Of a stretch of DNA of 64,000 nucleotides, positions 1-64,000 are shown in pieces (position 1 is the first letter of the stretch; every line of letters starts with the position of its first letter). This stretch comes from Tubiluchus corallicola. Lineage: Eukaryota > Priapulida > Priapulimorpha > Priapulimorphida > Tubiluchidae. Under the pieces are notes generated by a model. That model saw only the letters and a program-made list of their open reading frames with translations. It searched no databases and had not been told where the DNA came from. The stretch is from NCBI GenBank assembly GCA_030141605.1, contig JAQGDQ010000001.1:1646501-1710500 (forward strand), in the 5' to 3' direction. A program made the position numbers and the translations under genes.

Positions 1-571
1 GTTTGTTGTAGAGACATTAAACCACTTGTTTATAATACATACCTGCATATTCATGAGACTACTGCTGCCCATTATGTTTCTGACAAATTGAATTTTTGTA
101 ATATTGAAATTTAGGTTCAAAGTATTGCAGTTAAAATACTTTAGATTGAATTCTAAATTAATTTTGCGTAACAGTTTGTTTGTGTTAAAAGCTTAAAATG
201 ATGTAAAAGTGAAAATGCAAATCTACATGCGCTGAGAAGTTTTGATACCTAAGTTTTGTGAATTGATGAAGCCAATTTGTACATTCGCTCTAGACTCAAA
301 TTGAATTCACAGTCTTATAATTTTTTTATGATTGTTTCGAGTGACAAATTCCTTGTCATAAATATGTTTTTTTACGTAAAATCTTTTGATTGAGACGACT
401 ACTCGGAAAAAAATATGAGAATCTAATTATCTGTTGGGACTGTGATTAAATTTCGACAGGCGAATTTACCGAAGCTAGGGGTTTTAGTAAATCCAAAACC
501 TGCTAAAGGTTGTGAAAGAAAAATCTAAATTTGTTGTCTCCTTATTATATGGTTTGTCTGTCTGTTCACAG
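1..571. other. Probable intron sequence upstream of the first visible RAPGEF1 exon
   Basis: AT-rich sequence ending in a pyrimidine-containing acceptor (AG at 570-571). The exon at 572 begins with two bases that complete a codon, so an upstream RAPGEF1 exon must lie outside the window. No convincing coding stretch is visible here. Confidence 0.6.
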
Positions 572-3500
572 TTATGGCATACATGGAATTCTTCAGAGAT
601 TATGCTCATCCTAGCATAGATGATTTCTACAGAAGCTCCACGTATTCCCTCAGCGTATTCCAGGTGACTGCAACATTCATTATCTTCTTGCTATGCACAC
701 ATATTTCATACAAAAATTCTGTGCTTGTTCATCATGTGGCATTTATGTTTCTGGCTTGATATTCTTGTACCAATGACACCTAAGTAGTTTTGGTGATAAT
801 GTGCAATTTATATTGCAGAATATGTTTAATCCTCCATTGCAACAACCAGACTTGTTTCCTCTGAGAAATTTCAAAATGTCGAATTCTGATGACTCTGGAA
901 TGTTTTCATTGGATACTAGTCTTCCAGAAGATGAGATGCCTCCTGCTTTACCACCTAAACAAAAGGTCAGCAGTCTTTACCACCACTGAGTATTCATTCA
1001 GATTTTAAAATATTGTGTTGTCTACGACCTGCCCACTTAATGTCTTGATTGTTGTATTTGTGTTCTCAGTATGGATCCGTAAGCTGTATCTCTCTTTCTT
1101 CTACACTCTTTTTTAAATAATAAAATATGGTAATAAAATATGCACTATTTTCATTAATTCAAGCATTTTGAGGAACAAAAAATAAATGTTTCATTTTTTT
1201 ATTTGCGTAGAATCTAATCAAATTTATAAAACTTTCATGAAGTGTCAGGAATAAGATGTGAACAGAATGCTTTGTGCATTGAGAGGAGTTTTTTTGCATA
1301 GTTAAATAGGGCAACAATGCATAACGGTCCAGAATTGCAGATTTATCTTGTGTAGTAGCAGGCCATAAACCAGCTTGCCTGCAGGAATCCTCCACAAATA
1401 GCAGAAACCAGACTTATATGAAACATGTAAATACGTAACTCATATATTGCTAGTGGCTGTTAAGGTTTCGCTTTTAAATACATTGTGGTGTACATTGTTC
1501 TGCACCATTATGAATGTTATTTCATTAATAAGTAACTTCGGTTTGTTGTAGCAGAAAAAAGTAGTTTCTCTTTTATGTTACAGCATTTAGCCATTGTATC
1601 AACTGTTAACAACAAAAAACATGAAGCACCTAATAAAAACAGTGAGTTAAGTGAAAAACCTGTGAGCATGATTGACCCTAGTGCACCTGGTCGAGTAACA
1701 GAATGGTAAGCTGAGTGTACGCTCTACAACATATTATTGATGTTCTCTTATGTAATTAGCTGATAGCATAAAATTGCAATGGATTATTAGTAGTTTTATA
1801 TTTTTTTAATAATTTTCATAAATTATTAGTGATCAGTGTTGTTTACTTCTGTAGTTTTGAAAAGCTGTAGAAAATTTTTTAGTTCTGGCTTCCCACAACT
1901 TTTGTGGTACGTGTATTGGCTAGTGTAACAGTTGATTAATAAAATTTTTCACCTGTTTGACATTTTTTATTTTTTCAGTAATAGTGCCAAAGATACATCC
2001 ATTTCTTTAATGTCAAATGGTTGCAATGTGGAAGAAGATGAAGACCCACTTAATGATTTAGATGTCACTCGGCATTTAGTATTTAAGTGTGAGGTATATC
2101 AGAAACTACATTTTTATCTGTTAATTTGCCTCTGGCATTTAGCATAGAGGTTTACTTTTATATGTTTAATATGCTGAGATTAGTTTGTAAATTCCACAGC
2201 AGGGTTGAAGCATTCCCGCATTGAAGAGTTTTACTAGACTTTAATGGAGTCAACTGAGTGCTAAATTGTTTACGAAAATTCTGTCCCCGTGAAACAATAT
2301 TTTTGCCTAGTGATTTATTCCCTTTTGTTGAAGTACATCGAGTGATAATCGGGTGAATTATTTACAATGTGTATACTGTATCTATGTATCCATTTACGAT
2401 GTGTGTCCTCCATCCATTCACTATAGTGGCAAAGCTGCTATGTACATCGCAAGCCTGTCAACTATTCTTCAGTTAGTCATTTTTCTCTGCCTACGTTGCA
2501 AATGTCCCCCTCCCCAAGACAGTGTAGAACATGTCTTGTGAAATGAAATGTTAATATAAAAAGTGAGTATTAAATACATTCATATGTTTCTCTGTAGTTG
2601 TAGCATAAAATTCTATTTATTTTCTAGGACGAAGAAGGTCCAGATCTTCGAGGCGGAACACCCGATGCCCTTGTTGTCTATGCAGTTCGGACAGCAAAGA
2701 ATCAAAACGGTAAATTCATGAAAATAGTTACTACTTTGGGTTTATGTGCAATGCTAGTCAATTGGGCCTGTGGGTTTATGTTTATAATACTGTCTAGTTT
2801 ATGTATTAGAGGGTATTAGAGGTTTGAAAACATCTTACATGGTACTCTATGTAACATATGTGGCTTTACCTCATAAACTGTTTTAGGAATATATTTGCTG
2901 AAATATGAAGTTCAGTATGGGCCACCAAGGGGCAAATAATAATTTTTTGTGTCAGAGATTTTGAGACAGTTATTTCTACTTTATCATCTCTTCAACCAAA
3001 TGATAATAAATGTCACAGAGAAAAGTATTTGTTTTTGCTCTCTAGAGTACGGAGCGTATGTAGGCACAGTGGGTCTTGCCTATGCTGCGAAAGTGATAGT
3101 TTTGAAAGAAACACAGCTGAATGTGTGTCTGGAATGTGTGTTTACGTTTAGATGGCAAGTTTACAACATGATACCTTTGGATTTTAATTATTTCCATACA
3201 CTAACTTATAATTATTTCAATTGTGTCGTCGTAGTAAGAAGTTTTTTGGTGAAAAATTGCATGTGACATCTTCTGCATGTGAGAGATCACAGTCACCATA
3301 CTACAAAATTATGAATGTGTGGTGACGGATATATGTGACTGTGTGGTGCAAGGCTTACAGCAAAGGGTTAAAATGGTATTCAGCAGAATTTTATGTTTGT
3401 TTTTTATATTTATTTCATCATGGAAACCTAGTATGTTTTTTTGCATAATGAAAATGAGAGGAGATTTCAAAATAGCTTTTGTTTTATTTAAATTGGTGAT

Positions 3501-6500
3501 TCATATTCCACTACAGTGGGCATCGCTTAATAGACTCATTTTGGGATAGAAGAGTTTTGATATGATTCGAGTCATCGCTCTTCAGCTTAGTAAGCACTGA
3601 AAGGCTGTAAGAGCGTTAAGCGTTAGGTTTTTACGCTTATGCTCTATGATATATATTGCTTGTAAAGTCACATAGAATGCTGAGAGATTACTGTCACTGC
3701 AGTAGTGGCATAACAGCAACAGTGAACTGATGAAAAACAGCAAGAACATTGTAAGGAAACCGCTAGGTATGTGATTAAAAGTTTAGCTTTCATAAATTCT
3801 TGGGCAACAAGGTTAATGGAAGCAGACGAGTGGGTGACAGATTCAAAGCAAAAACGTTAGGCTAGTTTATTAGCCTGTCCAGAAACAAAATGACATAAAA
3901 GTAGCAAAATCTCCACAAATATCTTATTTTAAGTGCCTGAAACAAAAATATAGAGTCAATTATGCGAAGTTACATGAGTTAGTTGCATTCAGTTTTATAT
4001 ACATTTGAATATAAGTGTTTTTGAGTTAACTAAGTGATTCATTCTAGTAACCGTGAGTCTAATAAACAGCACCTATAGTATAAAAAAATGTTGCTAACCC
4101 AAAAATATTTGATTTCTTTCAGATTTTCTGTATCAGGAAGCATTCTTAATGACATATCGCACATTCATGGCTCCACGAGATCTCATTGACAAACTTCTAT
4201 ATCGTTATCGAAAATTCAGTCATTACAGTGATCTTTCACGAAAACGAGTTTCTAGAAACGCATTTTCTTTGCTAGTTCGTGTTGTTGATGAATTGTGGTA
4301 GGTTGGGAATGAGTATTCTATAATTAGTTCTTTTATCAGACTAAAAATTATAAAAAGCATGATCATGTTATTTTTAATGATCCCATAAATCATTTGGTAT
4401 CTCTGCTCCTTTTTTAATTATATGTAACTTCTATTTGGCCTGAGCTAACATATTTTTTAAGAATATCAATATGACTTCTCAAACTTAACTTCAACAACGT
4501 AACTTCTATTTTGTCTGAGCTAGCATATTTTTTAATCATGTAAATATAACTCGTCAAACTTAACTCCAACATTTTTGGTATACTGAATTTTACTTGTAAA
4601 TGTATATTATTAGCATAAATGACTTGAATGATGAATTGGTCAACATTCTCTTGGATTTGGTTTTTCAACTACTCTCTGACGGTGACATGTTGATGGGAAA
4701 AGCACTCAGAGGCAAAATCTTAGAAAAGTGTGAGGCGAAGCGAGCTTACCTTAGCCAAGAAAATCAACTGTTGCCTTCTATTGCCGTCTCATCAAGGTAT
4801 TTGTGATTTCATGTGCCTATGCTTGGTGTTATACCGTTGCTTGAAAGTATATTTTCTGCAGATCGTTTTGATAAACCGTTGCTGTACTATAAATCGTTGC
4901 TATACCCTGATAGTAAAAACAATGATTATATATATATTTGTATATATATATATATATATATATATCTTATATATATATCATATATATATATATGTATGTT
5001 ATTGCCGAGCCATCTTTATATTTTAAATTATTGTTTTTTACAGACCACTAATCCTGACTGACTTTAAAGCAGAACACCTAGCAGAACAAATGACATTATT
5101 AGATGCACGGTTGTTTGAAAAAATGGAGGTATTTTTTTGTGTCTGTTAGATTTGTTAATGAACTAAAAAACTAGTTAGTGGTGCATTGTCTTTCATGTGC
5201 AATAAGTTCTCTTTTTTGTCCTTGAATTTTTTTCTGATTTATTGTGAATTCTAATGCAAAGAATGTTGTTTTTGTATTTTACAGATTGCAGAAATGTTGA
5301 TTTGGTCAAGAGAACAGTCAGAAGAACAAAGTCCTAATTTAACGATGTTTACAGAGCATTTTAATAAAATGTCATACTGGTATGTGAGATGGCAAATTCA
5401 AATATACCTGGAATAAATTTTGGATATTGCTAGTTCAAATATACTTGCCATGATGAACTTTGCTAAACATTTTAATGAAAATTTTATGATTAGAAATATG
5501 CTGTTGTAATGGACCACATCAACATAATTTAAGGATTATAGAAATTTGTTTGCAAAGTTAGTTCCAGCGATTTTTGTCGGTATTAAATGCGTAAATAAGA
5601 AAACAATAAAGATATTGTTATTCTTCTACTCCTATTTTAAAAAAAACAAAAGTACTTTTTTGTCAGAAGTTTTTATTGTTTTTGGGTGTTTCATTGACTA
5701 ATGTTAACTTTTAGGGCTAGATCAAGAATACTTGAGCAGGATGATCCCCGAGATCGTGAGAGGATCATACATCGTTTTATAAAAATCATGAAGGTTTGAT
5801 TGTCATTTTTAATCGTAGATTTGCTGTATGCATAATGTAATAACATATTCTCAATCGCTTTACATTTTTCAATTCTATGATATTCTTTCTCAAGTTAACG
5901 TTAATTTGTTTTAAAATCCCTGGCAAGTTTATCGATTATTTTCAGCATCTAAGAAAACTGAACAACTTTAATTCCTACCTGGCATTGTTATCAGCATTAG
6001 ACTCGGCTCCCGTTCGCAGACTGGATTGGCCAAAACACATCAGCGAGACTTTGAAGGAATATTGTGAACTTATTGACAGTTCTGCCTCATTCAGAGCCTA
6101 TAGACTTGCGCTTGCTGAAGCAGAACCTCCATGCATACCTTATATGTAAGTGAGTTTTTATAACAATGATGCATCATTAGAAAATAATCCTACAGAAGAA
6201 GTACATGCTGAAAAATTTAGCTTTTTGTATGTCACAACTACAGCAGTTTTCTATTTCTTCTTGAGGCTGATTTGATTTGATAGAGATTTTATTCTTGCTT
6301 TACAAATATGCCTTACAAATGGCTTAACAAATTACTAAGCGAAGATGCTGTTTATCTCACATGAGTAATTTTGACTTTGCAGAGGACTAATCTTGCAAGA
6401 CTTGACATTTGTTCACATCGGCAATAACGATTTTTTGCCAGATGGAAAGGTCAACTTTGCTAAACGGTGGCAGCAGTTCAACATTTTAGATAACATGAGA

Positions 6501-7082
6501 AAGTTTCATGTATGGTAGGTGTATTTCTTTTTTCTTTTTTATGTTTAGCATTTTGTCTGGGGATAGCTATAGTATCATAGCCAATTAATTTTTTATAATG
6601 TCCTGAATAAATTCAAATCGGTTTGCTCAGTGTGGTGTTGTAGTATGTTGTGTTGTGTTACAGTATAGTGTGGGAGGAGCGATGTAGTGTGGTGTGGGGT
6701 GGGGTGGGTGGTATGGTATGGGTTGTTGTTGTGTTTATGCGCAAAATTCTTTTTTGCAGGTTTGGCTAGTCCTAATTAATATTGCTTAATTTAGTTTGTA
6801 ACTTCATACATTCTTATCATATAAAAGTCAATTTGTACTGCACATAATTGACTTGAAAATGGAGCTTAGATAATTATATTTGCAAAGACAAATCACGTTA
6901 TAACTTTGCTAACATCTGTCTTGTTTTCACTTTACAGTAACTACTACACAATTAAAAAGAATGAGCAAATACTGTCATTTTTTGCCAACTTTGATGAGTA
7001 TTTAGATGAAGAGACAATGTGGCAAATCTCGGAAAGCATTAAGCCACGAGGTGGACGTACAAAAGCCGATGGAAACGCTTGA
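572..7082 (+). CDS. RAPGEF1: RAPGEF1 (C3G) guanine nucleotide exchange factor, C-terminal 549 residues, 13 exons
   Basis: Exons read from splice sites and frame: 572-663, 819-965, 1584-1705, 1979-2093, 2628-2709, 4123-4297, 4614-4796, 5044-5128, 5285-5379, 5715-5793, 5946-6145, 6383-6514, 6938-7082 (TGA). All junctions are GT..AG and join in frame, giving 549 codons plus stop; the 5' part lies outside the window. The first exon encodes MAYMEFFRDYAHP, close to the MAYM..LEDY segment of vertebrate C3G. The second ends in PPALPPKQK, a CRK SH3-binding type motif. The REM (RasGEF_N) domain starts at DALVVYAVRTAKN and runs through exon 4614-4796; the CDC25 catalytic domain runs from PLILTDF to near the end, with LRKLNNFNSYLALLSAL, GLILQDLTFVHIGN and a KFH-like helix. 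In the known family it exchanges GDP for GTP on Rap1 and related Ras-like GTPases downstream of CRK adaptors. The identification is firm; the intron at 2710-4122 holds a MITE. Confidence 0.96.
3524..4078. mobile_element. TIR element (MITE) copy 1, in a RAPGEF1 intron
   Basis: A 555-bp segment bounded by inverted ends (CAGTGGGCATCGCTTAATAG at the left; the right end ends in CACCTATAG) and flanked on both sides by TA. Its body matches the 18098-18871 copy, sharing for example AAATTCTTGGG, GACGAG.GGGT, ACATAAAAGTAG, GTCAATTATGCG and TACATTTGAATA. It has no coding capacity. The TA target site and ends suggest a non-autonomous Tc1/mariner- or pogo-type element. It sits about 40 bp upstream of the exon at 4123. 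Confidence 0.75.
4424..4573. repeat. Two diverged 75-bp tandem units in a RAPGEF1 intron
   Basis: GTAACTTCTATTT begins at 4424 and again at 4499. Both units continue with TGAGCTA.CATATTTTTTAA and CAAACTTAACT.CAAC. The second copy has several substitutions, so the duplication is not recent. It lies between the exons ending at 4297 and starting at 4614. Confidence 0.75.
4926..4994. repeat. (TA)n microsatellite close to a RAPGEF1 splice acceptor
   Basis: An interrupted TA run of about 65 bases ends some 50 bases before the acceptor of exon 5044-5128. It creates spurious Ile/Tyr-rich reading frames on both strands. Confidence 0.9.
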
Positions 7083-9390
7083 GTTGTGATTGGACTACTT
7101 TTGTGAATATTTGTAATTTTGAATGTATATAACATATTTTGTTCAGAATTGTTCTAGCAACAGATTTGTAGATTAAGGTATGCAATTGTTAAAACATGAC
7201 AGTTATTGCTGTTTACGTGCACTAACCCATTATTATAACATCTCAACTAATTTGTGTAGCTGGCTTGGTACTTCAAATGAATACGTAATTAAATACAGTA
7301 TTATGGTTCGCTTAAGAGGTTTGGCTATTTCTGTAATGCTGTTTTTGGAAAGACAAATTTCAAACCTGAAAAATATCTAGTTGAAAGATTTATTTAAAAT
7401 TAAATAATATTTTTCCATTCGTTGTACATAGGAGTTACTTAAAGGGGAAGAAAAGGAATTTTTCCAGTATATCCCAAAGAACTTTCCATACAAAGTTGTT
7501 ACTCAGTGCTTTGCTTATGTAATGTTTGACAGACTTGTTGGAAAAGAAATCTTTGTTTCAAATATTCGCGTCACCTGACTAGTAAGAGGCACTGCATCGC
7601 CATCCCAGTGTGCTCCACTGATTGACCAAAACACACGTTATTGATTTTACTGATATAATAACCTAATTTGTACATTTGCTTAATTAACGAAAAGTGTCAT
7701 TTGAATGCTCTTAATATTTTTTCAAATTTTATGCAACGTTTTGTAAACTTATTTGAAACAACTTCAAACAACTAAAGGGAGTTTGAAAATACAACTTTTA
7801 CACAATGCTACTGCTAATGCAAACCCTGCATGCAGTAAGACAGCGTGTAAGTGCTAAAATTTCAAGACGAATTTTTTAAACTTCATTTATGATAAGTGTC
7901 TTCACGTGCTTTAAAGAAGTACCTAATGTGCCAAAAACTCTCTTGTCAAGCTTCTCTTGCTACAGAATCATAATTACTTATAAATTTTAGTTTCACTTTT
8001 GCTTGGTTGTGATTGATGCAAACTTTTCTGGTATTTAAAGGTTATCAAGTTAAATTTATGAGCTTTTTTGCTCATTTATGTTGCATGTTCAACATTTTTG
8101 TCATAGTTTTTAAAAAAAATTCAGCTAACAATTTTATAGTATGTAATGTTAGCTAGAAAGACATAGTAGTTTAGCAAACATACAAAAATGAGTAAGAGTA
8201 GGATGTTTTCATGCCAAATAATAAGTCATCTCGTGTCATATAATGAAGATAATTTTACATCACATACATGTATAATATTAATTGCATAAGTCTTACCATG
8301 CAATGCTGAACAGTTTTTTTTGACACGTAATTTTGATTTATTTTTCAGGTTTTTATTAGTTTTATGCTCAAGTTTGTAAAAAACACGATCTTTATTACAG
8401 TCAATCAAAGGTTGGGTGTTTTAATTTAATGTCTGCAGTATTTATTTTCGTTACATACAACAGATGTCCGTTTTGATGTTTTAATGCTTTTAGATTTATT
8501 ACAACTTTGTATTTACTTTAAATATTAATGCTGTCTTGCACTGACTAGCAGTTAATATGTAACATAAAATATGCGATAATAGAGATTTTTACAATTTTGT
8601 TAAATATTATTTACAGTTTTTATTTATATTGATTGTATATACATCATTAACGAAACTGATGCATTTGTCAAGGTAAGATGTCACAATATTTGATTCTACT
8701 AAATACACCTGCTGCTAGTGCCAATGGCATTAACAAATCATCTGTATCAGCAATCTATGAAGCATTATTAGGCTGTTACTGAATTGTAAAAATTTGTCGT
8801 TGTATAGTTGTGAATTATTTCTTGTGCAAAATTGTTGCATTGTAAAGGATTAAAAAATCCTATATAACTAATTTCATCTTTCTTTTTTCTCTGTATGATT
8901 ATTTGCTGAGTATTATAAATACACCAGTACAATAGTCAAAAGCATAGGTCATTACAATAGGTGAAGTGCAGTAGGTCAAAACCTAATACGCAGTACCCAT
9001 TTTATCAGAAATAACAGCTTTTACAGTGTTTTACACCTGTTTTAGCAATTGGGCCAAAAATTAGACTACTATTTTTGTCTATCTATCAAAATAATCAAAA
9101 TGTAGCTCGTAGTTAAATTGATTACTTTTCAAAAATCGCTAAAAAACAGATTAGCAAATCTGACAAAGAAGCTATTATACTTAACACATACTGTTGTAAA
9201 ACCTCTCATTTCACAGTTGCTCACGTTTTCACCTTTTTAGCAAAACTACTTTCTATTGTATTTTATCACAATCATTAATACATTGTACATTTGTACTTCG
9301 TATGTTTGATATTATTTTTCATTATCAACAAGAAAAGCAGACAGCATTATCACATGCACACAAAATATAATTAAGAAGTATTCATAATAA
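7083..9390. other. 3' UTR and convergent intergenic region between RAPGEF1 and the 167-aa gene
   Basis: AT-rich sequence with no convincing coding exon. It should hold the 3' UTRs of both convergent genes. An ATTAAA at 8849-8854 could be a + strand poly(A) signal, but nothing else supports it. The short reading frames here have no recognisable content. Confidence 0.6.
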
Positions 9391-11559
9391 TTAATTTGCT
9401 TTTGTGAAATCATGACAAATGGGAAAAGACTTTTTCACGTCGGGTCCTGATGGTTTCTCCTTATTTTCAAAATCATCTAAGTAATCGTCTACAGGTGGAT
9501 AAGCAGATGGAACTAAAGATATAAAAAAAATGTTTAAATTACTTTACAAATTACAACATTAAGAAAACAACTAATGAATTGTTTCTTGCATGTAATTTTA
9601 AATGAGTCTAATTTCTTTAGATAAAAAACTCCACAAGGCAAGAGTCGACAATAGTAAAAAAGCGAAAGTGTTCTTATCACTACTGATAAATCTATGGATA
9701 AGACATTGGGGGAAAAACTGCCGTAGTTTTGTTAACTCACTGAGTCATAATCAATAGGCCAGTTGCTTTCAAAATTGTCAGGGCTTTTAATTAATAAAAT
9801 TTACAATACACGTGCATGTATATACGTATAGTACTGTACTGTGCTGTACTGTAATATGTACAGTACCATATGCATTACGAAATTTTATATGTAAACAAAA
9901 CTATAATAAAAATTAGACATAAAAAGTTACCACTTTGTCTTTTATTGTAATTCACTGTTGTTACAGTAACTGTTGTTTATAAACATGTTGTATGTAGTAC
10001 ATTAAACTCTTTTGCAGCTGAAGTTGTAAACTTACTTATTCCAATACTTGGCCGGCGCACCTTGTCCGGACGGCAGCCGAATCGGGTACCAGGCGTTGAG
10101 AGAGCACGTAAACTCATTTGATGCATGCTTGACTGATCCCTAAATTTATCCCTGTACTCAGTTGCAACTGTGTGAACTTTGCCATAATATCCCGCATCTA
10201 CAAAGCACAAACAAAATTAACTCAAAATACGATCAAATATGTTGGTTCAAATATGCGCCCAACTAAATCTCGCACGATTAACGGATTAGCGATTTTTTAC
10301 GAACCAAAACAATTATGATAATATTCGACTATGCAATAGGCTCTATTTTACCCAATAATGAGATATATTTGATACATTATTATATGCTATACTATGCTAA
10401 CAGAAGTTATTTTTTGAAAACTGAAAGTTACACCGTGCATTGTATATTGCAGAGAAGAAACATCGCAGTGGAGTCACGACTTACCAGACTGTCTTCTTCC
10501 CTCCACTTTAGGCTTCCAACCTTCGGGTGTCTGAAACACATAAATTAAATAAATGAATTAATAATTTACGAATGCGATTAGTTCGCAAGGAAATGAGTAG
10601 GCTACAGTTACGGAGCCCTGGAAAATGGCTTAATTCATATCCACGTTTAGGATAAAATTGAACGTGTACTTTACGAAATTGGTTCACGCAAGTTGTGTGT
10701 TAAATAAACATTCGGAAGCAAAGCTCTCGGTAGAATCTCGTTCTATCTGAATTTGAATGTACACTTTAAATTTTGCCTCTTCTAATATTTACAAAATTTA
10801 TTCAGTAATTATTTCTTCGTTATAATTATCATTCCATAATTGCTCCTGGCTTGCAGTTAACCGAATTGCATAAACAGGGACATCTGTTCACTTACAACAT
10901 AATTAATTATGAAAATTGTTAGTGGACGTAGTTGCCCCTTTATTTTTGTACAAGGTAAATCTCTTATTTTTATAAGTTCGTTGTATTTTAATTATTGTCT
11001 AAAATCCTTACTGTTAGCCCTCTGTCGTGAACAAATTACATTATATTCTCGCTTCCAAGTTGTGTTAATATTTTAGTAACTTCCTGGTATTTAATTAATT
11101 TATTGCCTAAATAATACCACCTAAATTATTTGTCTTGTTACTTCCCTAAAAGCGCTTCAATCTTCTAAGTCAAGTTAAAAATTAAGTACAGTTTTTAAAC
11201 AAAAAGTGGTACTTCCGAATGTGTGGTGCATATAATATATGTAATGAGTAACAATAGGAAGCTATAACGTGACGCTGCTACTACGTACATTGGGAGCTTG
11301 GGTTAGAAAGCACCTTTTGTAGCTTTGCACGAACTCCTGTACTCTCTAGATTTTGCAAGAAAAGTAATGAAAAGTCAATTTTTACCTCATCTTGCCAAAA
11401 ATACGAGTACCCAAAAATGTCCGTAGTTTGGCGCGAAATGTTGTCGAACGAGCCTTCTTGACCACTCAATGAATCCCGGTACTTCCAATCTTTCTTAGGA
11501 AAATCACGCAGTGTGGTCGTCCGCGGAAGATGATTCTTTTTCGTAAAACAATTTGCCAT
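9391..11559 (-). CDS. Uncharacterised 167-aa protein, complete, four coding exons
   Basis: Coding exons in transcript order: 11386-11559, 10485-10530, 10036-10197, 9391-9512 (TAA). Borders are GT..AG and phases agree (0, 1, 1), giving 167 codons plus stop. The start MANCFTKKNH sits just after an acceptor at about 11580 (TTTTGTTGCAG), so the exon also carries a short 5' UTR; a strong GTGAGT donor at 11808-11809 would end the non-coding first exon. The protein has no signal peptide, no membrane segment and no domain I recognise. It is rich in Tyr, Arg, Pro and Ser, with stretches such as DIFGYSYFWQDE, DAGYYGKVHTVATEYRDKF and PPVDDYLDDFEN. Short repeat-free proteins of this composition are common among axonemal microtubule-associated proteins, but that is only an impression. 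The gene structure is well supported; the function is unknown. Confidence 0.82.
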
Positions 11560-11807
11560 TTTTATTAATGCATGGTTTCTGCAACAAAACTGGAATATGT
11601 AAATGTATTACATGTGCCTGTAGGCATTAGGTATATAAGTGTATGTATTACGTATGTCAATGTAATAATAAGTTTATAGTTTAGATTGTACAATAACAAA
11701 ACACTTTAATTATGTGTGCATCATGGTGCTCAATTGATTACGGTTGTGTGCTTAATCAACTCCGAACCCGGCAGCAGCAGAAAGCATAAAACTGAGCGGT
11801 TGTACTC

Positions 11808-11900
11808 ACCTCGGGTGACAAAACATGTAGGCTACATATATAGACAAGTTATTATCTTATCTAAATGATCTGACTATCCTAGTTAATTAATTTTGCACAT
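11808..11900 (-). other. Likely non-coding first exon of the 167-aa gene
   Basis: On the - strand the sequence TCACCCGAG is followed by GTGAGTAC, a near-ideal donor at 11808-11809. A matching acceptor lies about 20 bases before the start codon at 11559. The transcription start is not defined, so the outer boundary is arbitrary. Confidence 0.4.
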
Positions 11901-12179
11901 ACCTTTGTCACCACAGACCACCGTACGTGTCTCCAAAAATAACTATGGTTGTACGCCATAAAAATAATAGGCAAAACGATTGGTGGAAGAATTTAAAGGA
12001 TGTCAATCTCTACAGTGTCTAGACCGGAGAACTCTGTTGTTATGACAAGCTAGCTCAAGATGACACATTTGTTAAGTTTTTGTTAAATTTGCCATGCTTG
12101 ATTACACAGAAATTGTATTTTTTCAGGGATATATATATATATAGGGATTTCAGTGAATTCACCTAGGAACTGCATTTTG

Positions 12180-13600
12180 TTGCGATGAAATCGGAATTTG
12201 TAAAGTTTTAACTCCCGTGACCTTGAGTCAGGAGTTAGTCAATCTTGGGTTAACCTACACCGTTCAATTTGTCTTGCCAAGACCTTTCATTTGATACACT
12301 ACAAGCCACTGTTCCCAACAATGTTTGTGACCGATCTCCCTCCCCATTTTCAGATTTTGGCCACCACAGAAAAATTCCTTACATCCCAATAATTTATATT
12401 TAGCCATGTCTAAAAACTCAACACCACCTGGCCGTATCCCAGAAACTGAGACCCTAATTCAAAAATTGTAGGAAGAGATAGTGCTTCATCAAAAACTGAT
12501 AGCTGTCTATATACTGACCTTGACCCTTGATCCAATGTTATCGTGCAGTAGTTCATTGTCAGAGCCCAGATCCTGGGCACCTGCTCTGCAAGTTTCGTTA
12601 CACCAGCTTGTTTGTTTTTCTTGTTATTGACAATACTCTATTTTGGCATTTTTGCCCCTGTCACGTGACCTCACCACGCCCACTTTTTGAAAAATATTTC
12701 ACGCGCATCTATCCTTACGTGGCTAACCATATATGCAAAAATATTAGCCTTAGTCCAAAACGATAAGACGAATTGAGTGAAAAAGCCATTTTCCCTAATT
12801 TTCACATCTTAATTGCTATCGCTGTGACCCAGAGCTCAACATTTTGGTCACTATTAATTTCTGTGCCAATTTGTGAGGACCTGCCTCGGGTATCAGCACA
12901 GCCAGTTTCGTGATCTTACCTTTTTGGAGTTATTTACATGATTTGATTTTAACACATTTGTCCGTGTCACGTGACCTAGGCACGCCCGCTTTTTGAAAAA
13001 TATTTCGTGCGCATCTACCCTTATCTGGAAAACCACATACGCAAAAACATGGAGCCTTGCTCTAAAACCGTAAGAGTAATTGAGTGACAAACATATTTGC
13101 CCTAATTTTCACATCTTGGCTCCTATCGCTGTGACCTAGAGCTCACCATTCTTACAGCATGCCGGAGTATACTATAGTACACCTGCCTTACAGCTTTTGT
13201 GATTCTAGATCTTGTACTTCCAAATACTTAATGCATGTCTACACAACTACCTGTGCGTGCATAAATATTGACACGCAGCCCAATAGTGTTAGAAAAGTTG
13301 AGTGACAACGTCGTTTGTCCTAATTTTCACATTTTGGCTCCCATCTTGAGCCCTTATCGAATCCCAGCCTTTTTAAATTCTATTTGGACATCTACCCCAC
13401 AATGCCTAAATGCCTGCAAAAAGTGAATTTACCTCAAAGTCATAGGAGTAATACTGTCATTGACCTTTTGATTCGAGGTCACATGTCACCACACCATTGT
13501 CTAAGCACCTATCCCAGGTGTCTATCCTGCAAGTTTAGTGACTCTAGGGATGGGCTTTTCAGTAGTTATTCTTATTCAGTATCATAGCGAAGATAAAAAA
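12180..13600. repeat. Degenerate tandem array with units of about 306 and 220 bp
   Basis: The block TCACGTGACCT..CACGCCC.CTTTTTGAAAAATATTTC occurs at 12661 and 12967 (spacing 306). The linked block CCCTAATTTTCACATCTT occurs at 12793 and 13100, with a diverged third copy near 13318. Between them recur phrases like CACCTGC......AAGTTT.GTGA.TCTA. The units carry no open frame of interest. It looks like an old satellite-like array or a decayed internally repetitive element. Confidence 0.65.
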
Positions 13601-13855
13601 TAATTGGAAAAAATTGCAGACTCTTTAATCACATTCTGTTTGAAACATGCGTCCGAGTATGGCTACGAACAAGAAACATGGGTATGCATAGAAGCCCGAT
13701 TTAAGACAAAAGAGATTTGAAAGAATGATTCCAGTTTTTTTTATTCGTTCATTTTATGATAGGCCTAACATTTCTCTGAGCCGCCGCCTGACTACTCGCG
13801 ACTACTCACAAATAACCAACAGGCAGCATTTTTTGTACAAAAATTACACTACAGT

Positions 13856-14242
13856 ATATTTATACTGTATAAATATGTTGTACATGTAATGAGAAACAAC
13901 TACCCTTGTAATTAGTTAAGAAAAGCATCTCGAGAATAAAGACCCCACTAATCATCTTCATTTCCGAAGATTTGTCTCTGAACCTGTTCCCAGTCTGGTC
14001 TATTCTCGCCGTTATCAAATTCCCTGTGAAGAAGTACCACGATACCGGCCAACCACGAACTAGGATTAGAAATATCCAAAATGCAAACTATGTTCACATA
14101 CAAATTTAACATCTCAACACTCACGTACAAACACAATATAATTTTATGTACATACTTGTATTTAAGAAACTATAACTACCGTTACCATGCACGTAATAAT
14201 AAAATTTTTAACACTTGTTACGTAATTTATGTTTACTTAATC
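13856..14242. repeat. 387-bp tandem duplication, unit 1
   Basis: From ATATTTATACTGTATAAATA to ACTTAATC, this unit is repeated immediately at 14243-14629. I found no differences reading both units side by side. 387 is a multiple of three. The unit holds a possible - strand terminal exon. Confidence 0.95.
13948..14059 (-). CDS. Possible 3'-terminal exon of an unidentified gene, copy in duplication unit 1
   Basis: On the - strand a good acceptor (ATATTTCTAATCCTAG, with a branch-point-like CTAAT) precedes an open stretch ending in TAG at 13948-13950. It would encode SWLAGIVVLLHREFDNG, then ENRPDWEQVQRQIFGNEDD. The balanced composition and acidic tail look protein-like. I could not find the upstream exons or recognise the protein. 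It could also be the last exon of a pseudogene or chance. Confidence 0.35.
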
Positions 14243-14629
14243 ATATTTATACTGTATAAATATGTTGTACATGTAATGAGAAACAACTACCCTTGTAATT
14301 AGTTAAGAAAAGCATCTCGAGAATAAAGACCCCACTAATCATCTTCATTTCCGAAGATTTGTCTCTGAACCTGTTCCCAGTCTGGTCTATTCTCGCCGTT
14401 ATCAAATTCCCTGTGAAGAAGTACCACGATACCGGCCAACCACGAACTAGGATTAGAAATATCCAAAATGCAAACTATGTTCACATACAAATTTAACATC
14501 TCAACACTCACGTACAAACACAATATAATTTTATGTACATACTTGTATTTAAGAAACTATAACTACCGTTACCATGCACGTAATAATAAAATTTTTAACA
14601 CTTGTTACGTAATTTATGTTTACTTAATC
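14243..14629. repeat. 387-bp tandem duplication, unit 2
   Basis: Direct, apparently perfect copy of 13856-14242. The right border is where CTTAATC is followed by TAACACAGCTAG instead of ATATTTATAC. Confidence 0.95.
14335..14446 (-). CDS. Possible 3'-terminal exon of an unidentified gene, copy in duplication unit 2
   Basis: Identical to the copy at 13948-14059, including its acceptor and stop. If the gene is real this is the copy nearest to its upstream exons, and a transcript could use either copy with the same protein result. No upstream exon was identified between 14630 and 17472. Confidence 0.35.
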
Positions 14630-14979
14630 TAACACAGCTAGCAAATTGATAGTTAGCCCAATGCTAGCTGTCCCTACGCTTGTGGAGGGAATACTTTAAA
14701 TTTATGCTAAAAAAATAAACTATAGAAAAGAAAGCCAATATGAATTCATTATCGAAAAATTAGTGACCATTTTAACCTGTGAAAAACTGTGGTAAGATTC
14801 TGTTTCTGTGTCAGAAGATGCTCTATATGATAAGTTTTGCGTCGCCTTTACAAATTAAATGTTTTCAAAATTGTTAACTCGTAAAATTATTTCATAATAT
14901 GTATCTCGCCCGCTCCGTGACCTTTGTTTAGGCGTTGACGGGTCACAAGTTAAATTAACGGGTTTAGGTCCGTTTCGCA

Positions 14980-15110
14980 GAACTTTTTTTTCACAAAAAA
15001 AACATTTCTCAGAAAAAAATTTGCCAGAAAATTTTTTTTCCCAGAAAGGCTTGTTTCACAGAAAAAGCATTTCCCAGAAATATTTTTAACAAAAAAAGAA
15101 TCGCGGTTGC
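14980..15110. repeat. Degenerate minisatellite of CAGAAA / TTTCCCAGAAA units
   Basis: Units around CAGAAAAA..TTTCCCAGAAA recur about six times at spacings of roughly 18-24 bases (TTTCTCAGAAA, TTTGCCAGAAA, TTTCCCAGAAA, TTTCACAGAAA, TTTCCCAGAAA). The surroundings are A- and T-rich. Confidence 0.6.
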
Positions 15111-15149
15111 GTGTTTAGCTGCAAGCATCTACTATTTCAGCAGATAAAA

Positions 15150-15246
15150 CCTTCGGTTTCTTTTTTCTCTTTGCTTCTCCTTCTCTCCTTACCCCGTCTC
15201 ATCCTCTCCGCTATCCGTCTTTTCTCTCTCCTCTTTTCTGCTTCTA
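15150..15246. repeat. Polypyrimidine tract of about 95 bases
   Basis: An almost uninterrupted C/T stretch on the + strand containing TTTTTTCTCTTTGC, CTCCTTCTCTCC and TTTTCTCTCTCCTC. Such tracts can adopt non-B structure. No gene can be attached to it. Confidence 0.7.
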
Positions 15247-15932
15247 ATTGTTTATACGGCTTTAACTAAGGATTGTCAGAGTCATTGAAAATGACGCAAT
15301 GTACCGAGTACAGCAGACAGAGTAACACTCAAATTTGTGGCACTTTATAAAAAAAGTTGCCAATGAAGCTCGTCATTTTCAGGCTCAGAGAGCCACATTG
15401 ACGGTGGGATCATAGGTGCAACCTAGAAGAATGCGTGTGCAAGAAAGATGAGAACAGCAGATACGCCAGATTATAGTCACCCCTACAGGTTAAGCGAAAT
15501 CAACAGAAGGCAATTTTGTCAGAGAATTGGGTTCGCTACCTTTATGGATTCAATTGTGTAATAAAAGAGCATAATTGAAATCACAATCTTGACAGACAAG
15601 TTTAAGACCCAAGTCTGTTTAAGAGGCTAGTAGTCTTGTTTTAATTTTTTGCTTTGTAACCAATTTTAGCATTAAATTAGAACTAATTTGCATTGTATCA
15701 TTTGCCATAGTTACCTCAAATCTCATTGATCTAGAAAGGATTTGAAATAAAATTTAACAATCTAGAAAATGAAAACACCAAGCCTTATGTTGAGGTCTAA
15801 ATTTGTCCAATAAATTATGCTCCTTCACAATATTTTTTTGTAGGTTCTTTTATGGCAGGACCAGATCCAAGTTAATTTTCAAAATAATCCTTTGAGATGA
15901 AATATTGAACAGGTACAGGTGTCACAGTCGAT

Positions 15933-16825
15933 GTCCAGTAAAAATGGCACAAACGGAAAAGTGGGTAAAAATGGCATAGGTAAAATGGCACAGGAAAGAA
16001 TGGTATAGAAGGACAAATGGGAAAAATGGCACATATGCTATTTTGATGTAATTGATTTCTACAGTAAAACTAGAATGCACTCAGTAGGAAGCAGAACACT
16101 GCCCAAACCAAACAATCCTAAGCCTTTGAATCAAGAATTTAGCACAAAGATAAACAAGCAAACATACAAAAATGAACATGTATTTGTGCTATATAGACTA
16201 GCAAAAGACTCAGAAATTATTTGTTCATCAAATGGATTTATAATCCATAATGCACGAATGTTCCACATTGTGTTTATCTACCCTTTTCACCATTAATTTG
16301 GCGGTGGTAATAGACTTACAAATGTATACTTATTTCATAGGGCTATATGCATTAACAAGCAAAGGTTATAGACAATATTACACAATTTTACACAAATTTT
16401 CCTCGGAATGGAACTCCGAGGTGGTTACGTGTCCAGGTGGAGATAATAAAAAACTGCTCCCTCTAAGATCTCCATGCAGTATTTCATGAACATCTTTTGT
16501 ATGTGGTGTTTGGTCAAGTTTTGGGAAAAAACAATCCGCGAAAAGATTCCTATTTTGGCACTCTGTTTTCACAGGTTCTTGGAAATCTGTTAGACAGCTT
16601 TTGCATAATAGGCTTACTGTAATCCATAACAGACAAAAATAACCAAACAAAAGTGTTGAAGCATAACTTCCTTAGCAGAAGTAAAAATAACTAAAATAAT
16701 TATGCCCCACTGTGACCCTAACCCCAACAAACTTATTTTACTAAGTGTGCCATTTTTACGTACTTTTGCATTTATGCCTACTTTTCCATTCGAGCCATTT
16801 TACTTACTTTTCCATTTTTACCTAC
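15933..16825. mobile_element. Foldback-like element with inverted minisatellite arms
   Basis: The left arm (15933-16032) is built of units like GTAAAAATGGCACAGG. The right arm (16746-16825) is the same motif inverted (GTGCCATTTTTACGTAC...). The region between has no transposase. Its right 540 bases or so (from about 16219) recur at 51408-51945, which shows that this DNA is mobile or was duplicated. The arms could fold back on each other. The frames read inside it have no recognisable content. Confidence 0.6.
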
Positions 16826-17472
16826 ATTCATCACAGTCACAATCAGATGCATGTACATCCTCCATAAATCAGCGAAATAATTCGGTATAGCAAAGAAAGG
16901 AACTACCCAAAGTGAGATTCCGAAGCAGTCATCCAACTAAGCAGTTGCCAGGTTGGACATTGTTTCATTTCAGTAGCCAATCGCGGTGATTACTCACTAT
17001 GGTGCATACACCAAGATCAAAATGATTCGTTATATAACCGTTACTGACGTTACAAATCAGTTTGGAAAACGAGTCTACAACCAACGTAAGTCCCCCTACC
17101 CAGGGAGTGTATCTTGTTAGTTTCATGACCCTAGCACTGTACCTGACAAACCAATCTAATGGAACTTTCAAATTAAAAACGTTTTTCAAAATAATTAACA
17201 AGACAAGTATGTACTGTAAGTTATATATATGTGTGTGTATAAATAATGAGATTTTTTTATTTACAACTCTTCTTGTAAAGTAGAACAAGTTCAACATTAC
17301 TCACAAAATATTTATCCTGTACAGTATCAAAACAATCAGACTAATGCAGAAGTATTCTTAAATTTCTTTCTTTACTCTGAAACAGAAGAATCTGTACAGT
17401 GTACACCAACAAGCTTCAACTGGTGTTCACTAATGACCAACTATAAGGAATTTAGTTATTCAATATAAAACA

Positions 17473-19162
17473 TCATTTAAATGGACATGAGTAATAGTCT
17501 TCCTCTAGTTCATAAAGAAAGGCAGCCATATCATCTCTAATTGCCATCAATTTATTATCACAGTCTTCCATGGTATCACGGTACAAGTTTGTGTTATGTA
17601 CAATGGCTTCGTTAATAGCAGGAAAGTCATTCAAGATAAGATACTGTTTCAGATCTGACACAAGTTTCATAAGAGATTCTCCAGCACGTACAATATTCGC
17701 TGCTCTAACAGACATCTCGTGTAACTCTTGCTCATTCATAGCAGCCCTAGATACTTGAGTGTGTTCCTCTGTCTGAACAAAATGAAGTAAGGATATCAAT
17801 ATTAGCTCATTGAGAAACGTGAAATAACCCATTTATAAATTATGCATCATTTTAAAAGAGAAAGAGAAATTATTATTATTATTAAAATAACTCTACTTTA
17901 TTCAAAAAATACAGAGTACAATAAAACAAGTTCTCTATTTCTAAGGGTAGAGCTATCCACTTTATATTTAGGAGAGATTATTTTTTAAGCCTTAGAATAT
18001 ATAATGTAAATAACAGAAGAAAAAATACTAACTTACAGACCAAAATTGATTTCAGTTATAAAATGAATTCTACATTTTTTGCTCTTGTTTAAAGGTACAG
18101 TAGATGCCGCTTAATAGACTCACATTGGGACGGAAGTGTTTTGACCTTTCCTATTATCTGAACCTGTTAACCCATGGGTGTAATATTACTGGTATAGAAG
18201 TATGAGTCAGCAGCTTAGTATGCACTGTAAAGGTTTTCAATAAATTTTAGAAATGAAGTAATGCCTAATTCCTTTGTGCAGCTATATGTGAATTAGCCAT
18301 AAATTAAAAAGTATACTTTTCTAAATCACTCTGTCCATCAAACTGTTCATCTACAAAAATTCCTTCAAACTTCTTAATTCTATGCTCTCATTTGCTGTAT
18401 GATATTTACCCTTGTAAGTCACAAGGAATACTGGCTGACTACTGTATCTGCATCTTTGACTGTTAACTGATTAAGCGTGATTTGCAACGAGAGCTTCAAA
18501 AGGAAACCGCTAAACAAGATTAAATGTTTAACTTCCAAAAATTCTTGGGTAACGAGGTTAATTGAAGTGGACGAGCGGGTAACAGATTCAACATATTAGC
18601 GTATTAGCACATCATAAACAAACACGCTTACAAACAAAACGGTACCTAACATGATTGTTTCTACATGTATTATAGTGCACAAAAGCGAAGTAAAGAAGAC
18701 ATAAAAGTAGGAAAGGCTCTTTGGGCACGTACAAATATCCTACTTTAAGTACCTGAAGGAAAAATATTGTGTCAATTATGCGGAGTTATTTGAGTCAATT
18801 ACCGACAGTTTTTATGTACATTTGAATAGAAGTGATTTGTACCTGTTGAGTCTATTAAGCGGTGCCTACTGTATAAGAAATAAACCCAAGTTTTACTCGA
18901 GCCATTACATTATGCAATACAGTCAAACCTCTTTATGCTGCCTACCTTGGGAATGCAAAAAAGTTGGTTTTAAGCAAGTTTGGCATTGTAAAGAGGTACA
19001 TGCCTAGTTGCAGAAACACTTTATTGACAATGATCTTACCTTGGCTAACATGATTATTTCATTAAAGTTATCAAGTATGGATCTGACATCATCCTTTAAC
19101 CGCTTCTGGTAAGACTTTAGTAAGGCATCCTTATTTTGTGTTTGGTTTCGCTGTGCTGCCAT
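17473..19162 (-). CDS. MED22: MED22 (SURF5), Mediator head-module subunit, complete, two exons
   Basis: Exon 1 is 19040-19162, exon 2 is 17473-17772; both junctions are GT..AG and phase 0, giving 140 residues. It starts [20 protein letters not shown] and continues [16 protein letters not shown], which matches the MED22 N-terminus. Exon 2 carries the family hallmark [19 protein letters not shown] followed by [11 protein letters not shown]. It ends [12 protein letters not shown], so it equals the short (140-aa) human isoform and lacks the vertebrate C-terminal tail. The protein is a small helical subunit of the Mediator head module, which bridges activators and RNA polymerase II in the nucleus. 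A - strand AATAAA lies about 210 bases after the stop (17256-17261). The intron holds a complete MITE and part of another. The gene is divergent to RPL7A. Confidence 0.96.
18098..18871. mobile_element. TIR element (MITE) copy 2, in the MED22 intron
   Basis: A 774-bp element between CAGTAGATGCCGCTTAATAG and its near-perfect inverted end (CTATTAAGCGGTGCCTACTG), flanked by TA on both sides. Its body resembles the 3524-4078 copy but is longer. No transposase frame is visible. The ends and TA target suggest a non-autonomous Tc1/mariner- or pogo-type family. Confidence 0.85.
18920..18993. mobile_element. Remnant of a TIR element starting CAGTCAAACCTCTTTAT
   Basis: CAGTCAAACCTCTTTATGCTG resembles pogo/Tigger-type ends and the ends of the element at 26118-26305. 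The right side (ATTGTAAAGAGGTACATG) is a partial inverse of it. The copy is truncated and has no coding potential. Confidence 0.5.
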
Positions 19163-19689
19163 GCTAAAATATCAAGACAAACCAGAATCTTATGAAATAA
19201 TAAATGGTGTTAACAGGTTAATTAAAATTTAATATCACAATCACATCCTGCAAAATCAATATCATAAACATAAAAAAATCACAAAGTACAAAGACGTATC
19301 ACCACCTGACACCTGTTGCTGCTAGTCAAGAAAAAATTATTTACAGTACTGCAAAGGAATGATTTCAAGTTGTAGGTAGATCTTTCTAGTTTAATTTTTC
19401 ACATTTCAAGCAGCTGGTTCTAGTGCTTGTCTTTTGAAGGCGCCTGCTATTGCGAATTTAGAAGCGCCTTTACTGTGCCCTCATTTGTCAAAGTCACACT
19501 CATAAAATGCCAGATCTGTTGACCCTTGGATTACAAGAAAAGTATATCAGCATATTATCCAAAAGGAATAAGTGTTCAAACATAAGTATGGAGATCCATT
19601 GTGTGCTGTGTAAACTTAGAGTAAAAGTAGTCAACGAAATAGAGTGCTATTTAATAGTGAAGTTGGTATAACCCCTAGAAAACATGTTG

Positions 19690-20700
19690 ATGACATATAG
19701 GGACTAGGTGATGAAAATAACATTAGTCAAGTTGTGTCAACCTGTAGAAGACTTAAAAAAGATGACATTTAGTAAATCAAAATCACAATATATGACTGTG
19801 AACAAAGTTAAAGAAACATGCAGAACGGAAAAAAATGAATTGTTTGTAAGAAGTGGTTTTCTAGAAGAAACTTGTCAATATAAATATTTAGGAGACTATG
19901 TTACAGAAAAGGGAGATCATTCTTTGAGCAAAAGTAAAAGAGGAGAAAAAGTAGCATATATGAAGAGAGAATTGATGTAATGAAGTAATGAAAAAGAAGT
20001 TGGAGCGTATGAGAATAAGAATTCTTTTGTTTGAATCAGTAGTGCTACCGTCATTAATACATAATACTGAAGCTTGGAGCAGTGTAAATGAAGCACAGTG
20101 GGATGAAATGGAAAGATGGCAGGAAGAAATGACATGTACAATCTTAAACCAAATGAGTTCTACAAGTTATTGGGACACTATCATGATATTAAGCTTTTGG
20201 CCCATAAGACAAATAAATTCTAAGCAATTAATGTTATTGGGAATGTTGTGCACCTGCGAGGAAGAAAAAGGTATTTTTAGCAATGATGGAAAAGGAAATT
20301 CCTGGAAGTTGGACTGGAAACATAAATGAAACAGCAGAATTGTATGAAATAGATATAAATGGGAGAGATTAAAAGTAACTATATGTAAATATCTGGAGTA
20401 CGCTGGTAAAGAAAAGTGTCAGGAAATGAAAAAAACTGAGATTTATGGAAAAGGTTACAGGAAAGTGGAATAATCCAGTGGATTATGAAATTAAGTGTAA
20501 CCAAAAAAAAACAGTCTATGAAATAACAGAGTGGAAACTGAATATGATTAAAGTGAAAACAAATTTCAAAAGTAAGTTTAAGAATGATCTGAAATGTCCT
20601 TTGTGTAAAATTCATAATGATACAACGGAACACTTACTAATGTGTGAGAAAGCTGGGTGAAGAAGATATGGAGGTTGATTTAAAAACATTCGAAACAGGA
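19690..20700 (+). pseudogene. Degraded non-LTR retrotransposon (LINE) fragment between MED22 and RPL7A
   Basis: Three broken frames read like the C-terminal half of a LINE reverse transcriptase. 19708-19980 has KYLGDYVTEKGDHS, like the YKYLG.....G motif after the RT core. 19988-20329 has VVLPSLIHNTEAW, like the usual VLP.LLYG.E.W. 20445-20660 has a CPLCKIHNDTTEHLLMC zinc-knuckle-like motif. Stops and frame changes separate them and the catalytic core is missing, so it is inactive. It lies in the space that should hold the promoters of the two flanking divergent genes. Confidence 0.8.
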
Positions 20701-21180
20701 AAATTAGTGATGATAAATACCAGGATAAGTAATGAATGTTAGATAGAAAATGGGTTTAGAAATTTAATATGTCTACACTAGGTTGTGGGTAAAGCGTGTT
20801 AAATGTAGAATTTTTGGCTCGCTATTAAAACTTTCACTTTTCTGCTATCCCTTTAGCCTACTAACGTATTCGTAGTAGAGAAGTCAGTGTGAACCACCAT
20901 ACTAGCATTTCACGAGACTGACTAGAGTCGCCCATCATCAAGCTAGTAAAAATTCAATGTTTGGTAAGTAAATGCACCTAAATAATAAATATCTTCGTAA
21001 ATGAATAAAATAGTTTGAAAAATAAAATGTAGTTATTTCAAGTTTAGCTAGAAATTTTTTAAACACGATAAATTTTCTGCCTTAACAGTTTCGGACAGTA
21101 CAGTACAGTTACTACTGTAGCACATGTTGCGCGATATCTCGCGGTTTACGAGAAGTCGAGTAAGTTGCGTGGCCTATCGG

Positions 21181-21204
21181 CCTTTTTTGGAACCAATAAT
21201 CATG
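21181..21204 (+). promoter_or_regulatory. Probable RPL7A start region: pyrimidine (TOP-like) tract and start codon
   Basis: CCTTTTTT at 21181-21188 looks like the 5'-terminal pyrimidine tract found at transcription starts of ribosomal protein genes. It is followed after 13 bases by ATG at 21202-21204. A TCTCGCG motif (GATATCTCGCGG) lies about 50 bases upstream. An intron directly after the ATG would fit a common layout in this gene class. The donor (GTGATT) is weak, so this assignment is tentative. Confidence 0.5.
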
Positions 21205-24200
21205 GTGATTAGTTTTCTTTATATTTTCATGATGAAATCTCTTTTAGTTTGAGGCATCTTATTTCTTTTTTTCGAAATTATATTGTGTTGGCTTTTGCCA
21301 AATATGCGTTATTTGGTGCAGTTGTTTAGTTATAAGAAATAGTGTCTAATTTAAAGTGAAATTTTGATATTTTTTATTGTGTTGGTGTTTGTGATATATG
21401 CGTTATTTGGTACTGTTGTTTAATTATAAGAAATACCGTCTAGTATTATGTTAATTTTTTCGTGTTTTTCAGGTGAAAGGCAAGAAAGGAAAAAAGAAAG
21501 TTGCAGCGCCTCCACTCATTGTGAAGAAGGCTGAACCTAAAAAAGTGGTTAACCCTCTTTTTGAAAAGAGACCAAGGAATTTTGGAATTGGTAATTTGAA
21601 TACGTTGGAACTTATTTACTTTTGCTTACTGTTTATATGGTATTTATCCTTTGTGCTCCTCATTAAGCATGCTTTTGTAGTACTAACAGAGAAGCAGAGT
21701 ATGTGTCTTCATAAAATCTTGTGAATTATGTGGCAAGCCAAAGTAAAAATTATTAATTTTAGTTTTGTTGTGTATGCTGCTCTAAAGTTATTTGATGACA
21801 TAATTAACCTTTAGTGCTCTGTTGATTTTTTGCACAGTACAGTCTTGCAAACTGGCAAACAGGTATCCAACGGCACGTTCTACTTTATAGCATGTTAATG
21901 ATTGTTGCAATCTAGGACATTAACACATATAAATGTATAAACTTTTAAAATAAGCTAGTTACCTATCTCATCACATTTGGATGCATATACATCATATATA
22001 CATCAGGCCCCCACTCTTGCATAACATGTTATTTAAAAATATGACCAACTGGTACGTGCAAGAGAGAGAGAGAGGAGGGGGAAAGAATCATTGTCATCAA
22101 AGTCCTCATTAAAAAAATTGTTATCATCACATTTATTTAAAGGTGAAACGTAGAACCTAAACAGGGGAAGTTGTTTTTTTATATTCACTTTATAATGTTA
22201 TTTTAGACAGTAGTGGTCCTTTTAATCCTTATTATCCACATAAGAATTTTAATAAATTTTAATTTTAAATAATAATAATAATACAAATGTTTGCTTTCAT
22301 ATGGTCATTTGGACTGAAATAAAAAGGGTATAGTTATCTTAATTCGTTATCATCGTTGTCATCATCACCATCATCATCCTTGTTACTACCATGTGTTATT
22401 TTCATTGACATTACTGTTCACAAAGTTGGGCGCAATAATTATGAAGTGGAATGACAACAGTTATTTACATATCATATTTACATTATTTCTAAAATATCGA
22501 TCAACCGCGATATTCCGATTATTAATAACAACAGTATCCTTATCCGGGAGTTGTCGTAAAGTTAGGCATGCGGTTGAGACAAAATCTTGTTTAATGAATC
22601 CCATCATAAATCACTAAGTGTGTGCACAATTAAGTGCACACGACTAAATGTGTCTTTAGTTGTCACAAATTCTACTTAACTTTCCTAGTCGTGTGGAAAC
22701 TAGGGAGCAGCCAGGAAGATAAGATAGAACGCACTAGAAAAAATACTTCAACCCGCCTAAACCCCACTTAACACAAGGAAACAAGTTTAAGTGCAGTACA
22801 TGAATCCGGGTGCAGTATTGCATATGAAAATTTTTTATTAGCTTTAATTAATTAACTTTTTGTTGTTAAACAGTGTAACTCATCCCAAATTTGTTTAGTT
22901 AAATGGAGTTATAGTACAAGTATTCTAACCTTTCTAAACTTTAGTTTTCTTCTTAGTTTAATTTCTGTAAAGTGTGTGTAAGGGCATTCTGGCTTGGACA
23001 AAAGCATTCCAGCTATTAATAAAATGAAATCTTGGTAATTCATAAATCAATAATTTGCACTAGTTATTCCCTTTAACCCCTTTACTTGTTGTACAACAAA
23101 AAAAGTAGCCTTAATAGTATTTCTAAATTATACATAAATATTTATCGTGTTTCTTTTTTGTAGGCCAAGATATACAACCTAAGCGTAACTTACGCAGGTT
23201 TGTCAAATGGCCTCGCTACGTGAGATTGCAAAGGCAACGACAAGTTCTGTATCAGCGACTGAAGGTACCACCTCCAATTCACCAGTTTACACAAACATTG
23301 GACAAACAAACAGGTATCAACATCGATAGTCTTATTTTGCGCATAGTGTTGAAAATCAGTTTTATCTGCATGTTTTGTCAACTTTTAGAATTGATATAGG
23401 AACTGATACCATTAGCTTGGTGTATAAAATCAGTCAGGGACATCTGCTGTGTAGAGAAAGTCAATACACCTTGTTGTAAATTTTCCATGTTGAATAATGC
23501 TTTCCAATGCTTTGTTTTGACCACTCACATATTCTTTATTTTTGAACATGAAAAAAATGTTACACATTTGTAATTTATAATATTTGTATTTAGTTTTGTG
23601 TTGTGTTGGAGTGTGGTGTAATAATTTTCTTTAGAATTAGCAATGTAGAATTATGACGGTAATGATGAATCTATCACTAGTTTTTTGTGTTGTATATTAT
23701 ATCTCTGAATTGCAGATGCTTTGCTGTTATTTTTGCACTATGTATTATGCCACCGCTTTTAGTAACGTTGGTTTGCTAGTGCCTGGTGATAATAGTTGCT
23801 GCAGTATTTAGAAGAAAACAAGATGATGTCTTATATCTTACCTCATTTTGAAGTACAGTAAAAAGTATATATTTTAACACCTGCAATAATGCCAATGTGT
23901 TTTCGATAATTAAATAATACGTTAAAAACTTAATTAACAGTCGACAAGCCTAGTTGGTGATGTTAGAAACATTCCATGAGCATGTTTCACGTGTTTGCGA
24001 AAGCTATAATTGAAGTATAGTGCTGCTGTACAACATTCAGTATGATATACAAAAAGTCCGCAAATTTGAAGTTTTAAGAATTTAAATTTCAAGTTTACCA
24101 CTGGGCTAACACATAAGCTCTCATATGTGTGTATTACATTACATTTGAATTGAGAGGTACAGAGCCTGGTTTTTGTGCAAAGTATTTCCGAGTTGCACAT

Positions 24201-27200
24201 GGCTAGTGCTAATCTAACTAGGGAATGGTGAAATGCATGTAACAGCTAGAGTTAGCTGTCCAAACGCGAGATTAGATTTCTGCAGATAATAGTTTGTTTG
24301 AGTAAGCCATTCTTAAAAAAACAATATGTTCACTTTCAATATTTTGTAGATTATTTGGAGTTATAGCTTAAGATTGGTCCAGTTTGCCAAATCATGTGTA
24401 ACGTTTAAAAAGCAATTCATCGTTCTTTTCTTTTGTTTTTAGATCTTCTGCATTGGCTGAATAATATCACAGGCATCTTTTTTAAATTAGTGTTTTTAAT
24501 TGTTTGCCCCAATGTAGTCAAGTTAAACTTTGTTAACATGTTAATAGATATTTAGTTTATTAATTTAATTGCAATTCTTTTACTTAATTCCTTTATTAAT
24601 AGTTGGCCAATTATTCAAGTTGATGGATAAATACAAGCCGGAAACAAAACAGGCAAAAAAAGCTCGACTGACAGCTCGTGCAGAAGAACGCGCCAAAGGG
24701 AAAGATGACGCTCCAACGAAACGTGCTCCTGTTATAAGATCCGGTGTGAATACAATAACCTCACTGGTGGAGCAGAAGAAAGCACAGTTGGTTGTAATTG
24801 CACATGATGTTGATCCTATAGAGGTAAAAATTCTGTAGCATTGTCAAATTAATTGATGTGTTGGTGAAGAGAAATTCTGTGTAGTTGCAGTGATGCTTGA
24901 CTCGAATTTCTTCATCTGAAGTGAAATTGAAGAAAAATCAATATGTAGACACTGAGCAGCTACTTTAATATTAGTGTAAGTGTATTGGTATCATACTAGT
25001 AAATATTAAATTTTGCTGGGGATTTAATCTCATATATTTCTTCAATGGATACAATTTGCTCCATTCTGTAGAATAACAAGTTCATATATCCGGTTACAAA
25101 TGTTATTGTACCAAAAGATTATGCAGTTACTAAGTGTGGATTGCCCATGTGCATCAAAGCTTCACCTGACCATTCTCACATGAGTGTAGGGCAAGCTATC
25201 CCTGTCACAATAAAAATACTTTCACACCTGGTAGCATGTAAGACTTTTGTGCAGCAAATGAGGCCGACAGTAGAAATACTTTTATTTCTGGTTAATCGCC
25301 CAGGTAAATTTTTTTATCGCACAACCAGCCGGGAATTTTTTTGATTTTCTGTACGTTCATATACTTGATGCAGTCATATAAAATCGTATTTTTTAGTTTA
25401 GAATCTAAAACGCAACAATTATAACATCATTCTTTTGGAGATGCAGGCGCAGCCATTTTTTATTATGGCTAACTCTCGGCGAGGGTTGCCGTTTTGTATG
25501 ACGCTCATCGCATGGAAGCTAATGAGTATCAAATTTTCCACCAAATCTGTGTGGTAACGAGTAGTGTTGCCACTTGCACCATAGTTATCAGAACATACGT
25601 TAATGATACAAAAGAGACTATACAATAATAGATAATTATATGATAATTTAGTAATGCGAAACAAAAAACTAAAAAACAAAGCGTGAAAAAATGTGCACTG
25701 GAAAAATTTAAAACATTACTGCTAGCCAGTGTGAAATAAACTTTGATTTCAACAGATTTGAAATATTCCACAATCTAGCTTTAAACATTCACGAACCTTT
25801 AAAAAACCCTCCCTCCGTATTAACGTCTTTTGAGCTCACGAGGTAAAACAAATTTTTTTCTGGCCGGCCTCAGCAAAATTGTAATTATGAACCCAAGTTG
25901 CAAAGATATTTCAGTTATATTTTTGATGTATAACACCATAACGTGTAGGGGTAGAGAACAATCTGCTTGCTACTTGCTTGGCCATGCTTTATTAGTCCTT
26001 AAATGTGCCTCGCATGAAGTAGCATCTGCCAGGTCATCTATCATGGTACTACAAAGCTGCACACTCACTGTAAGTGGTTTGATGACCTATCATCAAGTGA
26101 AAAATTATATGAAGCTACAGTCAAACATTGTTATAATGTACCCCTTTATAATGTTACATTTGCATAATGCCCAAATTTTTGGCAACACAAAATATCTATA
26201 TTTCCATAGACATGTATGTATATTAAAGCACCTCATGGTGCCATACTCGCTTAATGTCAGCTTTTTCTGGAGTCTCAAAGTGGACTATGTAAAGAGGTTT
26301 AACTGTTTACATATTAAACTTGCACAAATGACAGTTTATGCAGTTACTTTGGCCATTCCAATATTATATTGTGCTACACGATGTATGGATTTGTCATTTT
26401 CTTGTCATTTGAGAAGGGTACTTCATACATTTTTGTTGCAGCTATTGTATTTGCACATAATTGTTTGAATTTTTCACTTAATTGAAAGTTATTTTACTGT
26501 TTTCCAGATTGTGCTGCATTTACCAACATTATGCAGGAAGATGGGTGTTCCTTACTGTATTGTTAAAGGCAAAGCGAGGCTTGGACGTGTTGTACGTAGG
26601 AAAACAGCTACCTGCCTTGCTTTTGCAAATACAAATCCGTAAGTTTTCACAAACTGGTCTGCAAGCTTCAATGGATATTAATACTGAAATTAGCAATATA
26701 CTAGTCCAGGTTGGGGGTCTTTAATCACAGATTATATTTTTATTATTAAGTCTGGTTAGTTTTCTTTTGTCTACTGTGCACATGCAGTATGTTTTTCGGT
26801 CTGCGCATTTTTCGTCCTAGTGCATGCCTTGGATTGTATTGATTAATTTATAGTTTTCCCAATAAACTGTAAATTTTTGTGATTAAAGGTTTTCATCATC
26901 TTTTCCCAAAGCAACTTTGTGCAGTAAACTAGTATGGGAAACCTTGTCTTGCTGGAGGACAGTCATGCCATGATGGGATTAAATGATTTTATGGAATTAA
27001 ATGAGCTTATCTATAATTGGTCATGGAGTGTAACTAGAAGAGGGGACACTATGCACTGAGGTTGCAGGGCTGAGTTTGTTGTTCTGAAGAGCATTAAATA
27101 TTTGTCCACATAGTGATTCAGTTTTTTAGTCTGCATGATAAAGGGTCCACACTGCTGTAATGCTTCTTTAGGAATTCATAATAGCATTCTACATGGTTTT

Positions 27201-28602
27201 GTTTGGTCCCTCTTATTTATATAAAAAAATGCATATAAGATTGACACACACATGTACTCAGTATCTGCCACATAACTATATAATGTGCAATCTCTTTTTT
27301 AGGGGTAACAGCTACTTGCTGCTGCTAATTGTGGCAATGCGGAAATGTGGTTTTTGTAAATATCAAAAACTGTGTTGTGTGTGTTGCGCAGTTTAAGGCT
27401 TTTACAGTATTTGTTTATTATTCTTTATTTAAACAATCGTTTTATTCAGATATAAAAATAGAACCTATTCAATGGGCTTTCTTTCGTATTTACTTGTCGC
27501 ATTCGTCTTGTGTAGGGCGTGAAGTAGTGCACTAGCCTATGTACTGCTGTTGCGCTAAAGCACTTAGGCAAAATTTGCGGAAAACCAGCGAGGTACATAG
27601 GCTCTTGGGCAACCCAAGTACCGCATTGCTGATTTTACTCAGTGTATTAACTTTGCATGGGGAATTTTGACAAATTTTTAAAAATCCAATGAAAGTTAGT
27701 TCATTTTACAAAAAAATATACTTTTTCACTGAGTTGCCATCAGCATAGCATTGTGAAAACTTGCTTGACCAGGTGTTTAACTCTTGCCAGCATGCAGTAG
27801 GCTCTACGTTGGTATCGTTTTGCGGTGGCTTTTCTAACTCTTCACTAAACAAGAAGTTGTTTATTAACAAAGCAGCTGATTTAGTAGTTATAGCGCCGTT
27901 CAAGAAAGAAGAGGACAAAAATGCCGTACCTTAATGAAATGTTGAAATTGCCTAAAAGTCAGCTTATTTCACCTCAAAAAATTTAATCTCAGAAATAAAT
28001 TTAATATTGCTCCTCTGGCTTGCTCAGAAATAATGATTATTTTATTTTATCAAATGTATAATTTATATTAAATTGATTGTTCAAAGTATATTGGCATTTA
28101 AATTATTATTATTAAATAAAAACAAGGACAATTAATAGATGCTCTCACTGGCACTAAAGTAAACTTGGCTCAATTCTTGATCAGTTTCAGGTGCGCTACC
28201 TAGGCCAGCCCATGTAGAATGCAAGCCCATGTACTACACTCTGCTTCGCTCTGGACATCTTGGCTGTCAATTTGTACTTAAGGAGCCGTGTGTTAAAATA
28301 TATTATTTTAGCCAATAGGTGACAGTAAACTCCTAAAAATGAACAGTGTAATATTTGACATTTTTATATTATCTTAAAGCTTCTTATTAGGTAGGACAAA
28401 ATAGTTTTATTGTTTGTATAATTACAGAGAGGATCGAAGTGCACTGAGCAAGTTGGTAGAAGCTGTGAAGACGAACTATAATGAGCGTTACGACGAGATC
28501 CGAAGACATTGGGGAGGTGGACAACTTGGTACCAAATCTCTTGCTCGAATAGCCAAGCTTGAGAAAGCTAAAGCCAGAGAGCTTGCACAGAAAGTGGGCT
28601 AA
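21202..28602 (+). CDS. RPL7A: RPL7A (eL8, SURF3), large-subunit ribosomal protein, six exons
   Basis: Exons: 21202-21204 (ATG only, inferred), 21473-21590, 23164-23313, 24603-24823, 26508-26638, 28428-28602 (TAA). Phases agree throughout; the model gives 265 residues against 266 in human. Matches to the family include [30 protein letters not shown], the eL8/L7Ae RNA-binding core [20 protein letters not shown] with [23 protein letters not shown], and [10 protein letters not shown] near the end. The product is a component of the 60S subunit. The first exon is the only uncertain part: an alternative is ATGTTTG before a perfect GTAAGT at about 20966, which would need an acceptor seven bases further in. 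An AATAAA poly(A) signal lies at 28624-28629. Introns contain a MITE and other repeats. MED22 lies upstream in divergent orientation. Confidence 0.95.
25600..25755. repeat. Dispersed repeat, copy in an RPL7A intron
   Basis: Shares AAAGAGACTATAC.ATAAT, AACAAAAAAC, GTGAAAAA.TGTGCACTG and TTTGATTTCA-like blocks in the same order with 28978-29105. No ends or coding capacity were recognised. Confidence 0.6.
26118..26305. mobile_element. Short TIR element (MITE) in an RPL7A intron, 188 bp
   Basis: The left end is CAGTCAAACATTGTTATAATG; the right end reads CAGTTAAACCTCTTTACATAG on the opposite strand. Both resemble pogo/Tigger-type termini of the form CAGT..AACCTCTATATAA. It ends about 200 bases before exon 26508 and lies inside a long frame (25830-26468) that is not a gene. 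Confidence 0.65.
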
Positions 28603-28629
28603 TTTATGTATATATGGAAAATGAATAAA

Positions 28630-31600
28630 TGGATGTTAAAGATGGGATGTGTAATGGTACAGTGATGTTTTATTTTGATGTACATTGTTTGCTTGATTTT
28701 GAGCCTTTGGTTTATCCAGACTGTTCATTACATAACTTTTCGTAATTTATTTTGTATGCACACAACACAGAAAATAGTAAGTAAACTATGAAAATCATTC
28801 AATGAGTCTGGGGGACTGATTATTGAAATTTAACAAGAGTTTTGTGAAATTTGGCTTTTATGTATGGCATACAAACTAATTTTAAATAAGATGATCGTAA
28901 GAAAAGGTGTAACATACTTAGTGCTACTGTTTATACAATAATTACTGGAACACGGTAATTTGAGGCTTCATACCGTACAAAAAGAGACTATACGATAATG
29001 TAGTAACACGTAACAAAAAACAGAAAGTGAGTGAAAAATGTGCACTGAAAACATTTACAATGTTAATGCTAACCAGTCCCCAAGAGTAAATAAATTTTGG
29101 TTTCATTGTATACGAAGCATGCTGGTTGCAATTCTTTCCAAAGAAGCAGTACTTTCAAAAAAGGATGCCCATGTAATTTCAAAAAAGAATGCTCATGACA
29201 ACGATGATAAAGCTTGATTCTGCACATGCAGAATTTAATGATACTTCACTGTTTTATGGCAAATTTAATTTTACGCTTGTTGGTGCCACTTTTTGGTGTT
29301 ATAGTTACTTAAACTATAATTTGCTGCACTGAACAATAATTTTGGGTTTTGGGGGAAAATTTGCAAAAAATACAATAATTTGGCTTAAAATGTGATATTT
29401 TTATCCTCCAATATGATAATCAGCATCATACAAAATGGCAAATTGTACAACGATCCTACCTCAACTTTATGAACAATGTAATGATTAGTAAAATAAAAAT
29501 GGCATTACCCATAGTGAATACTTTCACGAGTAAAAAGTTTCGGTGGTTTTTTGCAAATATCTTTTATTTCATTGTTTTGTTAGCCACTCGCCAAGTTTTT
29601 TTAAACTTTCCTCTGTAAATTTCCAACCATTTTACTTTGGTTTTGCTTAAAAAACTTACTGCTTAACTACGCACTTTTCAAGATGTCATGCAAACTACTT
29701 AAAACTAACGATGAGCGTATTTATAGAAGAATTAAGAGTGATATGTTCGTCAAGAGAAATAGCGCTGTCAAGTCACTATAAAGTCAATAAATGTGTTTTT
29801 ATCCGAGGCTGGAACAACTATAACAAACAATCAGCAAATTCTATTAGACTGATACAAGGAAGACGCTGGCAACAGCCCTACATATTTTAAAGCAGCAGCG
29901 AGACAGCCCGTCACGTAATTTTCTTGGAACTCTGACATTTCATAGGTCGCGTTTTGTTTGATACGTTTTGCTATCTATAATTAAAGGTATCCGAGTATGT
30001 TCTGTGTGTTTATAGGCATTATAAACTAATCTAACTATAATGAAGTATGTTAAATGTGATCTTTGGAGAAAGTATTGAAAGTCAGTCGTAGTTTAGCTAA
30101 AAAACGTTTTGCTAAAGGTATGACTTATTTAGGGTTTTATTACCTTTTATGTAAGCATCTTTGACATTGATCAGCTAACTTTTAAAAAACAGGAAAAGTT
30201 AACATACCTCACTCTCACGGTGATAAAGATCAGTGTAATTTGCATTTGAACGACATGTTAGAATTAAAACTTCTTTCGGTCGATCAAAATTAGGTATTTG
30301 AGCTGTCACAGTACAGGTTCGATGTCTTCTAGTACACTTACGGAAGGTAAGATCACCCGCTGAAGCTTATTCTAGGATATTTAATTTTGGTGAATATTTC
30401 TGGGTTGAAGTTTTAACAGAAAGATACAGAAATAGATCATGATTCACGAAGCTTGAATGACTGCAAGTATTATTTAAAATGATATATAGAGTGCAATTAA
30501 AAATCTTCTTTACTATAATGACTGCAGATGACATGATTAGTAGTCATTGCTCAAGCAAGCTGGATTAGCAAGTTATCTGCAGTACAGCTGCAGGCTTTTT
30601 TGATAACAATAGTTCTGCCTATTGTGCTTTACCTCAGTAATGTTAGCTCCAGAATAACAGGAAGTATATGAAAATTAACAAACAAGTGTCAGATATAACC
30701 CACATAGATGCAACAGTACTTTACAGGCAACAAACAAGTCAAAGGTAGATGACATTACCTTAAAATCACTGTGAAACAAGTCCCGCTTTGTACTTGCATT
30801 AGTGAAGCAACAACGGTAATCTCTCTTTCAAACAACAATCAATTTCCTGTTGACCAGAAGGGCTTGGCGCATTCTAGGATAGTCTGTCAGCTAGCCAGCA
30901 TAGCTCATTAAATGTGCATGTACTAATCCTAAAGAAATGTCAACCAGATACGCAAGGCAGTCCAGCAATGCCAATCTTGTCACGAATACCTGACATTCAG
31001 TTCAGTCTACCACGCGTAGCATTATTAGTTTCAGACAATTGGTCTTAACTTAAATTTCGTCAGTTTTTGAAGCATAGTAGCATACAACATTAGGCAGTAA
31101 ATTTTAGCTGGCAAATTCTTCACAAGTGTTGCGATTATCCATCATTTTATTTTAAAAATTCGTTATGATTTGCTGCTCCATTGTTACCCTTGTTAAAAAT
31201 AGTGGCACAGACGCATGGGAATTTGAGAAACGTTGTAATCATAGTGTGGCTGAGACGAACAGTGTTGGTGAACAAACTTTTGTAAAAATTCCCACCATAT
31301 TTAAGTTTCTAAATGTTTGTTTACATAGCTGTCAGGTAAAGCAGTTGGAGAGTAATTACAAGCTGCAGTACATGAAAACTTAATTGTACAACAGGTGGAT
31401 TTTATTTCAAGTATGCACACGTACAGTTTTGGTTTACATTTTCTGAAGTATCATCTTCATTATACACTAACAGACCGTATTTCACAGGTACCATACTTGA
31501 ACAGCTGTCATTTGAAAAAGCTTTAGACACATTGTAAATACACTCTACTACTATTTACAAATTTTATAATACAGTATAGTTAATTAGCTATATATCTGAG

Positions 31601-34193
31601 CCATGCACATTTTATAAGTTAGAATTAAGTGTCATAAATGCTCTATAACAAACAGATACTATCTTAATTAGTAATCTCACGGATTGATCCATTAATTATC
31701 CTCACTATTAGTTACAAAAAAACTTAGACATAGAGCGCTTACTATGGCACTACAATTATTATCAAATAAGTGTGTACACAATTAAATACATGCTCAGTTT
31801 ACAATGTCACTGCTAGTTAGACACTAGTACATAGTATTTGCATCACTATAACATGTTTTTATTGATAAATTCGTTTGCGGTGCACTCGCTAGGTAGAATT
31901 CTCTTGAGCACGTGAAGCTTTGTCTGTTTAGGCGTATCATGTCTACTCAAACCTTAGTTAACCTTGCTGCAGATTTTAACTTATTTTACATCTCTGCTGC
32001 AGGTCTTTGGAATAAGCTACTGTAAGTTGGTATTACAACAAGGGTTTAACTGTGAACATTTCTATACATTTGCAGCAGGCATCCTGGAATTCAGGATTTT
32101 ATAATTAATTCTTGTAAAGTTCTATTACAAATCATTGTCAACAATCCAATATCGTCTAAGAAAAGAAAAACAATCGTTTATGCAAGCCTTTGTACACATG
32201 GTAAACAATGGCTTTTACTTAAATCACTGGCAAACGATGTACGCACTTGCATATGCTTAGTGTTTAAAGCTTGTATCAGCAAACAAGTTAATCCTAGAAA
32301 ATGTAACAAGTGAATTGTTTGGATTGAACGTTTGACCCGATATGCCGACCTTCTCAATAATGACAGGCAGCGACAAGACGGTGAACTAATATGTAATGAG
32401 CAATGGAAGTTTCTAAAATCTATTGAACACAAAAAGCCCACAGCTGCTAATTACAGAACCAAGACGTTCCAACTACAACATGACCCGGCTGAAATATTTT
32501 CACGTACCAAATGCATGTGCTAGGAATACACATAGTTCATAATAGCTTTACATAACACAATTAGGAAAAGTAAAATTTGCACACTAATTGCCAATTACTT
32601 TTTCAACCACAAATTGACCAGGTAAAAGTGCACTTGCAAAATAAAAGACTGGTTTATGTAATTCGCTAGTAGCAAAGGCCTTATTATGCAACCTAGTTAG
32701 AAGACGAGTCAAGTAAATATAAAACAAACACACCTAACATCTATTAATTATTTTATATTACGGCTTTATAACATTGATGGGCAAAAAATTACGATGATAT
32801 ATTTTCTTGATGGACTGCACATCAAACACAAAGACTTGATCATCTCATTAACTTAGGGCTATTTATCAAATCAGGCCCACCGGGAAATCCAAAGTAATAA
32901 TAAAACACTCACTGTGGGGCATTTTAGCCTGGTTGCTTTTAAAAACATTTGCATCATGGTGAATAAGAAACGTTCGATTCCATTTTGGGCCATTTTTGCT
33001 GGAGAACTATAAAACAGGTTAGCATTTTTTGTCGTCTGTTATTCTCTGCCACAAAACTACTAGTTAGCTAGCTTTTATATTATGCAAAGAATATTAACTA
33101 GTTTATTGACACCCTCAAAAAATAAAGCCAAGTAGACAAGAAACTGTGTGGAATGTTTATGTGTTATTGATTCAATGATGTACAAAATGTTTTTGCAGGC
33201 TTATACACTAAAGTGTATAATTTCATTGTCTCACTGAATTATGCTATTTTTCTTACCTTTTCACCCACATCATACATAAAGTTCTACAAACTAAGAACTA
33301 GTTACAGTATTAGCACAGCTTTTAAGAAAGGAACAACACTTGGCGATATGTTTAAGCAGACAACCAGTTAAAAGGATTAAAAAGCTAAGACACCGACAAG
33401 CGAGAATGACTGCAGCTTGCTTTCAAGGACAGTTGCTGTGTGTGATCACAAGACAACTTGTTTTTTTAAATGAAACATTGAAAGATCCATGCCTTCGGGT
33501 GATCAGCTGCTTAAAATACTGACTAAAAGGAAATATTAACTTACAGGTGCATTTACACCTGGACTAGCTGGGCATTAATAATGACACAAAAACTATTACG
33601 TGAAACATTTTCCACTATGTTCAGCAATAAATGTATTGAAAAACTTTTACTCATTGAACTACTGTAGTTCTTTGTACATGCTTGACAAAGCATTTTAGTT
33701 AACTTTTTACGTACATTGTATACTTTTTTCAGTAATCCAAATGCCACTTATGTACTGAGCATCTCAAACTAATTAGATAATAATAATAATGTGGCCCAAC
33801 AAGAATAAAATGACTTCTTTAAAGGTTTTCTTATGTTAGAGTTTTAAGCTTGTTACAGAAACAAAAGTGCTTTTCCAAAAAATGCTAGAACTGCAACTGA
33901 AGAATGTTCAATTCCTCAAATTCAAGCCAAGACAAAAACAAGTGAATCCGCCACGGTGACCACAATCATTTTTATGGCAAAAATGCTGACTAATAACAAA
34001 CCCGTAGCTCTCCTATACTGTTACTATTGTATTACATAGTATTCAATTAATGTAGTGTCAACTAGTTTTTGTAAGGCTGAATTGTTCAGCAAAATGTAAA
34101 AGTCAAAATAAATATAAGAATCATATAATAATAATAATATTCTAGTAGTATAACACAGGAATATTTACATGTGTTTGAAATCATTTGCATTAG
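28630..34193. other. Convergent intergenic region between RPL7A and SPIRE
   Basis: Beyond the 3' UTRs of the two convergent genes and the dispersed repeat at 28978-29105, I see no supported gene. A 63-residue open stretch at 32332-32523 looks somewhat protein-like but has no ATG and no acceptor in its open segment. ATAATAATAAT runs occur near 33780 and 34125. Confidence 0.5.
28978..29105. repeat. Dispersed repeat, copy downstream of RPL7A
   Basis: Colinear with 25600-25755 in an RPL7A intron; see the shared blocks listed there. The pair is substantially diverged. Confidence 0.6.
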
Positions 34194-37100
34194 TTAAAGT
34201 GGTTTAATATTAAACATAGACTCGGGTGATAGCTGGTCACTGACTGGACTGTACTTCTTTGTCACAGTGACATTCGAACGAAGATGTTCAATAGCTGCAT
34301 TTTTGTTCAGAGAAATAAAATGGCTTGTTGGACTTCGTCGATTGACGGCAAAAGCCACATTACTGGCTTTAATAACATGCACTATTATTCCTTTACAGTC
34401 CCTGCACACAGTCAACAATGGACCATCAAACAGGTTACGTCGTACAGCTTTTGTTACAGTTTTTGATCTTTTCATCATCATTTGTGACTTTTCGGCTTGA
34501 GTCAGTGCTGGGGAGTTATGATTTTGGTCTCGCTCTAGTTTTTTACCAACACGAGAGCGAGCCCGACGACTACTTGTAGGGCTGTTTGGTGCTGACCAGG
34601 CATTGTTTTGGTTGATAGTGTAGCGTGTTGCACTTTTAGTGTTTTTGACCGGAGAGTCATCACCTGATGATCCAGATGAGCTACTGCTCATTTCAGGTCC
34701 TAAAGCAAACACCGGAATGTTCTCAAAGTGCTCTGTGGGGACGCGCATCTTTTTGGAACACTTCTTACAAATGTTTCGTTTGCACAATTTACATTCATTT
34801 TTCCACTCACCAAGCAAACTGAATTTGACCTTTCTGCATATAAAACAAATTTTTCCTTTAGAAACTTCCTCATAAAGTTTTCTATCATTAACAATGTTCT
34901 CCAGTTGAGCTTTAGTTAAGACTGTCCTTATGTGTGAAATTTCATCCATTGTTAAGGAAAGGCTGTCTAAGTTTGGTTTCATGTCGGGTGGCAAAGGTCG
35001 AAGGTTATCTTCCTCTGAGGAAATAGACAAAGAACTAATGCTGCTTCTTGGAGAACTACTTGGTGATTCACACACAGTTATACTATGGCGTCGTTCCGGT
35101 GTTCTTGCTGGAGGGCATGTAGCCAAATCATGAGCTACTGTTACATGCCAACCAGGCCCTACAGGAGATTTATCATCTGTCAGTAGAGGAACACTGTCTT
35201 CATCATCCGAATCATCGTGTACCAAAGCCGATATATCTGCTTTAATCAACCGCCGACGCGTAAGTGGAGTATTGTCACCTTCTTCCAATTTTGTCCTGGA
35301 AGTTTCAACTGTTAGTGTGGTCGATGGTGACACAGGCCTCAGGTGATGGTCATGCTGGCGAATTGATCTCATCAATGAATCGTACGGTGATGAAGGTTCT
35401 GATGGGGGAGGAGGTAAGCTTCTTCGAGCAGCTGGTACTAAAGGTGGCCGAGATCTGATAAACTCCAAAATAAGTGAATGTGCATCTTTAGTGACATTAG
35501 CAGGGAGGACAGTATTTGCCTGCACCTGCTTGAGTTTATATCTTCGAGAGCGAATATCATCCATCAACATTTCATACGGAGTTAGTGAGTACTCTATCGG
35601 ATTATGATCCGTGGTAACTTTCTTTAATTTCACTCCCTCTCGGAGTTGTCGCATTACTTGGCACCATAAGCGTGCCCAGTCTGTAAATGATATTTCTTCC
35701 AGTGTAGAGTCTTCTAAATTCGAATCTGTACTCAACTGTCTTAAAGCTTGTTTGCCGCTCGATATTTTATTAAGAAAGGTAGAAAGCTCTAGACTTTCAG
35801 CAACTAATGCCCGGCACACGGCTTTGTAATGCGTACCAGCTTCCTCTTTTGTCGGACTTGCAATATGAGTTGCGCAGGACCTAACCACATCATCAAGAGT
35901 AAATGTAGGATGGTCACTATCACTGTCAGAAGCGTCATGTCCAATGCCTTCGTCATCCTGCCAGCTTTTCTCTCCAAGTGTTTCTTCACTGGCTGTCATA
36001 CATGTTATTAGCTCCTCCAATGGTTGACTTAACGTCCTCTCTTCATTGCCATCTAGCCCGTAATCTAGTGCATTATATATTATAGCACCAAGTGAATTCA
36101 CTATCGCGTGCTGTGTGCAAATAGCAGCCAATGAGTCCCCATGAACAGTTTCTACACAACCATCTTGCGAAATCTTTACACTTGAAAGTCCACTTAGGCT
36201 GCAGCATTTCTCAGGATCTTGGTTCCATGAATTCTTCAGGTACTGTGCCACTTGGTAACATACAGCCCAGGCTTGTTCTTCATTTATAGGTGAGGTAAAA
36301 GCATCCAGTATCTTATCCAAACTAACATAGCCCATGGAGTCCAACTGACAACGCTTTTGCTCCTGAACTGATGGCTCCCCAGCCATAGTGGACCTATGGA
36401 CATTAAACAAATCAGCATCAGTTACATTTGACACTTGTGCATATGAAAAAGTTACAATTCAACTTAGCAAAAAACATTTTACAAACAAGTTTTAGTAAAC
36501 GGAAGTTATGAAATTTAATGCTACAGAGGTAGGTTGACATGGCATGCCAGTGAAAGCAACAGGTGGTCCTTTAAGTATACACATGTATCAAAACATTATG
36601 CCAAATGTCACATTAAACTTTTTTCAAGTAATTAACATCAGACAATTCTGACAAATTAGCAGGCTGCATACCAATTTACTGACACACAATTATTCTTAGA
36701 CAAGTGCTATTGCACTTTAATTAAACTTTGGCAGTAAGGCAGAGTTTTCCTTTTTAACATAGCTCACTCAAATGCCTCATACAGTGTGACGTTTTCGATA
36801 TAAAACTTGTTTTTTTAATGCAATATGAAGCAGGTAGACCAAAGTCTATTACGGATGTATAAATACTTCAATACTACTGTCACCATCATCTAAATTTACA
36901 TAATAAGAGAGTAATAAATCACTATAATTCACCAAATTTAACAATAAAATACATGTAATACTGGAAAAGCAATGCATATAAGAAACACAATTGTAGCCTC
37001 AGAGATCTTGGTGTATGAATCATTTACCTCCATAAGGAATCAACAAAATTTGATTCATCACAGGCTTGGGTCAAATTTCATTTAAAAAAATGAAAAGAAG

Positions 37101-40100
37101 GCGGTCACGTTGCAATGAACAAAAATGAAATGATTAAAAAAGCAGCACCAATGACCAATTATAGCAATTTTATTTTTAGTAATAATTCAAGATCTTAGCA
37201 AATTAATTTTAAGGTTCTCTTTCTTGAATTTCAGTATGGGTGGGTCACAAAAATAAATAAGTTTTCTTGGCAGCAGGCAAGATCTGGCACACACTACACA
37301 AAGTTTCAAGACAAGCAATATTTTCGGACTGGCTAGGAATTTTTAGACACAAAAGAAAGAAAAATGCCATATATAATGGAAATGGACAGCTTAGGCTTAA
37401 TGACCACAGAAAAAATTCTGTGACTGATTGCCAGTGGTAAATTAATTCAAGTTGTTAAATGCGGCACAAATGCATTTAACTTAAGTTAAATCCTGATCCT
37501 GGTCAACATATAGATCCGTTTACAGGAAAATTCTGTTAAATAGCACTACTTTAAAATGATATGATGAAAAAAGGAAAATAAATGTAATGTAGCATCATAT
37601 TAATTTTAACACAGAGTCAAGGGGGTGGTTTGCCTTTTTGATAACTTTCCACATGACAAAGTCTTTTTTACACATTTCAATCTTCTGTGAAGTATGAACA
37701 ACTGCTGAAATTAGGTCTGTCATGTCACGTAGCTATTACCGTAATCACTCCATTGCCAGTATACAGCCATACTATAATATTCAACCGTTCATCCTGTTAT
37801 TATATTTACACTGATAACGCAACAGTATTATGAAAGCTTAAAAATGCAGTAGGTGGAAAACTTGGCATTATAAAATTAAAGTATGTTTCCCAAATCTCAA
37901 CAATACGTTGGAATTATAGTGGAAAAGAAATTTTCTGAGTCACCATATATATATTATATATGCTAGTAAAGTGATATTTTATTTTGGTCGTGTATGAAAT
38001 TTCATGGAAAAAACTTTTACTATACTCAGGTGTAATAGATAAAATACAATCCATGGGAATAATAATTCTGTAATCTCTAATTATCCAACCTTAGACATGA
38101 GGTTAGTTCGTTTATAAATCAAAACGGCTCATCATTTAGAATTCCTGTCACACATTTCCAATCTTTATAAATGGTACTTTGCGTCAGATTACTCTTAAAT
38201 AGACATTTTGACCTACTTTAAAAAGTAAATCAGCACGGAACTTCACAGCTATCATTTCTACCACATTTGAAACAATTTCAATTTCATGCAGAATTGCTAC
38301 ACTAGACACAAATTAATCCAAGTATAAGAATCAAAATAATAATAAATTGTTAATAAACAATTAATTGGGTCAACTCGAAATATCTAAGAATATACACTTT
38401 TTGTCTTAAGCGGGCCAAAATTGCTTATAAGGGTTGTACATTATTATATGATTAGAACTTATTACAACATTAATTAAATTCAAAAGGCGCTGCCAAATTA
38501 ATAAAATTTCAGTTACATGAAAGACAAAATGTGATTTTAACTCACTTGAATTCAGTTTTCAAGAGCTTCTCCTACATTAATAAAAATTATAGAGAAAAAT
38601 ATTATTTAGTTTAGAAATAGTTAGCAGTAGCTGAATTGCAACAGTGCTAAATTTGAACTGCAAAGTGTCACTAACATGAACTGTTAAAAACAGTTATCAT
38701 TTTCTGCTCATTTTGTTAGAAAATCTTGAAAAAATTCATTGACATCTTTACAAGTTTAAGAAAAGTCATGTAGATAAGAATTAGTCGCTATGAACGTTTT
38801 AAAAATGTGTCAAGGCTCAGAAAGGATAAGCCCCACTTGAGACATTGCTTCACATACCATTCCGACTGGTTCAACAGGCCAGAAGTTCACCTTGATGTTT
38901 GAACATGTTACTTGGGAGAGCTTAGCAAAATCTAATGAACAAGATTCAAAAGAATTTGGAAGTTTGCTTGATATTCTGACCTTGAGCTCTAATAATTTTC
39001 TGTAACTTACAAAAGTACTGGTGTATTTCCTGTAGTACATAAAAGTATTGTAAAAATACAGTTATGTTCAGCAAAATGTCATATTATACTTTTAAAATGT
39101 AAGCCCAATTAAATTTATTTTGCAATTTTATGTCATGTCTAATCTCAAACCAAGTATATAAATCTAACTATCTTGTAAGTCAAAAATGGAAAATCTAACA
39201 AAGATAAAATCAGCCTGGTTTTTTTCAGAACTGTCATTAGCCAGGATTTCTTGTACCTACCCTTTGTTATCCTGTGAATGATCTGCAGAACTAGGTCCAA
39301 TCTGAAACATAAATGAAACTAGTTTAATTACTCTGACCAAACCACAGTTAAACGAAAAAGACCTTGAGTTTTTTTACAACAGCACGTCAGAATTAATGAA
39401 CTGTCTTCAAGTGAGTTCTCAGTAAGAGAGAGTTCCATATTTCATCATTAGGTTGTTGTCAAAAATTACCTACCCAGATGATAAAGACTTGCCAGTTCCT
39501 GATCAGAATGGTTATGCTGGACTGGTAATCATTGCAGATGATTTTAAACTATCAATAAGCCGATTTAATTGCACTAGTAATTCAGATTCAGAAGATTTTA
39601 TGGATTCAACAAAGGGATAATTTGGACCTACTAACAATCAGGATGAAGTAGTATCTGGCGTCACATTTACAAATTATGTGAAAAAAAATATTTGGCCCCA
39701 ACGTAAAAATCAAGTAAAGAAAATTAAAAAGAAACTGGATGCATGGGCATGGCTTTGTTTGCTCTTCCTAATCTGGATTCTGTTTGGTAGTGGATTCCTA
39801 TGAGAAGGCTTACGAAGCGTCCATTCTTTACATCTCATGTCTCATTGAATTTTGTCTAGTGAACAAAATAGTCAGCTATTACATCGTCCACTGTTATTAA
39901 CTGCCACCGTCGGTCATCTCACTTTGTCCACTAGTATAGTCTAGATTGGCATTTTTGGCATGTAAATAACTATTTTAGAGATGCAGGTAATGATTATTGA
40001 TTAGTGCGAACATGCCACAGCTTATTACTTCTGCATTATGGGTCATGAGCTCATGGCTCAAATCAGTGGGACATATTTAAAACAAAATTTATTAAATTCA

Positions 40101-43100
40101 CGCACCCAGGTCGCCTAAAAATTTTAAAACAACTTGAAATGCGCAAAGCGCTGCTAGATCTATGATCTACAATGCAGTATTAACATACTTTGCCATTTTT
40201 TGTCAGGCATATGTTTGTTTTGTTAGGCAAAACTAGGCTACACACTCAGCAAAGTTATATACGTGTCAAGTTAAAATTGACATGCTAACAATACGTTGAA
40301 AAGAAAATTACTTTTTAAAATCGTAGACACGTTAGAAAACTGGAAAGTTATGAAGGTAGTACGCGGAGCACGCACATATATCTTCCATCTGATTAACCTT
40401 TAAATTAGCAGTGACTTACACGAAAACACACATTCGATTTGATTATGTATTTTGAATTCAGTCTTGGAATAAAATATAGGTTGCATCAATTAATTGATCT
40501 GATCGTGACATGAAAAAGCAGTATGCTCAAATATTCCCGACATTGTAATGAAGCGTTAATATGTATAATCAATGCATACCGTTTTCGGTATGGTAGGCTG
40601 ATGCCTACTTTTTATCTAATCAGAACTAAATTTTGCTTTAAACAAACAACTATCCGATTTTTTTAGAATTTACCTTTAAATGCATGATTTTGTGAAGTGC
40701 ACGAGTCAGAAAATTCTTATTAATGCCATTTTTAACATAGTTTCCAGAAATGATAATGACAAACTTGTGCAAAATTTTTGAAAATAGATATTCCAGAAAA
40801 TTTTTTTTTGATACATATGTTGCATCCATCACGTATTTAACCAAATTACTTTTGTATCAAATATGACACATCATGGGATGCTCGATGTTAGTTTGCATAC
40901 AACACATGCTCAAGCAAGTGCAAGCTGATCTAATAATCCCAGTTCTCAGTTTTCCCAGCTTTATACTTGCATTATTTTTATCGGAAATGCAGGGTAAGTT
41001 ACATGGGACGCTTTTTGCCAAATTTCCATTTGTTTGCTAAAATATCTGGGTCGGTCATCTCAATACTGCTAATAGTGACATTTTCTGAAAATAAGCGCCA
41101 ATAAAAGGCGAGGTAGTCTAAACTCGAGACGTGATATTGCTAGGTATTTTATTGACACTACCGCTGTAATTACCATTGATATGTTCTAGCATCATATTCA
41201 AGAATCAAAGCAAATAATAGAAGATATGCGGTTTGTTACAAATATAATACAGATATATACTGACTTGTGGAATAAAAAAACCAAATCAAATATATATTTT
41301 ACATAGCATGTAACGGTTTTTATGACATTAGCAATATTTTTTATTATACCGCAAACAATCTATATAAATAACTATCGGCTCTCAAACAAGAGTTGGTTAA
41401 CAAAATCTGCAAATAAGGGTTCAGTTCAGTTCAAAGTGTAATAAAATGAACGTAAGCCACCAATGAGCAAACCTTGGAACCAAAATAGGTAGCATATAGT
41501 AGATAACCTGTTACAACCAGCAACAATTTCATTCAGTTCTGAACCAAATTACTGGGAAGAAAAATGCCTTTATCATATTTGTTACACTATGCATTGAAGG
41601 GTTAAAAACTTACTAATCAATATGATTATAGAACCAAACCGTCAACCAAAACAAGGTATAAAAATGCATATGTGTGAATTTCGACAAACTTGATCAAATT
41701 AATTTAAAGCAAAGTTGCCAAGAGCTCTTATAAAATTCATTACACTACAAACATCATTTATAAGAAAAAATATATATGAGCATAATAACTATTTCAGTAC
41801 AGCCTGTTGGACTTGGTACTGAAAATGTAGCTTATTGCAATGTGTGTAATTTACACAACATTACTACAGTAATTAACATTATAGTGACACATGCATGGCA
41901 AATTTCCATTTACAAAAGAGATAGCGCACGTTTCTACCATTGTAATTTTTGTCAAATTTAATTTAATTTGGGGAAAGAAAAATGTATGTCACCTGGGCCA
42001 ACGGGCGTGTTACAAACTGCAACTAATTTCCGGAAAATGGCGCGAGGTGTGTGGCATTTTCTGCTAATTATTATGCATGTAATATACACCATCAAAAAGT
42101 CAATTACTGCTTGCTTCAAAACTGGCGATGTGGAAACATTAACATTAAGAAATTCATTTATAATTCAATTCGCAGAATAAATAGAATCCTAATTCACACA
42201 ACAAACAGAATAAAAAACAATAAAATATGCCAGAAATAAAACTGTCCGGAAGTTACACTGACAAGGATAAAAGTTGTCTTAACAGTTTCCAAGGCCACTG
42301 CAGCTTTTCATGTAATGTTCACTGCAGCAAAATTAATGTACACCCATTCGTGAATTTGTCAGCATGATCCCATGTTTAAAGTATATTCAAGGCTTTTGGC
42401 GGTTGCATTAAGTCTGTACAGTATAAGCAAGTTTAATTACAGAAGGTCAGCAACACAGATAAAGAGTTCGACAACAAACGACCTAATATTCGCCACAAGA
42501 AAATGCCCGAGTCTGACTAGGCCAAACAAGAAAATACATTCCACGAAAACTAATCACGCACAATTGCGCAATTTTATTATACTGCTGAAATGACCTTTAC
42601 CTTATAGTATAACGCATACCTTACTCTAATAAACAGATTAAAAATTTTGTATGTGACACTTTCGAGTCAAACAACTTTTTAGTGATTCAAAATTATTTAC
42701 AAAAAATTTAAAACCTTTGGCAAACCCTCTAACGAGTTTCTAAAACGGATACCGCACCCTAGGCGTGTCGCAAATTTCAATATCCAATAAAATCTGTTGA
42801 TTTGCACAAAATTCACTAGCAATGCATGTCTCGGAATTTCTCAATAATCATCTAAATTACTGAAACAAATAAGCAGTGAATGTACAAAACGGGTACATCA
42901 ATCTGCGGTAACCAACGCAAAGTCGTCATCATTACTACGAACATGCACATTCTTCGCTGAAACAAAATCATCATAACAGTTGTAAATTTTACTATAGCAA
43001 CCGATATTAATAGAATACTTGTAAATGTAACCTTTTAGAACTTAGTTTCCAAAACGAAAAGGCGAGTATAGCAACACAACAGGACCTCATGTGGCCAAAC

Positions 43101-46100
43101 CGGACATGTGAGAAGTGAATGGACACACGTAGAGGGGAATCGGCAGCTAAAATAATAGTAGTAACCCTAATTCACACGAGAAAGAATTTGGCACAATTCA
43201 ATGCGGATGCCAACAGCACGCAGTCAAGTAATTAAATGAAAGTTTCTGTACGCTTTTATTGCACACGTAAAAATGTCTGTAGAAATGTCAAAAAGGGTCA
43301 ACTTGGCTATCGATATAAAAGAAAATTTAAACATAAAAATGTTGACACGGGCGCTTTCAGGCTCGCTTTTAAAATTAACTAAGCTTTGATATGATACAAA
43401 AATCATAATAGTAAGACCGATTATTACCAAAGGATTATCATAACTTGTGTATATAAAGCACCCGTTACATGTATTTTAATCGTTATCAACAGTTTAAAAC
43501 AGCGGCAACTCTTGTAAAAGCAAAAGCATTTCTCTGAGCCTAATCTTAAAGTCAAATAGGAAGTATTCCGCAATCTATTCATGTAAAACCACAAACACTA
43601 TTGTTAATTTATTATTGTCATATACAAAGTCTGCCTGTCATACTATGCACTTTGCTGCACTGCACACAAAGTGCACTGGTTGCATAGATGTGAGTCATGT
43701 GATGTTTTCTCGGTATGGCTGAATCACAGTTTTTAAAATAATGCTCACAGAATAGCTCAAATTGTTACGTTATTACAGAAGGGCTATGTCACCATGTATT
43801 GATCTCAAGCAATTATATAAAATAAACTGAACAGCATTGCTGTTCGTGATAAATAAGAAAATGCTTTTTAGCAGTTCAGCCACAAAAACCATGTCACTCA
43901 GTCAGTGTGTTACGAAATGACGACAACAGTAAATTCACCATAATTATTGTAACAATATTACTACGTTTCGGTGACTACATTTTTTACTGAAACGAGAAAC
44001 GATGGCTATCTCTGCATCAAGTATGCAATTATGCTACGCACGTAGGTTCTATATCACAATTTAATTATTGTCCTATTAAAACTCTGCTGCAATAACGTTA
44101 TTATAATGATAGTAGATTACCTTTTATCCAAACGTTATTTGTCAAAATACACTTATAATAATTGGAAAGCAATAATAGATAATAACAGTCATAAATAATG
44201 GTGTATAACAAAGTTATCAGGTAAAATTGAGCAAAAACCATGCACTGTTAATGAAGCAAGCAAGGACAAAATTATTCATTTTATAACTTATTTAACAATA
44301 TTTGTATTATACGCATAATAGCAGGGCTGGGTCTTTTCCACTACAGCAATTCAGGATAAATTTCAATATAAAAAATACATCTTCTGACATGAACACTATA
44401 AACTGTCTTACAAATGCTAAAAGAATAGAATTATTATACATATGTAGCATTAACCCTTATTTAAGTAAAACTGTAAACGAATTTAGGATAAATCGTTAGC
44501 ATCACAGCTTTTTAAATTCTCTATTGCAATTTAATTTAGTATTTAAATCAGTCTGTCCCAACTAACTTGAATCACCTAATGCAAATCATGAACAAAAACA
44601 GAAAATAAGAAAGTAAAAAAAACAGAAAACATAACGCAATAAAAGTAAACCATTAGTAAAAATACTTGATACTCAACTGTGCACAGGTAACTTCTTTGAT
44701 TATATAGTGTGGACATTCAATAAAACTTATTTTGCAATACTGCGGTGAATATCATCACTAGATGGAAACCATCAGTAAAACTTAGATGAATATTCACTAT
44801 AATAAGCGCCCCTCCCAAAATATCACTCTCACCATCAGACAGCCCAGCCAAAACATCATTGTACTGCTTTCTGATTATGAATGTTTTGCAATACATTTGC
44901 ACTTCAGGCAGAATCCAAAAAGCTCCGTAATATAGTATGGGCATTCAATAAAACTTGTTTTGCAATATTGCGGTGAATATCATCACTAGATGGAAACCAT
45001 CAGTAAAACTTAGATGAATATTCACTATAATAAGCGCCCCCTCCCAAAATATTTCTCTCGCCAACCGACAGCCCAGCCAAAACATCATTGTACTGCTCTC
45101 TGATTCTGAATGTTCTCCAATACATTTGCACTTCAGGCAGAATCCAAAAAAAAATCCGTAATATATACAGACTGCTCTAAAAAAACTCTCGTAGCCACTC
45201 AGCTTATCAAAACCCGTGAACTGCATTACTGCGTGTTCAGTGATAATAAACAGTTATTTAGTACTACAGTAGCAATTTCGAAAATAGAATCATTTTAACC
45301 AATATTACTATGGCAGTTAACAATAAGAAAATCAAATTAAATATTTCACACTGAGTCGTACTAAGTCACTGATGTATTGCCAAAAAGAAAACAAGAATGA
45401 CTGAAACAGCGTCAAACAGCCAGAAAACGTTTTCCTACTCACATTTTTCGACTTCATTCCGATTCGAGTAGTTAGATTTCAATCACAGTTGATAATCTGT
45501 CGATACAGTAAAATTAGATAGAAAACAACTAATTATAGTCACTGCTGATTAAAGAGGGTACACAAAACTCAAACAGTTACGAATACATCGCAATGCTTTA
45601 CTAAACTCTCTTTCCTTCCTGGCTTTTGTGAAAATTCAGGTAACCTCAACAGGCTGTCCAATGTGGACGTAACGGATGAATGAGCCAGTGCCAATACGAC
45701 GTCATGACTTGTACATGTTGAAGGGCGAAAAAATCGTTGCGTTGTACCGATTCCAGGCACTGTACGCATTCGGTACATGAGTAACACTTTTAATACACTA
45801 CAATTACTAACATATCAAATGCGCAAAACGATTGCTTATTACTACAGTCGTTTTTACAGCTTCTAAAACAAGCAGGCCGCTCAAGCAAAAATCTAGATTC
45901 TCATGGCGCAGTTAATGGTATCTACAGTACAGAACGTTGAACCTCTATTAGCAGTATCGCTATAGATACATAGACACTAGCTAGACCGACTGCTTGCTAA
46001 CTACTGACAGCTAACAATAAAAAACAAAAAAACTTTCACTAAAATGCAAAACACTTCCTAGCCCACCGTTGACAACATTTTCTTTTTGCCTTTTGGCGGC

Positions 46101-49100
46101 AGTTGACAGGTTAACTTCACCGCACGCCCACTCCCCTAAATGCATTATCCGAGGTCGTCATACTTTTCCGCAGTTGTACCAGACAGCAGGAAAAGTGAAA
46201 CAATTATAAAGTGATTTTTCATGCAAACTTCTGTGTGATGTCAATGTGACATGAACAAAGAACCTATCAGCCTTTATAACAATGTCATTATAAGTAGTGA
46301 GTTGTATTTTGACGAGACTACAACACAGAATATGAAAATAACGGTAATAGTCGTTTTCGACACAGGGGTTTTCAACGCAGGCTATTTGGACACATAGGAT
46401 ATTTGAACACAAGGACATTTGAACACCAGAACATTTGGAAACAGGCCATATGGACACATAGGACATTTGGACACATAGGACATTTGGATACATAGGAATT
46501 TTCGACACAAGGACATACGGACAAATAAGACATTTGGATACAGGCAAAAAGTTGTTATGATATTGTTACAAGAAACAATAGTGCTTTATAAGTACAGCAC
46601 TAGGCAGCTCAGTGATTACCATATTCCGAAAATAAGAACAACTGACCTTAAGAAAAATTTCATCGTTTATAAGGCTCCTATTTTATGGGATAACTTGGCA
46701 TTTGATGTCAAATCGCAGTCGTGTTTTAAAAATAAAATAAAATATTATATTCTATTGCAGATTCTATACAATATTCTATTCTATAGATATACATTTTACT
46801 ATATTTTTTATAATGCCAAGAAATATTTATTGTACATTTTTTATTTTTATTAATGGAATGTTTTATTTATTTTAGTGAATGTAATCCTCTAAGTCTGGTG
46901 TCTTCATAGTCAGCCATAATTATTTTATTTGTATCATGAAAATGACATATTTTATTGATCAGAAGCATATTTTTATGTTAAACTTTTATCATTTACTAAC
47001 AATTCATTTTCACTTTTATTTATATTTATATGTATTACAAAAGTAAATCCAGTATTGTATGTATGAATGTTTTTATGCCAAAAATAAATCAAACTAAACT
47101 AAACTAACAAAACCTGAATGCCTACAGGACAAGTTTTGCACGACCTTGCTAAACTAAAAATATGAATCACAACACTTGCTCTATGCTGAAACGAGGTAAC
47201 CACCTAAAAGCAAAATGTCCAGAACAACCGCCTTGTTGAGTAAAATGGAAGTGAACTGCTTTATAATTCGGGGAAGTGGGGAGAAAAATAAATGAGTGAT
47301 CCTGGCATGTGCTTGGTTGCCTTAGTTAAGCAACGACTACCTTGGGCAAAGTGTGGATGGGTGAATGCTTTGAAATTTAAATCTAAGTATTTTTATTTGG
47401 TAAACTGGCTTGACTACCTATGACGAACTTACAACAATGGGTGCGAATAAATGATGCGCTGTCAGCGCGAAGGTGCAGCCAAGTGTAACACGTATTTCAG
47501 TAAACTATCCATTTTGTTCCGTAGGGAGTAGCAATATGCGTAGAAACGAAATATATGTAAATTACGTAAAAGAAAGGCAAGAAGGTAATTTTGTGTACAA
47601 ATATTATTATTGTCACCGCACACAGTAATATTCAGTAGATGCCAGAGGCCTCAGTTGTCTCAGGATGTGTGTTGCTGCAGGGTCCTCTAATTTTGCCACC
47701 CTTCATGATTTAACTTAATGGTTTCTTCCCTGATGTTCTAGGGTATCCTTATTAAAGGCAACTGCCTGATAGGCTTCCCATTCCCTATTCAGCAGGATTA
47801 AATGATTAGGTGATAATCCTAACCATAAAAACTTCTTATATGGGTGTCGAATAGATGTGGCGAGAATGCCGAAATTTATTCATTATCTGCAGTAATGGCA
47901 ATTGCGGCGTCCGTTAGACATCAGTTTTTCAGCGCAGCGTGAAAAGTTATACATAGCAAGAAGTTTCGCCGTGGTCGTCGCAATCGCCGCATTCTGACAA
48001 TCGCACCTGTCGCAGTGGCGAGGAAGCGAGAAAACGAATATTTTAAAATAGATAATAAATCATTTTTACTACGGTTCATAATCGTTCATTGGACATTAGA
48101 CGCAACTGATTTTGCAATCCATCCATCTCCCATCCCATCATCCATTTCCAGAACAGTGTATAACTAAATAATAAATGGTACGAACTCCCGATTGAATCCA
48201 AACGCTACCTTTTGGGTCTAAACAGTTTTTGAATTCAAGTTACCAATTTGCCTGATTATCCTATGTTAAAATACCTAGTAGTGCTCAAATGTTCTGTGTC
48301 CAAAACTCCTAGTGTAAACTGCTTGCGCAGTGTGTTTAAATGTCCTTGTGTTCAAATATACTTGCGTCGAAATGTCCTGTGTCCAAATGTCCTTATGTCG
48401 AAATGTCCTGTGTGTCGAAACATCCTTGTGTTGAAATGTCCTGTGTGACGAAATATACTTGCGTCGAAATGTCCTGTGTCCAAATGTCCTTATGTCGAAA
48501 TGTTCTGTATGTCGAAACGTCCTTGTGTTGAAATGTCCTGTGTGTCGAAATGTCCTTGTGTCGAAATGTCCTATGTGTCGAAATGTCCCATGTGTCGAAC
48601 GAAATGTCTTGTGTCGAAGTGTCCTGTGTGTCGAAATGACCCATGTGTCGAAATGCCCCATGTGTCCAAATGTCTTGTATCGAATTGTCCTGTGTCGAAA
48701 TGTCCTATTACGTGTACAATGTTCTTGTGGCGAAATGTCTGTGTCGAAATGTCTGCCCACCCAAAATAACGTTCGGATGCAATATTTCAGAGACAACTGA
48801 ATGAACTGGACACATACTCCTACATTCTGGCTTACTCATTCGACGTAATCTAGCTAAAGCAATGCTGAATTAATCACTTTTATACCTTATAAAGATTTGC
48901 CGTTATTTTTATTATTAGTTGTCACGGTTAACTAAGCACAGCAATCTACATTCGTTGTTGATAAAGTCTTTGTTATAAGTTTTGAATACATTAAACAAAA
49001 TTCAACAAAGACAATAATCGCGGCGATGTATTTGTTAATTTATGCACGAGATGAGGAATTTTTCAAACCGCCCAAGTTCCAACAAAAATATCTACGTGAC

Positions 49101-52100
49101 TCCAATGTTCTAACACGGCAAACGTGACTGTCGGGAGCTCAAAAGCCGATAGTTCTCAAGAACTTTTAACGCCAGGAGCAAATTGGCTATTACTGCAGTA
49201 CGCGTGGCAGGCCGAAATACTACTGTACTGATCTTAGTGTTAAAAGAAGAGACAAGCTCGCAAGTACGCACACAGATAATGGCTATTGTAATCGTACGTT
49301 TTACCTATGACTAACAGGAAACAATAGCGGTAGGCACGACCTCCTGAAATCTAAGATTAGAAAAGATAATAATTAGAATACGGTCTGCTGCGGTGCCTTG
49401 TACATGTGCAGGTAACAGTAAGGCAGATTATGCTGCCAAACTAATTACAGTTACAGAAGGACCTATTGTAACACAGTAAAAATTAGTATAAAGCGTAAAC
49501 ACCAAGACAATACCCAAAATTCACGAAGACAATTCGGATGCGGTCCGGATAAGCAAATAAATTATTTAAAGTAATAAGGATGTTTTTATGAGCTTCGCGG
49601 AATTGTAAGAAGCCATAACTAAAGTTCTTTTTTAAATATATAGAGCTTAATATGCTCAGATTCTGTTTCTCGTTCTAATTAACTTCCTCTGAGTGACCTG
49701 AGCCTGGATCGGAACCATGGACGTTACGATTACAAGTCCACCACACAACTCCAAGTGATATCGGCCGGCCATAATTCAGTCCTAATTAACAATTCACCAA
49801 CCTTGATCCCTGATTGAAATCCATCGTCGCAAAAGGCTGTTTTGTCAGTGGTTATTGTTTTGGACTTGTAATCCAAATTCAATTGAGTGCAGATTTTTTG
49901 TAAATATTTCCTTTCTTTTGGTCAAATGTAGTTTTTTGGCGTTGAATAAAGCGTGTTGCAAAAGCATTTTGCACAAAATGGGAATCGTATACAATCATAA
50001 TAAAAATGTTACACCGTAATTTACTCGGCAAGATGAAAAAGAATTATGTGGCCACATATAAAAAAAATTTCAGTGGAAAAATGTAGATTGAATAATGTAA
50101 AAAATCTGGTTACTCTATATATATAAACAAGCTAACTTACGTCAGTTTAAAATCATTACAACGAGAAAAAGTTTGCATGAAATTCTGTTCTAGGGGATTG
50201 ACCTCGGTCTATTTCATTGAATAGCAAACGCCGCAGGGTAAAATAATTGATACACTTATGCTCCATTTATAGAAGTAATTCTCTGTGACAGATACATACA
50301 CATACAAAAATTTCTGCAATATAAAACTGCAATAAAATACTTCCAGAGCTCGAAAGCATAATTCATGAAGCGTTTATCTTCGTTTAAGAACACTTTAATC
50401 CAATGCGAAAGGTGAAAGGTTGAATTATAACACTGTACAAACGTTTCACAATGTATGCTTAGAACGTTGTATAATGGGCGGTGCCGATACTATTCTCTAA
50501 CAAAGTTTCAACCTTGCTTCCAGCGTTCTCAGCTGTAAGTTGTAACTAAGAAGTATACTGTACTTATTAACCAAAAAAATGGGCGAACGTAGGAAGCACA
50601 TACCACGAATATTGCTTTATTGTATAATTTCAGTGTAACAATTAACATTCACAAATACGTTATAATTGTTATACAACACACGTTTACAAAACATTAATGA
50701 CAATAGGACACAGTAATTACTTAGGGTATCATAACTTGATGATAATATACCCAACTGACACACAATATAATTCATTTTTTTGTAATTGTAAAAACTTATA
50801 ATGCTCATAGGGAAAAGTATTTAACCAGGCCTGCCAATTTTGCTGGAGAAATCCGTTGTGCATCGGCTCGACAGCAACTTGTTGTATAAGTGTGTTTAGT
50901 AATGTTCACTTGGACCACCCATATCCTTCGGCAGCAAAATTTATTTTACTTGAAACGCCCAACACTGAGCAGCTACACAATGCACCAAATATACACGCAT
51001 TGTCCCTAATTTTCTGAGAAGTAAAAAGTTTATGCGTTTAAATTGAGGGCGTCTCTATAGTCTACTGTATGCGTTTATCCGGCTTGCATAATTTAATGCA
51101 CATCGAGGAGTGAATTAAAAATCCCACATCTAAAAGACAAGAAGAGGAAATAAAAGACGAGACGTCTGAAATGACTACACTTTATCTTCAGGTGAAAAAG
51201 GTCAAATATATCACATTGAATTACTAAAACTAATTTTTGGGAGGAGTTTTTATTCGTAATTATATAACACATAAATATCTCACATTATAAAGGATTACAG
51301 AAAAAACACAGTAGCAAAGCAAATAAGAAACACAGAAATATAAAATCAATTCCACGATCACAAGTCACAACAGGACATTTGAGCGTATGAAAATTGGGCA
51401 CAGCCGTTTGTTCACTAAATATATTTATAATCAATAATGCAAGAATGTCCTTCTTTTAACCATTAATTTTGGCTATGACGTAGACTTATAAATATACATG
51501 TACCAAGTCACCTTATAAGGGTATACACATTAATAAGCACAGGTTATAGACGGCGTTACAAAGTTTTGCAAGTGAGAATTTCTCGAAATGAAATTGGTAC
51601 TAACTCGTAGTTGTTTGACCAGGTGGAGATAACAAAAAAGAAGTACTAAACACTCCCTTTGACACCTCCAAGTAGTGCTTCACATTTTTGTCTTTTTTTG
51701 TACGTGGTGTTCGGTCAAGTTTTGCGAAAAAATTCCCATTTTGGCACCATATACCGGCTTTTCTTCATAAAGATAGTTTTTGCGTAATAGGCTTGCTTCC
51801 ACAACAGACAAAAAACAAGCAAACAAACAAACTGTGTTCAAGCCTAACTTCCTTGGCAGAGGTAAAAATAACTAAAATAATTATCCCCACTGCAATCCTA
51901 ACCTAAACACATATTTTACTAAGTGTGCCATTTTTACCTATGCCCACATATTTAGTGCGGTGATTCGATCAGGCAAGAATACACTGCTGTATTAAGCTGC
52001 CTTACCTGCTTCATAAGTTAAACTTTTATAGGAATCCCCCGTTCATTGCGTGATTAGTGATAGCTTGCATAAGCGCAACTACAAAGAAGACAGTACATGG

Positions 52101-53425
52101 CCTATCTCGTGACTCTCGTCATGGAAATGAAAAGAAGAAAACAACCAACTGAGCAGGCGATCCAGTGCATGAGCTAGAATTCTTTTAAAGTTATTTGCAA
52201 ACACTGCGTGACATTATTCACCTTCTTAAATATTATGATCGTTGGACAACAACGTTTACATTTTATTTGACACAGCTTGAGTGGAAAATAGGATAATGAA
52301 CGCACTTAACAACACGCAGTAGATTTAGCAAAGCTTATACACAAATACACTACTACTGATCTAGAGCCAGAAACTACTGATGATAAACACTTACTAATTG
52401 CAGCCACTGAGCCTAAAGACCTGCTCTAAAGAGAAAAAATAATGATGAAAACCGGAATTATGGGTTCAGAAAGCCTCAAACAAGCAATAACGTGTCTTAT
52501 CACGTGAATAGAATAGACGGCCTAACGAGTTCAACCAGTCGGTGCCAACGCTTCGTTTTTTTAGTCACAAAAGAATTTAATAACGAGAATTAGAACAAAT
52601 TTGGGGATTAAAATTCCTAGCGGGTTATCCAAATACAACCGTGAAACGCAGTGGTTAATCTGAAGATCAAGGGGATGTGTTTGCACTTGAGAATTTATAA
52701 TCATAAGTAGAGATAAAGCACGATACAAACCAAGGAAAATTACCAGTTCAACGAAATTAACTCATTAAAGTACAATACAAAATTACATGGGAATAAGAGC
52801 AGATGTACCTTTTGATCTGTCGATCCGTTAACAACTTAACAAGGTGTTTTAAGGATTAGGCCAAATTTAAACTTTTTCTCATACAGTGTGACAGAACATG
52901 AAAGAAATTCGTTAATGAGTTAACAATTCAAAGACACCCCAAACAAGAGAATCAAAGAGCACTTTAAAAAAACTCTAGTGCAAATAGACATGTTACAGAA
53001 AATTGCCACTCACACAGACTCTGTAAAATGCACAGCATTGCTTAGTGCTAATTATAAAATAAATTCTTGCTGCTATTGACGTTAGTATTTATTCATAAGG
53101 AGTAGCAGCAAAACTGCCACTCTGTATTAATTTCTTAGCGTTGCTAACCCGTTAGGTACTTCTAAATATAAATTTGCTAAAGAATTGTAACAAAAAAAAC
53201 ATAGAACTCACAGTGACATTTCTAACCTCAAAAAGACAGTATAAAATAAGTAAAGCCTAGCAGCCTTGCACACATAATATCCCACTGTCAAGTACCGCAA
53301 CGGCAATATTTCAGTTTATATAGCAATGTGTTCACTTGCATAATGTGCTCAAATGCCCGATATTATAAAGCTCGAAGTTCACCTGACAAATCTAAACTAA
53401 CCTGTGATCCATCCATTTTATCCAT
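34194..53425 (-). CDS. SPIRE1: SPIRE-type actin nucleator, complete coding region, three exons
   Basis: Exons in transcript order: 53402-53425 (MDKMDGSQ), 39261-39301 (IGPSSADHSQDNK plus GG), 34194-36393 (rest, TAA). Borders are GT..AG and phases agree; the product is 754 residues, as long as human SPIRE1. A KIND domain starts near residue 44 (YVSLDKILDAFTSPINEEQA). WH2-type actin-binding motifs lie at about 292-312 (TPYEMLMDDIRSRRYKLKQV) and 357-376 (SPYDSLMRSIRQHDHHLRPV). The SPIR-box is near 502 (ISHIRTVLTKAQLE) and is followed by a modified FYVE finger with four CxxC pairs at about 538/541, 556/559, 564/567 and 685/688. Known family members nucleate actin with formins (KIND binds the formin tail) and act on vesicles in exocytosis and oocytes. 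SPIRE1 versus SPIRE2 cannot be distinguished outside vertebrates. The 5' exons are inferred from splice signals and frame; otherwise Met-25 (MAGEPSV) could start. Confidence 0.93.
38858..38999 (-). other. Candidate 142-nt cassette exon in SPIRE intron 2
   Basis: On the - strand, TTTTGTAAGTTACAG precedes a 47-codon open stretch that ends in ATG before a strong GTATGT donor. It joins in frame to exon 39261-39301 (GKLLELKVRISSKLPNSF...) but its length is not a multiple of three, so inclusion would throw the next exon out of frame. It may be a poison exon, a pseudo-exon or chance. Confidence 0.3.
44700..45160. repeat. Two diverged tandem units of about 229 bp in SPIRE intron 1
   Basis: ATTCAATAAAACTT starts at 44714 and 44943. 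Both units continue through GCGGTGAATATCATCACTAG, GATGAATATTCACTATAATA and CACTTCAGGCAGAATCCAAA. They differ at scattered positions and in an A-run. On the - strand each encodes a similar short frame ending LQNKFY, but splice or start evidence is lacking. Confidence 0.85.
46353..46546. repeat. Minisatellite, left inverted arm (about 12 units of 16-17 bp)
   Basis: Consensus unit ACATTTGGACACATAGG on the + strand, with variants such as ATATTTGAACACAAGG and AATTTTCGACACAAGG. The same unit occurs inverted at 48280-48755. Confidence 0.85.
46555..47107 (+). mobile_element. 3' fragment of a non-LTR retrotransposon
   Basis: 46557-46853 reads RTTDLKKNFIVYKAPILWDN followed by LAFDVKSQSCFKNKIKYYIL, the usual end of LINE ORF2 proteins (..F..GP.LWN.LP..IK....FK.KLK..L). 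It is followed by an AT-rich 3' UTR and a short tandem tail (AAACT repeats, 47089-47105). It is strongly 5' truncated. It lies just inside the left arm of the inverted minisatellite pair in SPIRE intron 1. Confidence 0.75.
48280..48755. repeat. Minisatellite, right inverted arm (about 28 units of 16-18 bp)
   Basis: Unit TGTGTCGAAATGTCCT on the + strand, the reverse complement of the left-arm unit at 46353-46546. The array generates long Cys/Val/Met-rich and His/Thr/Phe-rich frames on both strands that are artefacts of the repeat. Confidence 0.92.
49685..49770 (-). mobile_element. tRNA-derived SINE-like or tRNA pseudogene sequence
   Basis: On the - strand, GTGTGGTGGACTTGTAATCG then AACGTCCATGGTTCCGATCC resembles the anticodon arm and T arm (box B-like GGTTC.GATCC) of a tRNA with TGT in the anticodon position. 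The stems are poor, so this is not a working tRNA. A similar GGACTTGTAATC core lies on the + strand at about 49850-49875. Confidence 0.45.
51408..51945. mobile_element. Second copy of the 16.2-16.8 kb repeat, in SPIRE intron 1
   Basis: Colinear with about 16219-16760. Shared stretches include TTTATAATC.ATAATGCA.GAATGT, CCAGGTGGAGATAA, GTGGTGTT.GGTCAAGTTTTG, AAAATAACTAAAATAATTAT and ACTAAGTGTGCCATTTTTAC. It keeps only one unit of the right minisatellite arm and no clear left arm. Confidence 0.75.
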
Positions 53426-56400
53426 TAAACGGAAATAAGCATTGAATTCACCTTTATATTTTTTTCCTAAAATAGTATTTTGCAAAAATTTCAGTCTACA
53501 AATATGGACATCTGCCACACCTACAGATTCTTCAGCAGGACTGCACAGTTCACAAGCTTTTTCGAATTAAACAAAATTCTGATCATATAAAAGTTTAGAG
53601 AAGCACTATACAATTATTAACTCTTAGAATGGTCACATAAAACTCTGCTATCTTACACATTGGTAGCAACTGACAGGGCTAAGTAAGTGACTCAGAAGTT
53701 GTCTTAGTCGCTAATCAAATTACAGAGCAAAGGTAAACCAGGTAAAGTAATCATTCATACAGAAACAACACACAATAGTAATAAGTTTAACTGTCTGAGT
53801 TGAAAACGCACCCACATTGAGTGTTTACTCAGTCTACTCTCAAGACGGGAAATAACACAGCAAAATAAAACCACACCTTCCCCGAAAACTTTTAAAATTA
53901 AGAATGACGAATGTAAAGCCAAAAACGCAACTGAAGGCATCAGTAACCATGCAGTGTTAATATTAATCTAATGTCATTAACAACACTAAAACTTACTAAC
54001 ATTAAGGCACGTTAATGAACATACTAGTGGCAGGCTAACCAAAGAGTTATCTGTTGCCAAGTAATTAAGACATGTAATTTATAATCATTAATTAACCTAA
54101 ACAATAAAAACTGTGTTTCAAGGTCACCAAACGCTATGAATAGATGACGATCATTAATAAAGAGTATAAGGGAGCTCTATATGTTACTCAAGCAAAACTG
54201 AATAGCAGAAGATCCTCTGAAACCTGGATTAGCCAGGTAAAACTAAAGTACAAAACAACTTTGAGTCTTTTCTCAAGTTTACTAATTCAATATAATTATT
54301 TTACAGTGATTACTGCAAATTTTATGCAGTTAATTTTATGTCACGATGGACAGACAACAAACTTCTGACAATGTGCACTAGCACTCTGTGTGATATTTTT
54401 TAGATAAATTTGATTTAATCCGAAAACTGTATTGAAATTACCATTTCCTACAATAAGAGTTTAGTCCAAAAAAGTATCGTCACTTGTAATACAAATCCAA
54501 ATGATTCCAGATCACTGCAAACAATACATGATTCCAATCACAATAAAAATCAGAATAAAACCAGAAAGTACACAAAAACTTCATTTGAACACTGTTGCAA
54601 TCAATAGCAAATTAATACTTTGTAATTTCTGCTACTTTGCACAGCAATTTTTTAGACGCGTGTACTTTTAAATATTTTCCTACATTTTTTTACTCAAAAC
54701 TTTCACTTACAGAATTGTGCTCTCCAAATTGTTTGCTAGTAAAATTATCCCAAAGTGTTCCAGACAACAAAAAATAACACATAAAATCAGCCAAAGTCAG
54801 AGTCAACTACTAGGTAAACAGTGCAGACTAATTGTGGGCTATAAATACCTAACAACAGCCAGCATGTGCATCCAAACCCAAACTGCAACAATTTTTCACA
54901 AGTAAACTTTTATCCAAAGGGACTCTGAACTTTTACCAGCCTGGCAAACACTAAACATATATTAATCAAATTTAGCACTACCAGAAGATCACATCTAAGA
55001 TCAATGATATCACTTAAATGCAAACTAGGTGGCTCCACCAGGTCAATTTAGAAACAGCTCTGAACAATGAAAGGCATTGTATACACTAAAAAGAGATTGA
55101 TGGCACTGATAAAATTACATCCATTTTTGCCAAAAATCCATTAGCACGATAAGTTTCAGTCATAAACTCATACTTATGCACACAGATATCTGTTAAGTTT
55201 TCATTAACTATATTCGTGAGAACAAGATACTGTATAATATATTGTCGGTGATTCAATTATCAAAACATTTCTGCAATTATTGCAACAAGTTGCATTCTAA
55301 CATAAGCTGCAATTAATATTTATCAGCAATGTTAGTAAAAATGCTACATAATGTACACATAAATCAAAGTATATTAAAAATGTTTGTTATTTAGTTAATT
55401 TGTAACTTTAGTTAAGCATCTGTAATGCTTTATTGTTAATCCTGAGATTAATAAAATGTTTATACAAAAAAAATGTTTTTTCTCCAAATGCACTATTCTC
55501 ATTTTGTAAGCAATTAATTATAAACCTTGTCAAGCAATTGAAAAAATAATATTCTAATTATTAGTAAATGATTCGTAAATGAACTGTAGAGATTGCATTA
55601 GAAACCAGAGCAAATGTACAACTGCTTACTTTAGTTTAACCAATCATTGACAACTGACGATTCTGGTAAGTCACTATGAACAAATTTATTTTGAAAAAGT
55701 AAATGTATAATTTTATATTAATCTATTTTTTATTGATTTTTTTTTAAATTTATTATGCAGACAGGCACATTTTTTATCATGCGAACAGGATCTAACATCG
55801 TTTAAGCAAAAAATGGGTTTCTTGACCTTACTCAGACCTATCCCTATTCCAAATATGGTGATTGTAGCTTAGTCTATTTTGATTTTACTATAGGGACAAA
55901 CACACACAAGCTGTGACTAAAAGCACTACCATACACCAACAATTGTCAGCTTGTGATGTAGGTATCTTACTAGGTAATAAATACAAATTACCATCAAAGG
56001 AATTTAAGACTATTACCTTAAACAAAATTGATTTCTAACATTGATTATTCTACCTCCTTTATTCGTATAAAGATTTATAAAGTATAAAGCACAATGGTTT
56101 TATTATAAATAATTGATATAATACAAATATTTTTGTTAGTAACTAAAGAAAAATAGATGATAAAATCTGTACATATTGTAATTTATGCATTCATAAAATG
56201 CTTTTCTAACCTTTTTTTACATTATAATTAAAGCAAAGAGTGCCACTATCACTTTATCTTTAAATCATTCATAAAATGCAATATTTTTGGTATAAAGAGT
56301 GATACAGAATATTGAATTCTTTTCAAAAATCCCACTTTATGACTGTCAATCAAAAAATTTGCTGGCACTGTACCATATTAACACACAAGTAGTTTCACAC

Positions 56401-57474
56401 TTTTGTTTTGTTTAAAGTTAAATATTTTTCTATATGCACAGTTCTAGCTTACTCTAATTACATTATTTTTTTCAGTGAAAAAGCCACTAGTTTCACAACC
56501 CGTACAATAGAATTGGAAGACAATAAAAACAGTTTGTGTTTTTGCCACTATTGGGGTTGCCGACCTGAAGTATATAAATTTCAATCTTGTGATGTCGCTT
56601 CAAAGTCTTTACCAGGTTTTACATGGCATTGCAAATATTTTACATTATTTTTCCACTTCAATACATACCACAAAAACAGAACCATGTTTTTTTTGGATTA
56701 AAAGCAGTGCTCCATCATTTACCATATTTTTGACATATCTTCAGCATTTCTCTAAAATGCCTATATAAATTAGCAAGTAAGGGTACTTGCATCATCTACA
56801 TGCAATACAGAGCCTGCAAATGTTTCTCCAGCATAACACCTATACCCTGCTTTACATAAATATTTAATAAGAATGTAATGTAAATGTATATTATTTACAT
56901 AAAGGAATGTATATATATATACATATATAAGTTATATACATAAACGAAAAATATCGGCAAATTTACTAAATTACAAATTATGTATAATTATGCATAATTT
57001 GTAATTTACCTCTTTAGGTAAGCCACTACACTTTACTAATAAGGCACATCGGTGGAACATTTGACATTAATTGGAATCTTCTAGATTTAAACAAATGAAA
57101 GTGTAATTTCAATCAAACTGATAAAATTTTCAAATCCACAGTTATGATATATATATACTGCAAATCACATTCTGAATAATGCATTCACAATTACAGCCCC
57201 GTATTTATGTATCTGACCTACAAGAGCAAATTAAAGTACAATGGTAACTTACCAGATACATTTATATATAAAATGTGCACAAGTCATTGGAAATTCCTCA
57301 CTGAAAACATGTCCAACGAATAAATCACTTCATCATTTTGCAAGCTATAAAGTAAAAAGACAGTCAAAAGCATTTAATTAAATGGAGTCATTACTCAAAA
57401 CAAATGAATTGTGAAACGGCAAACTGCCATCAGTACTGGGTTAAAGCATACATCGTATACATATTACATGAATC
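53426..57474. other. Region upstream of SPIRE without a supported gene
   Basis: AT-rich sequence that should hold the SPIRE 5' UTR and promoter on the - strand. The frame at 56408-56701 (+) follows a TTTTTTTCAG-like acceptor and has a varied cysteine-containing composition, but I found no start, partner exon or family. Short TA-rich runs occur near 56915. Confidence 0.5.
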
Positions 57475-57591
57475 TCATAAGTCAATGTCAAATGTGTACT
57501 GAATATCCTGCCACCAGAATGGTTTGGACAATGCTTGGATGGGACAACTTTGATCTTGCCAATCTTTAAAGTCATAGTCAAGGTGAATGTT
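57475..57591 (-). CDS. Possible last exon of an unidentified gene
   Basis: On the - strand a pyrimidine-rich acceptor (CTATTCTCTACTCATCCGTCAAG) precedes a 38-codon open stretch with TGA at 57475-57477: NIHLDYDFKDWQDQSCPIQA then LSKPFWWQDIQYTFDIDL. The composition (Trp, Tyr, Asp, a Cys) looks like folded protein rather than chance. The frame stays open further upstream, so the exon could be longer. Upstream exons were not found; the hAT relic and LINEs lie in that direction. I do not recognise the family. Confidence 0.35.
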   Translation of the reverse strand, partial: NIHLDYDFKDWQDQSCPIQALSKPFWWQDIQYTFDIDL

Positions 57592-57952
57592 CTTGACGGA
57601 TGAGTAGAGAATAGGAATTTTCACTATAGACTCCAACGATGCTTTATTTAGATGTGCATATTTTTATTGTAAACATTTTTTGTAGTGTGTTTTTAATTTT
57701 TATGTGTACCATGAATTCATGTGTGAATAAAGATGATATATATATATATGTGTGTGTGTTACAGGTGATGTGAAAAATTTAGGCATTTTACAAAATACCT
57801 GCATTTTATATAATACCTGTGCATTTTGGGAAAAGTGTGAAATAAATCTTTTTGTTGCGGCTTTTTTCCACTTTGCCTAAGCATTTCGTATGACAGCTAA
57901 GATATATATAAAATGTATCAATGGACTTTGGGAGTGTGTAAAATTTACAGAA

Positions 57953-59211
57953 TTAACATTGAATCGAACTTTTCTTGGATATTTTATACATTAATCTATC
58001 CTCGCCCATGGTAGAATAAAGATACGACTTTATCGGTTTCAGGCGACTAAAGGCTCGTTCAGCAACTGCGCTAGTTACTGGTAAGGTCAGAAAAATGTGG
58101 TACAATGTCAACAGGTTAGAATAAATGGAACACATGTTATTGGCAATCATGAATTTAAGGACGTTATCGATGGTCAGTTTCTGAACACTTGACATTGCCT
58201 TACTCCTAGTGCTCATTATTTCTTTGTACATGTCTTTGAATGAAAGAAATTCTTGAACGATTTCAGTTTGACCATCGATGACAACTGAGTACGTGCCTGC
58301 TACAAATTCTAATTTGTTCTAATGCTAATTTCGAATGATAATTCCGTGCACTGTCAAAATGATTGGGATCTAAAACACTAAATCTGGAAGCCACATTTTT
58401 GAAATCCTCAAATCTGACAAGCCTGTGCTATTTATAAGAAAATCTAAGGACACTAAGTAGGTTTCAATCATTAAATCAAATACTTCTTCATCCTTTGCAG
58501 TTTCATCATGGAATCTTTTTCTTTTACATTGTCTCCGCTCCCTGTATTCCATACTAATATCACATTTCTGAGCCAATTCAGTTGCTTCACTTTCAATTTG
58601 TTTGAAATGAGATTCATACTCATTTCGCATATCTTTCTTATTTTTTTCAAAATCTGAATCAACTGAGAAGCATATAGAAGATCTAGACTATTTTTCTGTA
58701 AATATGTGTCTAGCATGTTACTCCAAAATATTAAAACAACTAAGAATTCAAAGTATTTAGTATTTCCAGTATACCCTTTGCCTCAGCCACAGCTCATAAA
58801 TAGTTTTTTATCTCACCATTCAGAATTCTTTGCGAGCAATTACTAGTGCTGATAAGTTCTACAATACTGCCTCTCTTTCTGGATATCCATGTAGTATCAC
58901 AAAGTTTCTTTACAGTCAGTGCAAAAGATGTGATCTGATTGTGTTCTTCTTCTTTTAGTACAGAAAGACGAGTCAGAAAAATTAAAAAGTCTTTCTAAAG
59001 TTCCAAAAAACAACTTGGTTTGACTATTGGAGCTTACTACATCAATTAGAAGCATTTCAACAATCTAAGTAATACAATTATTGAGCATTTTTCGTTTTGA
59101 GGCAAGATATTTTACCCGACAAATAAATTATTGTTGAAAAGGCTCTAATTTTGAATAATGTGCTCAAGGGGAGCAGTTGCTCCCCCTGCTCCTCTATTAG
59201 TTATGCCACTG
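57953..59211 (-). pseudogene. hAT-family transposase relic with one recognisable terminus
   Basis: 57953-58231 encodes the hAT C-terminal dimerisation region (LTLPVTSAVAERAFSRLKPI then KSYLYSTMGEDRL). Further 5', 58370-58716 has broken frames with RKRFHDETAKDEEVFDLMIE, as in ZMYM/DUF4371-type hAT transposases. The 5' end is probably 59211, where the - strand reads CAGTGGCATAACTAATAGAG, a typical hAT terminus. The other terminus and the target duplication were not found. Frameshifts and stops make it inactive. Confidence 0.8.
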
Positions 59212-60285
59212 ATTTGAACCAGTAACCAACAACTTGCTAAGGGCAGTAGGCAAGGGTTGAAAGGGCAGTGCAAAACAACAAGGTTTACAAATTTACGAGT
59301 ATCACTGAAATACCGATACACGGATTTGCCAGTCAGTTTTTGCAGAATTTTCTGACTAACATTAAGAAAAATAGAGAAAGAAAGAGAAATAGAACAGGCA
59401 TTAGTCACCAAAAGCAATACCACGCAGCAGCAGCAATGGCAACCATTTGCACAAAAAACTGTGGAAGGCCTATGACTAGAGCCACCACATTCTCACAGAG
59501 CTCTATTAAAATTCAAGCCACACCAAGTGAGTTATGTTGCTCTTCCTGCACAGTGAGTACCACTTCCAGTTTCTGTGCTACTAAATCACACCATTAAAAA
59601 TGTTTGTTAACAAACTGCCCCCAGGTGTCCGACAAAGCGAGAATTAGAAACATTGATTTTAAGTCTCAGTCAACAAATCAATATAACTGGACCAGTAATT
59701 TTATTACTAGAAGCAGTTTTGCAACAATGGCAGTAAATTATTTGCTCACATTATTTCCTATTTACAGAAAGTTAACAAAATATTATCCTATTATATGTTA
59801 GGATTCAAAGCTTAATTTTAGTTATCTAGCAAAAGCACATTCACTCAATTTATTAGAACTTTTATTAGTTACTTTTAGAGTGTTTTTTTATTTTTACAAA
59901 ATACGAGACATTCTTTATTAAATAAATTAACAAGATATTAGGCTTAGTATGCCACAACAATGACACTATTGTCAACGCACGGAAACTGTGTTACACATGT
60001 ACAAGGTTAAGAAAATTTGTTAACTTTAAAAAAAAGGCAAATGTTCCCATTTTAAAAACACCATTTTAATCTCAATGAATAAAAATAACAACAGAGTTTA
60101 CTCACAGAATGCCTATAACTGGACTATAACTACATTAGTTTACACACAAGTTACAGGGAGGTTCACGAATTGATTTATTACATTCGAATTCAGGGCACAG
60201 AATCAAGATTGTAGTGACACCTGTAGGTACTATATGTAGTTAGCAAGCTGTAACAATAAATAACGTCTATAGACGTCACGGCTCA
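59212..60285. other. Stretch without supported genes
   Basis: AT-rich sequence between the hAT relic and the 119-bp tandem repeat. The frame at 59268-59597 (+) has a Ser/Thr/Cys-rich end but no start context, splice sites or recognisable content. Confidence 0.5.
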
Positions 60286-60523
60286 CCATCAGTCGACTTT
60301 AAATTCCATAATATATACTTTAAACAATTTTGCTGACTATTGGAACTCACAATCAACAACGGTTTAACATTCAGCGGATAAATGCAGTTAGAATTCCCCG
60401 ACGGCCATCAGTCGACTTAAAATTCCATAATATATACTTTAAACAATTTTGCTGACTATTGGAACTCACAATCAACAACGGTTTAACATTCAGCGGATAA
60501 ATGCAGTTAGAATTCCCCGATAC
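60286..60523. repeat. Two near-identical 119-bp tandem units
   Basis: CCATCAGTCGACTT starts at 60286 and again at 60405. Both units run through CCATAATATATACTTTAAAC and CATTCAGCGGATAAATGCAG to AATTCCCCGA. The copies differ at only one or two positions, so the duplication is recent. Confidence 0.93.
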
Positions 60524-60847
60524 GATAGAACATGTATACTTTTTACAAGTGCAAGATAACGATAAATGAAAATCAATGAGCAGCAATATTACAAAAGCAA
60601 TAAAAATTACAGTTGCTGGCTTATTTTCTTCTCAGTTCACTCCAATAATCACAAGACTGATAAGAATAAGAAATAGCTCTCTCACTTTAATAGCTCAAAT
60701 TTATACTAATTATAAAAAATGTCACCCTATAATCACTGGTATAATCCCCTATGAAGGTGTGCAGATCACTTGCCAATTTTTGCCATTATTAAAAATATCC
60801 AAGTAATAAAACAGAATAAAAAGTAACAATATGAGACAAGAACAATT

Positions 60848-61880
60848 TTAATTTGCATGTTTTTCTAAATGCTCTCCAAACTCAACATTATGGCATTGAC
60901 TGCAGATATCTATCAACAGATAAAATGTTTGAGCAATTCTTCCACTCCTTTGATCGCACACTAAGAACTCATGCTCCACTAAGGACCACGTCCTGTAAAG
61001 AAATGATGGGACAACTACTGATGACAAAGATATGGGGCAAAGATCATCACACAAAGGACATGCATTTGACTGTTTAGTAATAGGGCTAACATTACAGTTA
61101 AGCTTTGGGAATGCTAAAGAATAAAGAGATTTATGCAACAAAAAGGAAAGAGGGAGAGCAAGTTGAAGAGCACAGGATTTCAAAATAACATCATGAACTT
61201 TATTGGGCCCTGCAGCTATAAATGGTGTTACGTTATTAAGCTTAGCATATATATTGTTAATATTGAAATTAATGTCATTCAGAGAATCAGCATTCCAACC
61301 AGAAGAAGGAATAGGCAAGGCGTTATCACCAGGCTCTTGAGTGAAGAAAGAACCAAAGCAGCATTTATTGTAGAAGCGACTTTTTCAGGACAGCAATATC
61401 GTTACAATTTTTAATGCAACTAATATGGTTAGAAAGCTTCAAGAAGTATTTACTATACCCGAAGGATTGCCATTTTTGCTCAACCTACTTGAGTCTATTT
61501 CATACCTCATCCTTGCAAGGTGAATAGACATGCTTAACTGCTGGGATTATCTGGTATACTCAGCATGAACACTACACACATTAGTAGGTTCCACAGCCTC
61601 CAAAGTTTAAGCTTCTTACATTTAACTTGACGGACACACTTATCATTTTCCTGGGTGCACACAATCTTTTACAATCAGACTTAGAGATTCCCCTTAGTGG
61701 GACAAAATTATCAACAATAAAGTAGTAGGAGTGGAGGAAAAAGTTCCAGGCACTAATAACATCACAATTACACATTTCATTACACCAGTTAATGTTTGCA
61801 AAAAAATCACGCCAAGGTCAAGCCAAACTTAGGCATACTGAAATCACCACACACCAAAATATCATTATTAGAACATAATA
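60848..61880 (-). pseudogene. LINE remnant, copy A (endonuclease end to RT fingers)
   Basis: In - strand order: DILVCGDFSMPKFG (APE-type endonuclease GDFN.P motif) near 61850; WNFFLHSYYFIVDNFVPLRG near 61750; LNNVTPFIAAGPNKVHDVIL then KSCALQLALPLSFLLHKS (RT N-terminal region, usually K..KAAGPDG.P) near 61250; CPISLSSVV (usually RPISL) near 61000. Frames are broken throughout. Copy B at 62330-64000 is the same family. Confidence 0.8.
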
Positions 61881-61896
61881 TAATCAATCGCATCAT

Positions 61897-61920
61897 ATAT
61901 ATATATATATATATATATCA
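61897..61920. repeat. (AT)n microsatellite between LINE remnants
   Basis: About 24 bases of uninterrupted AT between LINE copy A and the + strand LINE fragment, followed by ATCATGTAATATTAC-type short repeats. Confidence 0.85.
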
Positions 61921-62034
61921 TGTAATATTACACGTAATATCACGTCATATCATATCATTATCAAATAAATGAATTATTTTATTTTTTATATTTCATTCCT
62001 TTTTCACGAACCAGTATTCGATCCCATTTTTTAG

Positions 62035-62165
62035 GCTGCCATGTCATGAGCCCATGGAACAAATTACCAACGACCAACGACAACCGTTGAAGCACCATCC
62101 ATCTGTCAATAGTTTTAAATCGTGTTTGGGAAAGGACTGCAATCGAGTTTAACTCTTATTCCATA
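62035..62165 (+). pseudogene. LINE ORF2 C-terminal fragment, opposite strand
   Basis: HVMSPWNKLPTTNDN and, after a frameshift, HPSVNSFKSCLGKDCNRV resemble the usual LINE ending (V...WN.LP......S...FK..L.K). It is only about 130 bases and broken. It lies between the - strand LINE copies A and B. Confidence 0.55.
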
Positions 62166-62329
62166 TGAGATATGACTTTAAAATAAATTTAACAATTTTA
62201 TAATTATTGTATTTAAAATACGCTACTTGCTTGTCGAGGTCTAAGAGACCTAACCATAACATTCTTATTTACGGTCTCTCCTCAACAATTTGCAAAATTG
62301 TGGCAGATTTGATATGTCAACTGTTTCAC

Positions 62330-64000
62330 TATTAAGTGAATTCCAAGGGCCAACATTTGTCACTACGCAAAATAGAATTACCACTAATGACTTTATAACA
62401 GTAGGTCTATAGTATCATGGCAATGTGTTCAAGAGAAGATACAGAGTCACGTTGAACATCACGTAATTAGGACCAGTCATTTCAGCATTCATGAAGATTT
62501 GTTACTGTGGAGCGTTGTGGTAATAAACCATGTTGATTATTACTTAATTGGCCAGAAGATAACAGGAATTTTAGTATATCGTCCCGCAAAAGAGATTCAA
62601 GACATTTAGAGACATCAGAAGATAGAAAAATAGGGCGTAATTCGTCACATGTCGAGTTGGTGCTAGGTTTTTTAGGGACAGAGGTAACATTACAATCTAA
62701 CCAGTTCTTAAGGGACTATACCACACTCCAAGGATTTGCAAAAAAGAAAAAGAGGTCATGAGATTTTTGAGGCAAATGATTTCAATATAAAACTGCGAAC
62801 ATAGTCAGGACCAACAGCTTTAAAAGGTTTAAGTTTGGAAAGTTTATCATTGACATCATTCACAGTAAATTTAACATAGGAAATACTATCATTATTCCAA
62901 GACAAGAGAATTGGTAAGGGACCATCACCAGGTTCAATAGTGAAGAAAGAAGCAAAAGAATCTTTAATAGTATTAGCAACCGTGATGGGATCAGAAATAA
63001 GCTGCTGCTGATCATTAATAGTAGTAATGCGATTAGGAGGTTTAAGGAAATATTTATTATAATAGTAAAACTCTTCACCATTCTTACTTGGTCGATTTGC
63101 AAGACACTACCCACATCTTAAGCGAGCAGAATATAAAGCTGATTTTAGTTTCCTGAGAGGAGCAAGTATATCCAGCATGCACACTGTTAAGATTAGAATA
63201 GTTTCATTTTGACCATAATTTGCATTTATTTCTTGCTTTAGTAATAATGGGGTTATTTAGACAAGGGCAAACTATACGTTTGTGCTGTTTAGCAGAAGTT
63301 CCTCTTAAGGGTACAAACTGGTCATATGCTTCATTATATATTAAATAATGTCACAATTGTGAAACTGAGCTTTCCAGTCAATAATTTCCAATGAAATTAG
63401 TAATTTAGAATGATTAATCATAATCAATTTAATCATAATTTAGAATGATTAAAGTCATGCCAGGGTCTATTTACAAGTTGTTGGTAACTTTACTCAACAT
63501 AAAACAAATGCTAGTGTCATGATCACTGGTTGAAAATCCATGCCAAGGAGAGCAATTCCTAATGCGTTCAAGACAATTAGTTAAGACTAATTCTAGGCAA
63601 CAGCTTTTGCAAATAGGAAAATGAGCCGAGAAAGCAGATTATCATGTAAGGAATTAAAAAACATACATTCTAAACCATTATGAGGGACAGGGTCAGGTCA
63701 TGCTAATTTTGGAAACTTAAAATTACCGCAAATGACAACATCATTTTAAGAGTAGATAGAAATAGCTTGTTTAATTTCTTCAAGTATATTATTGATTTCA
63801 GAATAACCAGTGTATGAATATCATTATTAACGCTACTCGCCTATCCAGACGAGCTAATTAAAGTTAAACCATTGATTACATTTCGTTGGTACCTTTTCAA
63901 TCAACCCCTGTTTTATAAGAAAAAATTTTAAACATGTATGAAATTAAATGTGCATTAGCCTCCACATTATCGCAACGAGAAAACAATCATTTCAGATCGC
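62330..64000 (-). pseudogene. LINE remnant, copy B (endonuclease to RT), runs off the window
   Basis: In - strand order from the window edge: DVVICGNFKFPKLA (endonuclease) near 63730; DWKAQFHNCDII then YPLRGTSAKQHKR near 63350; NDKLSKLKPFKAVGPDYV and RSFILKSFASKIS near 62800; TSVPKKPSTNSTCDELRP followed by IFLSSDVSKCLESLLRDDIL near 62650; NQHGLLPQRSTVTNL (QHGF..G.ST) near 62500. These are the ordered blocks of a non-LTR endonuclease/reverse transcriptase. Stops and frameshifts show that it is dead. The 5' part lies outside the window. Confidence 0.82.

Follow-up and report, generated by a model that had tools for sequence, protein, structure and literature searches.

An adjacent and divergent pair of intact genes, MED22 (minus strand) and RPL7A (plus strand), was identified in the window, the whole stretch of 64,000 nucleotides analysed here, and the extent originally predicted for it, 17473-28602, proved exact to the base. 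The pair was almost certainly inherited. Among the members of the vertebrate surfeit cluster, these two genes are the only ones that occur together in this invertebrate genome, and they do so in a region resembling human 9q33-q34. We consider it highly probable that the divergent pair is ancestral, having been inherited both here and in vertebrates, and the same confidence is placed in the following account of the surrounding block, of the inserted LINE and of slow rearrangement. In the bilaterian ancestor, the pair would have belonged to a larger block corresponding to human 9q33-q34, the start codons being probably about 650 bp apart, a spacing normal for a two-way promoter. Insertion of a LINE-like copy between MED22 and RPL7A would have followed, so that each gene is now probably driven by its own proximal promoter, and the adjacency would have been kept mainly through slow rearrangement of the region rather than through a compact shared promoter.

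MED22 is a subunit of Mediator and the product of RPL7A is ribosomal protein eL8. The coding exons of the two genes are the following.

17473..17772, minus strand: MED22 coding exon 2 with stop codon (Pfam, spliced model, splice sites, PDB match to MED22)
19040..19162, minus strand: MED22 coding exon 1 (spliced model, PDB match, splice-site scoring)
21202..21204, plus strand: RPL7A coding exon 1, ATG alone (spliced model)
21473..21590, plus strand: RPL7A coding exon 2 (spliced model, eL8 alignment, genome search)
23164..23313, plus strand: RPL7A coding exon 3 (spliced model, eL8 alignment, genome search)
24603..24823, plus strand: RPL7A coding exon 4 (spliced model, eL8 alignment, genome search)
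26508..26638, plus strand: RPL7A coding exon 5 (spliced model, eL8 alignment, genome search)
28428..28602, plus strand: RPL7A coding exon 6 with stop codon (spliced model, eL8 alignment, genome search)

MED22 is the sole match to Med22 (PF06179) in the 343.5-Mb assembly (84.1 bits, Pfam). Its spliced product of 140 amino acids aligns with residues 1-137 of human MED22 (E 2.3e-50, PDB search); the reading frame runs from a start codon at 19160-19162 through a strong donor at the end of exon 1 (exon AAG, intron GTAAGA) to a TGA stop codon at 17473-17475. RPL7A consists of six coding exons on the plus strand (21202-28602) with GT/AG junctions throughout, and encodes 265 amino acids that align along their whole length with eL8 of vertebrates (E 3e-132). 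No second copy was found in the genome search, the other match being a weak L7Ae-type relative located elsewhere (40% identical). Within RPL7A intron 1, a 94-bp unit present in 2.2 copies makes up most of positions 21267-21469.

The start codons of MED22 and RPL7A are separated by 2,039 bp, of which 1,388 bp are LINE-like, and no further gene was recognised in this interval. The spacer can be divided into three parts.

19163..19510, minus strand: putative 5' region of MED22 (splice-site scoring)
19511..20898 (1,388 bp), plus strand: LINE-like repeat, 5'-truncated and decayed (repeat matches, copy alignments, end alignments)
20899..21201, plus strand: RPL7A upstream region with a predicted start site (sequence)

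The repeat has about 57 related matches genome-wide, its own copy included, and is 76-82% identical to five aligned copies over 1.1-1.5 kb. Its left end at 19511 is common to four of these five, and the additional sequence that other copies share upstream of this position indicates that the intergenic copy has lost its 5' end, a truncation typical of LINE insertions. Remnants of reverse-transcriptase-like reading frames at 19708-20657 resemble, by eye, the C-terminal part of a LINE-encoded protein, and a Pfam search of the open frames of the repeat returned nothing significant (weak zf-RVT match, E 0.066); the LINE-like label is based on the repeat copies, the 5' truncation and the open frames as judged by eye. 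Removal of the repeat from the spacer leaves 651 bp, which only estimates the ancestral spacing since the end alignments displayed no recognisable target-site duplication at the repeat ends. Two-way promoter pairs are defined by transcription starts less than 1 kb apart, and 651 bp is ordinary for such a promoter, so one was probably lengthened or divided by the insertion. On the RPL7A side, a TOP-like pyrimidine tract, CCTTTTTT, is present at 21181-21188 before the ATG, with the motif TCTCGCG...CGAGA about 40 bp further upstream. The position of the tract matches the expected mRNA start of a ribosomal protein gene and the start site is predicted accordingly. On the MED22 side, splice-site scoring suggests a candidate non-coding first exon, with an acceptor-like ATTTTAG located one base before the ATG, together with two weak donors (19312 and 19305).

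These features bear directly on the role of shared promoter control, which had been put forward as a possible reason for the survival of the pair. This explanation found no support, as a copy of such length now separates the two genes, and a compact shared promoter may no longer be needed in this animal given the inserted LINE. A tentative proposal, possible without being the expected outcome, is that a two-way promoter older than the bilaterian radiation was split by the LINE in this lineage, with the genes still adjacent and intact. If true, the split pair would be a natural experiment on the role of shared control in holding ancient pairs together. The long-term adjacency of genes is debated between shared regulation and a simple lack of breakage, and the pair allows a clean test between these options, since in one lineage the distance between the starts has been increased by a mobile element. 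Alternatively, the two-way promoter could still be active, with a non-coding first exon of MED22 lying within 300 bp of the RPL7A start, the LINE residing inside a 5' intron of MED22 and the genes being kept together by shared control. We regard this as unlikely. The acceptor-like site makes an upstream non-coding exon plausible, the unique part of the spacer is short, and two-way promoters are overrepresented in housekeeping genes, 372 being inferred as ancestral in chordates, but the majority of the putatively ancestral ones in this set were lost in vertebrates (PMC6292497). Moreover, 20899-21180 is devoid of a good donor on the MED22 strand: on a simple scale where the real MED22 donor scores 10.4, the candidates at 19305-19312 reach 6.8 and 5.4 and the best in 20899-21180 only 4.3, although real RPL7A donors go down to 3.6. 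The location of the better donors beside MED22 rather than beside RPL7A thus weakly favours separate promoters today. The pair, in being a deeply conserved head-to-head housekeeping pair, is comparable to the ancestral two-way-promoter and microsyntenic pairs of metazoans (Irimia et al. 2012, cited in PMC6292497). It differs from them and from the amphioxus set of 372 in that its spacing has been stretched by a mobile element and in that two-way transcription is here putative.

The surfeit gene cluster is defined as six genes, Surf1 to Surf6. Mouse Surf5 is transcribed divergently from rpL7A (Garson et al. 1995, as cited in PMC9929512), and human MED22, RPL7A, SNORD24 and SNORD36 are listed together near ABO at 9q34 (PMC8016878). 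The likeness to this locus claimed in the original prediction stands for the adjacent and divergent arrangement of Surf5 (MED22) and Surf3 (RPL7A), and extends to the presence of SNORD36 within RPL7A introns and to a region shared with RXRA, RAPGEF1, HSPA5 and STXBP1. It does not stand for the remainder of the cluster: in contrast to mouse and human, SURF1, SURF2, SURF4 and SURF6 are not nearby or tightly linked to the pair, and the start codons are set apart by the LINE-like insertion. SURF1 was located on contig C1183, SURF2 on C663, SURF4 at two loci on C177 and C1744, and SURF6 on C811. With these four genes on other contigs, the genome possesses the MED22-RPL7A pair and not the cluster. 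The presence of all four on separate contigs would also be expected if the entire cluster was ancestral and became dispersed here save for MED22 and RPL7A, a reading to which we assign a rather low probability. No two of the four share a contig, which excludes tight clustering with the pair in this genome; several of the contigs may be short, leaving room for distant linkage, and a later assembly of the cluster in vertebrates fits the same data.

The snoRNA component of the locus was found in the fourth intron of RPL7A.

24885..24960, plus strand: SNORD36 (U36) box C/D snoRNA in RPL7A intron 4 (Rfam RF00049)

This copy lies on the sense strand of RPL7A and scores 37.9 bits against a gathering threshold of 30. 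The D' guide of U36 targets 28S A3703 and its D guide 18S A668. This guide-to-site assignment was obtained in part from PMC2653536. In the intron-4 copy, the D' guide GAATTTCTTCA conserves 11 of the 12 letters of the Rfam guide ahead of CTGA, and no other site in 244 kb, on either strand, reaches 11 letters or more in this position. The D guide, directed at 18S A668, is lost in this copy. As judged from its sequence, this U36-type snoRNA would guide 28S rRNA methylation; a search of the assembly for a 28S rRNA motif, intended for the pairing and tolerating up to two mismatches, gave no match. A second SNORD36 was observed at G000:C639:75345-75420 on the minus strand (49.2 bits), in an apparent intron of a gene other than RPL7A. 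It mirrors the RPL7A copy, its 18S guide being complete (13 of 13 letters) and its 28S guide missing, and these opposite losses indicate that each guide is carried by a different SNORD36 locus. Such a division is comparable to that of human U36A and U36C, which split the guides, and differs from chicken, where a single RNA carries both; U36 is found in introns 3 and 4 of chicken RPL7A (PMC2653536). Unlike at the mouse and human locus, SNORD24 gave no match in RPL7A or in the whole genome, a null result that does not prove its absence.

The link between the two genes was predicted to predate vertebrates provided that the source is an invertebrate, for which the neighbouring RAPGEF1 and SPIRE were expected to be informative.

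1..7080, plus strand: RAPGEF1 (C3G), 3' part, left neighbour (Pfam PF00618 and PF00617; translated motifs)
34197..36458, minus strand: SPIRE, right neighbour, one open frame of 754 codons (Pfam KIND PF16474, weak FYVE)

Both names are correct according to the domains. RAPGEF1 displays RasGEF_N (PF00618) at 4113-4298, RasGEF (PF00617) at 5844-6146 and a Crk-binding proline motif near 900 (LPPLPPKQR and MPPALPPKQK in the translations), and SPIRE matches KIND (PF16474) with an E of 1.7e-53 and FYVE weakly. The uninterrupted SPIRE frame, with its KIND and FYVE-like domains, is possibly a largely intron-free gene. Taken alone, the two neighbours are no proof of an invertebrate source, and the origin was established by other means. 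The search of the assembly returned a single let-7 locus above the Rfam threshold (62.5 bits), which makes the genome bilaterian, and RPL7A is about 78% identical to vertebrate eL8 by our own count from the alignment, a value far below the vertebrate level, so that the source is not a vertebrate. The ligand-binding domain of RXR, about 50 kb away, was best matched by 1xiu, which we take to be the RXR of the snail Biomphalaria, by a small margin over human RXR-alpha (286 versus 281 bits). If 1xiu is indeed a snail protein, the source is likely to be a spiralian, for example a mollusc, although so narrow a difference in score weakens this indication. Mitochondrial COX1, meant for reading the genetic code, was absent from the assembly. 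With an invertebrate bilaterian source, the link is older than vertebrates if inherited, and inheritance is much the most probable explanation in view of the conserved neighbours. A head-to-head adjacency of two named genes among about 20,000 is estimated to arise by chance about once in 40,000.

The neighbourhood was covered over 244 kb of the contig, where the gene order from left to right is STXBP1, RXR, SUGT1, RAPGEF1, MED22, RPL7A, SPIRE, two copies of HSPA5, COIL, a CDC7-like kinase assigned from a weak match, and PPWD1. When MED22 and RPL7A are counted once, five of the ten units are orthologues of human 9q33-q34 genes (STXBP1, RXR, RAPGEF1, MED22 with RPL7A, and HSPA5). Human RAPGEF1 maps to 9q34. 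Human STXBP1 lies at 9q33.3-q34.11 (PMC4587785), RXRA at 9q34.2 (PMC11521896) and HSPA5 at 9q33.3 (PMC11852679). Assuming that the band contains about 1.5% of human genes, the chance of five units in ten is about 2 in ten million, a rough estimate because the test was set after seeing the genes and because RXR has three human copies. The other half of the units (SUGT1, SPIRE, COIL, CDC7 and PPWD1) lies off human 9q, so the block is mixed. We take human CDC7 to be on chromosome 1 and PPWD1 on chromosome 5. These two locations would also fit the pattern of amphioxus, in which a single scaffold corresponds to human chromosomes 1, 5, 9 and 19 (PMC6292497). The ancestral proto-MHC organisation is described as retained in human 9q34 (Vienne et al. 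2003, as cited in PMC1188056), and 9q33-q34 as the proto-MHC block that has changed least; Danchin and Pontarotti (2004), also cited in PMC1188056, is a further reference for this conserved region, and the placozoan proto-MHC was addressed by Suurvali et al. (2014), as cited in PMC5002281. The proto-MHC region is comparable to the present one in that RXR and HSPA5 occur alongside other 9q33-q34 genes in one 244-kb stretch, and differs in that these are here intermixed with genes of other human chromosomes. That the adjacency results from a local rearrangement or an assembly error, independently of the vertebrate order, is scarcely credible: the assembly is in 2,344 contigs, but both genes are complete and single copy on a contig of 3.19 Mb, N bases are entirely absent from the 80 kb of flanks examined, several more human 9q33-q34 genes lie at most 120 kb away and SNORD36 sits in its expected host gene, the block and the snoRNA in place both arguing against a local rearrangement.

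No paper describing the MED22-RPL7A pair in an invertebrate was found within a partial coverage of the literature, and such a pair is probably readable from public annotations.

A number of additional observations were made in the region. HSPA5 (BiP) forms a tandem pair at G000:C1874:1714857-1729428, the first copy ending in KQEL and the second in HDEL; the PDB search for this gene used the C-terminal exon alone. Next to the STXBP1 exons, G000:C1874:1564539-1568587 contains long open frames whose sequence resembles Gag and retroelements. In the window itself, a 387-bp unit is present at 13856-14629 as two tandem copies matching at 100%, which reflects either duplication in the very recent past or an artefact of assembly. 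Minisatellites with units of 33 bp (46384-46542) and 16-17 bp (48331-48753) contain long open frames on both strands. A remnant of a hAT transposase (Dimer_Tnp_hAT, E 1e-7) is located at 57956-58994 and, by eye, a LINE-like open frame remnant at 62759-63106.
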